From the NCBI GenBank assembly GCA_903842595.1, contig CAIMMO010000222.1, positions 1 to 58,555 on the forward strand: a DNA stretch of 58,555 nt, read 5' to 3'. The notes beneath the pieces are model-generated. The model made no database searches, had not been told where the DNA came from, and worked only from the letters and a program-made list of their open reading frames with translations. Shown here piece after piece: positions 1 to 58,555 of the stretch. This stretch comes from an uncultured Alphaproteobacteria bacterium. GTDB taxonomy: Bacteria > Pseudomonadota > Alphaproteobacteria > Caulobacterales > Hyphomonadaceae. The first letter of the stretch is position 1. Each line of letters begins with the position of its first letter. The position numbers were made by a program, and so were the translations under genes.

Positions 1-1
1 C

Positions 2-835
2 GGCTGGAACCTGTTCAATGCGAACAGCGACATCTACCGCAAGCTGCGCAACACGATGCGTTACCTTCTGGGCGCGCTGGATGGCTTCAACGAGTCAGAG
101 CGTGTCGCGCATGCCGACATGCCCGGGCTGGAGCGCTGGGTACTGCACCGGCTGGCCGAACTCGACAAGGTGGTGCGCGATGCGTACGCGGCCTACGACT
201 TCAAGAAGGCCTTCCACGAGCTGGTGAATTTCTGCGTCGTCGACCTGTCTGCGGTGTATTTCGATATCCGCAAGGACAGCCTGTATTGTGACGCGCCATC
301 CTCGCTGCGCCGGCGTGCGTGCCGGACGGTGATGGATGAGGTGTTCAGGCGCCTGACGATCTGGTTCGCGCCGGTGATGGTGTTCACTTGCGAGGAGGCG
401 TGGGAGCAGCGCTATCCGGGCAACGGGTCGGTGCACCTGCAGCTGTTCCCGGAGACGCCGTCGGGCTGGCTCGATGCGGCCCACGCAGCGCGTTGGGATG
501 GCGTGTTCCGCGTACGCAAGGCAGTGACGGAAGCACTCGAAATCGAGCGGCGCGAGAAGCGCATCGGGTCGTCGCTGGAAGCTTCGGTTTCGGTGATGGT
601 CGGTGAGCCTGAGCTGCTTAAGACGTTTGACGGCGAGGATGCAGCCGAGATCTTCATCACATCGCAGGCGGAGCTGGTTGCAGGTGGTGATGGCATCTCG
701 GTGACAAGCAGCCGCGCGCCCGGTGTGAAGTGCGCACGGTCCTGGAAGTACTTCGATCCCGCGACGGCTGATCCCTCCTATCCCGACATCACCCCGAGGG
801 ACGCGGCGGCCGTTCGTGAGTATCGTGGCGTTTGA
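2..835 (+). CDS. ileS: Isoleucyl-tRNA synthetase, C-terminal 277 residues (5' end outside window)
   Basis: Charges tRNA-Ile with isoleucine in the cytoplasm. The open frame enters from the left edge and reads SDIYRKLRNTMRYLLGALDGF-like sequence (around 20-90), the start of the class I anticodon-binding helical domain of IleS. The tail carries a KCARSWKYFDP segment where many IleS proteins have a CxxC zinc finger; here only one Cys of the first pair remains, a form I associate with alphaproteobacterial IleS. The catalytic HIGH/KMSKS part lies upstream of the window. lspA follows after 9 bp, a classic ileS-lspA arrangement, so the two are probably cotranscribed. Confidence 0.95.
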   Translation, partial: GWNLFNANSDIYRKLRNTMRYLLGALDGFNESERVAHADMPGLERWVLHRLAELDKVVRDAYAAYDFKKAFHELVNFCVVDLSAVYFDIRKDSLYCDAPSSLRRRACRTVMDEVFRRLTIWFAPVMVFTCEEAWEQRYPGNGSVHLQLFPETPSGWLDAAHAARWDGVFRVRKAVTEALEIERREKRIGSSLEASVSVMVGEPELLKTFDGEDAAEIFITSQAELVAGGDGISVTSSRAPGVKCARSWKYFDPATADPSYPDITPRDAAAVREYRGV

Positions 836-844
836 GGTAGTTGG

Positions 845-1417
845 ATGGCTTTGACGATGGACTGGCTTTCGCGCGAGAAGATGACCACGGCCTGGCGCTG
901 GGGCATTCCCCTTGTGATCGCGATCGTGGTGGTGGACCAGCTGACCAAGGCATGGGTGCTGGGCACGCCGGAATTCCGGGCGATCGACTGCCTGACAGCA
1001 GCCGCGCCATGCGGCCGGATCGAGTTGTCGCCCCTGATGGATTTCTCGATGATCTGGAACCGGGGAGTAAGCTTCGGGGCCATGCAGGCCGAGGGGCTCG
1101 CCCGCTGGGGGCTCTTCGCCGTGATCTCCTGCATCGCCATCGGGTTCACGATCTGGCTGCTTCGGGCGGAGCGGAAGCTGACGGCGCTGGCGCTGTCGTT
1201 GGTGATTGGCGGGGCGGTCGGCAACCTGATCGACCGGGCGATCTTTGGTGCGGTCGTTGATTTCATTGATTTTCAGGGGCCCTGGTTCGGCTGGAACATC
1301 GGCGGCTGGGATGTTGGGTTCCCGTGGATCTTCAATGTCGCAGATGCTGCGATTTCCATTGGAGCGGGCGTTTTGCTGCTGGATCAGCTTCTGGCCGGGC
1401 GCAAGCAGTCGCGCTAG
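845..1417 (+). CDS. lspA: Lipoprotein signal peptidase (signal peptidase II)
   Basis: Inner-membrane aspartyl protease that cleaves prolipoprotein signal peptides ahead of the lipid-modified Cys. The 190-aa product has four hydrophobic segments and the family blocks NRGVSFG, GNLIDR and FNVADAAI. The last two carry the two catalytic aspartates. The ATG at 845 has GAGG seven bases upstream; an ATG at 857 is possible. It sits directly after ileS and just ahead of a gene for a lipoprotein, which would be a substrate of this enzyme. Confidence 0.95.
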   Translation: MALTMDWLSREKMTTAWRWGIPLVIAIVVVDQLTKAWVLGTPEFRAIDCLTAAAPCGRIELSPLMDFSMIWNRGVSFGAMQAEGLARWGLFAVISCIAIGFTIWLLRAERKLTALALSLVIGGAVGNLIDRAIFGAVVDFIDFQGPWFGWNIGGWDVGFPWIFNVADAAISIGAGVLLLDQLLAGRKQSR

Positions 1418-1474
1418 AAGCGGTAGGAGTCGACCCTTGCCAGCCTGATACGGGCGGCACGATAGGAGAGTTCA

Positions 1475-1984
1475 GTGAAGCGCAAGACCACATTCGGCCT
1501 CGTGGCCCTTACGGCAATCACACTCGCGGGTTGCGCGTCCACCAGTGGACCCGATGAGTTCCGGGTGGTTCGCAAGGCCCCGCTGACTGTGCCGCCCGAA
1601 TACAACCTTCGTCCGCCGACGCTCGGTCAGGCGCGGCCGCAGGAATTGTCGCCAGAAGCGCAGGCCCGTGTGGCGGTGTTCGGGGTCGATCTCGGCGCCA
1701 ACGCTAGCGAAGGCGAGAAGGCATTTGTGCGCGCCGCGGGCGGCGACGCGGTGGAGCGCACGGTTCGCGCTCAGGTCGATTTCGATAACTCGCAGGCGGT
1801 CCGCAAGAGCCGCAGCTTTGCCGACACGATCCTGAACTGGGGAGGCCCGGCGGGGGAGCCGGTGATCGACCCTGCGGCTGAGGCGGCGCGTCTGAAGGCG
1901 GAGTCCGAGGCGGTGAAGGACATCACCGGCGGCGGCACTGTGCTGATCCAGCCGAAGCAGACCAGCAAGCTGCCGGGTCTTTGA
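1475..1984 (+). CDS. DUF3035 (BamF-like) outer-membrane lipoprotein
   Basis: A 169-aa lipoprotein with a GTG start behind a GGAGAG ribosome site. Residues 1-19 form a signal peptide ending in the lipobox LAGC. The mature part begins with a DEFRVVRKAPLTVPPEYNLRPP-type segment, the hallmark of DUF3035. In Caulobacter a protein of this type (BamF) is described as an accessory lipoprotein of the outer-membrane barrel assembly complex. The role here is by family resemblance. It lies between lspA and two M16 peptidase genes, so this stretch is rich in envelope functions. Confidence 0.8.
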   Translation: MKRKTTFGLVALTAITLAGCASTSGPDEFRVVRKAPLTVPPEYNLRPPTLGQARPQELSPEAQARVAVFGVDLGANASEGEKAFVRAAGGDAVERTVRAQVDFDNSQAVRKSRSFADTILNWGGPAGEPVIDPAAEAARLKAESEAVKDITGGGTVLIQPKQTSKLPGL

Positions 1985-2004
1985 AGCGAGGCGGGAACGC
2001 GCCG

Positions 2005-3336
2005 ATGTTTCGCTGGGCGAAAGCCTTGCCCATCCTGACGGTAGTTGCGCTGCTGTCGGCCGCGCCTGCGTCGGCCCAGTCCGACAACTGGTCGCCCCAG
2101 ACTTTCACGCTGTCGAACGGCTTGCAGGCCGTCGTTCTGCCGGATCATCGTGCGCCGGTGGTGACGCACATGATGTGGTACCGCGTCGGCTCGGCTGACG
2201 AGGCGCCGGGCAAGGCGGGGCTAGCGCATTTTCTCGAACATCTGATGTTCAAGGCGACGAAGACGCTGCCCGCAGGCGAATACTTCCGCACGATCTCGCG
2301 CAATGGCGGACAGGCCAATGCCGGCACGTCATACGATTTCACGAACTACCATTTCCGTATCGCGAAGGACCGGCTGCCGCAGATGATGCGGATGGAAGCT
2401 GATCGCATGGTGAACCTGCAACTTGCCGAGGACGAGGTCACGCCGGAACGGAACGTCGTGCTCGGCGAGCGTCGGCAGAGCGTGGACAGCCAGCCTGCGG
2501 CAGTGTTGGACGAGATGGTGTGGGCGAGACTTTATCCCGGGCATCCCTACGCGATCCCGGTGATCGGTCCAGAGAACGAGATCGCTGCACTGTCGCGCGA
2601 AGACGCGCTCGGCTGGTCTCGCGAATGGTATGGGCCCGAGAACGCTATCCTCGTGGTTGCTGGCGACATAACGGCGGCGGAGCTGGAGCCGCTGGCGAAG
2701 GACGCCTACGGCGCCATTGCGCCACGTAGCGACCTGAAGCGGCGGGTCCTCCCTGAGGTGAAGCCGCTCGCCGCCTCCGGCGAGGTTCGGCACAGCGACC
2801 CGAAAGTGCGGCAGGTAGTTTGGCAGCGGACCTGGATCGGCGCGGCGCTTGGCCAGCCGGATGCCGCTGCGCTGCGGGTGGGGATGCAGGTGCTTGGCGG
2901 CGGACGGACGAGCCGGCTCTATCGCGAACTGGTCGAAGGCGGCGAGGCGGTGAGCGTCCACGCCTGGAGTCACGAGATGGAGGCGCGGGGGCCTGCCGGC
3001 CTTACCGTGGAGCCGGCGCAGGGTGTGCCGCTGGAGGTCCTCAAGTCGCGAGCGGTGGCGATCGTCGATGCGTTCATCGCCGGAGGCCCCACGGAGGAGG
3101 AGCTTGCGCGTGCGAAAAAGACGCTCGCCGCAGACGGGGTGTTTCGAAGGGATAACCAGGTCGAGATGGCGAACTGGTATGGTGTCCAGCTGACGGCGGG
3201 ACTGACGCTGGAGGAAATAGCGGCGCGGGAAGCAAAGATTGCGGATGTCAGCGCAGCCGATGTGCGAGCCGCGATGAAGCGGTATCTGTCGGGCGTGAAC
3301 AATGTCGACGCCCTGCTGCTGCCGGAGGCGCCGTGA
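2005..3336 (+). CDS. M16 family zinc peptidase, exported, active-site motif intact
   Basis: A 443-aa pitrilysin/insulinase-family protease. Residues 1-24 look like a Sec signal peptide ending in AQA-type sequence, so it probably acts in the periplasm. The inverted zinc motif HFLEH lies at about residue 74, and the distal glutamate region follows (RNVVLGERRQ). The C-terminal half is the second M16 domain (GGGRTSRLYRELVE). I chose ATG 2005, which starts the signal peptide; a TTG lies at 1981. The next gene overlaps by 4 bp and encodes a second M16 protein without the zinc motif, so the two likely form a heterodimer, as known for other bacterial M16B pairs. Confidence 0.9.
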   Translation: MFRWAKALPILTVVALLSAAPASAQSDNWSPQTFTLSNGLQAVVLPDHRAPVVTHMMWYRVGSADEAPGKAGLAHFLEHLMFKATKTLPAGEYFRTISRNGGQANAGTSYDFTNYHFRIAKDRLPQMMRMEADRMVNLQLAEDEVTPERNVVLGERRQSVDSQPAAVLDEMVWARLYPGHPYAIPVIGPENEIAALSREDALGWSREWYGPENAILVVAGDITAAELEPLAKDAYGAIAPRSDLKRRVLPEVKPLAASGEVRHSDPKVRQVVWQRTWIGAALGQPDAAALRVGMQVLGGGRTSRLYRELVEGGEAVSVHAWSHEMEARGPAGLTVEPAQGVPLEVLKSRAVAIVDAFIAGGPTEEELARAKKTLAADGVFRRDNQVEMANWYGVQLTAGLTLEEIAAREAKIADVSAADVRAAMKRYLSGVNNVDALLLPEAP

Positions 3337-4655
3337 TCCGCGCCCTCGCCGGCCTTGCGATGGCGGCGCTGGTTGCTGCCTGCCAGACGGTTACGGCTGC
3401 GAAATACGCCTCGCTCGCCGATGTGCAGGTCGTGACATCGCCAGGCGGCGTGACGGCGTGGCTGGTGTCTGAATCACATGTGCCGATCATCGCAATGGAG
3501 ATGGCGTGGCGCGGCGGAGCGACAAACGAGCCGCGTGGGCGCGACGGCGCGGGCTGGGTGCTGGCCTACTTGATGAACGAGGGCGCGGGCAAGCTCGACA
3601 CCACGACATATGGTGCGCGCATGCAGGATCTCAACATGACGTTCGCCTGCGGAGTCTCGATTGACTGGACATCGTGCAGCCTGACGACGTTGCAGGAGAC
3701 GGCGGACGAAAGCTTCGACATGGTGCGCATGGCGCTCTCCGAACCGCGCTTTGACCGCGAGCCGCTCGAGCGCGCCAAGCGCGAGCTGACTGTTTCGCTG
3801 AAGCAGGGGGAAGCCGACCCGAAGATGCTGGCGAGCCGGGCGATGAATGACGCGCTGATCCCCGGCCATCCGTATGCGCGTCAAGCAACGCCCGATACCG
3901 TCGCTCGCGTGTCACGCAGCGACATCGCAATGCTGAAGCAGACGCTGATGACGAAGGACCGCCTGCTTGTTATCGTGGTCGGCGACATGACGGCGGAAGA
4001 GTTGAAGCCCAAGCTGGACCAGATGTTCGGCGCCTTGCCTGCGGGTACGCCTCTGGCGCCGCTTGCGGATGCGGACGCGCGTCCGGCGCTGTCGGAGCCG
4101 ATCGCGAAGCAACTCGCCCAGCCTCAGACGCTGGTGATGTTCTCGGGACCGGGCGTGCGCCGCGAGGACCCGGACTTCTTCGCGGCCTATCTGCTGAACT
4201 ACATTCTTGGCGGCGGCGCGCTGTCGTCCCGTTTGGGCGATGATCTGCGCGAGAGGCGCGGTCTGACATATGGCGTCGGCACGGGCCTCAGCCTGCAGAC
4301 GCATTTCTGGCGCTGGACGGGTTCGACCTCCGTCCAGAACGACAAGGCGGACGAGGCCGTGACGCTGATCCGGGAGAATATCGGGCGGCTGGGGCGCGAG
4401 GGACCAACACAGGCGGAGCTTGACGACGCCAAGGCCTATGTGACGGGCGCGTTTCCGCTCGCCTTCGATTCCAATGCCAGGATCGCGCGGAACCTGCTGG
4501 GGTTCCGGCAGGACAATCTGGCGGCAGATTATGTCCAGCGCCGCAACGCATACTTCGAGGCCGTCACGCTGACGGACCTGAACCGGGTTGCGGCGGAATA
4601 CATGAAGCCTGAACAGTTCACCTTCGTGCTGGTGGGCCAGCCGGCGCTGCATTGA
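3333..4655 (+). CDS. M16 family peptidase-like lipoprotein, non-catalytic partner
   Basis: A 440-aa M16-fold protein starting at a GTG that overlaps the stop of the previous gene. The N-terminus (hydrophobic stretch ending VAAC, Cys at residue 17) is a lipobox, so the protein is probably a membrane-anchored lipoprotein. At the place of the HxxEH zinc motif it reads GWVLAYLMNEGA, so the metal ligands are missing. The second domain is preserved (GGGALSSRLGDDLRERRGLTYGVG, near residue 290-310). Paired with the upstream HxxEH protein it would act as the substrate-binding half. Its lipid anchor could tether the pair to a membrane. Confidence 0.88.
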   Translation: MIRALAGLAMAALVAACQTVTAAKYASLADVQVVTSPGGVTAWLVSESHVPIIAMEMAWRGGATNEPRGRDGAGWVLAYLMNEGAGKLDTTTYGARMQDLNMTFACGVSIDWTSCSLTTLQETADESFDMVRMALSEPRFDREPLERAKRELTVSLKQGEADPKMLASRAMNDALIPGHPYARQATPDTVARVSRSDIAMLKQTLMTKDRLLVIVVGDMTAEELKPKLDQMFGALPAGTPLAPLADADARPALSEPIAKQLAQPQTLVMFSGPGVRREDPDFFAAYLLNYILGGGALSSRLGDDLRERRGLTYGVGTGLSLQTHFWRWTGSTSVQNDKADEAVTLIRENIGRLGREGPTQAELDDAKAYVTGAFPLAFDSNARIARNLLGFRQDNLAADYVQRRNAYFEAVTLTDLNRVAAEYMKPEQFTFVLVGQPALH

Positions 4656-4735
4656 CCGGTTTTGTGCGGCAGAAAGCTGTGTAGGCGCTGTCGCGCTGTC
4701 CTGCCAATCCGCGCCGCTGGCGTTAGAGTGCCCGT

Positions 4736-6598
4736 ATGGCCGAATCAGCCCTGAGACCGCCTGAGGGACGCATCCGCCGCCTGCCGCCGGATGCGGTGAA
4801 CCGCATTGCCGCGGGCGAGGTGGTGGAGCGCCCGGCGGCTGCTGCGAAGGAGCTGATCGAGAATGCGCTTGATGCCGGCGCAAGGTCTATCCGCGTGCGC
4901 ATCGAGGGCGGCGGGCTGACGCGCCTGCTTGTCGAGGATGACGGGCTCGGCATGAGCGCGGACGAGCTGCCGGTGGCGATCGAGCGGCACGCGACGTCCA
5001 AGCTGGCGGCTGATGAAGACGGCCATGTGGACCTGCTCGACATCCGCACGATGGGGTTCAGGGGCGAAGCGTTGCCGTCGATCGGATCGGTCTCGCGGCT
5101 GGCCATTCTGAGCAAGGCCGTCGGAGCCGATGCGGCCTTCGAGATCATCGTGGATGCGGGGCGGATCGACGGACCGAACCCGGCGCCGTGGAGCGGGCTG
5201 ACCAGCAACGGTACGCGTGTGGATGTACGCGATCTTTTCTATGCGACGCCGGCGCGGCTGAAGTTCATGAAGACGGAGCGATCGGAGGCGCAGGCGATTG
5301 CGGACACGATGCGTCGCCTCGCGCTGGCGCGGCCGGACGTGGCCTTCCATCTCGAGACGGACGAGCGAACCGTCATCAAGCTGCTGGCGGAGCATGGCGA
5401 GGCGAGCGAGACGCGGCTGAGGCGCCTGGGCGCCGTGCTGGGCAAGGAGTTTCGCGAGAATGCCGTGGAGATCGGCGCTGAGCGCGAGGGCGTGCGTGTG
5501 TCTGGCTTTGCAGGATTGCCGACCTTCAATCGCGGCAGTGCGCAGCACCAATACCTGTTCGTCAATGGGCGGCCGGTGAAGGACAAGCTGATGGTCGGCG
5601 TGATCCGCGCGGCCTATCAGGATTTTCTCGCGCGTGACCGGCATCCAATGGCGGTGCTGTTTCTCGATCTCGATCCGATGCAGGTTGATGTGAACGTTCA
5701 TCCGGCAAAGACCGAAGTGCGCTTTCGCGATTCCGGGAATGTGCGCGGGCTGATGATCGGTGCGCTGCGGCATGCCCTCGCGGCGGCTGGGCATCGCGCG
5801 AGCACGACGGTGGCGGGTGCGGCGCTTGGCGCGGCGACAAGCCATGTGGCTCCGTCTCTGCCGTGGACTTCGGGACAGGCTCGCTGGTCTCCGGCACGGC
5901 CTGTGGTGGAAACGCCTCGCTATGCCGGCATGTCCGATACCAGGCCCGCGACCTTTGAGGCGTTCGCTAGCGCGCCGAGTGCGCGGGTTGAGCCTGCCCC
6001 GCAACCTTCCACCGACACACCGCCGCTCGGCGTGGCGCGAGCGCAGGTGCACGAGACTTACATCATCGCGCAAACGGCGGATGGCATGGTGATCGTCGAC
6101 CAGCACGCCGCGCACGAGCGTCTGGTTTATGAGCGCATGAAGGCGCAGATGGCGGGCGAGGGCGTGCGGCGCCAGGCCCTGCTGATACCGGAGATCGTCG
6201 AGCTGTCAGAGGAGGAGGCGCTGCGCGTGCTTGATCGCGTGGATGAGTTGCTGGTGATGGGGCTGGAGGTCGAACCGTTCGGCCGTGGAGCTGTGGCCGT
6301 GCGCGCGACGCCCGCGATCTTCGGCGAGATGGATGTGAAGGGTCTGATCCGCGATCTTGCGGATGACTTCGCTGAGTATGAGGCGGGGCTGGCGCTGAAG
6401 GAGCGTATGGAAGAGGTCATGGGCAACATGGCCTGCCGCGGCTCGGTGCGGTCGGGGCGCAGGCTCACGGCCGAGGAAATGAACGCGCTGCTGAGGCAGA
6501 TGGAAGTCACACCGCACTCGGGCCAGTGCAACCACGGGCGGCCGACTTACGTCGAGCTGAAGCTGGCCGATATCGAGAAGCTGTTCGGGCGGCGTTAG
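4736..6598 (+). CDS. mutL: DNA mismatch repair protein MutL
   Basis: Couples MutS mismatch recognition to strand incision. The 620-aa protein has the N-terminal GHKL ATPase motifs (ENALDAGA near 42, DDGLGM near 74, GFRGEALPS near 106). A Pro/Ala-rich linker covers about 345-445. The C-terminal dimerisation domain holds [12 protein letters not shown] at about 454, ACRGSVR near 565 and CNHGRPT near 598. These are the metal-binding endonuclease motifs of MutL proteins from bacteria without MutH, so this one should nick DNA itself. Its 3' end overlaps the convergent rnhB gene by 4 bp. Confidence 0.97.
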
Positions 6599-7224
6599 CC
6601 CACCGTCACATCTGGTAGCGGCAACTGTCGCGCGACGTTCAGCTCATTCACGATACCCAGCGCCTGGCGCACGGGCCGGAAGCTTCGGCGATGGACAGGG
6701 CACGGGCCGAGACGCCTGAGCGCCTCCAGATGCGCGGCGACCCCGTAGCCCTTGTGCTGCGAGAAGCCGTAACCGGGGTAGCGCGCGCAAAGGTCGACCA
6801 TCATCGCGTCGCGCGTCGTCTTGGCGAGGATGGAGGCGGCGGAGATGGAGGCTTCCAGCGCATCGCCGCCGACGATGCAGGTGATCTTGCAGGGAATGGG
6901 CGGCGGGTCGTTGCCATCGACGAGCACATGGGTCGGCGTCATGCCCAGCTGGTCGAATGCGCGGCGCATCGCAAGGAAATTTGCCTGCCGGATGTTGACA
7001 GCGTCGATTTCCGCGACTGTTGCGACGCCGACGCCCCAGGCAATGGCGCGCTCCTTGATGCGGGCGGCGAGAATCTCGCGGCGTTCCTCGGTCAGCTGTT
7101 TGGAATCGTTGAGGCCATTGATGCGGCGCTTCTTGTCGAGCACGACGGCGGCCGCAACAACTGGGCCGGCGAGGGGGCCGCGCCCGGCTTCGTCGATGCC
7201 GCAGATAATCTCAACCAGGTCCAT
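6595..7224 (-). CDS. rnhB: Ribonuclease HII
   Basis: Cuts RNA-DNA hybrids and starts removal of single ribonucleotides misincorporated in DNA. The 209-aa protein opens with [15 protein letters not shown], which contains the DE active-site pair. The later blocks [12 protein letters not shown] and [10 protein letters not shown] fit the type 2 RNase H core, and HKGYG is present near the C-terminus. It is convergent with mutL and overlaps its last four bases. A 68-bp gap separates its start from the divergent qor gene, so both promoters must share that gap. Confidence 0.95.
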
Positions 7225-7292
7225 GCTCGTGTCTCGGCTCAGGACGGGTTAGACATGAGTCCGAAGCCTCACCGCAACCCCACGGACAGCCC

Positions 7293-8276
7293 ATGGCCAC
7301 ATCCTCCACAGCCGACGTCATCCGCATCCACAGCCATGGCGGGCCGGAGCAGATGAAGTTCGAAACGATCGACCTGAGCCCGCCGGATGCGGGGCAGGTG
7401 CAGCTGCGGCAGACGGCCGTCGGGCTCAACTTCATCGATGTCTACACGCGGACCGGGCTTTATCCCGGGCCAACGCCGGCGGTTCTGGGCGTCGAGGCGG
7501 CTGGGGTGATCGAGGCGGTCGGCGAGGGTGTGGAGGGGCTGAAGGTGGGCGACCGGGTCGTCTACAACGGTCTCCCCGGGTCTTATGCGTCGCGCCGTAA
7601 CGCGCCGGCGGAAAAGATGGTGCTCATCCCCGACGCGGTGAGCGACGAGGATGCGGCCGCGGTTTTCCTGAAGGGGCTGACGGTGTGGATGCTCACCTTC
7701 GAGATCCGCCGCATCCAGCCCGGCGAAACGATTGTTGTGTGGGCGGCGGCTGGCGGCGTTGGGTCGATCCTCGTGCCGTGGGCCAATGCCCAGGGCGCGC
7801 GCGTCATCGGTGTGGTGTCGACGCCGGAGAAGGCGGAACTGGCGACGGCATATGGCTGCTGGGAGACGATCCTTGCCGGTGAAGACGTGGCGGCGCGCGT
7901 GAAGCAGCTCAACGGCGGGAAGGGCGTGCCGGTCGTCTATGACAGCGTCGGCAAGACGTCTGCCGAGGCCAGTCTGAAATCGCTGGCGCCGCGCGGCTGG
8001 TTCATCACCTATGGCAATGCGTCGGGACCGGCCGATCCAATTGCGCCGGCGCGGCTCAACCAGGGCGGCTCGCTTATCATGACGCGGCCGGGCCTGTTCC
8101 ACTTCACCCATCAACGCGCCGACCTTGAACGCGGCGCTGCGGCCCTGTGGGGCGCGATGCGGTCGGGTGCGGTGAAGGCGGATGTTCGCCAGCGCTTTGC
8201 GTTGAAGGATGCGGCGGAGGCTCACCGTGCGCTCGAAGGACGCAAGACGATCGGCGCCACCATCCTGAAGCCCTGA
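7293..8276 (+). CDS. qor: NADPH:quinone oxidoreductase (zinc-independent MDR family)
   Basis: Reduces quinones or enones with NADPH. The 327-aa length matches the E. coli Qor family. Visible blocks are the N-terminal HGGPEQMKFETIDL, the GLNFIDVYTRTGLYP segment, GVEAAGVIEAVG, the Rossmann motif AAAGGVGS near residue 150 and VVYDSVGKTS. No zinc-ligand cysteines are present, as expected for the quinone reductase branch. The start ATG at 7293 gives the standard N-terminus. The next gene begins 11 bp downstream on the same strand. Confidence 0.9.
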   Translation: MATSSTADVIRIHSHGGPEQMKFETIDLSPPDAGQVQLRQTAVGLNFIDVYTRTGLYPGPTPAVLGVEAAGVIEAVGEGVEGLKVGDRVVYNGLPGSYASRRNAPAEKMVLIPDAVSDEDAAAVFLKGLTVWMLTFEIRRIQPGETIVVWAAAGGVGSILVPWANAQGARVIGVVSTPEKAELATAYGCWETILAGEDVAARVKQLNGGKGVPVVYDSVGKTSAEASLKSLAPRGWFITYGNASGPADPIAPARLNQGGSLIMTRPGLFHFTHQRADLERGAAALWGAMRSGAVKADVRQRFALKDAAEAHRALEGRKTIGATILKP

Positions 8277-8286
8277 GGCGAAAGAC

Positions 8287-9213
8287 GTGGAGCATCCCTT
8301 CCAGCGTTGGGTCGACCTTGCGCGTCCGCGTGCGCAACTGTTGCGGACCGCCATTGGCAGCGTGCTTGTGGTCGTGGCGTGGCTGGCGTGGACGATGGCA
8401 TTTGGCCTCGTCGCGATCGGGGGAGGTCTGGTCAACCCTGATGCGTTGGGCGCGGCCATGGGTCAGGGCGGAGCTAGCCTGACCTATCTCGATGCCGTCA
8501 TGGCGATGGGTGTCTTGCTGGCGACGTTCTGGGGCCTGTGGCTTGGCGTCTGGCTGGTCGCCAAGCTGCTGCACAAGCGCGATCTGTCGACGGTGCTTGC
8601 TCACGACCGGCGGATAAGGCTCGACTATTTTCTTGTCGGTATGGCGTTGGCCGCCGGATATCTGGCCCTGAGCCTCGGGTCGATATGGCTGTCGGGCCCA
8701 CCGCCCGCGCGTTCGAGTCTGCCGATAGAGCATTGGCTGATCGCGTTTGCGCCGCTCGTTGTACTGATCCTCTTTCAGACGGCGGGCGAAGAATTGTTCT
8801 TCCGCGGCTACCTGACACAGCAACTTGCTGCGCGGATCCCGCATCCGCTGGTGTGGGGCCTTCTGCCATCTCTGGCGTTTGGGCTGGCGCATACGGCGAA
8901 CGGCGGCGGGGACGCACAGTTCACGGTGTACTACGTGGCCGTTGCAACGCTGCTCGGCCTGGTGATGACGGCGCTTGTCTGGCGCACGGGTGGGCTGGCG
9001 GCGGCGATGGGGTTCCACCTGATGAACAATATCGGCGCGATGCTGCTGGTCGGAATCGCAGGCGTGACGCCGCCTATCGCCCTGTTTGTCATGGACTTCG
9101 GCACGATTATGGGATCGGCATCGACAGACGTGCTGGTGCTTGGCTTGCTGCTCGCCTTCGTTCTGTCGCCATTCGCGCCGCTGCCGCGGGGTCAGCCCCT
9201 GCGGAGGAAGTAG
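8287..9213 (+). CDS. CPBP family intramembrane metalloprotease (ABI/Rce1-like)
   Basis: A 308-aa membrane protein with about eight hydrophobic segments and a GTG start. The three CPBP/ABI motifs are visible: AGEELFFRGYL near residue 170, FGLAHTAN near 199 and GFHLMNN near 240. These supply the catalytic glutamates and histidines of the Rce1-like glutamic protease fold. The substrate is unknown; bacterial members are linked to peptide processing or maturation. Its last 22 bases overlap the convergent rsmD gene. Confidence 0.85.
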   Translation: MEHPFQRWVDLARPRAQLLRTAIGSVLVVVAWLAWTMAFGLVAIGGGLVNPDALGAAMGQGGASLTYLDAVMAMGVLLATFWGLWLGVWLVAKLLHKRDLSTVLAHDRRIRLDYFLVGMALAAGYLALSLGSIWLSGPPPARSSLPIEHWLIAFAPLVVLILFQTAGEELFFRGYLTQQLAARIPHPLVWGLLPSLAFGLAHTANGGGDAQFTVYYVAVATLLGLVMTALVWRTGGLAAAMGFHLMNNIGAMLLVGIAGVTPPIALFVMDFGTIMGSASTDVLVLGLLLAFVLSPFAPLPRGQPLRRK

Positions 9214-9755
9214 ACGCGCGCCGCTCCATAGGTGCGTTCGTCGAGGATTGACCAGCCCGGCGCCTCAAGCGCCGCTTCGTCTGAACCGGTTTCGGCGATA
9301 ACCAATGCCTCGGGCGATAGCCACTGGCCGCTCACCAGCTGGTCGAGCGCGAGGGGAACGAGGCCCTGCGCGTAGGGCGGGTCCATGAAGACAAGATCGA
9401 AGTGTGCGCCAAGACCTGCGGGTTTGAGGCCCAGGTCTGTGGCCGAGCGGCGGTGGATGCGTGTGTTGCCAAAGAGCTGGAAGGCCTCGACATTGTCGCG
9501 GATGCATCCACGCGCGGATGCATCGGTCTCCACAAAAAGACAGAAAGCGGCGCCGCGCGAGATGGCTTCGAAGCCCAGCGCGCCGGACCCGGCAAAAGCG
9601 TCAATGACGCGTACCCCTTCAAGCCCCGGCGCCCAGGCTGCGTGGGCGAGGACGTTGAAGAGGGACTCGCGCGCCCTATCCGAGGTGGGGCGCGTGTTGC
9701 GGCCCTCCGGCGTGCGGATGGCGCGACCCTTTAGCATGCCGGCGATGATGCGCAT
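9192..9755 (-). CDS. rsmD: 16S rRNA (guanine-966-N2)-methyltransferase
   Basis: Methylates G966 of 16S rRNA using SAM. The 187-aa protein starts MRIIAGMLKGR at ATG 9755; a six-residue longer form from 9773 is possible but not typical. RPTSDRARESLFNVL, the SAM-binding DAFAGSGALGFEA and the catalytic FMDPPY (NPPY-type) motif are all present. It is divergent from tadA with only 45 bp between starts, and its 3' end overlaps the CPBP gene by 22 bp. Confidence 0.93.
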   Translation of the reverse strand: MRIIAGMLKGRAIRTPEGRNTRPTSDRARESLFNVLAHAAWAPGLEGVRVIDAFAGSGALGFEAISRGAAFCLFVETDASARGCIRDNVEAFQLFGNTRIHRRSATDLGLKPAGLGAHFDLVFMDPPYAQGLVPLALDQLVSGQWLSPEALVIAETGSDEAALEAPGWSILDERTYGAARVYFLRRG

Positions 9756-9800
9756 CGTTGCAGCGTCTAGCATCCCTCTAGCGAAATGCTATGGGGCGGG

Positions 9801-10262
9801 ATGGGCGAGGTGTTCGACCTTGAAATGATGTGCCGCGCGATGGCGCAGGCGCAGGCGGCCGCCGATGCGGGCGAGGCGCCGATCGGGGCTGTGCTGGTCG
9901 ATCCGGCGACGGGCGATGTCGTGGCCGAGGCGCACAATCAGCCGATTGGCCTGCACGATCCGACGGCGCATGCCGAGGTGCTGGCAATGCGCGCGGCTGC
10001 GCAGAAGCTGGGCAACTACCGGCTGACGGGGCTTACGCTCTACGTGACACTGGAGCCGTGTGCGATGTGCGCCGGCGCGATCAGCCATGCGCGGATTGGC
10101 CGGGTCGTCTACGGCGCGGCGGATGAGAAGGGCGGCGCCGTCGCGCATGGTCCGCGCTTCTTCGAGCAGCCAACCTGCCACTCGCGTCCGGCCGTGACGG
10201 CCGGGCTGATGGCGGAGGAGTCGTCGGCGCTGCTGAAGGGTTTCTTCAGGGCGCGGCGTTGA
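9801..10262 (+). CDS. tadA: tRNA-specific adenosine deaminase
   Basis: Converts the wobble adenosine of tRNA-Arg(ACG) to inosine. The 153-aa protein has the zinc deaminase motifs HAEVLAM (ligand His and catalytic Glu, near residue 57) and PCAMCAGA (the two ligand Cys, near 87). I chose ATG 9801 (MGEVFDLE); ATG 9786 would add five residues. It is divergent from rsmD, an arrangement seen in other alphaproteobacteria. A 28-bp gap separates it from the convergent DUF3298 gene. Confidence 0.92.
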   Translation: MGEVFDLEMMCRAMAQAQAAADAGEAPIGAVLVDPATGDVVAEAHNQPIGLHDPTAHAEVLAMRAAAQKLGNYRLTGLTLYVTLEPCAMCAGAISHARIGRVVYGAADEKGGAVAHGPRFFEQPTCHSRPAVTAGLMAEESSALLKGFFRARR

Positions 10263-10290
10263 GGGCGTTCAGATTGCAAGCGCGCCCTGC

Positions 10291-11250
10291 CTACGGCTCC
10301 CCAGCAAGCTTCCCGCCAAACCGCGCCTTGTATTCCGGCCGCAGGTCTTCCATGAAGATCTCGTGCGGCAGGGCGAGCGCGTAGCTGCCTTCAGCGTACG
10401 AGCCGACCGCATAGGCGTCGTAGTACACGAACACGCCCCCGAATTTGTTGGACTCGGTCGATGGCGCGAGGCCGACCTTTGCTTCTTCGAGCTTGATGTT
10501 GGTCTGCGCGCCAGCGCAGACGATCGGCTCATCGTAGATCGTGGCTGAGCCGATCCTCTCGAGCTTCACCTTCTTGAGAGCCTCACACACGCCAATGACA
10601 ATGGCGGGCGAGATGGCGCCCGAAGCGAGCATCGACTCGATCGCAATCTGCTCGCCTGTTGCGGCCTTGGCGATGTGAGTGTCGGTGTAGGTCATGCCGT
10701 GTGCGCCGCCGGTAAACTCATAGGCTGTACCGACGAGGCTGACGATGTCGCTGGTCTTCGCTGTGTACTTCCACTCGATCTGCACTTCCCATGGGATTGC
10801 CACGCCGCCCTCGCTCTTGCGGACTTCCGCATCGTTGCGAGCGTCGGCCTTGTATTTCGCGAAGTAGGCCAGAGCGTCCGTTCGCAGGTAGGTCAGGATG
10901 GGATCATTCTCGGGCCCGGGCGGAATGGCGGCGCTGAAGGAAATCGTGTCGTCGGCAAAGGCGAGCGCGCCCTGGGCGTTGGCGACCGGCGCGCCGGGAT
11001 CAGGCGTGGCGGGCGCCGGCGGTGGTGTGGTCTGGCCGTTCTGGCCGAACTGGACTTGCGCCGTCTGGTCGTCGGCAGGATCGGCTGCTGCGGCCTCCGC
11101 GGGAGGGGGCGTCTCATCCTTGTCGTGATTGCTTGTGGTGATGAAGACCGTCAGCAGCGATGCGCCGATGGCCACACCTGCGCCGATCATGGCGCCCGGC
11201 GGTACCTTCTTGCCTTCCGGCTTTGGTTCTTCGGTCAATCTCGTCTCCCG
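10291..11250 (-). CDS. Membrane-anchored DUF3298/DUF4163 protein
   Basis: A 319-aa protein of unknown function. A single hydrophobic segment near residues 19-40 anchors it, followed by a long Ala/Pro-rich linker (about 45-100) and a globular C-terminal part. That part holds YEFTGGAHG and a following IAIESML block, typical of the RsiV-like DUF4163/DUF3298 module, which in RsiV binds lysozyme. No sigma-factor gene is adjacent, so an anti-sigma role is not supported. ATG 11250 gives the basic cytoplasmic tail before the membrane helix; a start at 11304 would add 18 residues. Confidence 0.75.
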   Translation of the reverse strand, partial: RETRLTEEPKPEGKKVPPGAMIGAGVAIGASLLTVFITTSNHDKDETPPPAEAAAADPADDQTAQVQFGQNGQTTPPPAPATPDPGAPVANAQGALAFADDTISFSAAIPPGPENDPILTYLRTDALAYFAKYKADARNDAEVRKSEGGVAIPWEVQIEWKYTAKTSDIVSLVGTAYEFTGGAHGMTYTDTHIAKAATGEQIAIESMLASGAISPAIVIGVCEALKKVKLERIGSATIYDEPIVCAGAQTNIKLEEAKVGLAPSTESNKFGGVFVYYDAYAVGSYAEGSYALALPHEIFMEDLRPEYKARFGGKLAGEP

Positions 11251-11276
11251 CATAGGGCCTTGCCGGCGAGTATCCG

Positions 11277-12206
11277 CTAGAATGGCGCGGCAATGAAGGC
11301 CCATCCTGCAAGCAACAGCATCCCGGCCTCGCGGTTGGCGCGAAACAGCATCAACGCGCGAGCGCCATCAGCGGGATCAAGGCGGACAACCTGAAGTGCA
11401 AGGTGGAGCGCGAAAGGCGCGGTCAACGCCACGCCCATCCAGCCGTCGGCGACGTAGGCGGCAGCTGCACACAGTGCGCTGCAGCAGGCGTAGATGATAA
11501 AAACGGCAGGACGTATCCTTCCGCCAAAGCGCCGCGCGGTTGAGCGCACACCGATGAGGGCGTCATCCTCGCGATCCTGGATAGCGTAGATTGTATCGTA
11601 GCCGAGCGTCCACAGAACAAGGCCTCCGTAAAGGAGCCAGTCGGCTAGGGTGATTTCGCCACGGACCGCCGCCGGAGCAACGAGAGCCCCCCAGTTGAAG
11701 GTGAGGCCGAGCCAGACCTGCGGCCACCATGTGATGCGCTTCATCAGCGGATAGAGCGCAACCATCGGTATGGCGCAGAGCGCGACGAGCTTTGCAATAT
11801 CCGGCAAGGCGATCAGGACGCCGAGGCCGATCAGACACTGGATCAGCAGCCACGCCCAAGCCTGTTTCAGCGAGACGGCCCCAGAGGGTAGCGGCCGCAG
11901 CGCCGTGCGCGCGACCTTGGCGTCAATGTCGTGGTCGAGGATGTCGTTGTATGTGCAGCCCGCGCCACGCATGGCGACAGCGCCGATCGCGAAAATCAGG
12001 GTGAGCCAGGCGTCCTCAACCACCAGCCCGTCCGGAATGCGTGCGAGAACCAGCCCGATGATGCAGGGTAGGCCCAGCAGCCAGAAGCCTGCCGGACGAT
12101 CGTAGCGAGACAGCTGCAGGAAGGGGCGGGCGAACCCCGGCGCGTGCGTCACCCATGAGCCACGAACGGCGTCGGCGGGGGCGGTGTGGGCGGTGGGCTC
12201 GGTCAT
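11277..12206 (-). CDS. ubiA: 4-hydroxybenzoate polyprenyltransferase
   Basis: Prenylates 4-hydroxybenzoate, an early membrane step of ubiquinone synthesis. The 309-aa polytopic protein has the two Asp-rich prenyl-diphosphate motifs: NDILDHDID at about residue 93 and DTIYAIQDREDD at about 215. The open frame extends further upstream, but ATG 12206 (MTEPTAH) begins the family-typical N-terminus and leaves a 42-bp divergent gap to rsmE. Ubiquinone supplies the respiratory chain that feeds the oxidase encoded later in the window. Confidence 0.95.
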   Translation of the reverse strand: MTEPTAHTAPADAVRGSWVTHAPGFARPFLQLSRYDRPAGFWLLGLPCIIGLVLARIPDGLVVEDAWLTLIFAIGAVAMRGAGCTYNDILDHDIDAKVARTALRPLPSGAVSLKQAWAWLLIQCLIGLGVLIALPDIAKLVALCAIPMVALYPLMKRITWWPQVWLGLTFNWGALVAPAAVRGEITLADWLLYGGLVLWTLGYDTIYAIQDREDDALIGVRSTARRFGGRIRPAVFIIYACCSALCAAAAYVADGWMGVALTAPFALHLALQVVRLDPADGARALMLFRANREAGMLLLAGWAFIAAPF

Positions 12207-12248
12207 GGGGTCCTTGGCAGGAGGTTCAGGCCGATATAGCGCAGGGTA

Positions 12249-13016
12249 ATGAGCGCGACACCCCGTCTCTATGTCGCTCCGGACCTCGCGCCGGGCGGCC
12301 GACTGGTCCTCGATGGAGACCAGGCGCATTACCTGACACGTGTCCTGCGGCTGGGCGCTGGCGATCCGGTTCGGGTCTTCAACGGCAGGGATGGCGAGCT
12401 TGATGCACGAATCGCCGGCAGTACCAAGGCAACGGCGACGCTGGATCTTGGGGAGCGGGAGCGCGAGCAGGCGGCAACGCCAGATCTGTGGCTGCTCTTC
12501 GCGCCACTGAAGAAAGCGCGGACTGACTTTGTCGTCGAGAAGGCGGTGGAACTTGGCGCTGCCGAGATCCGCCCAGTCCTCACCGAGCGGACGGATGCGG
12601 AGACTGTTCGCGTCGATCGGCTTCAGCGCATTGCCGTCGAGGCTGCAGAGCAAACCGAACGGCTGGACGTGCCACCGGTTCGCGAAGCGGAGAAGCTGGC
12701 GGCCGTTCTGTCGAATTGGGATGCGAGGCGCCTCCTGATCTTCGCGGACGAGGCAGGGGACGATCTGGGACGGCCATGGGGCGGCGATGCCGGCAGGGCG
12801 GCTTCGATTCTCGACGTGTTGCAGAGCATCGCAGATGGTCCAGCCGCGGTTCTCGTCGGTCCCGAAGGCGGCTTCTCTCCGGCAGAGCGCGCGCGCCTTC
12901 GTTCGTTAACCTCCGTCCGGCCCGTAGGCCTTGGTCCGCGAATTCTTCGCGCTGAGACGGCTGCTGTCGCCACCCTGTCGCTGTGGCAGGCCGTGCGCGG
13001 CGACTGGCGGGGATAG
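12249..13016 (+). CDS. rsmE: 16S rRNA (uridine-1498-N3)-methyltransferase
   Basis: Methylates U1498 in the 16S rRNA decoding region. The 255-aa protein has an N-terminal PUA-like part (GDQAHYLTRVLRLGAGD) and a SPOUT methyltransferase domain. That domain includes RLQRIAVEAAEQTERLDVP, the SAM knot motif LVGPEGGFSPAE near 198 and LGPRILRAETA near 229. It is divergent from ubiA. gshA follows on the same strand after 118 bp that contain a possible promoter. Confidence 0.95.
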   Translation: MSATPRLYVAPDLAPGGRLVLDGDQAHYLTRVLRLGAGDPVRVFNGRDGELDARIAGSTKATATLDLGEREREQAATPDLWLLFAPLKKARTDFVVEKAVELGAAEIRPVLTERTDAETVRVDRLQRIAVEAAEQTERLDVPPVREAEKLAAVLSNWDARRLLIFADEAGDDLGRPWGGDAGRAASILDVLQSIADGPAAVLVGPEGGFSPAERARLRSLTSVRPVGLGPRILRAETAAVATLSLWQAVRGDWRG

Positions 13017-13059
13017 GCGATCTCTCCGACGGAATAGTTTTCCTTCACAATTCGAACAT

Positions 13060-13088
13060 TTGACGGACACCGCTGGCGTCCCTAAGCG
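13060..13088 (+). promoter_or_regulatory. Possible sigma-70-type promoter for gshA
   Basis: TTGACG at 13060-13065 and TAAGCG at 13083-13088 are 17 bases apart, about 46 bases ahead of the gshA start. The -35 is close to consensus; the -10 is weak, so this is a pattern match only. Confidence 0.35.
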
Positions 13089-13134
13089 GGCATACCTATC
13101 TGGCTGGTGAGGACCAGCTCCGGACACACCCTGC

Positions 13135-14511
13135 ATGACGACTCCCACGCGCGACATCGACGAGTCCGCGCCGCGGATCCGAGGCAAGCGGGAGCTTGTC
13201 GAGCGGCTGGCCGGCGGCGCGAAGCCGAAAGCTGACTGGCGTATCGGCACCGAGCACGAGAAATTCGGGTTCATCGAAGGTTCGTTGCGGCCCGTGCCTT
13301 ACGAGGGCGCGGCCTCGATCCGCGGCCTGCTTGAAGGTCTCGCGCGCGACTATGGCTGGGCCCCGATCATCGAGAGCGGACATATCATCGGCCTCAAGAA
13401 GGGGCTGGCGAGCGTGAGCCTCGAGCCCGGCGGGCAGTTCGAACTTTCCGGTGCACCGCTCGAAAACATTCATCAGACCTGTGAAGAGATCAGCGAGCAC
13501 CTGCGCGAGACGCGGGCGCTTTCGAAGCCGATGAACATCGATTTCCTCGGCCTCGGCTTCTCGCCACTGTGGTCATTCGACGAGACGCCGATGATGCCAA
13601 AAGGGCGCTACGGCATCATGAAGGCCTACATGGAAAAGGTCGGCAGGCTGGGGCGGCAGATGATGTTCCGTTCGTGCACCGTACAGACCAATCTCGATTT
13701 CGGCTCCGAGGCCGACATGGTGAAGAAGCTGCGCGTGAGCCTTGCGCTGCAGCCCATCGCGACGGCGCTGTTCGCGAACTCGCCCTTTGCTGAGGGACGT
13801 ACGAACGGTTTCCTTTCCTATCGCTCGCATGTGTGGACGGATACAGATCCTGATCGTTCGGGCATGCTGCCCTTCGCGTTCGAGCAAGGCTTCGGGTACG
13901 AGCAGTATGTCGACTATGCGCTCGACGTGCCGATGTATTTCGTGCGTCGCGAGGGGAAGTACATCGATGCATCGGGTCTCTCATTTCGCGATTTCATGGC
14001 GGGCAAGCTGCCGGTGTTGCCCGGCGAGTTGCCGGCGATGGATGATTTCGACGACCATCTTTCGACAATCTTCCCCGAAGTGCGGCTGAAGACCTTTCTC
14101 GAAATGCGTGGGGCCGATGCGGGTTCGCACGACATGCTGTGCGCGCTGTCAGCATTCTGGGTCGGCATCCTTTACGACCAGCAGGCTCTGGATGGCGCAT
14201 GGGAGCTGGTGAAGGGCTTCACCGCTGCCGAGCGCCAGGCCTTGCGGTCTGCTGTGCCGATGCAGGCGCTCGCCGCTCCGATCCGAAACACGACGGCGCA
14301 GGCCCTGGCCATCGAGGCCGTGAAGCTTGCCGCTGGCGGTCTCTCCCGTCGCGCGAACCTGAACGCCAAGGGGCGCGACGAAACGGTCTTCCTGATGGAA
14401 TTGCAGGAAATCGCAGAAACGGGCCTGACCCAGGCGCACAGTCTGCTGGAGAAGTACCACGGCTCCTGGAAGCGCGACATCACGCGCGCATTTGCCGAGA
14501 CCCGCGTTTAG
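13135..14511 (+). CDS. gshA: Glutamate-cysteine ligase, plant/proteobacterial class (GCS2-like)
   Basis: Makes gamma-glutamylcysteine, the first step of glutathione synthesis. The 458-aa protein matches the alphaproteobacterial/plant class: GTEHEKFGF near residue 37, a block ending GGQFELSGAPL near 95, FGSEADMVKK near 187 and SHVWTDTDPDRSGMLPF near 225. The alphaproteobacterial and plant enzymes share this layout, unlike the E. coli class. It appears to be a single transcription unit. Confidence 0.95.
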   Translation: MTTPTRDIDESAPRIRGKRELVERLAGGAKPKADWRIGTEHEKFGFIEGSLRPVPYEGAASIRGLLEGLARDYGWAPIIESGHIIGLKKGLASVSLEPGGQFELSGAPLENIHQTCEEISEHLRETRALSKPMNIDFLGLGFSPLWSFDETPMMPKGRYGIMKAYMEKVGRLGRQMMFRSCTVQTNLDFGSEADMVKKLRVSLALQPIATALFANSPFAEGRTNGFLSYRSHVWTDTDPDRSGMLPFAFEQGFGYEQYVDYALDVPMYFVRREGKYIDASGLSFRDFMAGKLPVLPGELPAMDDFDDHLSTIFPEVRLKTFLEMRGADAGSHDMLCALSAFWVGILYDQQALDGAWELVKGFTAAERQALRSAVPMQALAAPIRNTTAQALAIEAVKLAAGGLSRRANLNAKGRDETVFLMELQEIAETGLTQAHSLLEKYHGSWKRDITRAFAETRV

Positions 14512-14661
14512 CCGCATGATTTGCGGGCTGTTCATGTCTTAAGGTGCGGTCTTGCGCGTCTCTGACGATTCCGGGGCTTGAGCCTGTCGCCGTCGCGTGA
14601 TGAACATCGCCCATACCCGTAAAGGGATTTGGCCTGCTAAGGGCTTTTGGGCGAGGACTTG

Positions 14662-16515
14662 ATGGATATCGTTGTTGCGATCGGCATAGTGATCACACTG
14701 GTCACGGGGCTCCCGGTCTTCCTGCAGCTGCGCAAGCAGCCCAAGGGCCTGCACATCATCTTTTTCACCGAGATGTGGGAGCGGTTCTCCTATTACGGGA
14801 TGCGCACGATTCTTTTCGTGTACATGACGCAGCATTTTCTGTTCTCGGACGAAGCGGCTTCCGGTCAGTACGGGGCCTACACGTCACTGGTGTACCTGCT
14901 TCCGCTGATCGGCGGCATGCTGGCTGACCGCTATCTCGGCACCACCAAGGCGGTCGCGTTTGGCGCTCTGCTGCTTGTGGCGGGTCACCTGACGATGGCA
15001 GTTGAGCAGGCGCCTGCACGCAATGTGCTGGTCTATAACGGCCAGAACTACAACATCGAGTCCGAAGGACGCCAGGATCAGCGCAAGGCCTGGGTCGTCG
15101 TTGATGGCCAGCGCTACGAGTTCGGTCCGGCAGCCAATGGCGGCATGGAGATCAAGGACTATACCGGCACGGCCGCGTTACCGAACATCCTGCCTGTCGA
15201 TGATCCGGAAACAGCCGAGGTCGAAGGCTACCAGATGATCGTCGAGGGGCAGCAGCCCTTCTACATGGGTGCGTTCTTCCTTGCGCTGTCGCTGATCATC
15301 ATGGGGGTTGGCTTCCTGAAGGCGAACCTCGCGACGCAGGTCGGCCAGCTCTACACGAAGGACGATCCGCGCCGGGACGGCGGGTTTTCGCTCTACTATT
15401 ACGGGATCAACCTCGGTGCGTTCTGGGCGCAGGTGCTCTGCGCGCTGGTTGGCGCCCAGGTGGGATGGTGGGCGGGCTTCGGCCTTGCCGGCGTCGGCAT
15501 GCTCCTGGGCTGGCTGGTTTTCGTGCGCCGCCGCATCCTGTTCTTCACGCCTGGCCCGGCGCAGCTTCCGCCAGAACTCGGCCTGCCGCCGAACCCGGAG
15601 CTTCTCAGGAAGCCGCTCATCGGCCCCCTCAACCGCGAATGGCTTATCTACATTCTGGCGCTTCTGGGCGTCGGACTGGTCTGGCTGCTCGTCCAGCGAG
15701 AGCCGATCGTGAACACGGCGCTGACGATCGCGTCGATCGGAATGCTGATTTTCTTCGCATACTACATGTTCACGAAAGCAACGCTGGCAGAGAGCGGCAA
15801 GCTGATCCTTGCGCTGATACTGGTTCTTGCGTCAGTCGCGTTCTTCACGTTGTTCGAACTCGGCGGATCCGCCCTGTCGCAATTCTCCGAACGATCGACA
15901 CAGCTGCCCAATGATGGCTTCTTCACCATCACATCCGGTCAGACACAGAGCTTCAATGGCGGGTTCATTCTGATCTTCGCGCCGATGTTTGCGGCGATGT
16001 GGACATGGCTGGGGCGGCACAAGAAGGACCCAGGCGATGCGTTCAAGTTCGCGCTCGGCCTGATCCAGGTCGGCGCAGGGTTCCTCGTGCTTGTGTGGGG
16101 CGTGCAGTACGCCGACGAAAACTTCAAGGTTCCCCTGATCTTCCTTGTCGGCCTCTACCTGCTGCACACCACGGGCGAGCTGTTCCTGTCTCCTGTTGGC
16201 CTCTCAGCGATGACCAAGCTGACGCCAGCGCCGATCGCTGCGACCATGATGGCGACTTGGTATCTGGGATCGTCAATCGCGCAGGCGGTGCAGGCGCAGA
16301 TCACCAAGCTGACAGCGCAGCAGACGGTGGGCGGGCAGGTGCTCGACCCTGAACTCGCTCTCAAAACCTATGGCGAGGTGTTCACGAATGTCGGTCTCGC
16401 CGGCATCGGCATTGGCATCCTGATGGGGATTGCGAGCCCGTTCCTCAACAAGCTCGCGCATCTCAAGGACAAGCCGAAGGACGGCGCGACGCCTGCACAA
16501 CAACCGGCCGAGTGA
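14662..16515 (+). CDS. POT/PTR family proton-coupled peptide transporter
   Basis: A 617-aa major-facilitator protein that imports di- and tripeptides with protons. The family signature FFTEMWERFSYYGMR is at about residue 33-47, and a second conserved block, FSLYYYGINLGAFW, is near 243. About 12-14 transmembrane segments are visible. Residues about 120-195 form a hydrophilic insertion (RNVLVYNGQNYNIE onward) between membrane helices that short POT proteins lack. I prefer ATG 14662, which has GAGG about six bases upstream, to a TTG at 14647. It is convergent with tldD. Confidence 0.92.
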   Translation: MDIVVAIGIVITLVTGLPVFLQLRKQPKGLHIIFFTEMWERFSYYGMRTILFVYMTQHFLFSDEAASGQYGAYTSLVYLLPLIGGMLADRYLGTTKAVAFGALLLVAGHLTMAVEQAPARNVLVYNGQNYNIESEGRQDQRKAWVVVDGQRYEFGPAANGGMEIKDYTGTAALPNILPVDDPETAEVEGYQMIVEGQQPFYMGAFFLALSLIIMGVGFLKANLATQVGQLYTKDDPRRDGGFSLYYYGINLGAFWAQVLCALVGAQVGWWAGFGLAGVGMLLGWLVFVRRRILFFTPGPAQLPPELGLPPNPELLRKPLIGPLNREWLIYILALLGVGLVWLLVQREPIVNTALTIASIGMLIFFAYYMFTKATLAESGKLILALILVLASVAFFTLFELGGSALSQFSERSTQLPNDGFFTITSGQTQSFNGGFILIFAPMFAAMWTWLGRHKKDPGDAFKFALGLIQVGAGFLVLVWGVQYADENFKVPLIFLVGLYLLHTTGELFLSPVGLSAMTKLTPAPIAATMMATWYLGSSIAQAVQAQITKLTAQQTVGGQVLDPELALKTYGEVFTNVGLAGIGIGILMGIASPFLNKLAHLKDKPKDGATPAQQPAE

Positions 16516-16524
16516 GCGAACGGC

Positions 16525-16548
16525 GCGCGGGCTGCCGTCAGCCCGCGC
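16525..16548. terminator. Perfect GC-rich hairpin between convergent POT and tldD genes
   Basis: The stem GCGCGGGCTG/CAGCCCGCGC (10 bp) with loop CCGT lies nine bases after the transporter stop and overlaps the tldD stop. It could end transcription in both directions. There is no T-run on the plus side, so a purely intrinsic terminator is not certain. Confidence 0.5.
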
Positions 16549-17953
16549 CGCCGACCGTTATCCTATCGATCCGCAGCGATGGCTGACCGACGCCGACGGG
16601 TACTGACTGGCCGCCCTTGCCGCATGTGCCGACGCCGTCGTCCATGGCGAAGTCGTTGCCGACCATCGAGATGTTGTTCATCACGGTCGGTCCGTGCCCG
16701 ATCAACGTCGCGTTCTTTACCGGGGCCCCGACCTTGCCATTCTCGACGAGGTAAGCCTCGGTGCACTGGAACACGAACTGGCCGTTCGTGATGTCCACCT
16801 GGCCGCCGCCGAAATCGACAGCCCAGATGCCCTTCTTGATCGACCGGACAATCTCGTCCGGTTCGTGGGTGCCGCCCGTCATGAAGGTGTTGGTCATGCG
16901 CGGCATCGGCGTCGCAGCGTAGCTCTCGCGGCGTCCATTGCCCGTGGGGGCAACGCCCATCAGGCGCGCATTCTGGCGATCTTGTATGTAGCCGACGAGA
17001 CGGCCATCCTCGACCAGCACGGTGCGTTGGGTCTGCGTTCCTTCATCGTCGAAGGAAAGCGAACCGCGGCGGTTGGCGATCGTGCCGTCGTCAACGATCG
17101 TCACGCCTTTCGCCATCACCTGCTCGCCGATGCGATCGGAATAGACCGACGACCCCTTGCGGTTGAAGTCGCCCTCAAGACCGTGGCCTACGGCTTCGTG
17201 CAGCAGCACGCCTGTCCAGCCCGGCCCAAGCGCCACTTCCATCTCGCCCGCAGGGGCAGGCACGGCCTCGAGATTGATTTCCGCCTTCCGCAATGCCCGC
17301 GCGGCAAGCGCCTTCCAGCGATCCGGCTGGATCCATTCCTCGTAGCCTGCGCGCCCGCCTGCGCCGGCCGAGCCCGTTTCGCGGCGGCCATCCTTCTCCA
17401 TCGTCACCGCGATGTTGACGCGCACCAGCGGCCGCGCCTCGGCGACGCTCGCCCCGCCCGAGCGGATGATCTCGACGGCGGTGCGTGATCCGGCGAGCGA
17501 CACCGACACCTGCACGACGCGCGGATCGCTCGCGCGGCACCATGCGTCGATTTCCGCGAGCAGTCCCGTCTTGGTCACGAAGTCAGGGGAGGCGGTGGGG
17601 TCGACGTCCGCATAGAGTCGGCGGTTCACCGGCGTGGGTCCCATCGCGAGCTTGCTCGTCCGCCCGCGCTTGGCGGCGGCGGCGGATGTCGCTGCGCGTT
17701 GGAGTGATGCCTCTGTAATCTCGCTGGCGTGAGCGTAGCCTGTGGTTTCGCCCGAAACGACGCGAAGGCCGAAGCCTTGACCGCTATCGTAGGACGCGGA
17801 TTTCAGCCTGCCATCATCGAACAGGAAGCTCTCGGAGCGGACAGATTCGACGTAGATCTCTCCGTCCTCCGCCCCGGCCAGAGCCTCGTCGAGTATGCTT
17901 GCCGCCTTCGACACGCCAATGCCGGCCTCTTCGATCAAGCTACGGTCGGTCAT
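16538..17953 (-). CDS. tldD: TldD metalloprotease subunit
   Basis: One half of the TldD/TldE zinc protease that degrades unfolded or modified peptides. The 471-aa protein has the HEAVGHGLEGD motif (HExxxH zinc site) near residue 254, preceded by LGPGWTGVLL. The C-terminal beta-rich part contains STEAYLVENGKVG-type sequence (here CTEAYLVENGKVG). The partner gene tldE (pmbA) is not in the window. The strand is opposite to its neighbours and the gene appears monocistronic. Confidence 0.95.
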   Translation of the reverse strand: MTDRSLIEEAGIGVSKAASILDEALAGAEDGEIYVESVRSESFLFDDGRLKSASYDSGQGFGLRVVSGETTGYAHASEITEASLQRAATSAAAAKRGRTSKLAMGPTPVNRRLYADVDPTASPDFVTKTGLLAEIDAWCRASDPRVVQVSVSLAGSRTAVEIIRSGGASVAEARPLVRVNIAVTMEKDGRRETGSAGAGGRAGYEEWIQPDRWKALAARALRKAEINLEAVPAPAGEMEVALGPGWTGVLLHEAVGHGLEGDFNRKGSSVYSDRIGEQVMAKGVTIVDDGTIANRRGSLSFDDEGTQTQRTVLVEDGRLVGYIQDRQNARLMGVAPTGNGRRESYAATPMPRMTNTFMTGGTHEPDEIVRSIKKGIWAVDFGGGQVDITNGQFVFQCTEAYLVENGKVGAPVKNATLIGHGPTVMNNISMVGNDFAMDDGVGTCGKGGQSVPVGVGQPSLRIDRITVGGAG

Positions 17954-18030
17954 GGCATGCCTTTCAACAAAACGTCTCGGTCCACCCAGGATAGGGTGGC
18001 GTGGCCTTCGGTGACAACGCAGGGTCTGCG

Positions 18031-18609
18031 TCAGCCTCCAGCCGGAACAACGGTGAACCGGGCGATCTGATCCTGCGCCCGCTTGAAGTCTGGCTTCATC
18101 CTCAGGGCCTGGCGGTAGTCCTCGTACGCAGACTGGAGATTGCCCAGCTTTTCATGCGTGAGTCCGCGGTTATAGAAGCCGATCGTGCGGGCGTTCTCCG
18201 ATTCCGAGCCAACACCCTCGTTCAGGGCGGCGAGGGCTTCCGGATAGCGCGCGAGATTATAGAGCGCAGCGCCGAGATTGACCTTCGCTTCCTTCAGGTC
18301 GGGCATCAGACGCAGGCTGTTCTCGTAATCCCACATGGCCTTTGTGTTGTTTCCGACGCGCATGTGTAGGATGCCACGATTGGTATAGGTTGCTGCCTTG
18401 TCGCGGCGTTTGAGTGTCTCGTTCGTGAGGGCGAGGTTGCAGATTTCCATTGCCTTCTGCGGGGCGACTCGCTGGTCGTCCGCCGCCTCGTAACAGGCCT
18501 GTCCAAGCCCACCGCCGATCACCGTTACGGCGCCCTGAGCGATCGCAGCAGGAGATACCAACAGGCTCGCTGCGATAGCCGAAATTCCTAGTGCAAACCG
18601 GGTGTTCAT
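18031..18609 (-). CDS. Exported tetratricopeptide-repeat protein
   Basis: A 192-aa protein with a Sec signal peptide (residues 1-25, cleavage after AIAQ) followed by TPR units. Three repeats can be read: around 65-98 (TNRGILHMRVGNNTKA), around 99-132 (NLGAALYNLARYPEA) and around 140-173 (NRGLTHEKLGNLQSA). It probably acts as a periplasmic scaffold; partners are unknown. It is divergent from coxB with 164 bp between starts, which must hold both promoters. ATG 18609 gives the signal peptide; an upstream in-frame start at 18645 does not. Confidence 0.85.
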   Translation of the reverse strand: MNTRFALGISAIAASLLVSPAAIAQGAVTVIGGGLGQACYEAADDQRVAPQKAMEICNLALTNETLKRRDKAATYTNRGILHMRVGNNTKAMWDYENSLRLMPDLKEAKVNLGAALYNLARYPEALAALNEGVGSESENARTIGFYNRGLTHEKLGNLQSAYEDYRQALRMKPDFKRAQDQIARFTVVPAGG

Positions 18610-18773
18610 CTTTCCAACTCCTTGGGCCTCTGATAGCGACCACACGCCATCTCACCGATTCGGTGCCCCTGCGACACTATGCATGCCGACGGGCCGAAGC
18701 GGAGTGGTGGCGGAGGGCAGCATATCACGCTAAAGCCCGGTTTTCACGCATCTGGCTGGAGGATGTGCGCAAC

Positions 18774-19667
18774 ATGCTGCGAGGAGCTTGGAAACTCGGG
18801 GTGCTCGGCGCCGCCAGCCTCGTGGCTGCGGGGCAGTCATGGGCTACGCCAACGCCTGGAGGCATCGACTTCCAGACGCCGGCCACGGAGACCGCAAGGC
18901 GCGTGCAGGCGTTCCATTTCGAGGTCCTGATCATCATCACGGTGATCACGGCGTTTGTCACGGCGTTGCTCATCTGGGTGATGATCCGCTACAATCGCAA
19001 GGCCAGCCCGACCCCGAAAAAGTTCAGCCACAACACCGCTGTCGAGATCGTCTGGACCGTTCTGCCCGTGCTGATTCTCGTCTGGATCGCCAAAGGCTCC
19101 TTCCCGCTGCTTTACGAACAGGACGTGATGTTCAACGGCGAGCAGGTGCCGGAAGAGCAGGTCGTGGACATCAAGATCTACGGCAACATGTGGTACTGGG
19201 ATTACACGTACAATCAGAACACGGACCAGGAATTCGTCGTCGAAAGCCGGATGCTGCGCGCCGGGGACGCGGACCGTCCGCTCGACACAGCGCGCGGCGA
19301 CATTCCCCAGCTGTCGGTCGACTACCCGATGGTGGCGCCGGTTGGCCGCCACGTCCGTCTCAAGATCACCGCGCGTGACGTCATCCACTCCTGGGCGATG
19401 CCCCAGTTCGCTTTGAAGGTCGACGCTGTGCCGGGTCGCCTGAACCAGCTTTGGTTCAAGGTCGACCAGCCGGGGATCTACTACGGACAGTGCTCCGAGC
19501 TCTGCGGCAAGGACCATTCGAACATGCCGATCGAGCTCTGGGCTCTGCCCCAGCAACAATACGACCAGTGGCTGGTCGCCGCGCAGGCCGACCCGGCGAA
19601 CGGGGGGCGTGCGTATCTGGACAGCCTTCCGCGTCCGGGCGTGACCCAGCTCGCCGCCGCCGAATAA
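18774..19667 (+). CDS. coxB: Cytochrome c oxidase subunit II
   Basis: Takes electrons from cytochrome c through the CuA centre and passes them to subunit I. The 297-aa protein has a signal peptide, two transmembrane helices (about 45-70 and 85-105), the aromatic NMWYWDYTY near 142 and a periplasmic cupredoxin domain. The CuA ligands sit in [13 protein letters not shown] near 241. It is the first gene of a long cox operon. coxA starts 17 bp downstream. Confidence 0.97.
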
Positions 19668-19684
19668 GATCAGGGAGCCGTTCG

Positions 19685-21349
19685 ATGTCCAGCGATGCAA
19701 AACACGCGGCGGACCACGGTCATGGGCATGATCACGCCCACGACCACCAGGATCCGAAATGGTACAGCCCAGCGCGCTGGCTGTTCTCAACCAACCACAA
19801 GGATATCGGGACGCTATACCTCGTCTTCGCGCTGATCGCGGGTGTCGTCGGGTTTGTGTTCTCTGGCTTCATGCGGGCCGAACTTGCTGAACCCGGCCTG
19901 CAGCTGTTCAACGGAACGGCCTTCGGCGGCTTCTTCGGCGACGAGCACAATTACAACGTCATAACGACCATGCACGGCCTGATCATGATCTTCTTCATGG
20001 TCATGCCAGCTCTGATCGGCGGCTTCGGCAACTGGTTCGTGCCGCTGATGATCGGCGCGCCGGACATGGCTATGCCGCGCATGAACAACATCTCGTTCTG
20101 GCTCGTCCCGGTCTCCTTCTTCCTTCTTATTCTGTCGATGTTCGTGCCGGGTCCCCCGGGCAACAACGGCTTCGGCGGCGGCTGGGTTCTGTATCCCCCG
20201 CTGTCGGGTACGACTGGCCACCCGGGCCTCGCGATGGATCTCGTGATCTTCTCGCTGCACCTCGCCGGCATGTCGTCGATCCTCGGGGCCATCAACTTCA
20301 TCGTGACGATCCTCAACATGCGCGCTCCGGGCATGACGCTGCACAAGATGCCGCTGTTCGCCTGGTCGGTGCTGGTCACGGCCTTCCTGCTGGTTCTCGC
20401 GCTCCCGGTTCTCGCTGGCGCGCTCACCATGCTGCTTACCGACCGCAACTTCGGCTCGAAATTCTTCGAAGTCGCCGGCGGCGGCGACCCGATCATGTTC
20501 CAGCATCTGTTCTGGTTCTTCGGCCACCCCGAAGTCTACATCATGATCCTGCCTGGCTTCGGCATCGTCAGCCACGTCATCTCGACCTTCTCGAGGAAGC
20601 CGGTGTTCGGTTATCTCGCCATGGCCTACGCCATGGTCGCGATCGGCGTCATCGGCTTCATCGTGTGGGCGCACCACATGTACACCGTGGGCATGGACGT
20701 GAACCTCAAGGCCTACTTCGTCGCCGCCACGATGATCATTGCCGTGCCAACGGGCATCAAGATCTTCTCGTGGATCGCCACGATGTGGGGCGGCTCGATC
20801 GAGTTCAAGGTCCCGATGCTCTGGGCGATCGGTTTCATCTTCCTCTTCACCGTGGGCGGCGTTACGGGCGTCGTGCTCGCCAACGCTGGCGTCGATCACT
20901 CGCTGCACGACACCTACTATGTCGTGGCGCACTTCCATTATGTGCTGTCGCTGGGCGCTGTGTTCACGCTGTTCTGTGGCTGGTACTACTGGTTCGAGAA
21001 GATGTGGGGCGTGAAGTATAACGGCATGATCGCCGGCGCGCACTTCTGGCTGATGTTCATCGGCTCCAACCTGATCTTCTTCCCGCAGCACTTCCTCGGG
21101 ATGCAGGGCATGCCGCGCCGATACGTCGACTACACCCCGGCTTTCGAGCAGTGGCATCAGTGGTCGACCTACGGCTACTGGATCGCCGCTGCCGCCACGA
21201 TCGTCTTCTTCATCGGTCTGTTCGAGGCAATGGTTCGCCGCCGGAAGGCCGAGGCAAATCCCTGGGGCGAAGGGGCGACGACGCTGGAATGGACTCTGTC
21301 CTCTCCGCCGCCCTTCCACCAGTACAACGACCTTCCGCGGGTCAGGTAA
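19685..21349 (+). CDS. coxA: Cytochrome c oxidase subunit I (aa3 type)
   Basis: Catalytic subunit carrying heme a and the heme a3-CuB oxygen-reduction site, a proton pump. The 554-aa protein has about 12 transmembrane helices. Ligand blocks are [26 protein letters not shown] (CuB His and cross-linked Tyr), [10 protein letters not shown] (two CuB His) and HFHYVLS (heme ligands). The first 22 residues form a His/Asp-rich tail ([11 protein letters not shown]) that could bind metal. ATG 19685 begins this tail; in-frame codons further left overlap coxB and were not used. Confidence 0.97.
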
Positions 21350-21359
21350 CAGGACGCAG

Positions 21360-21387
21360 GCAGGCCGGACCGATTGGTTCGGCCTGC
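21360..21387 (+). promoter_or_regulatory. Strong intercistronic hairpin between coxA and ctaB
   Basis: A 12-bp stem (GCAGGCCGGACC/GGTTCGGCCTGC, one G-T pair, loop GATT) fills most of the 51-bp coxA-ctaB gap. With no T-run it looks more like an mRNA stability or partial-termination element than a full terminator. It could raise structural-subunit mRNA above assembly-factor mRNA. Confidence 0.5.
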
Positions 21388-21400
21388 GGCGCTAGACAAG

Positions 21401-22366
21401 ATGTCCGACGCGAACATCGCCACGCTCTCGCCAACGACCACCCCCGCTGTGCAGGGGCAGGCGACTGCGATGGACTATGTGCAGCTGATGAAGCCGCGCG
21501 TGATGTCGCTGGTCATCTTCACCGCTCTCGCAGGCCTGGTTGCGGCGCCGGTCGCCATGCATCCGATTGCTGCCGCCTGCGCCGTTCTGGCGCTCGCTCT
21601 GGGCTCCGGCGCGGCTGGCGCGCTTAACATGTGGTACGATGCCGACATCGACGCGATGATGGCGCGCACGGTTACCCGACCCGTGCCATCGGGGATGGTT
21701 CGTTCCGAAGACGCGCTCGCCTTCGGGCTGATCATGTCGCTGATTTCGGTCACCTTGATGGCGCTGGCCGCGACGCCTCTGGCTGCCGGGTTGCTGGCCT
21801 TCTCGATCTTCTTCTACGCCGTGATCTACACGATGTGGCTCAAGCGCTCGACTGCGCAGAACATCGTCATTGGCGGCGCAGCTGGCGCTTTCCCGCCAGT
21901 GATAGGCTGGGCCGCCGCCACGGGTGACGCGCCGACCGACGCCTGGATCCTTTTCGGGCTGATCTTCCTCTGGACCCCACCGCACTTCTGGGCGCTCGCG
22001 CTCTGGACCTCGAAGGAATACGCCCGCGCCGGCGTGCCGATGCTTCCCGTGACGCGCGGCGCAAAGGAAACGCGGCTGCAGATCCTCATCTACACGCTCG
22101 TTGTTGCGCCATTCGGGCTGCTGCCTGCCTTCACCGGTCTTGGTGGCTGGATCTACCTGGCTGTATCGGCGATCGGCGGCACAGCCTTTCTCTGGTGCGC
22201 CATCCGCGTGTTCTTCAGCCGCGCTGGCGACGACGATGCTCCTGCCGACATGCGGCACGCAAAGAAGATGTTCGCGATTTCTATCTTCTACCTCTTCGCG
22301 CTTTTCGGCGCGCTACTCGCCGAGCGCGTGCTTCCGCTGCACTTCCCTCTCTTCGGAGGCGCGTGA
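21401..22366 (+). CDS. ctaB: Protoheme IX farnesyltransferase (heme O synthase)
   Basis: Adds a farnesyl group to heme b, giving heme O, the precursor of heme a for the oxidase. The 321-aa UbiA-superfamily membrane protein has LMKPRVMSLVIFTALAG near residue 29 and the Asp motif NMWYDADIDAMMART near 80. A second conserved block, PPHFWALALW, lies near 195. It sits within the cox operon. Its stop overlaps the next start (TGATG), so translation is probably coupled. Confidence 0.96.
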   Translation: MSDANIATLSPTTTPAVQGQATAMDYVQLMKPRVMSLVIFTALAGLVAAPVAMHPIAAACAVLALALGSGAAGALNMWYDADIDAMMARTVTRPVPSGMVRSEDALAFGLIMSLISVTLMALAATPLAAGLLAFSIFFYAVIYTMWLKRSTAQNIVIGGAAGAFPPVIGWAAATGDAPTDAWILFGLIFLWTPPHFWALALWTSKEYARAGVPMLPVTRGAKETRLQILIYTLVVAPFGLLPAFTGLGGWIYLAVSAIGGTAFLWCAIRVFFSRAGDDDAPADMRHAKKMFAISIFYLFALFGALLAERVLPLHFPLFGGA

Positions 22367-22689
22367 TGCTCGACAAGGAACAGGTCAAGGACTGGGACGG
22401 TGAGCCTGAAGCGAAGGTCCAGCCGGCCGCGACTACGGGCATCGAGCCGCCTGCGCCCGGCCGCCCCGACATTGGTGCCATCCTTATGGCGTCGCGCGAA
22501 GCCATTCCCACGGGCGAGTACGTCATCCTGACGCCCGCCGAAGTCTCTGCCCGCAAGAAGCGCAACAACTGGATCGCGCTCGCGCTCGGCGGCTTCGTGA
22601 TTCTCGTCTTCGTTCTCACCATGGCCAAGGTTGGCGGAGGCGCTGGCGTGCCCGAGGTCTACCGCATCCCGTCGAGTTCCTCGCAATGA
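22366..22689 (+). CDS. Small single-pass membrane protein in cox operon (CoxF-position)
   Basis: A 107-aa product with an acidic, Pro-rich soluble N-terminus (1-66), one transmembrane helix at about 69-91 and a short tail. The segment GEYVILTPAEVSARKKRNNW just precedes the helix. Many alphaproteobacterial cox operons hold a short CoxF-type gene between ctaB and ctaG, and this occupies that place. It is longer than the usual CoxF and I cannot show homology. It is coupled to ctaB (1-bp overlap) and to ctaG (4-bp overlap), which supports that it is translated. Confidence 0.75.
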   Translation: MLDKEQVKDWDGEPEAKVQPAATTGIEPPAPGRPDIGAILMASREAIPTGEYVILTPAEVSARKKRNNWIALALGGFVILVFVLTMAKVGGGAGVPEVYRIPSSSSQ

Positions 22690-23252
22690 GGACGCGTTCG
22701 CGCATCACGACTCTTGTCCTTTCTGGCGTCGCCGTCGGCATGCTGGGCCTCGCCTACGCCGCCGAGCCGCTTTACAAGGCGTTTTGCGCCGTCACCGGAT
22801 TCGGCGGCACAACCCAGGTCGCGACGGAGCGTCCGAAGGAAATCCTCGACCGTGTTGTGCGCGTCTACTTCGACACCAATGTCGAGCCGGGCGCCCCGCT
22901 GCAGTTCCGCCCATCCCAGCCATACGTAGACGTCCGTATCGGCGAGACGATGATGACGACGTTCGAACTGACCAACACGTCGGATGAGCCTGTTCGCGCA
23001 ATGGCAAGCAAGAATGTCGTGCCGCACAAGGCCGGCGTCTATTTCGAGAAGATCGAATGCTTCTGCTTCGAAGAACAAACGTATGAGCCTGGCAAGGCTG
23101 TGAAGCTGCCCGTCGTGTTCTTCATCTCGCCGGAAATGGCAAAAAATCCGAACACTGCCGACGTTAATGGAATCACGTTGTCATACACATACTACCGCGC
23201 AACCGGCCCTGAGACGGTTGCGCGGCTTGAGGACGCATCCGCGGTCAACTAG
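22686..23252 (+). CDS. ctaG: Cytochrome c oxidase assembly protein CtaG/Cox11
   Basis: Delivers copper to the CuB site of subunit I. The 188-aa protein has one N-terminal transmembrane helix (about 10-28), followed by LYKAFCAVTGFGGTTQVA. The beta-sandwich domain carries the copper-binding pair in ECFCFEEQ near residue 118. It overlaps the previous gene by 4 bp (ATGA) and is followed by coxC after 71 bp. Confidence 0.96.
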   Translation: MRTRSRITTLVLSGVAVGMLGLAYAAEPLYKAFCAVTGFGGTTQVATERPKEILDRVVRVYFDTNVEPGAPLQFRPSQPYVDVRIGETMMTTFELTNTSDEPVRAMASKNVVPHKAGVYFEKIECFCFEEQTYEPGKAVKLPVVFFISPEMAKNPNTADVNGITLSYTYYRATGPETVARLEDASAVN

Positions 23253-23323
23253 ACCGGCGGTAGGAAAGACTGGGTCTGCGGCAAGGCTTTGTGGCCAGGC
23301 TGCGCAATGTAGGGACTGAAGCC

Positions 23324-24229
23324 ATGGCGGGCGACGTCAAGCACGACTATCACCTGGTGAAGCCGAGCCCATGGCCGCTGCTGGCCTCGCTCTCGCTCCT
23401 GATGCTGGCGCTGGGAACGGCCGGCTTCATGAAGGGCCTGTGGTTCATCCCCGCGGGCGCTCTCTGGGCGTTCTTGCCCGGCTTTGTCTGCCTCGTCTTC
23501 GTGCTCATCGGCTGGTGGGGCGACGTCATCAAGGAAAGCCGTGGAGGCGACCATAGCGAGGTCGTCCAGATTTCCCTGCGCTACGGCATGGTGCTCTTCA
23601 TCGCCTCCGAAGTGATGTTCTTCGTGGCGTGGTTCTGGTCGTTCTTCGAGATGACCATCTTCCACTCCTTCCGCGCCAACGCTGCGCATATGGATCTCGC
23701 CAACCCCGCGCTCGAGCCGCTGCTCAAATGGTCGAGCTGGCCCGTCATGCAGGTCGACGGCCATCAGGTTGTAACGTTCGATCCCTTCCATCTGCCGCTG
23801 ATCAACACGCTGATCCTGCTTCTCTCTGGCACGACCGTCACTTGGGCTCACCACGCGCTGCAGGTCGGCGACCGCAAGAGCGCCATCACGGGCCTCACGC
23901 TCACCGTGATTCTCGGCATGGCCTTCACGGCTCTTCAGGTCATCGAATACGCCGAGGCCGGATTCTCCTTCGATGGCTCGACCTACGGTTCGGCCTTCTT
24001 CATGGCGACCGGCTTCCACGGCGCGCACGTCGTCATCGGCACGATCTTTCTCATGGTTTGCCTCGGTCGCCTGCTGGCGGGCGGCATGAAGCCGGAGAAG
24101 CATCTCGGCTTCGAATTCGCCGCCTGGTACTGGCACTTCGTCGACGTGGTGTGGCTCTTCCTCTTCGCTTTCGTCTACGTGACGCCGCACCTCGTGTGGG
24201 GCGCAGGCCCGCCAGGCTCGGGCCACTAG
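23324..24229 (+). CDS. coxC: Cytochrome c oxidase subunit III
   Basis: Structural membrane subunit that stabilises proton pumping by subunit I. The 301-aa protein has seven hydrophobic segments and begins MAGDVKHDYHLVKPSPWP, the usual N-terminus. WFWSFFEMTIFHS, STYGSAFFMATGFHGAHV and FEFAAWYWHFVDVVWLFLF are visible family blocks. I chose ATG 23324; a GTG at 23291 would add eleven non-conserved residues. Confidence 0.97.
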   Translation: MAGDVKHDYHLVKPSPWPLLASLSLLMLALGTAGFMKGLWFIPAGALWAFLPGFVCLVFVLIGWWGDVIKESRGGDHSEVVQISLRYGMVLFIASEVMFFVAWFWSFFEMTIFHSFRANAAHMDLANPALEPLLKWSSWPVMQVDGHQVVTFDPFHLPLINTLILLLSGTTVTWAHHALQVGDRKSAITGLTLTVILGMAFTALQVIEYAEAGFSFDGSTYGSAFFMATGFHGAHVVIGTIFLMVCLGRLLAGGMKPEKHLGFEFAAWYWHFVDVVWLFLFAFVYVTPHLVWGAGPPGSGH

Positions 24230-24238
24230 CGAGACCAG

Positions 24239-24868
24239 ATGATGGCAAGGAAGACGGCGCTATTCGGCTTCCTCGCGATCCAGGCTGTGACGATCGCCTT
24301 GTGGCTGTCGGCTCTGGTGCCTTTCCTCACCAACGGTCGCCCGCTGATTGATGGCGCTCAGCAGATCTGGAGCGGCGGCGGCTTCTCGACGCTCGACTCA
24401 TCGTTTCGCTCGGGCCGCGACGTCGTCCTCGCGCCGCGGTTCAATCCATATGGTGTTCTGCTGACCGGCACGTTGTTGATGCTGGCCGCTGGCGCAGCGG
24501 CCGTTGCCGGCATCATGCTGTGGCGCAGGTCGAAAGTCTGGTACGCGGTCGGCGCAGCCATTGCGGCGCTGCTGTTGGGCGCGGCCGGCAACTGGTTCAT
24601 CGCCACGCAATGGCAGGGCGATTCGGCGTTCCCGCCCGGCTATCTCAACGCCGATCTTCTCTATGCCCTCTCGAAGACCTTCAACACGCTGTTCTATATT
24701 TGCTTCGTACTGTTCGCCGTCTCCACGGTTCTGGTTATCGCCGGCGTCGCCACCTGCGAGAAGCCGCTCGGCTTCCAGGTCGTGGCGATCAACTGGGTCC
24801 TGCTTGCGGCATCGTGGCTGCTCATCTTCATCGTTGTGTTCGTGATCCCATATCCCGGAGGGGATTGA
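24239..24868 (+). CDS. Unknown polytopic membrane protein between coxC and DUF983 gene
   Basis: A 209-aa protein with an N-terminal membrane helix, a loop of about 60 residues and three or four further helices (about 78-97, 105-120, 145-165, 178-200). I do not recognise the family. It starts nine bases after coxC and ends nine bases before the DUF983 gene, so it is clearly a member of the oxidase operon and may be an assembly or accessory factor. The loop WSGGGFSTLDSSFRSGRDVV is probably periplasmic. ATG 24242 is an equally good start. Confidence 0.8.
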   Translation: MMARKTALFGFLAIQAVTIALWLSALVPFLTNGRPLIDGAQQIWSGGGFSTLDSSFRSGRDVVLAPRFNPYGVLLTGTLLMLAAGAAAVAGIMLWRRSKVWYAVGAAIAALLLGAAGNWFIATQWQGDSAFPPGYLNADLLYALSKTFNTLFYICFVLFAVSTVLVIAGVATCEKPLGFQVVAINWVLLAASWLLIFIVVFVIPYPGGD

Positions 24869-24877
24869 GGAATACAC

Positions 24878-25249
24878 ATGGCCGTCTCAGCACTTTCCGC
24901 GGGCCTGCGCTGTCGCTGCCCGAACTGCGGGGAGGGGCCTGTATTCCGCGGCTTTCTCAAGTTCAAGGAGCGCTGCGAAGCCTGCGGCGCTGATCTGACG
25001 GTCGCCGATGCCGGCGATGGCCCCGCCTTCTTCGTGATGTTCGCAGCGCTGATCTTCATCGTGCCGCTGGCGATGTTCTTCGAGTTTGGCGTCCGCCCGC
25101 CAGGATGGGTGCACGTCCTCATCTGGCCACCCGTCACCATCGCGTTCTGCCTGACGCTGCTGCGTCCCATCAAGGCGCTGATGTTCGCGCTGCAATGGAA
25201 GCACAAGGCTGGCGAGGCGCGCCTGGTCGACGAACCCAAGCAGGAGTAG
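24878..25249 (+). CDS. DUF983 membrane protein
   Basis: A 123-aa protein with an N-terminal zinc-ribbon-like pair, CRCPNCGEGPVF and CEACGADL (about 9-45), followed by two transmembrane helices. DUF983 genes often sit between coxC and surf1 in alphaproteobacteria, so a role in oxidase assembly is likely but unproven. A GADLTVADAGDGPAFF segment links the ribbon to the first helix. The surf1 gene follows after 33 bp. Confidence 0.88.
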   Translation: MAVSALSAGLRCRCPNCGEGPVFRGFLKFKERCEACGADLTVADAGDGPAFFVMFAALIFIVPLAMFFEFGVRPPGWVHVLIWPPVTIAFCLTLLRPIKALMFALQWKHKAGEARLVDEPKQE

Positions 25250-25282
25250 CGCGCAGGCCGCTTGCCGGGCTACACCACACCC

Positions 25283-25984
25283 ATGCACTTCCGCCCCTAT
25301 CCACTGCTCACGGCGTTCGCCATCCCGACGCTTGTCCTGCTCGTGTGGCTGGGCGTGTGGCAAGCCCAGCGCGCCGGCTGGAAAGCTGCGGAGATCGCCA
25401 GCTTTTCCGAGCGTCTTGCTGCGCCGGCCATGCAGATCGATGCAATCTGCACAGCGGGCTTGGCCGAACAGCAGATCATGATGACCCCGCCCTCCGGCGG
25501 CGCCGCCATCCGCATGTTCGGCATGCGAGCCTCGGGCAAGCCGGGCTGGAAGGTGTTCCAGGCGGCAGACATTTGCGGCAGTCCCATCCTGGTCCAGAAA
25601 GACTTCGAGGAACTCGTGATCGGCGGCCCCGGCGGCGTCTCGCCGGCCCCGCCGCCGCCCTGGCCGGACCGCTACATCGTCGCGCCCTGGCCCGAGAAGC
25701 CGGCCATGGCTAGCGAGAATGACCCCTCCGCGAATGAATGGCACTGGATGGATGGCCCCGCCATCGCCACCGTCCTGGACCAGCCCCTCCTTGATACCCG
25801 CTTTGTCGTGCTGCCCCTCGACGGCATGCCGGACTTCCTCGTCCGCACGCCTCCCGAGACGCATGTCGGGTATTCGGTCACCTGGTTCGGGATGGCGATT
25901 GCCTTCGTGGTGATATACGGGCTTTTCCACATGAGGGCCGGACGCCTGCGGTTCGGCAAAGCCCAAAGAGAGGCGAAAGAGTGA
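25283..25984 (+). CDS. SURF1-family oxidase assembly protein
   Basis: Helps insert heme a into subunit I. The 233-aa protein has the SURF1 layout of an N-terminal helix (about 8-24) ending GVWQAQRAGWK, a periplasmic domain and a C-terminal helix (about 197-215) preceded by GYSVTWFGMAIAF, a typical closing block. ATG 25283 places the first helix correctly. It overlaps thrC by 4 bp (GTGA), so the oxidase operon runs on into amino-acid and protease genes. Confidence 0.9.
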   Translation: MHFRPYPLLTAFAIPTLVLLVWLGVWQAQRAGWKAAEIASFSERLAAPAMQIDAICTAGLAEQQIMMTPPSGGAAIRMFGMRASGKPGWKVFQAADICGSPILVQKDFEELVIGGPGGVSPAPPPPWPDRYIVAPWPEKPAMASENDPSANEWHWMDGPAIATVLDQPLLDTRFVVLPLDGMPDFLVRTPPETHVGYSVTWFGMAIAFVVIYGLFHMRAGRLRFGKAQREAKE

Positions 25985-27384
25985 AATACGTCTCGACCCG
26001 CGGGTATTCCGAAGCAGTGGATTTCCTCGCCGCCAGCCTTGCGGGTCTCGCTCCCGACGGCGGTCTCTACACGCCTGTCAGCTGGCCACAGATCGAGCGT
26101 CCGAAGGCGGGCGACAGCTATGTCGAAACCGCCACGCGTGTTCTCTCCGCCTTCGCGGGCGGCACGCTCTCGGACGAAGTGATCTGCACTTTGGCCGAGC
26201 GCGCCTACGCCCCCTTCGCGCACCAGTCCGTTGCGCCGCTTGTGGAGGTTGGCCCCAATCGCTGGATGCTGGAACTGCATCATGGCCCGACGCTGGCCTT
26301 CAAGGATGTGGCGATGCGCCTGATCGCCCAACTGTACGACTACGTCCTCGAACAGCGTGGCGAGCGGATGACGATTCTCTGCGCGACATCCGGAGACACT
26401 GGCGGCGCGGCCGCATCCGCCTTCGCGGGGTCCAAGCGCGTCGATATGGTGATCCTGCACCCGCACAATCGCGTATCGCCGGTACAGCGGCTTTTCATGA
26501 CGGCGACTGGCTCGGACAACGTCCACAACCTGGCGCTCGAAGGTGACTTTGACGGCACGCAGGCCATCCTTAAACAGCTGATCGGCGACGAACACTTCAG
26601 GCGCCGCGTCGGTCTCGCCGCGGTGAACTCCATCAACTGGACGCGCGTCGCGGCCCAGAGCGTCTACTTCGCGCAGGCGCAGGCGCAACTCGGCGGCGAT
26701 CGCCCCATCCACTTCGTCGTGCCAACCGGAAATTTCGGCGATGCGCTCGCCGGCTATGTCGCTGCACGCTCGGGCCTGCTGAACAGCTTCCGCATCACCG
26801 CCGCAGTCAACGCGAACGACGCCATGGCGCGCCTCCTGTCTGGACAACCGCTGACCCGGGGCGACACCGCCCCGACAATCAGCCCCGCCATGGACATTCA
26901 GCTCCCCAGCAATTTCGAGCGCCTGTTCTACGAAGCCACCAGCGCCAACGGTGATCCGGCTGTCCGCAATGGGGCCATCGTCGCGAAGGCCTACGCCGAA
27001 CTTGCAGCGAAGGGGCAGGGCGGCATTCCGCCCGACGTATCCGCGCGCCTCGCCTCCATGGGGCTCGACGGCCACCGCGTCAGCGACGACGAAACGCGCG
27101 AGGAGATGAAACGCACGCTCACTGAAACCGGCTGGGCCGTCTGCCCCCACACAGCCGTTGGCCTCGCTGCCGCCCGTCGCGTGAGGCATGAAGGCCCGAT
27201 CGTCACTCTTGCGACCGCCCACGCTGCAAAATTCCCCGAAACAGTCCGCGAAGTCCTTGGCGTGGACGCACCGCTCCCGGCGCGCGCGCAGCCCTTCGCC
27301 TCGCGCCCAGAGAAGTTCGACACTGGTCCGATGAGCGCTGACTTCGTACGCGAGCGCATCCTCTCGATCGCCATGAAATCCTGA
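25981..27384 (+). CDS. thrC: Threonine synthase
   Basis: PLP enzyme that converts O-phosphohomoserine to threonine. The 467-aa protein begins KYVSTRGYSEAVDF from a GTG that overlaps the surf1 stop. It has the PLP lysine in HHGPTLAFKDVAMRL near residue 110, the phosphate loop CATSGDTGGAAASAF near 138 and FVVPTGNFGDALAGY near 243. The last base of its stop is the first base of the next ATG. The surf1-thrC-M16 order is common in alphaproteobacteria. Confidence 0.96.
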   Translation: MKYVSTRGYSEAVDFLAASLAGLAPDGGLYTPVSWPQIERPKAGDSYVETATRVLSAFAGGTLSDEVICTLAERAYAPFAHQSVAPLVEVGPNRWMLELHHGPTLAFKDVAMRLIAQLYDYVLEQRGERMTILCATSGDTGGAAASAFAGSKRVDMVILHPHNRVSPVQRLFMTATGSDNVHNLALEGDFDGTQAILKQLIGDEHFRRRVGLAAVNSINWTRVAAQSVYFAQAQAQLGGDRPIHFVVPTGNFGDALAGYVAARSGLLNSFRITAAVNANDAMARLLSGQPLTRGDTAPTISPAMDIQLPSNFERLFYEATSANGDPAVRNGAIVAKAYAELAAKGQGGIPPDVSARLASMGLDGHRVSDDETREEMKRTLTETGWAVCPHTAVGLAAARRVRHEGPIVTLATAHAAKFPETVREVLGVDAPLPARAQPFASRPEKFDTGPMSADFVRERILSIAMKS

Positions 27385-28649
27385 TGGACCATAGACAAGT
27401 CATCACCCTGCCTAACGGCGCGCGCATCGTGTTCGACGCGATGCCCGGACTGCGCACAGTGTCCGTCGGCGTCTATCTCGGCGCCGGGGCACGCCACGAA
27501 CCGGCAGACCGCAACGGCCTCGCGCACTTCCTTGAGCACATGGCCTTCAAGGGTGCAGGCGGCCTTACTGCCCGTGCCATTGCGGAAGCTGTCGAAGCCC
27601 GTGGCGCGTCGATGAACGCCGCCACCGACTACGAGCGCACGAGCTACTTCGTCCGCTGTCTCTCCGCCGACGCGCCGCAGATGCTGGACATCGCCCTCTC
27701 GCTGGTATTTGCTACCGACCTGCCGCTCGAAGAGATCGAGCGCGAAAAGTTCGTCGTCCTGCAGGAAATTGGCGAAGCGACGGACCAACCCGACGATCTC
27801 GTGATGGAGCTTGCTCAGGCCGCCAGCTTTCCCGACCACCCGCTCGGCCGCCCCATCCTCGGCGTTGAAGCGACGCTGAAGCCGATCACGCGCGAGGACC
27901 TGATTAGTTTCGCCGCCAATGCCTACGTCCCCCGGCGCACCGTCATCTCGGTAGCCGGCGCCTTTGACCAGGCCGCAGTCGAAGCCGTCGCGCGCCGCTG
28001 GCTTGAACCACGCGCGGCCCTGCCGCCCCTCGCATCAATTGCGCCAACCGTGCCGCGCCGCCATGCCGCAACCGTCGCGCGCAAGCTCGAACAGACGCAC
28101 CTCGTGCTGGCGCATCCCGCGCCACACGCTCAGTCCGACGAGCGCTTCGCCGCCCGCATCTTCGCCGAGATTTTCGGCGGCGGCATGGCCTCGCGTCTCT
28201 TCCAGGACGTGCGTGAGAGCAGGGGCCTCGCTTACACGATCGACGCCTCGGCCGAACAGTACAGTGACGCCGGCCGCATCTCCGTTTTCGCTGGTTGCGC
28301 ACCCGCAGACGCCGCCGAAGTTGTGCAGATCACGCGCGCCATCTGGGCCGACATGGCGGCGATGGGCCCAACCGACGCCGAACTCTCCCGCGCTCGCGCC
28401 ATCGCCGCGACCAGTTACGCCATGGCCGCCGAAGCCCCCGCCGCCCGCGCCGGCAGTGCTGCGTACGAACTTCTCGCCTTTGACCGCCTCGTCCCCATCG
28501 AGGAGGTCCTGCGGCGCATTGACTCAGTGACTTCGGAAGACGTGCGCCGCGTCGCCGCCGACGCGCTCGCAGCCCCGCCGATCGCCGCGGCGGTCGGACC
28601 CAAGGCTGGACTTGCCGCTGCTGAAACGTTTGTCTCGCACGCTACCTGA
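27384..28649 (+). CDS. M16 zinc peptidase, mitochondrial-processing-peptidase type
   Basis: A 421-aa cytoplasmic M16B protease without signal peptide. HFLEHMAFKG (zinc motif) is at about residue 48, the third-ligand Glu region (VVLQEIGEATD) at about 120-130, and GGGMASRLFQDVRESRGLAYTI at about 265-285. It resembles bacterial relatives of the mitochondrial processing peptidase beta subunit, often encoded beside thrC. Unlike the pair at 2005-4655 it is a single gene and probably works as a homodimer. Its start overlaps the thrC stop. Confidence 0.93.
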   Translation: MDHRQVITLPNGARIVFDAMPGLRTVSVGVYLGAGARHEPADRNGLAHFLEHMAFKGAGGLTARAIAEAVEARGASMNAATDYERTSYFVRCLSADAPQMLDIALSLVFATDLPLEEIEREKFVVLQEIGEATDQPDDLVMELAQAASFPDHPLGRPILGVEATLKPITREDLISFAANAYVPRRTVISVAGAFDQAAVEAVARRWLEPRAALPPLASIAPTVPRRHAATVARKLEQTHLVLAHPAPHAQSDERFAARIFAEIFGGGMASRLFQDVRESRGLAYTIDASAEQYSDAGRISVFAGCAPADAAEVVQITRAIWADMAAMGPTDAELSRARAIAATSYAMAAEAPAARAGSAAYELLAFDRLVPIEEVLRRIDSVTSEDVRRVAADALAAPPIAAAVGPKAGLAAAETFVSHAT

Positions 28650-28673
28650 GTCGCTCATTCCAGCAGCAGGACG

Positions 28674-29744
28674 ATGCCCCACTTCTCAGCCAAAAGTTCA
28701 GCTGCCTCCGCTCGCGCGGCGCTCTGGTCGTGGCATGCTGGTGATGGCGTCCTCGTCATCCGCGCCGAGCCGGGAAGCTCGCTCGCCCGACTTGATGGCC
28801 GCTGGACCCTGCAAGCGCTGCTCGAACAGTTCGACGGCCTCGCGCGCCTGCGGATCGCGAGCCCTCTGAAATCCGGCCGCCCGGGTGATCCCGTCGACAT
28901 CCGCGTCACGCTGCTCGATGGCGCGCCTGCGCATTTCTTCGGCGCCTTCCATGACCTCGGAGTCGCGCGCGGCCTTATCGTCTCTGCCGCCGCCAGCGAG
29001 CGCCTCGTCCATGGCGAGAGCAACGTCGAACCCGTCTTCCAACCCATCCGTCGCCTCGACACGCTGGAGGTCGCCGGTTTCGAAGCACTCGCTCGCTTCC
29101 GCGCGCCTGATGGCAAGCTCGTTGGCGCCGATACGCTGGTCGGCCTCGGCGCTGACACGGACTGGACCGCCATAGCCCCCGTCATGTTGGCGCAATCTGC
29201 CGCCGCGCTGGCAGCACTACGCGCCGAGGGTCACAACGTCTTCATGCAGGTGAACCTCTCTGCCGCCGAGATCGCGCGGCCCGAACTAGTGGAGGAAGTT
29301 GCCGCCATCATACGCGAAGCAGACCTGCCGCATGGCGTCCTAAGGGTTGAACTCACCGAGCAGGCGGCCCTGCGCGATTTCGAAGGCGCCCTCGGCGCGC
29401 TGGCGGCCTTCCGTGCGGCGGGCGCAGGCATCGTGCTCGACGACTTTGGTGCGGGGCATTCGTCGTTCGCCTGGCTTGCCGAAATTCCGGCCGACGGGGT
29501 CAAGCTCGATCCCAAGCTCTGCCGCATGATCAACCAGCCACGCGCCTGTCGCATTGTCACGGCGCTCACTGGCCTCATTCGCGGCCTCGGCATGACGGTC
29601 ACCGCCGAAGGCATCGAGGACAAGGTTGTCGCTGACGAACTGCATGCGATCGGCTGTGACTTCGTCCAGGGCTACGCCTACGACCTGCCGCTGCGCCTGC
29701 AGGACATCATGGTGGCGTTTGATCCGTTCGCAGACCGACCATGA
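28674..29744 (+). CDS. EAL-domain protein, probable c-di-GMP phosphodiesterase
   Basis: A 356-aa protein. Residues 1-115 form an N-terminal domain I cannot assign. Residues about 120-350 are an EAL domain with GFEALARF, VNLSAAE, VELTEQ, LDDFGAGHSS, VKLDP, TAEGIED and FVQGYAYD. All the usual metal and catalytic residues (Glu of EAL, Asn, Glu, Asp pair, Lys, Glu, Gln) are readable, so it should be able to hydrolyse c-di-GMP. No membrane helix or GGDEF domain is present. It overlaps the MOSC gene by 4 bp. Confidence 0.88.
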   Translation: MPHFSAKSSAASARAALWSWHAGDGVLVIRAEPGSSLARLDGRWTLQALLEQFDGLARLRIASPLKSGRPGDPVDIRVTLLDGAPAHFFGAFHDLGVARGLIVSAAASERLVHGESNVEPVFQPIRRLDTLEVAGFEALARFRAPDGKLVGADTLVGLGADTDWTAIAPVMLAQSAAALAALRAEGHNVFMQVNLSAAEIARPELVEEVAAIIREADLPHGVLRVELTEQAALRDFEGALGALAAFRAAGAGIVLDDFGAGHSSFAWLAEIPADGVKLDPKLCRMINQPRACRIVTALTGLIRGLGMTVTAEGIEDKVVADELHAIGCDFVQGYAYDLPLRLQDIMVAFDPFADRP

Positions 29745-30283
29745 CCGCAACCATCCTCTCGGTCAGCCGCGCCGGCGGCCACCACTTCATCAAGCAAGCC
29801 AAACCAGAAATTTGCCTGATCGAAGGTCTCGGCGTCGAAGGTGACGCGCATGCTGGCGCTACCGTCCAGCACCTCTCTCGCATCGCGAAGAACCCGGACC
29901 AGCCTAATCTCCGTCAGGTCCACCTCATTCACGCCGAACTGCATGACGAGCTCAACGCTGCTGGGTTCGACATCCATCCCGGCGACATGGGTGAGAACAT
30001 TCTCACGCGTGGGCTGGATCTCCTGGCGCTCCCGCAACGCACGCTGCTCCAGATCGGCGCCGTTGCGATCGTAGAGGTCACCGGCCTGCGCAATCCCTGT
30101 TCGCAACTCGAAAGGTTTCGCCCCGGTCTGCTCAAGGCATGCCTCTGTCGGACGCCCGACGGCCAGCTGTTGCGGAAGGCAGGCATAATGGCAATCGTCC
30201 GCCGCGGCGGTCTGGTTCGCCCGGGCGACGCAATTCAATCCGAGCACCCGCAAGGCCCGCATCTGTCGCTCCAACCGGTCTAA
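29741..30283 (+). CDS. MOSC-domain protein
   Basis: A 180-aa single MOSC domain, the fold found at the C-terminus of molybdenum-cofactor sulfurases and in YiiM-type enzymes. GVEGDAHAG (near residue 31), RQVHLIHAELHDELN, PGDMGENILTRGLDLL and ITGLRNPCSQLERF-type sequence (here VTGLRNPCSQLERF, conserved Cys near 117) are visible. The substrate is not known; members act on sulfur or molybdenum-ligand chemistry. It overlaps the EAL gene by 4 bp, but a functional link is not evident. Confidence 0.88.
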   Translation: MTATILSVSRAGGHHFIKQAKPEICLIEGLGVEGDAHAGATVQHLSRIAKNPDQPNLRQVHLIHAELHDELNAAGFDIHPGDMGENILTRGLDLLALPQRTLLQIGAVAIVEVTGLRNPCSQLERFRPGLLKACLCRTPDGQLLRKAGIMAIVRRGGLVRPGDAIQSEHPQGPHLSLQPV

Positions 30284-30469
30284 CCGGGCAAGGTGAGTGT
30301 GCGCGCCCCGACATTTAAAGCGTAAATGATCCATGTCCTGCCGCATGATCCGTCAACCGCGTCCCGAAGTGCGAAGGGGATGACGGATTGTTGTCCGCCT
30401 CACGCCTTGCGCTTGGCAGACATTCTTAAACAGCTTGCCCCGTGTTCTGGACACGTCGGAGGATTTCCC

Positions 30470-31396
30470 TTGTCGCGCCACACCCATGTACTTTTTCCAG
30501 CCGTCGTCCTCCTCCTGGGTGCGTTTGCGCCGGGTGCTCTCGCTCAGGCCCCCACCATCCCCCGAACGGCGGAAGGTCGCCCGGACTTCCAGGGCGTCTG
30601 GTCGAGCCAGTGGCTTTCGCCCGTGGAGCGGCCTACCGGTGTCACAAAGCTGGTGCTCGACGAGACTGAAGCAGCTCTGTTGACCAGGGACATCCTCGTG
30701 CGAGCCGAAAAGAACAATCCGCTTGACCCCGAACTGGCGGAACCCGACGCCACATCGCTTGCCATTGTTCGTGGCGAATTCAGGTCATCGCTCATCATCG
30801 ATCCACCCGACGGCAAACTGCCCTACACCGCTGTGGGGCGTTCGGCTGCACGGGCATACATCGGTGGGCTCGATGGACCCGAGCAGCGCATGACAACCGA
30901 ACGCTGCATCGGCGGCGTCGGCTGGGCGCCGCTGCAGATCCGCAGCGCATCGATGCTGCACCGGATCGTGCAGACCCCTGGCTTTGTCGTCGTGCAGACG
31001 GAGGCTTACGACGATACGCGCATCATCCCGGTTGGTATGGAGCCCAGGCCTGCTGCGCTGAAGCTTCATGGCGGCGATTCGATCTCACGCTGGGAAGGTG
31101 ATGTGCTTGTCGTCGAGACGCGCAATCCCAACCCGGCAACATCGACGCATGGTATCGTCACGGTGAAAAGCCCCGACGCCGTCATCGTAGAACGGTTTGA
31201 GCTGACAGCGCCTGATGAGCTTGGCTACCGCTACACAGTTACCGATCCCGCCTACTATTCGGCGCCGTGGACAGCCGAGTATTCGTTCGTGCGCTCGCGC
31301 GACCAGATGTTCGAATTCGCCTGCCATGAGGGAAATCACTCGATGCGGGGCATGCTCGCCGGAGCCCGGCAGGAACAGCTTCTGGCAGTAAAATAG
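30470..31396 (+). CDS. Secreted protein of unknown function, TTG start
   Basis: A 308-aa protein whose best start is TTG 30470, seven bases after a perfect GGAGG (30458-30462). This start gives a clean signal peptide ending in ALAQ at about residue 24, while upstream in-frame codons do not. The mature N-terminus, PRTAEGRPDFQGVWSSQW, belongs to a recurrent family of exported proteins with a 'TPDGxPDFxGVW' opening whose role is unknown. WEGDVLVVETRN and the C-terminal FACHEGNHSMRGML are other family-like segments. It is a single gene between MOSC and gatB. Confidence 0.8.
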   Translation: MSRHTHVLFPAVVLLLGAFAPGALAQAPTIPRTAEGRPDFQGVWSSQWLSPVERPTGVTKLVLDETEAALLTRDILVRAEKNNPLDPELAEPDATSLAIVRGEFRSSLIIDPPDGKLPYTAVGRSAARAYIGGLDGPEQRMTTERCIGGVGWAPLQIRSASMLHRIVQTPGFVVVQTEAYDDTRIIPVGMEPRPAALKLHGGDSISRWEGDVLVVETRNPNPATSTHGIVTVKSPDAVIVERFELTAPDELGYRYTVTDPAYYSAPWTAEYSFVRSRDQMFEFACHEGNHSMRGMLAGARQEQLLAVK

Positions 31397-31470
31397 GGTC
31401 AGCGCGCCGGGCAGGTGACGCCCCCGCCAAACCCCGCTAGAAGGCCGGCTCCACCCCCTTCGAGGAAGCC

Positions 31471-32984
<1,514 letters not shown>

Positions 32985-32988
<4 letters not shown>

Positions 32989-33491
32989 GTCGGAGGTACA
33001 GGCGGGGTTGCCGGAGCCAGCTGGTCATCGATCGCCGATTTCTTCGGCTCCGGCCAGTCGCGATCGACGCCCACGCAGTCGCGGGTGAATATGCCATCCA
33101 CCTCATCGACCATGCCCTTGTCGGCGGTCGAGGCGATCTCCCAGTCCATCTGGCAGGCGCGCGTCGCAAAGCTGCGGCTACAGACTGCCATGGGCTCTGG
33201 GTAATCCTCATGCGCCTCGCCATAGGTGCATTCGAACCCGGCGCCCGTGATCGCGCCGATGGCGTCCGGCCGGCTCATCTTGCTGAGCAGGGCTTTCACC
33301 CCGGCATCCCAGCTGGCGTTCAGATTGGCGCCGTCGCCATACGGCCAGTCATGGGCCGCTTCCAGTGATTTCAGGTTCACCGGGGCGGCAAGCTCGGCGG
33401 CTGCCGGTACAGGCAGGGCCTCGGGCCCCGGGCCTGAGGCCGGAGAGCAGGCGGCTGATGCCAGGACAAAGACAGACAAGACGCGGATCAT
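32985..33491 (-). CDS. Small lipoprotein of unknown function
   Basis: A 168-aa protein with a short signal sequence ending in a lipobox-like ASAAC (Cys at about residue 15), then a Pro/Ala-rich stretch and a small domain with four cysteines ([28 protein letters not shown]). The even Cys number suggests two disulfides in the periplasm. I do not recognise the family. It overlaps gatB tail to tail by 4 bp and is divergent from queA with 91 bp between starts. Confidence 0.75.
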
Positions 33492-33582
33492 GATGCGGGC
33501 CTCCCGGATGCACCCTACCACAAATCCCGGCTTATCCGCGGCGGGCTGGCGCCGGACCGCGTTCCCCGCTATGCGCCCGGCC

Positions 33583-34638
33583 ATGAAGCTGTCGGACTTC
33601 GATTTCCACCTGCCCGAGGAGCTGATCGCCCTCCGCCCGGCCAATCCCCGCGATTCCGCGCGGCTGCTGGTCGTACGTGGACGCGACGGGAAACTCGAGG
33701 ATCGCAGTGTCCGCGATCTCCCGGACCTGCTGAAATCTGGCGACATCCTCGTCGCCAACGACACAAAGGTCATCCGCGCCGCCTTGCTCGGCCATCGCCC
33801 GTCACGCGGCGAGGGCGCTGATATAGTGGTCGAGGTGAATCTCAACTCACGCCTGTCTCCCGACAGCTGGTCCGCCTTCGCTCGTCCTGGAAAACGCTTG
33901 AAGGAAGGCGACACGATCGTCTTTGCCAATGGCCTCGCGGCCCGCGTCGCGACCAAGTCGGAAGCCGAAGTACATCTCGCGTTCAATCGCTCCAGCACAG
34001 ATCTCGACGCGGCCATCGAAGCCGCGGGCAATATGCCGATCCCGCCCTACATCGCTTCAAAGCGCGCAGCAGATGCGAGCGATACGAGCGACTACCAGAC
34101 ACTCTTCGCCGACAGGTCAGGCTCGGTAGCGGCGCCGACTGCCGGCTTGCACTTCACGCCTAATCTTCTTGCCCGCCTCCAGGCAGAAGGGGTCCAACTG
34201 ACCAACGTCACACTCCACGTCAACGCGGGTACATTCCTGCCCGTGAAAGTCGACGACATCAGCGAACACCGCATGCACGCTGAACACGCCGAACTTTCAC
34301 CGGAAGCGAGCAGCTCCATTGTCTCCGCGCGCGCGGCGGGCGGACGTTGCATTCCCATCGGCACGACTGCCTTGCGTACGCTCGAAAGCGCAGCTGTATC
34401 CGGCGAGCTGAAGCCCATGAACGCCGCCACCTCCATCTTCATCACGCCCGGTTATCGCTTCCGCGTCGCCAATGGCTTGATAACCAACTTCCACCTTCCG
34501 AAATCCACGCTCTTCATGCTCGTTAGCGCAATGATGGGGCTCGACGTCATGAAGCGTGCCTATGCCCACGCGGTGGACGAGCGATATCGCTTCTTCTCCT
34601 ATGGCGATGCGTGCCTGTTGCTCCCCGGTGAAGACTGA
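33583..34638 (+). CDS. queA: S-adenosylmethionine:tRNA ribosyltransferase-isomerase
   Basis: Builds the epoxyqueuosine ring on preQ1-modified tRNA. The 351-aa protein opens [29 protein letters not shown] and includes [12 protein letters not shown], the PTAGLHFTP block near 185, [13 protein letters not shown] and [17 protein letters not shown] 33583 matches the usual N-terminus; the frame is open further left into the divergent lipoprotein gene. tgt follows with a 1-bp overlap, so the queA-tgt pair is translationally coupled. Confidence 0.97.
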
Positions 34639-35765
34639 TGGCCGAGTTTCCGTTTCACGTCGCCGCATCTGACGGCGACGCTCGCACCGGTCGCCTCGTC
34701 ACCCCGCGTGGCGATATCCCCACGCCCGCCTTCATGCCCGTCGGCACCGCCGGCACGGTCAAGGCGATGTTCCTCGATGATGTCCGCTCCACCGGCACGG
34801 ACATCATCCTTGGCAACACCTACCACCTGATGCTGCGCCCCAGCGCCGAACGCGTGGCGAGGCTTGGTGGCCTTCACCGCTTCATGGGCTGGAGTCATCC
34901 GATCCTCACGGACAGCGGGGGCTTCCAGGTCTTCTCGCTGTCCGACCTGCGCAAGATGAAGGAGGAGGGCGTCGAATTCCGCTCGCACATCGACGGGTCG
35001 TCGCACTTCCTCTCGCCCGAACGCTCGATCGAGATCCAGTCGGACCTGCTTGGTTCCGACATCGCCATGCAGCTCGATGAATGCGTTGCCAATCCCTGTG
35101 AGCGCGCACCGGCAAGAGCCGCCATGCTTCTCTCTGCCCGCTGGGGCGAACGCTCGAAAGTGTATTTCGGCCAGCGGGACCGACAGGCTCTCTTCGGTAT
35201 CGTGCAGGGCTCTACCTACGCCGATCTGCGCACCGAGAGTGCTCACCGCGTCGTGGAAACCGGTTTCGACGGCTACGCCATCGGCGGCCTCGCAGTTGGG
35301 GAAGGGCACGAAGCCATGTGCGACACGATCAGCCTCACTGCGCCGCTGCTGCCCCAGCATCGCCCGCGCTATCTGATGGGAGTCGGCAAGCCGATCGACA
35401 TTCTCGAAGCCGTCGCGCGCGGTATAGATATGTTCGACTGCGTTCTACCCACACGCTCAGGCCGTCACGGACAGGCATGGACCTGGGATGGTCCGATCAA
35501 TCTGAAGAACGCCAAGTGGGCCGAGGACGACACGCCGATCGATGTAACTTCGGCCTGTCCCGCCAGCCGGGGCTATTCGAAGGCCTACCTGAACCACCTC
35601 TTCAAGGCCGGCGAGTATCTCGGCCCTATGCTGCTGTCCTGGCACAACATCGCGTTTTTCCAAGCGATGATGGCGGCGATGCGCAGTGCAATCGCCGAAG
35701 GCCGTTTCGCCGCGTTCCGCGCAGACATGCGCGGCCGCTGGAGCGCGAAAGATCAGCCCGGTTGA
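34638..35765 (+). CDS. tgt: tRNA-guanine transglycosylase (zinc-site Cys partly missing)
   Basis: Exchanges G34 for preQ1 in GUN-anticodon tRNAs. The 375-aa TIM-barrel protein has [18 protein letters not shown] (catalytic Asp near 93), [12 protein letters not shown] and [13 protein letters not shown] (second catalytic Asp near 263). The usual CxCxxC zinc block reads SACPAS, so only one of the three cysteines remains, although the following His (SWHN) is kept. I recall similar loss in rhizobial enzymes, so this may be a lineage trait rather than inactivation. It is coupled to queA and overlaps the convergent lipoprotein gene by 13 bp. Confidence 0.95.
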
Positions 35766-36319
35766 GGCTTGCTGCGATACTCGATCTGGGTCGGCGCCGC
35801 GATCCCGGCATTGGGCTCTGGGGCCGCAGGCGGCGCACATCCCAGCTGAGCGCCCACACCCTTGAGATACGCCCGCCGCGTCACGCCGCGTTCATAGGCC
35901 GCCCGCAGCCGCCGCTCATGCGCCGATGCGCCCGTCGCCTCGCGGACCAGCGACCGGAACGGGATGAAGTCCGACATGGTGGAAGAAACGGCCCCTAGAG
36001 TCATGTCGGCCGCGCCTTCGCCAGCCACCTCGCCAAGCGACCTTTCGGGCAGCGGCGGCGCGTCCGTGTCCCGGCCGAGGATCGCCGTCAGGTCTGCTAC
36101 CATCTTGGCGATGGACGTGCAGCTGACATCCGGAATCGGTTCATAGGCCGACCTGATCGCCGCAAGCAGAGGGGGCACCTCGTCCCGCCTCATATTGAGA
36201 TCGTTGAGGGGCGACATGGCGGCGTCACTGAACCCGGCCGACGTCCTGCTGGTGGCGGTCTCGCAACCGGCCAGGGCAAGTGCCAGCATCGATATTGCGA
36301 GCTTATCCCGTGTTTTCAT
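35753..36319 (-). CDS. Lipoprotein of unknown function
   Basis: A 188-aa protein whose signal peptide ends in the lipobox LAGC (Cys at about residue 18). The mature part is helical with one distal segment, [17 protein letters not shown], near the C-terminus. I cannot assign a family. ATG 36319 gives a typical lipoprotein leader; an ATG at 36337 would add six residues. It reads toward tgt and overlaps its end by 13 bp. The tRNA-Lys gene begins 148 bp upstream on the other strand. Confidence 0.75.
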
Positions 36320-36423
36320 GGCTTTTGCCCCCGCCAACAGCCCAATCCCACCTCATGTTTGGAGCGCGTTTCGATGTTCGGCAAGCCAAAGCGTCACAGC
36401 ATGATTTCAGCCGGATTCCGGCG

Positions 36424-36452
36424 TTGACCGGAGCGGAATCGAACACTAGGTT
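36424..36452 (+). promoter_or_regulatory. Probable promoter of the tRNA-Lys gene
   Basis: TTGACC (36424-36429) and TAGGTT (36447-36452) are spaced by exactly 17 bases and end 15 bases before the mature tRNA 5' end. The promoter lies outside the integrated element, so tRNA expression would survive integration. Readthrough could also enter the left end of the element. Confidence 0.55.
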
Positions 36453-36467
36453 CCGCCCCTCTTGAGA

Positions 36468-36615
<148 letters not shown>

Positions 36616-36679
36616 TGATCCTCCTCCTGCGTCATGATCATCCGCAGCGAAAGCATCGGGGCCAAGGGGGGCCGCGCGC

Positions 36680-37450
36680 ATGGGGCATGTCCGGCTCGGC
36701 AACCTGCCGCACTCAAAGCGATGGGAAGAGGTCGTCGCCCAACTCGGCGCCGGGTTCGATGCCGCCGCTATTGCCGCCGCCGCCGGCCACGCCGCCGAAA
36801 CCCAGCTTGTGCGTGGCAGCGCCGACCCCGCCTTCCAGCGCGCCTTCTGGTTGCTGACACAGATCCCGCTCGCCGCCCGCGGACCTGACTTTGCCGCCGA
36901 CCTCGCCCGCCTCGGCATCACCGTTCCCGCACAGCCAGGCCTGCTCGACGTGGTAGCCGGCCTCACCACCGCGCTCGACAACAGCGTCAGGGTCTCAGGC
37001 AGACGATCCGATTTCGGCGAAATGGCGCAGCTCGCCGCCGCAGAAACGCTCGCCGACCTCGCTGGCCGCGAGCTGCCCTCCCTGTTCGGCGCCAGTCCCG
37101 CCGATGCAAAGCGCGCCATCGGGCGATATGCCTCGGGCCAGGAGTTCAGCCGCCTCGCCCGTTCGTTCTTCGCACGTCTGCTCCAGCGCAGCCTCGACTA
37201 TTATCTCAGCCGCGAACTGAACCGACATGTCGGCGTCCGGTTTGCCAACGACCGAGCCCGCGCCGCCTTTGACGAGGGCCTGCGCCGCCACTGCCATGAG
37301 ACGACTCGGATCATCGGGGAGTTTGCCGGCGGCTGGTATGGCAAGCGCGTCTACCAGGGGCCAGGGATCCGCCAGGCCGACATCGAGGACTTCGCCGGCG
37401 TCGCATTCCGAAAACTTCGCGCAGAACTGGTGAAGCGTCGCGATGCCTGA
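36680..37450 (+). CDS. Unknown helical protein coupled to QueC-like gene
   Basis: A 256-aa soluble protein without signal peptide or recognisable catalytic motif. It is strongly helical and Ala/Arg-rich. Notable blocks are HVRLGNLPHSKRW at the N-terminus, LTQIPLAARGPDF near 54, FGEMAQLAAAETL near 113, AIGRYASGQEFSRLARSFFARLL near 148 and EFAGGWYGKRVYQG near 213. It begins 64 bp inside the left repeat and overlaps the QueC-like gene by 8 bp, so the two are expressed together. Its place ahead of a QueC-like protein recalls QatB of the Qat anti-phage system, but I cannot show homology. Confidence 0.85.
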   Translation: MGHVRLGNLPHSKRWEEVVAQLGAGFDAAAIAAAAGHAAETQLVRGSADPAFQRAFWLLTQIPLAARGPDFAADLARLGITVPAQPGLLDVVAGLTTALDNSVRVSGRRSDFGEMAQLAAAETLADLAGRELPSLFGASPADAKRAIGRYASGQEFSRLARSFFARLLQRSLDYYLSRELNRHVGVRFANDRARAAFDEGLRRHCHETTRIIGEFAGGWYGKRVYQGPGIRQADIEDFAGVAFRKLRAELVKRRDA

Positions 37451-39266
37451 GCGCGTCACCACCGTGCTGTGTAGAGGCGCTGCGGGGCAACCGGGCCGCC
37501 AGAAACACACGCTGCATTTCAATCTGGCCGGCCCCCAGGCCAATCCCGTCCTGCGCCTCGAGCACATTTCGCGGCTCGCCGCTGGCAACCTGTCCGATAC
37601 GCTGATCGATCTCCTCGAGATCGCAGCCTACGTCTATGCGGCGGACGCATCGGTTAATAGGGGCGGGACGACCGACCCCGAGATGGGGAAACACTGGCGG
37701 CGGAACTTCGAATTTGTGATCCCGGTGCGCAATCCGGACCTGTGGCGCTCGGCCCCGGTCATGACCGCGCTGACCGAGACACTCGGCTTTCTGTCCGACG
37801 ACGACTACTCATTCCGGTTTGACCCTATCCTCAGCCGTGACGGCGTCGAACAGTATTTCGAATTTGGCGATGATGCGGGCCAGGCCTTCAGGCCCGATGT
37901 CGCAATCCTGTTCTCCGGCGGGCTGGACTCTCTCTCGGGCGCCGTCGACATCCTTGCCGGGTCGGACCGCTCCGTCGTCCTTGTCAGCCATCGCTCGGCC
38001 ACCAAGATCACCAGCGTCCAGAACGATCTTGTCGAACAGCTCCAGGACCGTTTCGGCGCGCATCGCGTGAAGCACGTGCCGGTGCTGGCGACCCTTAAGG
38101 ATGGCCAGACGAAGGAGACGACGCACCGCAGCCGCTCCTTCCTGTTTGCGGCGCTCGGCGCCGCAACTGCGCAGCTGTTCGGTCTCGATGACATCTTCTT
38201 CTTCGAGAATGGGGTCGTCAGTCTCAACTTGCCTCCCGCCAGCCAGGTTGTCGGCGCCCGCGCCACAAGGACGACCCACCCGCAGGTGCTCGCAGGTCTC
38301 CGCCGGCTGCTGACCGCGATCACCGGGCATCGCTTTGGCGTGGAGAACCCGTTCATCTGGAAGACCAAGACCGAAGTGACAGCGGTTCTCGCCGCTCACG
38401 GCCAGGCGGACCTCATCCCATGGACGCGCAGCTGCACTCGCGTCCATGAGATGACGCGCCTGCATACTCATTGCGGGCGCTGCTCCCAGTGCCTCGACCG
38501 CCGCTTCGGCATCCTTGCAGCGGGACTGGACCGTTACGACCCTGCCGAGAGCTACGGCACGGACCTGTTCACGGGCGAACGACCCGCCGGGCCGGACCGG
38601 GAAATGGCGCTGGCCTATGTCCGCTCGGCGACCGCGATCAGGGACATGCCGGATGCCGGATTCTTCGCCAGGTTCGGGGAGACCAGCCGCGTCATCGGCT
38701 GTTTCGAGGAAACCGCCAACGTGACCGGCGAGCGGATCTTCGACATGCACCAGCGTCATGCCCGCAGCGTGTGTGATGCATTCGATGCTGGCGTCGGCCG
38801 GTATGCATCCCAGCTGCGCGAGGGGGTTCTGGATGCGGCCTGCCTGCTGCGCCTTGTGGCGTCCGGCGATCTGATCGGAGAAGCGGATGCAGGCGAGCAG
38901 GACTTGCCGCGCGTCGAGCTGGTGATTGACCGCTCGCTCAAGACGGTCGCTGTCGGTGGATGGGGCGAGCTCAAGGGTGTGTCAGCAAGGCTGATCATCG
39001 CGCTGTCGCAGGCAATCACGCATCCTCCCGCTCAAGGCGGGCCAATTGATGCATCCTTTGTCAAATCTGGTGTTTTGGCGGAGCAGACCGGTGCCCCGTC
39101 TGGCGAGGCCCTGCGTCGACAAATCCAGAGGTGCCGGGAGGCAATCACGGAGCTGGCCCGCGACGCAGGCGCGCCCCCGCCCGAGCCGGGCGACATCGTC
39201 GAGAACCTGCCATGGCATGGGTACCGGCTGAATCCCGATCGGGTCAGCGTCACCTTCGCGGAGTGA
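37443..39266 (+). CDS. QueC-like PP-loop ATPase with extra N- and C-terminal domains
   Basis: A 607-aa protein, far longer than QueC (about 230 aa). Residues 1-150 form an extra N-terminal domain (LLEIAAYVYAADA, FEFVIPVRNPDLW, GFLSDDDYSFRF). The PP-loop FSGGLDSLSGAVD is near residue 157, LVSHRSATK near 180, and the QueC-type zinc cysteines lie in a Cys followed by HCGRCSQCLDRR (about 332-350). Residues about 500-607 resemble a winged helix ending WHGYRLNPDRVSV. It overlaps the upstream unknown gene by 8 bp. QueC-like proteins also occur in Qat and in type IV CBASS, so a defence or macromolecule-modification role is more likely than queuosine synthesis; this is inference. Confidence 0.88.
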   Translation: MPERVTTVLCRGAAGQPGRQKHTLHFNLAGPQANPVLRLEHISRLAAGNLSDTLIDLLEIAAYVYAADASVNRGGTTDPEMGKHWRRNFEFVIPVRNPDLWRSAPVMTALTETLGFLSDDDYSFRFDPILSRDGVEQYFEFGDDAGQAFRPDVAILFSGGLDSLSGAVDILAGSDRSVVLVSHRSATKITSVQNDLVEQLQDRFGAHRVKHVPVLATLKDGQTKETTHRSRSFLFAALGAATAQLFGLDDIFFFENGVVSLNLPPASQVVGARATRTTHPQVLAGLRRLLTAITGHRFGVENPFIWKTKTEVTAVLAAHGQADLIPWTRSCTRVHEMTRLHTHCGRCSQCLDRRFGILAAGLDRYDPAESYGTDLFTGERPAGPDREMALAYVRSATAIRDMPDAGFFARFGETSRVIGCFEETANVTGERIFDMHQRHARSVCDAFDAGVGRYASQLREGVLDAACLLRLVASGDLIGEADAGEQDLPRVELVIDRSLKTVAVGGWGELKGVSARLIIALSQAITHPPAQGGPIDASFVKSGVLAEQTGAPSGEALRRQIQRCREAITELARDAGAPPPEPGDIVENLPWHGYRLNPDRVSVTFAE

Positions 39267-39644
39267 TGCGGCGTGAGCGGGTGCGGGCCGCGCGGTGAAA
39301 CGTGGTTTCCTCACGCTAGAATCTGTGAGCCGCAGTCGGTCAGGCTGGCAGATCGCCCCTAACTGGGGCTCAGTGAAGCAGGCCTTACACGGACACTAGC
39401 GTCGTTGATGGTTGTGCCGATTTCGTGCCTGTTGGGTTGAGAGTACTTGGCTGACCTCCACGACATCCAGACCGTCAGCGCCCGGGAGGTCAGTGGCGGG
39501 TTTCGGGAGCGGAATCGGAAGCCTCGGGGCCAAGATTACGAACTCACGATATCGGGTGCATTCCTGCCGGATGGCCCAATGATTACGAATGCACGTTCAT
39601 CGCCCAAATGCGGTCACTGCGGTTTGACCGTTGTTGGCGAAGGT
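39267..39644. other. Non-coding stretch inside the island
   Basis: 378 bp separate the QueC-like gene from the convergent membrane-protein gene. A plus-strand open frame crosses it but continues antisense through the next gene and has no family-like segment. I see no repeat, strong hairpin or RNA gene here. Confidence 0.4.
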
Positions 39645-40157
39645 TTAGGCAACGCCCTCGGTCAAACGCTGCAGGCCGATGAATTTGGCATCCTCAAGAA
39701 ATTTCTCCCGAAGGTGCGCCGGCAAGAACCACCGCGCCGCGCCCGGCAGATATTCATCCAGCAGGTGAAGTTCCGCCGTGAATTGATTGGCGCGGATGCG
39801 CAGGAGATCTTCGATCAGCGCCTGCATCAGCCTCAGCTCTCGGGGGCGCAATTCCGAACGGTGCAGGTCGAGATTCCACTGGAGTCGTTCCAGCGAGGGC
39901 CAGCCCTGCAGCGAACTCGGGGGCAGTTCTTCAAGGCTCGGCGCGTCGTTTTTTCGCGAACGAAAGAGCCTCATGCCGAACACGCGACAGAGTTGCTCCG
40001 CTATCTGCTCTCTTGCAAGTCGCCGCTCACGAGCCCGTCCGAGCGACAACAACCACGCAACGACGGCTCCGACCAGGATTGCGTCGAAAACTCTCCAGGC
40101 AAAACCGGTCAGAGTTTCGATGGAGATAGGGGGCAGGAGACCTGAAAGGTCAGACAT
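39645..40157 (-). CDS. Single-pass membrane protein of unknown function
   Basis: A 170-aa protein with one transmembrane helix at about residues 22-42 (FDAILVGAVVAWLLSLG) and a basic, Leu-rich cytoplasmic part. That part includes RARERRLAREQIAEQL and SELRPRELRLMQALIEDLLRI, which may form helical or coiled regions. I know no family for it. An open frame also exists on the opposite strand, but its product has no membrane helix or plausible fold, so the minus strand is preferred. It is cargo of the island. Confidence 0.55.
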   Translation of the reverse strand: MSDLSGLLPPISIETLTGFAWRVFDAILVGAVVAWLLSLGRARERRLAREQIAEQLCRVFGMRLFRSRKNDAPSLEELPPSSLQGWPSLERLQWNLDLHRSELRPRELRLMQALIEDLLRIRANQFTAELHLLDEYLPGAARWFLPAHLREKFLEDAKFIGLQRLTEGVA

Positions 40158-40489
40158 GGCCTATCCCCCTGCATCTTCCCCTCATTATCCTAATCATCCA
40201 GCTTCGACACCGCAATCATTCTGGACTCGCAGCCGAGGACGTCGCTTCGGGCCCCTCAACGCTCCGAGATCGCAATCTTACGAATGGCGGGCGCGACCCG
40301 AACTTGCCGTTCCCCAGCCTCACGCGGCTAAGGCAGGAGCTCGATCCAATCGGGCCGCTGCCAACCTCACCGACTGAACAGCACGCCTTCGCCGACCTCG
40401 CCCTGCAATAACTACACGCCGGTATCAGTCGGGCCGTTGCCTGAGCTGACCATCGATTGCCATCGGTGAGCCAGGCATTGCAGAGCTTC
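40158..40489. other. Gap with a possible gene remnant
   Basis: 332 bp without a convincing gene. One plus-strand frame without an ATG, ending at TAA 40409-40411, reads RDRNLTNGGRDPNLPFPSLT and then RLRQELDPIGPLPTSPTEQH before ending FADLALQ. It has a protein-like composition and may be the tail of a decayed gene. Nothing else is seen. Confidence 0.3.
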
Positions 40490-41395
40490 TCAAACGACAA
40501 CGCGACGGACCGCGAACCCCATACGAGAAAGGTTCTCCTGGACGCTGTCTGGACCCACGAGATGATACAGGCCGACAATTGCGATGGCATTCTTGTTCTC
40601 GGAAACCACCGAGTCGAACCGCGCAACCCAGTCGCGATTTCGCTTAATCACAGCGGCCTCGTAGAAGGCAGGATATGCCGTCCTCGCATTCAACATCCAA
40701 TCGGTCGCCGGCTTCGTGTCTCCACGCGCCCAAGCGTCAAACTTTGCGGCTTCGTCGCTGGCAGAAGCCAGAATTTCATCAAGGGTGAAGCGCATAAACT
40801 CGAGACTTTGCTGCGCAGTCATCTTGCCAAACCACTCGATGATGTCCTCTTGAAACGGGAACTCGCTTCGCACCTCCTTGCCCGCTTGAAGAGCCGCGAC
40901 CGCGATCACGGTTTCGGCGGTTTCGCCGCCCCATCCGCGGGATTCATCGGAAGCTTCGCCTATCGTGTGCGCCGCCAGCCAGGGACGAAGCTGGTCGATG
41001 TCTTCGATCGCTACGCCGTTCAGCGCAGCTGCGGCCTTTACGCGAACCCAATCGGCCGCGGGAATGCGTTCGGACAGCGGCGCCGACGCATCGACACCGA
41101 GGCGCATGATGACGTCACGCATGTTTCCGCGACTGGTCTGGTTGGTTTCCGTCCAGATCAGATTACAGCTATCGGCAATTGCTTCGATGTGGGGTTGGTG
41201 CCAGTCGGCTTTCTGTGACGGTGTTGCCCCGGTGAGATAGGCGCGGGTTCCGTTCTTCTCGACAGTCCAGAGCGGCCATCCTTCTGAAACGGACAGCCGG
41301 CTGGCGCAGGCGCTTGTGACTAGCGGGAGCGCGAAGATCCCCGCTGCAATCTCACGCCGGGTTTGCCTTCTGAAACCTTCGTCAGCGATCGCCAT
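40490..41395 (-). CDS. TraB/GumN-family exported protein
   Basis: A 301-aa protein of the TraB/GumN (TIKI-like) family, putative metal-dependent proteases. PLWTVEKNGTRAYLTGATPS (about 40-59) and LIWTETNQ are the typical opening blocks, and the C-terminal IAIVGLYHLVGPDSVQENL matches the closing GxxH motif of the family. The N-terminus, TRREIAAGIFALPLVTSACA, could be a Tat or lipoprotein leader because a twin-arginine pair precedes the hydrophobic stretch. The substrate is unknown. It is encoded in the sparse cargo region of the island. Confidence 0.8.
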   Translation of the reverse strand: MAIADEGFRRQTRREIAAGIFALPLVTSACASRLSVSEGWPLWTVEKNGTRAYLTGATPSQKADWHQPHIEAIADSCNLIWTETNQTSRGNMRDVIMRLGVDASAPLSERIPAADWVRVKAAAALNGVAIEDIDQLRPWLAAHTIGEASDESRGWGGETAETVIAVAALQAGKEVRSEFPFQEDIIEWFGKMTAQQSLEFMRFTLDEILASASDEAAKFDAWARGDTKPATDWMLNARTAYPAFYEAAVIKRNRDWVARFDSVVSENKNAIAIVGLYHLVGPDSVQENLSRMGFAVRRVVV

Positions 41396-41707
41396 TTCGA
41401 CTCTCCTCGCTTTTCACGACTCGGTTCTGTTCAAAACCGGCCTTGTTGTCGAGCCTCGCCTACCCGGGCTTTGGCGCGACCTTACACTGCGACGCGCTAG
41501 GTAGATGCATTGTGCCACGGCATTGGATGCAAACCGTCTGCAAGTCGCAAGGGAGCGAATGACCTTTTCGGGCCCCGACTTAGCCAAGCGCAAATTGTGG
41601 CGATCCGGCAGGGTCGATCCAGATGCGTCATTCAGAGGACGTGACGCGCTGCGGCGGGAGCTCGCCCATAGGCAGACAATTCAAACGTCTTCGGATAATG
41701 CGTACCC
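41396..41707. other. Intergenic stretch, nothing recognised
   Basis: 312 bp between divergent starts of the TraB/GumN-type gene and the small exported protein. It should contain both promoters, but I see no clear -35/-10 pair. A short plus-strand open frame at 41505-41711 shows no recognisable feature. Confidence 0.35.
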
Positions 41708-42070
41708 ATGAGAAACACGAAGCCGCAATCCGCGATTGCCGCGTCGGTGATAGCCCTTCTATCGACCGGCTGCGATCCTCGGGATGACGCCAATCATCCA
41801 CATGACGTTCAGGCTTGGGGCTACGCGCTTACGGCTAGCTGCTCGGACTGGCTCAAGTCTCCCGAAACCCAAGCAGCTGGAAATGAATGGGTCCTTGGAT
41901 TTTGGACGGGCCAAAATGTTCGCAACGTGCGTGACCATGAAGTGGGTCGTACGACAGACGGCGAAGGCATCTTGAACGAAGTAAAGACGCAGTGCGCGGC
42001 GACTCCCGACGAGCGATTGGCAAGCGTGGCAGGTCGCGTTTACGTCAACTTTGAACGAGATCGTCGCTGA
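41708..42070 (+). CDS. Small exported protein (Rap1a/Tai-like pattern)
   Basis: A 120-aa protein with a signal sequence ending LLSTGC at about residue 22, an imperfect lipobox. The mature part follows a pattern seen in small periplasmic proteins: WVLGFWTGQNVRN, VGRTTDGEGILNEVKTQC and LASVAGRVYVNF, with three Cys in the mature part (one is the possible lipid site). Some immunity-type and stress-type periplasmic proteins share this spacing. The match is by eye only and the function is unknown. Confidence 0.6.
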   Translation: MRNTKPQSAIAASVIALLSTGCDPRDDANHPHDVQAWGYALTASCSDWLKSPETQAAGNEWVLGFWTGQNVRNVRDHEVGRTTDGEGILNEVKTQCAATPDERLASVAGRVYVNFERDRR

Positions 42071-42263
42071 CCGCCGGATGTCCGCAAGGGGCTCCGACTC
42101 ACGCCCTTCTGGCATTGCTACGACTGGCAGGGTAGCTCGGGAATTGCCGGTCACTTCCGCTCAGCCGATCAGGCAGGAGCTCGCCCAGAAGTGGTCATGC
42201 GCGACTTGACTATTGAGCGGGGAAGAGCAGGTTCGCACAGCACGTGGGGAGAGGAACCTCTGC

Positions 42264-42374
42264 TTGGAAACATTCATCATTCTCTGCCTAGTTGCTTTGG
42301 CCTGGATTATCGCCGGCTCCGCGTGGATGCATAAGCGCAAGCAAGAAAGTCGCGACAAAGATTTAGGCAATTGA
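42264..42374 (+). CDS. Possible 36-residue single-helix membrane peptide, TTG start
   Basis: A TTG start lies nine bases after GGGGAGAGG. The frame reads METFIILCLVALAWIIAGSA followed by a strongly charged tail (MHKRKQESRDKDLGN). One transmembrane helix plus a positive cytoplasmic end is typical of small regulatory or toxin-like membrane peptides. No neighbour resembles an antitoxin. It is supported only by the ribosome site and composition. Confidence 0.35.
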   Translation: METFIILCLVALAWIIAGSAWMHKRKQESRDKDLGN

Positions 42375-42968
42375 CGCCCTCACGCCGGACGGAGCGCCCC
42401 GTTCGTGCACTGGGCAGACAGTGGCGCGTCCAAGAATGAACAGTCGCATTGGAGCGACGAGCGAACGCGCTGCAAATTCGGTCCACGAATTTTCAGCCAA
42501 GCGCGGCGATTGCGGCTTACCACCACCGCCGGATTTCAGCTGACGGATGGCGGTTCCTGCGGCTACACGACGAATGGCCGTAAGGGGCCCCAGTGCGGCC
42601 GTAGGTAACGTGAGCCCCGACTGTCCGGAGTCGGGGGGTCTTCCAGCCATTAGTCATGCCGCGAGTTTCGGAGGCTGTGAAACGGCACCGGAAGATGGCC
42701 CCCTTGCTTGATGAGAAATGGGACGCGTAGCGCGCCGATCAGCAGCCGAGCGCCTCTCGTGTTCATACCCTGATGTCACGTCTCGCTCTTCGATTGTCAC
42801 ATGTCGCATCCGGAATTTCGGAAAACCGGCAACGCGTCGGAGTGCCAGCGTCACGAGTTTCTCTTCCGTTGTCCACAGACTGCCCCGCCCCGCGCTGGAA
42901 TGATCGGCAGCGCAGGCACGCGAATTATCACGCCCTGCAGCGTAACGAACAGCAGCGGGGCCACGATC
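42375..42968. other. Long non-coding stretch ahead of the replication module
   Basis: 594 bp with no convincing gene on either strand. It contains a strong hairpin (42615-42636) and, closer to the regulator gene, two TGTCAC copies 21 bp apart (42774 and 42795). It probably holds the control region and perhaps the replication origin of the island, but no iteron array is visible. Confidence 0.35.
42615..42636. terminator. Perfect 8-bp GC-rich hairpin
   Basis: CCCCGACT/AGTCGGGG with loop GTCCGG, followed by GGTCTTCC. It could be a terminator or another structured element upstream of the replication module. There is no clear T-run, so function is uncertain. Confidence 0.35.
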
Positions 42969-43181
42969 GTGCATCTCAACCAGAAATCTCTCGCCGAACG
43001 CTGGGACCTGTCGCCGCGTACGCTTGAGCAATGGCGCTGGCAGGGGCGCGGTCCCGTCTACCTCAAGATCCACAATCACGTCGTCTACCGCCTTATAGAT
43101 ATCGAGGCATTCGAGGCAGCGCACCTTCACGCCAACACGAGTGGACCCCTCCCGGACATGGAGGATGAGGATGCGCGCTGA
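42969..43181 (+). CDS. AlpA/excisionase-like helix-turn-helix protein
   Basis: A 70-aa MerR-like helix-turn-helix protein. HLNQKSLAERWDLSPRTLEQW forms the DNA-binding unit, followed by WQGRGPVYLKIHNHVVYRLIDIEAFE, the typical wing and closing helix of AlpA-type regulators. I chose GTG 42969, which begins exactly at the domain; the frame is open upstream but adds no family-like sequence. Such proteins control integrase or excision in P4-like elements. It overlaps the primase-helicase start by 11 bp. Confidence 0.8.
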   Translation: MHLNQKSLAERWDLSPRTLEQWRWQGRGPVYLKIHNHVVYRLIDIEAFEAAHLHANTSGPLPDMEDEDAR

Positions 43182-45765
43182 AGGCACGGGGCCAACGACC
43201 TTGGCTGAACCGCGGACAGTTTTCGCAACCGAGCAGCCGGAAGCCGGCAAAGCAGGTGAAGGCGGTGAATTGCACATCACGAATGTCGAATTCATCGCAG
43301 CGGTCTTTTCCAGCGTTCCAGAGGGCGCCTTTGCGGCCGTCTCATCAAAGGAGGGCGACCCTGAAGTGGGCGGCTGGATAGCCCGTCGTGCCGATCTCAC
43401 AGCTGCGGGTCTTTCCTCGCAGGCCAACAACTATGTCGGGTGCTCCAGTTTTTATCCTGGCGACGACGGCTCGTTCAGGGCGCGGAAAGCCCAATTTGCT
43501 GCCTGCCATTTCCTGATGCTCGACGATCTGGGAAGCAAGGCGCCTCTGGATCGTCTGGCAGGCTTTGAGTTGTCGTGGTTGATCGAGACAAGCCCTGGCA
43601 ATCATCAGGGTGGGATCATCCTCGCAGAACCGCTCATCGAGGGGGCGATGGCAGTACGCCTGCTGAATGCGGTGATCGATGCGGGCCTGTGCGATGCGGG
43701 TGCGTCAGGGCCGCTGAACCGCTGGGCTCGGCTGCCGGGAGCGATAAACGGCAAGCGGAGACATACCGATATAACGGGTGCGCCCTTTGCGTGCCGACTT
43801 GTCCAGTGGCGACCCGAAAAGCGCTACACGCCAAGCCAGATTGTGGACCATCTGCAGCTGGAAATGGGGCCGGCCGGCAGGCCGAAGAAACTCGCGAAAC
43901 GGTCTGCACCGCCGAGCAATTCTTCGCACAACAACGGGAATGTCGCCGACGATGTCCTGACCCCGAAGGCGGCGGAGAACCCTGTTGTTGCCGCGCTCAA
44001 GGCACGGGGGCTCTACAAGACGCCGCTGGGCTCGGGCAGACATGATGTGACCTGTCCCTGGGTGCACGAGCACACCGACAGCAAGGATACCGGCGCCGCG
44101 TACTTTGAACCCGATGAGCTCTATCCGGTGGGGGGCTTTTGTTGCCTGCATTCTCACCGCGACAAGTATCACATTCAGGCGCTGCTTGAGTTTCTGGGTG
44201 TACTCAGCCTGGAGGCGCGGCACAAACCGCTGATCCGCGTGGTCGCCGGGGATCTGCACCGGGTCGTGGACGCGGCGGAACTGGAATTGGCGAACCGGGC
44301 TCGCCACTATCAGTCAGGTGGCTTGATTGTCTCGGTCTCAGCCGACCCCAGTTGCGGCGATCCATCAATCCTTCCCACCAGCCTGCCAGCCCTGACACGT
44401 GAAATGTCGGTGGCCGCAACATGGGAAAAATACGACGGGCGCGCGGAAGACTGGGTCCGCTGTGATCCGCCCGCGCGGCATGCCGGCATCCTGTTCGACG
44501 CGCAAAAATATCGCTATCTGCCACCGCTGGTCGGACTGGCGCGCCAACCCTATTTTCGGGAGACGGACGGTGAGCTGATCACGCAGCCAGGCTACGACAT
44601 GGCGGAACGGCGCTTTGGCGTGTTCGATGCGCGGCAGTATGTCATTCCTGACCCGACGCCCGAGGCTGCAGGGGCCGCGCTCAGCCTGATCGAAGACCTG
44701 CTGACTGAGTTTCACTTCGTGGCGCCGACCGACAAGGCTGCCGCGCTCGCGGCGATCTTCACGGCAGTCGTGCGTCCGACGCTGGCGCATGCGCCAGCGT
44801 TTCACGTCCGCGCGCCGGTGTTCGGGAGCGGCAAGACCTATCTTTGCGAGTTGATTGGCGCCTTCGCCGGGCCTGGCGCAAACGCCAAGGTGAGTTATCC
44901 GACGACCTCAGAGGAAGCGACGAAGGTCATTCTGTCGTTGTTGCTCACCAGTCCTGCGGTGATCGAGTTTGATGACATGGACACCGACTGGATCCCGCAC
45001 GGCGTCATCAAGCGTATGTTGACGGCGGAGTTTATCACGGACCGGATCCTGGGCGTCAGCAAGACGGCTACGGTAAGTACCCGCACCTTGTTTCTTGGGT
45101 CAGGAAACAATGTGGGTCCGTTACGGGATCTGCTGCGGCGTGTTCTTACCATCCACATTGACCCGCGCTGTGCGACACCCGCAACGATTTCGTACAGGCG
45201 CTTTCCGCTCGACAAGGTTCGGTCTCGTCGTAGTGATTATGTGGCGGCGGTACTGACGATTGTTCAGGCATGGCGCAGGGCGGGCTCGCCTCGCGCCGAA
45301 GCGGACAGCATCGTTACCTTCGGTGGCGCCTGGTCGGACTATTGTCGATACCCCCTTATGTGGCTCGGGCATCCCGACCCCGCGACCAGTTTGCTGGATC
45401 AGGTTCGTCACGATCCTGACGGCAATGCTCTGGCCGGACTGCTGTACGAATGGCGCGCCGCATTTGGCTCAATCCCGACCACGGTGCGCAAGGCAGTCGA
45501 GACGGCGAATCGAGGCAACACGAACTTGCTCGATGCCATGCGTGAGTTTCCGGTTGAGGAACGTGGGGAGATCAACCGCTCAAAGCTGGGCTGGCTGCTC
45601 AGGAAGAACGCCAACCGGATCGTCGGGGGACTCGAGTTCCAGCAAGGAGAAGCCGACGGGCGTACGGCATGGCAGGTGGTCGTCGTCAGAACACCGCCTT
45701 CACCGCCTTCACCGCCTTCCGCCCAACCGGTCGCAAAAGATGTCACGCCGGGGTCGTGTAGATGA
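43171..45765 (+). CDS. Primase-helicase replication protein
   Basis: An 864-aa fusion. Residues about 100-200 look like an AEP/RepB-type primase (CHFLMLDDLGSK near 111, ETSPGNHQGGI near 136, RWARLPGAINGK near 182). A Cys/His region follows at about 293-328 (TCPWVHEH to CCLHSHRD). Residues about 500-720 form a P-loop helicase-like domain with GSGKTYL near 551 and EFDDMDTDW near 597. ATG 43171 has GGAGG six bases upstream; ATG 43165 and GTG 43141 are alternatives. It probably replicates the excised element. It is coupled to the next gene by a 4-bp ATGA overlap. Confidence 0.85.
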   Translation: MRAEGTGPTTLAEPRTVFATEQPEAGKAGEGGELHITNVEFIAAVFSSVPEGAFAAVSSKEGDPEVGGWIARRADLTAAGLSSQANNYVGCSSFYPGDDGSFRARKAQFAACHFLMLDDLGSKAPLDRLAGFELSWLIETSPGNHQGGIILAEPLIEGAMAVRLLNAVIDAGLCDAGASGPLNRWARLPGAINGKRRHTDITGAPFACRLVQWRPEKRYTPSQIVDHLQLEMGPAGRPKKLAKRSAPPSNSSHNNGNVADDVLTPKAAENPVVAALKARGLYKTPLGSGRHDVTCPWVHEHTDSKDTGAAYFEPDELYPVGGFCCLHSHRDKYHIQALLEFLGVLSLEARHKPLIRVVAGDLHRVVDAAELELANRARHYQSGGLIVSVSADPSCGDPSILPTSLPALTREMSVAATWEKYDGRAEDWVRCDPPARHAGILFDAQKYRYLPPLVGLARQPYFRETDGELITQPGYDMAERRFGVFDARQYVIPDPTPEAAGAALSLIEDLLTEFHFVAPTDKAAALAAIFTAVVRPTLAHAPAFHVRAPVFGSGKTYLCELIGAFAGPGANAKVSYPTTSEEATKVILSLLLTSPAVIEFDDMDTDWIPHGVIKRMLTAEFITDRILGVSKTATVSTRTLFLGSGNNVGPLRDLLRRVLTIHIDPRCATPATISYRRFPLDKVRSRRSDYVAAVLTIVQAWRRAGSPRAEADSIVTFGGAWSDYCRYPLMWLGHPDPATSLLDQVRHDPDGNALAGLLYEWRAAFGSIPTTVRKAVETANRGNTNLLDAMREFPVEERGEINRSKLGWLLRKNANRIVGGLEFQQGEADGRTAWQVVVVRTPPSPPSPPSAQPVAKDVTPGSCR

Positions 45766-46031
45766 GGCCGGTCATGGCCGTCATGCGGGTCCGAGCCAGT
45801 GGCTTGCTGCTTGTCGTCTCAGGCGATGGTCTTGCGCTGGAACTCGCAACACCCCTACCTCCAGCGATGCGGGATGCTCCTGGCGCCTCCGGCGTCGTCG
45901 GTGGCGCCTGGTTGCCATGGCCCGCGCGGCCCGCCGGCCGAAAGGGCAGGGCGCGCACGGTGCTCGCAGCAACGGGGGCTTGGCAGCCCACCAACTTGCC
46001 AAACGATTTCGTAAAAAACCGAGGCGCATGA
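45762..46031 (+). CDS. Small protein of replication operon
   Basis: An 89-aa product that starts inside the primase stop (ATGA) and ends inside the next start (ATGATG). That double 4-bp coupling is the main evidence that it is real. The N-terminal half (ASGLLLVVSGDGLALELATP) resembles a small domain seen in short island proteins, normally followed by a helical 'HK' segment. Here the C-terminal half is Pro/Gly/Arg-rich instead, so a frameshift or decay is possible. The function is unknown. Confidence 0.5.
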   Translation: MRPVMAVMRVRASGLLLVVSGDGLALELATPLPPAMRDAPGASGVVGGAWLPWPARPAGRKGRARTVLAATGAWQPTNLPNDFVKNRGA

Positions 46032-46687
46032 TGGGCGGGTTCGGGTCTGGAAGGCCGGGCGGTTCAGGTCGCATAAAGGTGGAGGCCTGCCGCTCAATCG
46101 ACGTGAACCGGCTGCACCGCAGGGGCTGCCTGCGACCAGGCTGGTCCGGTCAACTGCGATGGAGCAGCGACGGCGAAAGGGTCGCTTCGATCATCCTGCG
46201 CTCAGAACAGGCGCAATTGCATTTGTCCTATCGCGTGCAGATAGGCGGCGGCGACTGGGAGGATGTCACCGAAACAGTCCGCATCGTCCGCACGCCCTGC
46301 CGCTATGGCGGAGCACGACCCTACCTGATCTGTCCTGGCGTTGTGAACGGGACTGCGTGTGGGCGGCGTGTGGCGAAGCTCTATGGTCCGGGGCGCTATT
46401 TCCTGTGCCGACACTGCTACCGCCTGGCTAACGCCAGCCAGAGTGAACCCGCGTTTGACCGGAGCCTGCGCCGCGCCAACAAGATACGGCAACGCCTCGG
46501 CGGCGAGCCCGGGCTGGCAGCGGCATTCCCGGCCAGGCCGAAGGGCATGTGGCAACGCACCTACGAACAGCTTCGGGAAGATGCCATCACGGCCGAAATC
46601 GCGGCTGATGAGGCTCTCGCCGTGCGTGTTGAGCGCCTGATGGCGTGGAGTAACAGACGAAAACAAAGAAGCGGGTTCTGGCAATGA
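46028..46687 (+). CDS. Conserved unknown island protein with zinc-ribbon-like centre
   Basis: A 219-aa protein beginning MMGGFGSGRPGGSGR. The N-terminal half contains CRSIDVNRLHRRGCLRPGWSG and VASIILRSEQAQLHLSY. A zinc-ribbon-like centre has CRYGGARPYLICPG, CGRRVAKLYGPGRYFLCRHCYRLA (about 98-138). The rest is helical (LRRANKIRQRLGGEPG). I recall close relatives of this protein, always unnamed, in proteobacterial islands. It is coupled to both neighbours by 4-bp overlaps. ATG 46031 is an alternative start. Confidence 0.8.
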   Translation: MMGGFGSGRPGGSGRIKVEACRSIDVNRLHRRGCLRPGWSGQLRWSSDGERVASIILRSEQAQLHLSYRVQIGGGDWEDVTETVRIVRTPCRYGGARPYLICPGVVNGTACGRRVAKLYGPGRYFLCRHCYRLANASQSEPAFDRSLRRANKIRQRLGGEPGLAAAFPARPKGMWQRTYEQLREDAITAEIAADEALAVRVERLMAWSNRRKQRSGFWQ

Positions 46688-47496
46688 GCAAGACAACAAC
46701 AGCACTGCCGGGCGCGGTTACCGCCGGCGCCGAAGTCACCCGGTTCAATGCGCTGCGGCACGGCGTGTTGTCGAAGTATACGGTGCTGCCATGGGAAGAC
46801 GGTGAAGAATACCAGGCGCTAATCGACGCCCTGGTCACCGAGCACGCGCCGGAGGGGCCAACCGAGGAACATCTGGTCGAAGAGATCGCCGGGATATTCT
46901 GGCGCAAGCGGCGCCTGCGTCTCGCTGAAGGCGCGCTCAACAGGCGCGGTCTGTCGGCTACGCTGCCCCCATACCGCGACACCGTGAAATCGGCGCTGGT
47001 CTATACGGATAGTTCCGGCCAGACCGAAAACGTCGCGGATGCACTCGCACACTCCGCCGATCAGACCCGCGAGCACATCGAGGACATGGAGGCGGACGAG
47101 GCGATGACCCGCAAGGCGCTGGCGATCCTGGGCTCACGGCGAAATGATGCTTACGAAGCAGCTCTCAAGGCCCTTCGCGACGATACCCTTGGCTGGTGGA
47201 CCCGCCTTCTGGAGACCGGACCCGACGAACTGGACGAAGGGGAGGCGCTATTTGTGGCCGATCCTGATGGGTTGCGGCGTTTCATCGAGGACAAGGTGTT
47301 GCCGTGGTACGAAGATCGGCGCCGGGAGTTCGCGAACCGCCCGCTGATCCGTGAGCAGGCCTTCGGCGAGGCGCTGGATCCCAACAAGCTCGAGTCCCTT
47401 GGCCGTTATGAAGTCCACCTGGATCGAAAACTCGAGCGCATGCTGGGCATGCTTCTGAGGTTGAAGGACCTTCGTCAGGGGGCGGTAGCGGGCTGA
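46684..47496 (+). CDS. Conserved unknown island protein
   Basis: A 270-aa largely helical protein. NALRHGVLSKYTVLPWEDGEEYQ (about 22-44) and EHAPEGPTEEHLVEEIAGIFWRKRRLRLAE (about 55-84) are the parts I associate with a recurring unnamed island family. Later segments are acidic and charged. No catalytic motif is seen. It is coupled to the previous gene by a 4-bp ATGA overlap and closes the replication operon. A 7-bp hairpin (47499-47522) follows its stop. Confidence 0.8.
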   Translation: MSKTTTALPGAVTAGAEVTRFNALRHGVLSKYTVLPWEDGEEYQALIDALVTEHAPEGPTEEHLVEEIAGIFWRKRRLRLAEGALNRRGLSATLPPYRDTVKSALVYTDSSGQTENVADALAHSADQTREHIEDMEADEAMTRKALAILGSRRNDAYEAALKALRDDTLGWWTRLLETGPDELDEGEALFVADPDGLRRFIEDKVLPWYEDRRREFANRPLIREQAFGEALDPNKLESLGRYEVHLDRKLERMLGMLLRLKDLRQGAVAG

Positions 47497-47498
47497 TC

Positions 47499-47522
47499 CG
47501 TTTGGCAAAAAGCCTCCAAACG
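47499..47522 (+). terminator. Small hairpin after the replication operon
   Basis: CGTTTGG/CCAAACG stem with loop CAAAAAGCCT starts three bases after the stop of the preceding gene. It is short and lacks a T-run, so it is only a possible terminator. Confidence 0.3.
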
Positions 47523-47608
47523 ACCATCGACGGCTTGGCCAGCTGGCTGCAAACTCCTTGAGGGCGTGTCAGAAGCTTGATTCTAAAGAGACCGAGTGGG
47601 GGCGGCCA

Positions 47609-47731
47609 ATGGACAAGCGAAACCTCACCGAACGCGATATCTGCAATACGTTGGTCCTGTCGGTTGCCATGCGCGATGGCTGGGCCGATGGCGAAGGCGT
47701 CGTGCGAACAAGGCTCAAGGGAATTAGTTGA
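47609..47731 (+). CDS. 40-residue ORF resembling the N-terminus of a type I HsdR
   Basis: The product begins [12 protein letters not shown] and continues to a GW pair near residue 24. This resembles the start of EcoEI-type HsdR proteins (M-K-LxERDIC...GW). It stops after 40 residues, and its TGA overlaps the hsdM ATG (TGATG). It could be a relic of an older restriction gene or a leader peptide coupled to hsdM. The hsdR at 52663 has a different N-terminus, so it is not a duplicate of that gene. Confidence 0.45.
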
Positions 47732-49346
47732 TGCGCTGGGTCGCCCCCACTGAAAAAGACACGGCCTCAGCCTCGCTCGAAAAGCGCCTGTGGGACGCTG
47801 CCGACCAGTTCCGCGCCAATTCCGGCCTCAAGGCGCAGGAGTATTCGGGGCCAATCCTCGGCCTGATCTTCCTGCGCTTCGCGGAGGTGCGCTTTGCTAT
47901 CCAGCGCACGAAGCTCGAACAGGCCGGCGCATCATCCCGGCGTGGCAGTCGCGTGGATGAGCCCGCCGCCTATCACGCGGACAACGTGCTTTACCTCGCC
48001 TCCGAGGCGCGCTTCGATTACCTGCTGGCCCTGCCCGAGGCGTCCGACATCGGCGCCAAGGTCAACGCGGCGATGCGCGAGATCGAGAAGCACAACCAGC
48101 AACTTGCCGGCGTGCTCCCCAAGACCTTCAACCTCTTCACCAGCACCCTGCTGAAAGAGCTCCTCAAGAAGATCTCCGAAATCCCGGCCACGCTCGACTT
48201 CGACGCTTTCGGGCGCATCTACGAATACTTCCTCGGCGAGTTCGCCATGAGCGAGGGGCAGGGTGGGGGCGAGTTCTATACGCCGGCCAGCATCGTCAAA
48301 TTGCTCACCGAAGTTATCGAACCTTATCACGGACGCATCCTCGACCCCGCATGCGGCTCGGGTGGCATGTTCGTTCAATCTGCGCGCTTTGTGGCTGAGC
48401 ACCACAAGAACCCCGCCGCCGAGCTTGCCATCTGCGGCGTTGAGAAGACCGACGAGACCGGGCGCCTCTGCCGCCTGAACCTCGCCGTGCACGGGCTGGA
48501 GGGCGACATTCGTCATGGCGGCCACGTAAACAGCTATTTCGACGACCCCCATGCCGCCACCGGCGCGTTCGACTTCGTGCTCGCCAATCCGCCTTTCAAC
48601 GTCAACGCGGTGGACAAGGAGCGGCTCAAGGACATGGTCGGCTCCGGCCGGCGCTTTCCCTTCGGCTTGCCACGTACCGACAACGCCAACTATCTGTGGA
48701 TTCAGCTCTTCTATTCGGCGCTAAACGACAAGGGCCGCGCTGGGTTCGTCATGGCCAACTCGGCTTCCGACGCCCGCAGTTCCGAACAGGAGTTGCGGCA
48801 GAAGCTGATCGAGGCGCGCGCTGTGGACGTGATGGTCGCCGTCGGCCCCAACATGTTTTACACGGTCACACTCCCTTGTACGCTGTGGTTCTTCGACAGG
48901 GGCAAGGCAAAAACTCGGCGCGCTGACACCGTGCTCTTCATCGACGCACGTCACATTTATCGGCAGGTAGACAAGTCTCACCGTGAGTGGACGTCTGCGC
49001 AGCTTGGCTTCGTTGCCAACCTGGTGCGCTTGTACCGTGATGAACCGCCTGACCTGACCGTGGGCGGTCAGGAGACGGCGGCCAAGCTTGCGGAGGTTTT
49101 TGGCAAGCAACTCACCTATGCCGACGTGCCCGGCCTGTGCAAATCGGCGACGCTAGCCGAGATCGAGGCACAAGGCTGGTCGTTGAACCCAGGACGTTAT
49201 GTGGGCTTGGCGCCGGGCGAGGAGGTCAGCGATGAGGACTTTAAGGCGCAGCTTGAAACGCTGAACGAGGAACTGGAGGCCCTGAATGCCCGAGCGCGGA
49301 CGCTGGAGCAGACCATCGCCGCGAGTGTGGCGGGGATTCTTGGAGC

Positions 49347-49350
<4 letters not shown>
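47731..49350 (+). CDS. hsdM: Type I restriction-modification DNA methyltransferase subunit
   Basis: A 539-aa N6-adenine methyltransferase. The N-terminal helical HsdM_N domain ([13 protein letters not shown]) is followed by [15 protein letters not shown] near 180, the SAM motif [16 protein letters not shown] near 204 and the catalytic LANPPFN near 285. The C-terminal end is a coiled helix (about 500-535) typical of contact with HsdS. ATG 47731 overlaps the stop of the preceding mini-ORF. hsdS starts with a 4-bp overlap, so HsdM and HsdS are made together. Confidence 0.96.
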
Positions 49351-50569
<1,219 letters not shown>

Positions 50570-50573
<4 letters not shown>

Positions 50574-52660
50574 ACGCCCAGGACCTCCCGCTGACCCAGC
50601 TTCTCGACGGCGCCAAGCAGTTCATCGTGCCTATCTTCCAGCGCGACTACTCCTGGCGCACCAAGCATTGTCAACAGCTGTGGAATGATATCCTACGGGT
50701 CGGCATCGACCCGGCAGCCCGTGCGCACTTTCTAGGTTCGGTGGTCTATATCGCCGCCGAGGACAACCAGGCCGCAATCCCCCGCTGGCTGTTGATTGAC
50801 GGGCAACAACGTCTGACCACCGTGACCTTGCTGCTCACCGCGCTGCGCGATCGACTGAAGTCCCACACCTCAGACAATGAAGCTCTGCCCTCGGCCGAGG
50901 AAGTTGAAGACCGCTTCCTCCGCAATCGCCACGGTAAAGGCGAGCGTCGCAACAAGGTGATGTTGCGCCGGGCGGACAACGATGCGCTATCGACGCTACT
51001 TGCCGGACAGGAAGTCCCAGAGGCTGCTGCCGAGACGGTGCGGGAGAACTATACCTTTTTTCAGGAGCGGCTCGCCGAGGCCAACCTAGCGCAGGTCTAT
51101 GCCGGCATCTCCAAGCTTGTGATCGTAGACGTTAGTCTGACGCGCGGGCACGACGACCCGCAGATGATTTTCGAGAGCCTCAACTCTACGGGGCTGGATC
51201 TGACCCAGGCCGACCTAATCCGCAACTTCGTGTTGATGCGGCTCGACGATGAATTGCAGACGCGGCTGTACGAAGACTACTGGCGGCCAATCGAGCTGGA
51301 CTTCGGCAACCGTTACCGCAGTGAGTTCGACAAGTTCTGCCGCGATTTTCTGGTCCTGAAGCTGAGGCCGAGCAAGCAGCTGCGAGCTGACGAGATCTAC
51401 TACCACTTCCGCAACTACTTCCATGCTGAGTCCGCCACCCGCTCAGTAGAAGACGTGTTGGCCGAACTCCGACGCTTTGCGGGCTACTATGTGCGATTCA
51501 GCCTTGGCCGCGAGCAAGATACACAGTTAGCGGCCGCATCTGGGCGGTTGCGTGCGCAGGTGGAGGTGGCCTCGCCTCTGATGCTACGTCTGCATGATGC
51601 CCATGCCCGCACTGGCGCCTTCGATAGCCGCGCCTTCAAGGAGGCTATCGAGTTGCTTGAGAGCTACGTTTTCCGGCGCTCGGCCTGCGACATGCAGACC
51701 CGCAGTTTGTATCAGATCTTCGCTGGCATCGCTTACAAGATCCGCGATGCTGAACCACTTCAAAGCCTGAAAGTGGCGCTTTACCGGGGCGGCAGAAAGC
51801 GGCGCTTCCCCTCCGACACGGAGTTCCGCGACGCGCTCGAGACACGCGACGTGTATGCGATGCGCTCCTGCGCCTATCTCCTCGATCGACTGGAGAACGA
51901 CAGCAAGGAGAAGATCGACACCAGCACCTTCACCATCGAGCACGTGATGCCTCAGAACGAGGATCTCTCGGCTGCCTGGCGCGAGATGCTTGGGGTGGAG
52001 TGGAAACTGACCCAGGAGACTTGGCTGCATCGCTTGGGTAATCTCACCCTGACAGGCTACAATTCCGAATATAGCGACCGTGCCTTCGATGAGAAGAAGT
52101 CGATGACCAAAGGCTTCAACGACAGCCCGCTGCGGTTGAATCGCTTCATCCGCGAGCAGGTCAGTTGGACGGCAGCGGAGATTGAGGCTCGCGGTAAGGC
52201 CCTTGCTCAACAGGCAGTGAAGGTCTGGCCAGTCCTTTTGGTGGACATGGTTGAAGTACGCGCGGCTGAGCTGGAAGAGCACCGCGCAGCAGCTGCTCAG
52301 CACAGCATCGAGACAGTAGGTTTCGATGCGGAAGCGCGTACACTTTTCGACGCGATCCGGCCTCACCTGCTCACACTCGGTGACGACGTGGTTGAACTCT
52401 GCGGCGCAAAGAGTGTGGTCTATCGGGTCTTCGACCACTTCGTAGAGGTGCTGCCGCGCAGTCGTCGCATTCTGCTTTTGGCCAACATCGATTTCGATGA
52501 GCTCGACGACCCTTCTGGGCAGGCGGAAGACGCGTCGGACTTCGCTTTCATTACCAACGCCAGCGAAGGGGGAGGCGTGATTTTTTCGCTGCGGAATTTG
52601 GAGGAGCTCCCAGCCGCCATGCATATCGTAAAGCAGGCCTATGAGCGGGTGACGGGGTAA
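50570..52660 (+). CDS. DUF262/DUF1524 protein (GmrSD-like nuclease) within the hsd operon
   Basis: A 696-aa protein. The N-terminal DUF262 (ParB/Srx-like) domain has VPIFQRDYSW near residue 18 and LIDGQQRLTTVTLLL near 76. The C-terminal DUF1524 His-Me finger region has TIEHVMPQNEDL near 456 and HRLGNLTLTGYNSEYSDRAF near 486. GmrSD-type proteins with this pair cleave modified DNA as type IV restriction enzymes. It overlaps hsdS by 4 bp and ends two bases before hsdR. ATG 50570 is chosen; the frame is open further left inside hsdS. Confidence 0.9.
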
Positions 52661-52662
52661 CC

Positions 52663-55600
52663 GTGTCAAACGCCTATACCGAAGACCAACTCGTCGAGCA
52701 GCCCGCTATCGGGCTTTTTGCGGAGCTCGCCTGGCAGACGGTGTCGGCGCTGGACGAAACCTTCGGCCCTGGTGGCACGCTCGGACGCGAAACCAAGGGG
52801 GAGGCGGTACTGCTGGAGCGCCTGCGGGCCACTCTCACGAAGCTAAACGCTGGCCTGCCTGCCGAGGCAATCCAGACCGCCATGGACGAACTTGCCCGTG
52901 ACCGCTCTGCGATGAGCCTGGAGGCCGCCAACCGTGAGGTCTACCGGCTGCTCAAGGAGGGCATCCCGGTCTCGGTGCCTGACCAAGAACAAGGCGGGCA
53001 GAAAACCGAGCGCCTGCGCGCGGTGGATTGGGAGAACCCGGAACAGAACGACTTCCTGCTCGTCAGCCAGTTCAGCGTGGTCGGCAACCTCTACACCTGC
53101 CGGCCCGATCTAGTAGGCTTCGTCAACGGTCTGCCTTGGGTGGTGATTGAACTCAAGAAGCCTGGCGTGCCGGCGCGGGCAGCCTTCGACGAGAACCTCA
53201 CGCACTACAAGCAACAGATCCCGCAGCTCTTCTGGTTCAACGCCCTGCTGCTCGCCAGCAATGGCGCCGACAGCCGCGTTGGTTCACTAACCGCTGACTG
53301 GGAGCGCTTCTTCGAGTGGAAGCGCATCGCGCGTGAGGATGAGCCGCGCCGCGTATCACTGGAGGTGATGTTGCGCGGTACGTGCGACCGCTCCCGCTTG
53401 CTCGACCTCGTCGAGAACTTCACGCTGTTCTCCGAGCACAAAGCCGGGCTCGTGAAGATCCTCGGCCAGAACCACCAGTTCATCGGCGTCAACAACGCCA
53501 TCGCCTCAATGCTGGAGGCCCGCAAGCTGGGCCACGGACGCGGAGGCGTCTTCTGGCAGACGCAGGGCAGCGGCAAGAGCTTCTCGATGGTCTTCTTTGC
53601 ACAGAAGGTGCTGCGCAAGCTAGCGGGGAACTGGACCTTTGTTGTCGTGACCGACAGGGTTGAACTGGACGAACAGATCGCCAAGACGTTCAAGACGGTC
53701 GGGGCTGTCAACGACGCCAATCCAAGCCACGCGACCAGCGGTGCGCACCTGCGCGAACTCCTGAAAGGAAATAGCCGCTACGTCTTCACCCTGGTGCACA
53801 AGTTCCAGACGTCGGAGCCCCTCACCGACCGCTCCGACGTGATCGTGCTGACCGACGAGGCGCACCGCAGCCAGTACGACACGCTGGCGCTCAACATGCG
53901 CGCTGCGCTGCCCAAGGCTATGTTCCTGGCGTTTACTGGGACGCCGCTGATCGCGGGGGAGGAGCGCACCAAAGAGGTCTTTGGCGACTATGTATCGATC
54001 TACGACTTCCAGCAGTCGGTGGAGGACGGCGCGACGGTGCCGCTGTTCTACGAGAACCGCACGCCAGAGTTGCAACTGGTCAACCCTGACCTCAACGACG
54101 ACATCTACAGCCTGATTGAGGATGCCGAACTCGACTCTGAACAGGAGGATAAGCTCGAAAAGGCGCTGGGGCGGCAGTACCATCTCATTACCCGCGACGA
54201 CCGGCTGGAGACAGTAGCGCAGGACATCGTGCGGCACTTCCTCGGGCGTGGGTTCGTGGGCAAGGCGATGGTGGTGTCCATCGACAAGGCCACCGCGCTG
54301 CGGATGCACGACAAGGTCAAGGCGCACTGGGCGGTCGAGACGGCGCGGGCACAGGCCGAGCTAGGCGAGCTGGACCGTCAACCGCGTGGGGGCGAGATGA
54401 CGCCTGAACAGGCGCGGAGGGACCTGCGCAAGGCTGAACTGAAACAGCGGCTGGACGTGCTGATCACGACCGACATGGCAGTCATCGTCTCACCCGGCCA
54501 GAACGAGATCGAGCAGATGAAGAAGCTCGGTATCGACATTGAGCCGCACCGCAAGCGGATGAACGACTCGCAGCCCGGCCTCGATGAGAAGTTCAAGGAT
54601 ACGCAAGACCCGTTGCGGCTGGTGTTCGTCTGCGCGATGTGGCTGACAGGCTTCGATGCGCCGAGTTGCTCGACGGTTTATCTCGACAAGCCGATGCGTA
54701 ACCACACGCTGATGCAGACCATCGCTCGCGCCAACCGTGTCTTCCCGGGCAAGCACAGCGGCATGATCGTGGACTATGCTAACGTCTTTGCCTCGCTCGA
54801 AAAGGCGCTGGCCATCTATGGCGCGGGGAAGGGTGGTGCCAATCCAGTCAAGAACAAGGCCGAGCTTGTCGTCGTGCTGCGCGAAGCAGTGGCGGCGGCG
54901 ACGGCATTCTGCGCCGAGCACGGCGTCGATCTTCCGGCAATGGAAGCGCTGCCGCTGGGTGGCATGGAACGGTTGTCTGCCGTCGCGCATGCAATCAACG
55001 CGCTGATCTCTCCGGAGGCTTTGCGACGAGAGTTCTTCGGGCATGAGAAGTTCGTCAGCACGCTTTATCGCGCGGTGAAGCCTGACCCGGCAGCGCTGGA
55101 GTTCTCGATGCGCGCGGCGGGTATTGCCACGCTGGCCGCTGCTATCCGGGCCAAGCTGAGCCCCAATCCGCCGGACATCGCTACGATCCTAAATCAGATC
55201 TCGGGGCTGCTCGACGAGTCGATCACCGGCCTGACGATCCGCCAAGACGGGCCGCCTGCTATCGATCTCTCAAAGATCAACTTCGAGGCCTTGGCGCAGC
55301 GCTTCAAGGGGTCCGAGCACAAGAACACTGACCTTGAAGCGCTCAAGGCAGCGATCAAGGCCAGGCTGGAAAAGCTGGTGAGTTTGAACCGCACCCGCAC
55401 CGACTTCTCGGAGAAATTCGAGGCGCTTATCGAGAGCTACAACAACGGCAGCCGGAGCATCGAACAGCTCTTTCAGGAACTGCTCAAGCTATCAAACAGC
55501 CTAGACGACGAGCAGGAACGCCACGTCCGCGAGAACCTGAGCGAAGAAGAACTCGTGATCTTCGACATCCTGACGCGTCCTGCGCCGGAGTTGAGTGCGG

Positions 55601-55842
55601 ACGAGCGAGCGGAAGTGAAGAGGGTTGCCAAGGATCTGCTCCTACGCCTCAAGACCCTGCTGGTGTTGAACTGGCGCCAGAAAGTGGCCGCGCGCTCGTC
55701 GCTGAAGCAGGCAATTGAAGACACACTCGATGGTGGACTTCCACGGGCCTACACACCGGAGATTTACGGAGCAAAATGTTCGGCGCTTTTTGAGCATGTG
55801 TACGAGTCCTATCCGGACAAGGGGGTCGGTGTTTATGCCTGA
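52663..55842 (+). CDS. hsdR: Type I restriction enzyme R subunit
   Basis: A 1059-aa restriction and translocation subunit, GTG start. The PD-(D/E)xK nuclease domain shows DLVGFVNGLPWVVIELKK (about 149-166). The helicase part has TQGSGKSFSM near 299 (Walker A), VLTDEAHRSQYD near 397 (motif II), LAFTGTPLI near 424, and QTIARANRVFPGKHSG near 685 (motif VI). It appears full length and intact. Together with hsdM and hsdS it forms a complete type I system. The gene begins two bases after the DUF262 gene. Confidence 0.96.
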   Translation: MSNAYTEDQLVEQPAIGLFAELAWQTVSALDETFGPGGTLGRETKGEAVLLERLRATLTKLNAGLPAEAIQTAMDELARDRSAMSLEAANREVYRLLKEGIPVSVPDQEQGGQKTERLRAVDWENPEQNDFLLVSQFSVVGNLYTCRPDLVGFVNGLPWVVIELKKPGVPARAAFDENLTHYKQQIPQLFWFNALLLASNGADSRVGSLTADWERFFEWKRIAREDEPRRVSLEVMLRGTCDRSRLLDLVENFTLFSEHKAGLVKILGQNHQFIGVNNAIASMLEARKLGHGRGGVFWQTQGSGKSFSMVFFAQKVLRKLAGNWTFVVVTDRVELDEQIAKTFKTVGAVNDANPSHATSGAHLRELLKGNSRYVFTLVHKFQTSEPLTDRSDVIVLTDEAHRSQYDTLALNMRAALPKAMFLAFTGTPLIAGEERTKEVFGDYVSIYDFQQSVEDGATVPLFYENRTPELQLVNPDLNDDIYSLIEDAELDSEQEDKLEKALGRQYHLITRDDRLETVAQDIVRHFLGRGFVGKAMVVSIDKATALRMHDKVKAHWAVETARAQAELGELDRQPRGGEMTPEQARRDLRKAELKQRLDVLITTDMAVIVSPGQNEIEQMKKLGIDIEPHRKRMNDSQPGLDEKFKDTQDPLRLVFVCAMWLTGFDAPSCSTVYLDKPMRNHTLMQTIARANRVFPGKHSGMIVDYANVFASLEKALAIYGAGKGGANPVKNKAELVVVLREAVAAATAFCAEHGVDLPAMEALPLGGMERLSAVAHAINALISPEALRREFFGHEKFVSTLYRAVKPDPAALEFSMRAAGIATLAAAIRAKLSPNPPDIATILNQISGLLDESITGLTIRQDGPPAIDLSKINFEALAQRFKGSEHKNTDLEALKAAIKARLEKLVSLNRTRTDFSEKFEALIESYNNGSRSIEQLFQELLKLSNSLDDEQERHVRENLSEEELVIFDILTRPAPELSADERAEVKRVAKDLLLRLKTLLVLNWRQKVAARSSLKQAIEDTLDGGLPRAYTPEIYGAKCSALFEHVYESYPDKGVGVYA

Positions 55843-56196
55843 AAGAAATGCCAGAACGTGGTGCCGAGGGTCGCGCAGTCCGCCGACCATGCTTGCCGGG
55901 GCGCTGATACCGCCAGAAGCGCTTGAGATGGCGGTGGCGGGGATGAGCATTCCCACACGAAGAATTTGAAGCGTCGATATGGCGATTCAGACCGACCAGA
56001 TACTTGACGTCCTCCCAACGATCGACGCGATACGAGCGCAGTCTATCCGCCGCTCGGAGATCACCTGCAGGCATCTGGTGAGAACGTGGATCCGTTCCGG
56101 GCGGATCGTATCTTCGCGCTCGACGAACGGGTGACGCGCCAGTTTGTGAAGACGCATTCACTGCTGATCAGGCTGCAGGGGGTGCGGCTGGCCAGC
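55843..56196. other. Intergenic stretch, nothing recognised
   Basis: 354 bp between hsdR and a convergent membrane-protein gene. Open frames on both strands give Pro/Arg/Ser-rich products without a recognisable segment. No RNA gene or repeat is seen. Confidence 0.35.
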
Positions 56197-56985
56197 TCAG
56201 TCGTGGGAGGCCGAGCAGTGAGCTGCAATCTGCGTCTCAAGCTCCGTCACAGGTCGTTGGTCTCGAAGATGACCGTTTAGCCTCAACACCAGGTCCGGAT
56301 TGTGTGTTGCTCTGGGGCCGACCTGCCATAGGGCGTTCAAGGCACAGGAAACCATTTCCTGGCGAGCCGTTTCGCGTTGCTCCTCGCTGCAGTGCAAAAC
56401 TCCGCTGATCTCTCCCACCAGCTTCCAAATGCTCTCCAAAGAAAAAACTCTGGCAGATCGTATCGTGATCACGGCGGTGGTGCCAGAAGGCCACGGGCCC
56501 AATTGGAGTTTGCCGACAGATTGGCCGTTGAACCAGATCTTAAACTCGATCCCATCAAGGTAGCGATGCCATTCACCAGTGCGTTGGAGCCGCCACGCAG
56601 TCCCAAAAATATCATTCGGGGGATCCTCATATCCAAGCCATTCGTTCACGCGATCGGCGAATGTCTCTGCGAACTCGAGAAGTTCCTCCTCAAGCTTGGC
56701 GAGATTCTTCTGAGGAGGTATCGATCCGTGAACGGGCTTGATGGGTTTGCCGTCGTATAGCTTCCGATACCACTTCTTCGAGTAACCGAACGCTGCTTTG
56801 CCTACCCATTCTTGAAGAGCGATCAGAAGATTGCCCAAGTGGAGGTAGATGAAGCCAACGAAGGTGGCCAAGTACACCAAAAGCGTCTGTTCTCTCGATC
56901 CCCCTTGAGCTTCGAGAAATGAGGTAAAGAGCCAGAGTACCAATGCTGCAACGAGAAAGAGAAGACACTCGACGAAGGCCCGCAT
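56197..56985 (-). CDS. Membrane protein of unknown function with two N-terminal helices
   Basis: A 262-aa protein. Two transmembrane helices lie at about 4-24 and 35-58, followed by a cytoplasmic region of about 200 residues. That region starts with a basic patch (YSKKWYRKLYDGKPIKP), then acidic helices (LEEELLEFAETFADRVNEWLG) and a mixed beta region. I do not recognise the family. It lies between the restriction operon and the integrase, where accessory or defence genes are common. Its base composition is less GC-rich than the chromosomal genes. Confidence 0.7.
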   Translation of the reverse strand: MRAFVECLLFLVAALVLWLFTSFLEAQGGSREQTLLVYLATFVGFIYLHLGNLLIALQEWVGKAAFGYSKKWYRKLYDGKPIKPVHGSIPPQKNLAKLEEELLEFAETFADRVNEWLGYEDPPNDIFGTAWRLQRTGEWHRYLDGIEFKIWFNGQSVGKLQLGPWPSGTTAVITIRSARVFSLESIWKLVGEISGVLHCSEEQRETARQEMVSCALNALWQVGPRATHNPDLVLRLNGHLRDQRPVTELETQIAAHCSASHD

Positions 56986-57059
56986 CTTTGTTCCCCCAAC
57001 TCTACGGACGAGACTAACGCATAGCGGCTAGTCCGAGAAGGCAGCGTCTAGGGCGCTAA

Positions 57060-58250
57060 TCATGGCTCCAGCGCTGGAGGCCGGGATAGCAATTGTACCA
57101 GGTCTCCGAACTGATTGGCTGCCGCCCTCAGCGGGCTGTCAGCCAGATGTGCATATCTCTGGGTCGTCAGCGGACTTGTGTGTCCCAGCAACCGACCGAC
57201 AATTTCCAGGCTCAGCCCGTTCGATACCAGATAGGACGCGTGCGTGTGTCGGTTATCGTGACGACGATAGTCTTCAAGCTCGGCCTTTTCGAGAACGTCG
57301 CGCCAGAAGCGCTTGAGGTCCTGCAGGGGCTTGCCCTTGGCATCACCGGGAAAGAGATAGACCGCTCGCGGCGCAGCCGATTGCCTCATGTCCGTGAGCA
57401 TAGCGAGCGTGGGACCAGACAAAGGGAGGTACTCGGTTCGCTTCTGCTTGGTGTGATGGGAGGGCTTGATCCAGACACCGCGTTCGAAGTCGAAGTCGCG
57501 CCAGCGGGCTTGCAGCACCTCGCCAATGCGGGCGCCGGTCAGGATCTGCAGGCGGATGGCAGTTGCGGCGCGCTGATTAGGATGCGCGTTCAATACGCCG
57601 ATCAGACGCGACAGCTCGTCTTCCGACAGCCAGCGCTCGCGGCGCGCCTCGGCAAAGCGCTGGAGACCTTTGGCAGGATTGTCAGGGCGCCAGCCCCAGC
57701 TGATCGCCAGCGAGAACATCTTTGACAGGAGAGAGAGGACGCGATTGGCCTGATAGGGGGTCGCGCGCAGCCTGTTGTGGAGTTGCTCGATGTCGCGACG
57801 ACCGACGGCCTGAACCTTCCTGGTCCCGATTGCCGGCAGGATGATCCGGGCAATCATGCCGCGATCATTCGCGACGCTGCGGGGTCGCTTCTTGGGAATG
57901 GCGTGGCGCGCCAGATAGTCGTCGGCAAGATCGCTGATAGTCGGCGCGGCGCGATAGGCCTTGTCGCGCTGGGCGGGATCTTCGCCGCGAATGACCTCGG
58001 ACAGAAGGAGGCGGGCATGATCCCGCGCCTGGTGCAGGGAGAGCAGGGGGCCGAGCTGTCCCAGGGTCTTGCGGCGCGACGCGCCCGTGCGGCGATTGCG
58101 GTACTGGATCAGCGCGCTTTTGACACCGGTCGGTTTCACGCGGATGCCGAAACCCGGAATGCCGTCGTCCCACGCAATGTATTCGGTCTTCGCGGGCTTG
58201 AGGCGATCGACAGCGGTCTTGGTGAGTTTCTCGCTCGGCATGGTGGACAC
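57060..58250 (-). CDS. int: Tyrosine site-specific integrase
   Basis: Recombines the element with the tRNA-Lys site. The 396-aa protein has an N-terminal DUF4102-like arm-binding part (WDDGIPGFGIRVKPTG), a core-binding SAM-like domain (about 105-200) and a catalytic domain. The catalytic residues appear in TGARIGEVL (Arg), HDNRHTHAS (His-x-x-Arg), LLGHTSPLTTQRYAHL (His and nucleophile Tyr). It starts at GTG 58250 or ATG 58241. Three CGGGTAAGC arm-like sites lie 26-55 bp upstream, and the right repeat begins 187 bp upstream, so it reads inward from the element end. Confidence 0.95.
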   Translation of the reverse strand: MSTMPSEKLTKTAVDRLKPAKTEYIAWDDGIPGFGIRVKPTGVKSALIQYRNRRTGASRRKTLGQLGPLLSLHQARDHARLLLSEVIRGEDPAQRDKAYRAAPTISDLADDYLARHAIPKKRPRSVANDRGMIARIILPAIGTRKVQAVGRRDIEQLHNRLRATPYQANRVLSLLSKMFSLAISWGWRPDNPAKGLQRFAEARRERWLSEDELSRLIGVLNAHPNQRAATAIRLQILTGARIGEVLQARWRDFDFERGVWIKPSHHTKQKRTEYLPLSGPTLAMLTDMRQSAAPRAVYLFPGDAKGKPLQDLKRFWRDVLEKAELEDYRRHDNRHTHASYLVSNGLSLEIVGRLLGHTSPLTTQRYAHLADSPLRAAANQFGDLVQLLSRPPALEP

Positions 58251-58275
58251 TGGGGGCGGTGTTTGAGGGGGTGTT

Positions 58276-58305
58276 CGGGTAAGCGGCGGGTAAGCACGGG
58301 TAAGC
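58276..58305. repeat. Three CGGGTAAGC copies, putative integrase arm sites
   Basis: Exact nonamers at 58276-58284, 58287-58295 and 58297-58305 in the leader of the integrase gene. The same nonamer occurs at 36590 and 36601 by the left end, and again at 58530 and 58541. Their position fits arm-type binding sites, and they may also let the integrase control its own gene. Confidence 0.65.
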
Positions 58306-58436
58306 GAAATCGGTCGAAAACGAGCGTGCAGAGTCGCACCCCGGATTCCGCGAGTCCAGCCAATTGTGCATGTTGAATCAACGCGTTATCGTACGCCAGC
58401 GAAGTGGAGCGTAGGGGAGCGAAACCTCGCGCCAAC

Positions 58437-58555
58437 GACTTTTAATCAGCGGGTCGCAAGTTCGATTCTTGCCGGGCTCACCAAGTCTTTCAATCACTTG
58501 CCGCTCTGAGCCGCCGCAGCGCGCAAAGCCGGGTAAGCGCCGGGTAAGCTTCCGC
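58437..58555. repeat. Right attachment repeat with partial tRNA-Lys copy (reaches window end)
   Basis: Identical over 119 bp to 36497-36615. Bases 58437-58483 repeat the 3' 47 nt of tRNA-Lys. They lack the 5' half, so this is not a functional tRNA. The identity continues through two CGGGTAAGC copies to the last base of the window, so its true length is unknown. Confidence 0.93.

Follow-up and report, generated by a model that had tools for sequence, protein, structure and literature searches.

We describe a two-gene module whose products, B and C, represent a widespread family that is, judging by the sequence comparisons, distinct from qatABCD. It lies in the window, i.e., the whole 58,555-nt stretch of DNA analysed here, from an uncultured bacterium of the Hyphomonadaceae. 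The pairing and linkage of the two genes, the conservation of the catalytic residues of C and of Gly2 of B, and the exchange of the C-terminal tail of C were all seen in the aligned relatives. By homology to QatBC and Cap9 we infer that the two proteins form a complex, that B is modified at its N-terminus and that the module defends against phages. We find it rather probable that C uses ATP to tag Gly2 of B and that the two proteins, as a complex, keep the domain fused to C under control in a defence system.

Genomic context of the module

B and C are the first genes of an element of about 21.9 kb integrated at a tRNA-Lys gene. The features of this element are as follows:

36468..36543, + strand: tRNA-Lys (TTT), integration site of the element (ARAGORN)
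36497..36560, + strand: left attachment repeat, made up of the 3′ end of tRNA-Lys and 17 further bp (64/64 bp identical to 58437-58500)
42801..43181, + strand: small HTH/excisionase-like gene (label read off the sequence)
43141..45765, + strand: RepB-like primase (PF16793)
47728..55842, + strand: type I R-M genes hsdM, hsdS and hsdR; a GmrSD-type gene separates hsdS from hsdR (Pfam scan)
57060..58250, − strand: tyrosine integrase (PF00589, 96.1 bits)
58437..58555, + strand: right attachment repeat, which runs on into the left-end sequence of the element to where the contig stops (119 bp, equal to 36497-36615)

The earlier note had reported two overlapping genes at the edge of a mobile element with restriction genes. 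Both open reading frames were recovered (256 aa, 36680-37450, and 607 aa, 37443-39266, both +, with an 8-bp overlap), and the 64-bp perfect repeat, the tyrosine integrase and the type I R-M and GmrSD genes bear out the setting. It had also found the other Qat and CBASS genes to be absent, and a Pfam scan of ten larger ORFs in and beside the island yielded none of the KAP ATPase, TatD and CD-NTase domains.

In the close relative G302 (96% identity), homology of the flank ends at 36545, 2 bp beyond tRNA-Lys, and the end of the upstream tgt-like gene falls inside the chromosomal flank common to both. A functional link of the module to the adjoining queA- and tgt-like genes (labels taken from their translations) was dropped because of this boundary. 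The closest same-genus genome has a conserved flank reaching the tRNA, and the module is missing from it. Stretches of 16.4, 12.8 and 12.5 kb, one from each of three same-genus genomes, showed no BC, and four same-genus genomes gave no match to C. The GC content of the element (0.58-0.65) vs. the preceding flank (0.63-0.64) gave no strong signal. In a sigma-70 scan of the module, the only promoter-like site lay 3′ of C, and B was preceded by none; a single terminator-like site lies within C.

C is related to QatC

The features of C are the following:

37443..39266, + strand: C, QatC-like enzyme of 607 aa that has an additional domain at its C-terminus (ORF; QatC profiles; PDB chains; tree)
37914..37931, + strand: PP-loop SGGLDS, residues 158-163 (S158, D162 and S163 in 83/83)
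38265..38282, + strand: TRTTHP, residues 275-280 (T275/T277 align with T278/T280 of P. aeruginosa QatC, 9zee_B)
38433..38492, + strand: Zn-site cysteines C331, C344, C347 and C350 (each in 83/83; aligned with QatC cysteines)
38808..39263, + strand: extra C-terminal domain, residues 456-607, exchanged for other domains in relatives

The profile check proposed in the earlier note showed C to be a homologue of QatC: it matched the PADLOC QatC model with E 1.9e-57 and the NCBIfam QatC model with 204.6 bits, which is under the equivalog cut-off of 280. Six further C proteins of two-gene loci scored 187.6-226.9 bits with the latter, and two enzymes of a third QueC-like type, considered below, 114.0-144.5 bits. 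A profile of C matched the solved QatC chains 9vlk and 9zee, and the match to Pfam QueC was weak (24.6 bits, cut-off 22). Against the preQ0 synthase QueC, C gave 17.8 bits (TIGR00364), far under the equivalog cut-off of 150.3, whereas the genome of the window encodes a separate true QueC (184.3 bits).

The PP-loop and QueC-type cysteines recognised earlier were located at the residues given above. Every one of the 83 distinct intact C proteins has D56, R231, H279-P280, the PP-loop residues and the four cysteines unchanged, and position 235 holds F in 57 of them and Y in the other 26. Homology to QatC spans residues ~50-366, the match beginning at residue 49-50. Thus, of the two extra regions once assigned to C, the ~150 N-terminal residues lie mostly inside the QatC match and are normal for QatC, whereas the C-terminal ~150 residues are indeed extra and probably include a winged helix. 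A search of phage records with the window C gave no match at 1e-5; the C of prophage locus L114 gave two weak matches, both to records of Listeria phages (27.8% over 39%), and the B of the same prophage none.

B carries an invariant N-terminal glycine

The features of B are as follows:

36680..37450, + strand: B, 256-aa putative substrate or partner with a QatB-like role, of no known family (ORF; homologues upstream of C)
36680..36709, + strand: codons of the N-terminal motif MGHVRLGNLP; Gly2 is the presumed acceptor after Met removal

That B belongs to no known family, as first noted, agrees with searches of Pfam, NCBIfam, PADLOC and PHROGs, which returned nothing up to E = 1, and a PDB search with the B profile gave chance matches alone (best E 0.12). 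Among the 85 members, no PADLOC model matched more than two (best E 0.0012), NF041924 matched two (best E 0.023), and the QatB profile matched zero B proteins at E 1e-3. In hhalign, B residues 72-255 were aligned with the QatB profile (56%, E 1.1e-4), vs. 0.2% and E 0.26-0.35 for QatA and QatD as unrelated controls; over 38 columns, B matched the partner of the third type with an equally good score (54%, E 1.3e-4). By these comparisons, any homology of B to QatB is weak.

Residues 1-10 are the most conserved 10-aa stretch of B (rank 1 of 247). Because the MGH motif was part of the seed in the genome scan and in one viral scan, N-terminal conservation was counted on the C-first set, i.e., the best 80 of 88 loci from a scan seeded on C alone. 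Gly2-His3 was present there in 66/66 distinct complete B sequences, originating from 74 loci. Both residues also occur in 85/85 B proteins of set A5, which was partly seeded on the motif (sets A5 and A6 hold representatives with <85% identity and intact frames, A6 without L073 and L045, the latter having no stop in its contig). B is cut by contig ends at L088, L107, L108 and L110, of which L110 still has GHVRLG, and at L153 it is broken by an in-frame stop shortly past its MGHSRLG start.

In Qat, QatB Gly2 and the QatC PP-loop are essential and QatBC alone stops some phages; how QatC acts on QatB and by what route phages are arrested is an open question in this 2026 structural paper (PMC13279940). 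Conservation of G2-H3 suits docking as well as modification, and QatC catalysis has so far not been reconstituted (PMC13279940), so B might stay unmodified, its N-terminus serving as a plug or sensor in the active site of C, while a small molecule would be the product or substrate of C. We consider this unlikely, given that the catalytic PP-loop residues and R231 of C are invariant and that G2D ends defence in Qat, as it blocks deazaguanylation in CBASS, although this exchange may also disturb docking (PMC13279940). Modification of Gly2 by C is the reading that we follow below.

The BC pair is conserved and separate from known systems

In the C-first set B lay upstream of C in 79/80 loci (best 80 of 88), and the one exception, L123, starts at a contig edge. 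C followed B in 61/62 genome loci, at some of them in pieces; at L086 a truncated B has no C following. The B and C frames overlapped in 118 of 123 distinct pairs (from 139, excluding loci with partial or split genes), a count favoured by our picking of C starts nearest the B stop. The juxtaposition of B and C is not by chance, and relatives retain the pair. Profiles for QatA, QatB and QatD (seven qat loci) matched canonical qat only and none of the two-gene loci L003, L004, L019, L020 and L023-L182 within the stretches searched around them.

The module shares with qatABCD a C homologous to QatC that keeps its PP-loop, its Zn residues and Thr-x-Thr (with Thr or Ser), a B directly ahead of C and a Gly as position 2 of B. 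The profile of B is weakly similar to that of QatB but reaches no QatB threshold. The module differs in that B starts with MGHxRLGxLP in place of the MGTS of QatB and C has a domain beyond the end of QatC. In the tree C is set apart from QatC (split support 99), the placement of C as sister to QatC depending on midpoint rooting only. A degraded qat locus was rejected in view of the tree and the conserved B-C pairing. The suggestion that this is a compact system for defence or protein modification, and perhaps a Qat relative in reduced form, stands in part: kinship to QatC, the lack of QatA and QatD and the location on mobile DNA agree with it, and defence is a probable function by analogy, but the tree, the separate B family and the added tails speak against a reduced qat.

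Type IV CBASS also combines a QueC-type enzyme, Cap9, with an N-terminal-glycine partner, and the N-terminal conjugation chemistry is presumably common to both. However, no CD-NTase or Cap10 gene was seen among the ten ORFs scanned, and C is ~3x the ~185-residue median of Cap9 reported in PMC13329287. The third QueC-like type (L009-L016, L189, L190) forms its own clade (support 100), with an XRE-type gene downstream in the two annotated records. It has a small partner upstream of the enzyme in 8/10 loci (none was found at L012 and L015), with an N-terminus, mostly MSDGPxRSLPMxxxW, that resembles LPxxxxW of B. Its enzymes have Tyr-x-Asp near the ligand site in 6/10 and Asp in 8/10, and a PP-loop of the form S[D/E/N]G[L/M]DS vs. 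SGGLDS of the window C.

Literature searches found no paper that combines QatC with a winged helix or QueC with a DpnII-MboI domain, and no two-gene system appeared in the titles or abstract openings listed for QueC-like proteins.

The ligand is probably not CDG

Cap9 uses 7-carboxy-7-deazaguanine (CDG), and if C did likewise B would become deazaguanylated. C retains the QueC-type PP-loop and Zn site, B bears an N-terminal Gly as does the Cap9 substrate, QueC, QueD and QueE are all present in the window's own genome, and deazaguanylation is described as the proposed QatC reaction in PMC13329287. Nevertheless, all 83 distinct intact C proteins have Thr or Ser at positions 275 and 277, aligned with QatC T278/T280, in place of the Tyr/Asp that hold CDG in Cap9. 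Moreover, 15/50 host genomes had neither a QueC over the cut-off nor a QueD, and 14 of the 15 gave no QueE match, although absence of QueD and QueC may reflect gaps in metagenome-assembled hosts; of these 15 hosts, 13 have an uninterrupted BC and eight are RefSeq records of named strains. The sample comprised 50 of the 62 genome loci, one of them left out and the genome of the window added. QueD was present in 13/13 hosts of the third type and qat, every one from a single order, which makes them no test of this point. Because 15/50 hosts are without detectable QueC and QueD, C would probably tag B with something other than CDG, the ligand of Cap9, and a deazaguanylated B seems improbable to us.

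Relatives exchange the C-terminal domain of C

Past window residue 456, about where QatC ends, the tails of C measure 119-286 aa. By their profile matches, relatives swap this tail, which can be a winged-helix-like domain, a nuclease of the DpnII-MboI type or a trypsin-like protease. Matches above the Pfam cut-off were obtained for DpnII-MboI in 3/3 nuclease-type tails scanned, for Trypsin_2 in 2/2 protease-type tails and for Trans_reg_C in the one tail scanned from its group; of the ten tails scanned, three (including that of the window) had no match and a fourth sub-threshold ones only. The window tail profile aligned end to end with the tail group holding the Trans_reg_C-matching member (33%, E 4.5e-4) and weakly matched TcpP in the PDB (E 0.007), and it is probably an OmpR/PhoB-type winged helix.

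The most frequent tail is DNA-binding-like (43/83 C proteins group with that of the window), an integrase lies near BC in 56/85 loci and homologues of the HTH/excisionase-like gene of the element in 29/85, and prophage genes neighbour BC in the loci checked. These observations would fit a role of BC in regulating its mobile element (excision, replication or lysogeny) through the winged helix of C, with no part in defence, and cargo of a mobile element could benefit the element itself. We hold this to be very doubtful: tails of relatives include a nuclease and a protease, the nearest relatives to have been characterised act in defence, one BC copy resides on a Leptospira plasmid adjoining an IS982 gene, and the element of the window bears other restriction genes. 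Its primase is not a regular companion of BC, with homologues at 2/85 loci.

Proposed mechanism and implications

Under the defence reading that we prefer, B and C, whose genes travel on mobile elements and prophages, would assemble into a QatBC-type immune complex of two proteins. After removal of Met, Gly2 of B would enter the QueC-like active site of C, which, with ATP, would couple a small carboxylate to it. Modified or docked B may then hold the C-terminal domain of C poised, and infection would free this domain, a probable DNA-binding winged helix here and a nuclease or protease in relatives; the infection trigger and the role of the winged helix are conjecture on our part. As a whole, we can put forward only tentatively the fuller proposal of a separate, multi-phylum two-gene immune family, in which a QatC-like ligase places a ligand other than a 7-deazaguanine on the N-terminal glycine of its partner and the tag gates a swappable fused effector (winged helix, PD-(D/E)XK nuclease or trypsin-like protease).

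The BC family may represent a natural minimal version of Qat: neither an A nor a D gene was seen, the N-terminal acceptor is fixed, and some relatives join an enzyme domain directly to the ligase. Such fused nuclease and protease domains make the output testable, as DNA cleavage or proteolysis would report the modification of B. Hosts without detectable QueC, QueD and QueE predict a ligand other than CDG, which would narrow the substrate search for the whole QatC branch.

Two overlapping genes and their relatives

ORF calling returned both genes at the positions that the earlier note had claimed, with an 8-bp overlap:
36680-37450, plus strand, gene of the 256-aa small partner protein, B
37443-39266, plus strand, gene of the 607-aa QatC-like enzyme, C, overlapping the B gene by 8 bp

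C matched the PADLOC QatC model (1.9e-57, residues 49-362) and was barely above the cut-off for Pfam QueC, while its NCBIfam QatC score was 204.6 bits (cut-off 280). The solved QatC sequences 9vlk and 9zee matched a five-member C profile (6e-52 and 3.7e-43). B, described in the note as of no known family, indeed had no match in the protein family databases searched, and among 85 representative B sequences no NCBIfam, Pfam or PADLOC model matched more than a few members, all weakly.

Scans of public contigs yielded 62 genome loci with a B seed and, with a C seed, the best 80 of 88 viral-contig loci; a further viral-contig scan with the B seed gave 20 loci, and some contigs recur between scans. 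The note had called for a survey of co-occurrence: B lay beside C in 79 of the 80 C-seeded loci (best 80 of 88), the exception starting at a contig edge. Among the titles of the genome records from the B-seeded scan are Alpha-, Beta- and Deltaproteobacteria, Nitrospirae, Dehalococcoidia, Akkermansia and Opitutaceae, Planctomycetia, Ignavibacteria, Gemmatimonadaceae, Bacteroidales and Bacillota. A Leptospira noguchii plasmid carries this pair too (260 and 621 aa), adjoining an IS982 gene. Of 398 genomes drawn evenly across the window's phylum, three matched the B profile, the window's own included. The two genes overlap in 118 of 123 distinct complete pairs, usually by 4, 8, 11 or 14 bases.

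Several loci were irregular. A Rhodobacteraceae plasmid (L020, 5866-7278) has, beside an IS3 transposase gene, a C gene that lacks its 5′ part, and no B. The C frame is broken into two or three pieces in L031, L034, L044, L178 and L181, and B of L153 meets an in-frame stop shortly after its MGH start, reflecting either decay or sequencing error. In L023 the gene directly upstream of B and C (4-3351) encodes a helicase-like protein of 1115 aa with a PLD-like N-terminus and is possibly a further defence gene.

Separation from qatABCD

With QatA, QatB and QatD profiles built from seven qat loci, all matches fell in canonical qat loci; the DNA examined at the two-gene loci gave none. A maximum likelihood tree (65 sequences, 306 columns of the core) sets the 44 C proteins of two-gene loci apart from 11 QatC and ten QueC-like enzymes of a third type with support of 99; the QatC and third-type groups had support of 100 each. 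The sister relation of the three groups depends on the root, and midpoint rooting alone puts QatC next to two-gene C. Of the note's "perhaps a reduced Qat relative", the relationship to QatC stands (204.6 bits), but the pair does not look like a reduced qat locus. It forms a real, conserved family, distinct from qatABCD at the family level.

qatA adjoins 34.3% of QatC-cluster genes according to PMC13329287, in whose main text "trypsin", "two-gene" and words starting "nuclease" do not occur. No description of the family was found in the open-access literature searched.

In the third type, an upstream partner mostly starting MSDGPxRSLPM was found in eight of ten loci; the PP-loop of the enzyme resembles SDGLDS, a Tyr-x-Asp motif is frequent, and an XRE-type gene follows in the two annotated plasmids.

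The N-terminus of B

Every one of the 66 distinct complete B proteins from the C-seeded loci has Gly2 and His3; their first letters (63 Met, 2 Leu, 1 Val) correspond to ATG, TTG/CTG-type or GTG starts. Both residues also occur in 85/85 of the representative set, which was partly seeded on the MGH motif. Residues 1-10 are the most conserved of 247 windows, and conservation averages 0.68 over residues 1-18 and 0.47 over the remainder. Since Met preceding Gly is normally removed (PMC13279940), B would expose Gly2, like QatB and the CBASS CD-NTase; the third-type partner would instead expose Ser. B aligned with QatB profiles over residues 72-255 (56%, E 1.1e-4; two unrelated controls, 0.2%), and its N-terminus aligned with the third-type partner over 38 columns (54%, E 1.3e-4) with a score similar to that for QatB. 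Profile comparison thus suggests that B may be homologous to QatB.

Active site and ligand of C

D56, R73, W85, the PP-loop residues S158/D162/S163, R231, R276, H279, P280 and all four Zn cysteines are the same in each of 83 distinct intact C sequences. P. aeruginosa QatC is reported to have T278/T280 in place of the Tyr/Asp of Cap9 and QueC that binds 7-carboxy-7-deazaguanine (CDG) (PMC13279940). The alignment partners in C are T275 (64 Thr, 19 Ser) and T277 (77 Thr, 6 Ser). The third type differs, with Y-x-D letters in the matching stretch in 6/10 (e.g. YPDYR) and Asp in 8/10, in an uncertain register.

If C used CDG, its hosts would need QueD and QueE. Among 50 host genomes searched, QueC was over the cut-off in 24, QueD in 35 and neither in 15. 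QueE (TIGR04508, 30 genomes) had no match in 14 of these 15 and 20.4 bits in the remaining one; nine of ten QueC-positive genomes matched, one at just 20.5 bits, and one did not, so that TIGR04508 says little about other types of QueE. The pair is uninterrupted in 13 of the 15 hosts (split in L044 and L058), and eight of the 15 are named strains with RefSeq records (L028, L029, L038, L039, L041, L044, L059, L060). The lack of detected QueC and QueD in these hosts, together with the Thr/Ser residues, argues against CDG as the ligand of the two-gene branch. QueC, QueD and QueE are all present in the window's own genome, which by itself is not decisive.

Exchanged C-terminal tails

Grouping of the 83 sequences beyond residue 456 by mutual BLAST similarity gave groups without similarity to one another: 43 window-like tails, 19 longer ones, 7 nuclease-like, 5 with a short winged helix, one group of 3, two of 2 (one protease-like) and two singletons. 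Ten tails were scanned with Pfam. DpnII-MboI was found in all three nuclease-type tails scanned (two of the seven plus Leptospira), Trypsin_2 in both protease-like tails and Trans_reg_C in the single member scanned from the group of five; the tails of the window, L046 and L065 had no match and that of L096 (group of 19) sub-threshold matches only. PD...ExK is kept in 8/8 nuclease-type tails (the seven plus Leptospira). The window-type profile (35 of 43) aligned over its full length with the Trans_reg_C group (33%, E 4.5e-4), and shared only 23 linker columns (14%) with the nuclease group and only 25 columns (68%) with the group of 19. Its best PDB match was TcpP (E 0.007), a protein with an OmpR-type winged helix, followed by sigma factors (0.1 and worse). 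The winged-helix-like C-terminus claimed in the note is thus probable.

A mobile element at tRNA-Lys

The pair was correctly placed at the edge of a mobile element with restriction genes. The tRNA-Lys 3′ end recurs as a perfect 64-bp repeat (36497-36560 and 58437-58500) accompanying an element of ~21.9 kb, in which the gene of a RepB-like primase and a cluster of type I R-M and GmrSD genes are located between the BC end and the integrase end:
57060-58250, tyrosine integrase, at the element end opposite B

Homology to the nearest same-genus genome (flank 96% identical) stops at 36545, 2 bases beyond the tRNA and 134 bp before the B start, and the pair was not found in the regions read from this and two other same-genus genomes. 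The right repeat extends to 119 bp (58437-58555), entering the element's own left-end sequence up to the contig end, from which we infer an assembly trace of a circular excised form or a tandem copy. Within the type I system, the GmrSD-type restriction gene (50471-52660) separates hsdS from hsdR. Genes read from their translations as queA- and tgt-like (33226-35765) lie just upstream of C, apparently a coincidence of the integration site.

Within the flanking DNA examined for 85 representative loci, a homologue of any of three integrases was present in 56 (in 41 of them a homologue of the L095 integrase), of the window's HTH gene in 29, of its primase in 2, and at least one of these in 62. PHROGs sampling of ten proteins from four prophage-like loci gave integrase in L094, L095 and L114 (serine type, to judge by the DNA-invertase matches); L095 and L024 had Sak4 and exonuclease, and L024 also SSB, helicase and a sigma factor. 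The pair is often mobile-element or prophage cargo. INPHARED phage records gave weak matches at most; the L114 C protein is weakly similar (27.8% over 39%) to unannotated Listeria phage records OR848142 and OR846725.

Proposed mechanism

According to PMC13279940, QatB binds QatC in a 1:1 complex, QatBC without the other Qat genes guards against some phages, and the PP-loop, two threonines and QatB Gly2 are essential in Qat. By analogy, C would adenylate a ligand and couple it to Gly2 of B, and the state of the pair would set the activity of the C tail. A QatBC-type tagging module is the best explanation of the pair and, in our judgement, a fairly probable one, in which we infer every step past sequence comparison. 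The family is apparently built on the QatBC principle.
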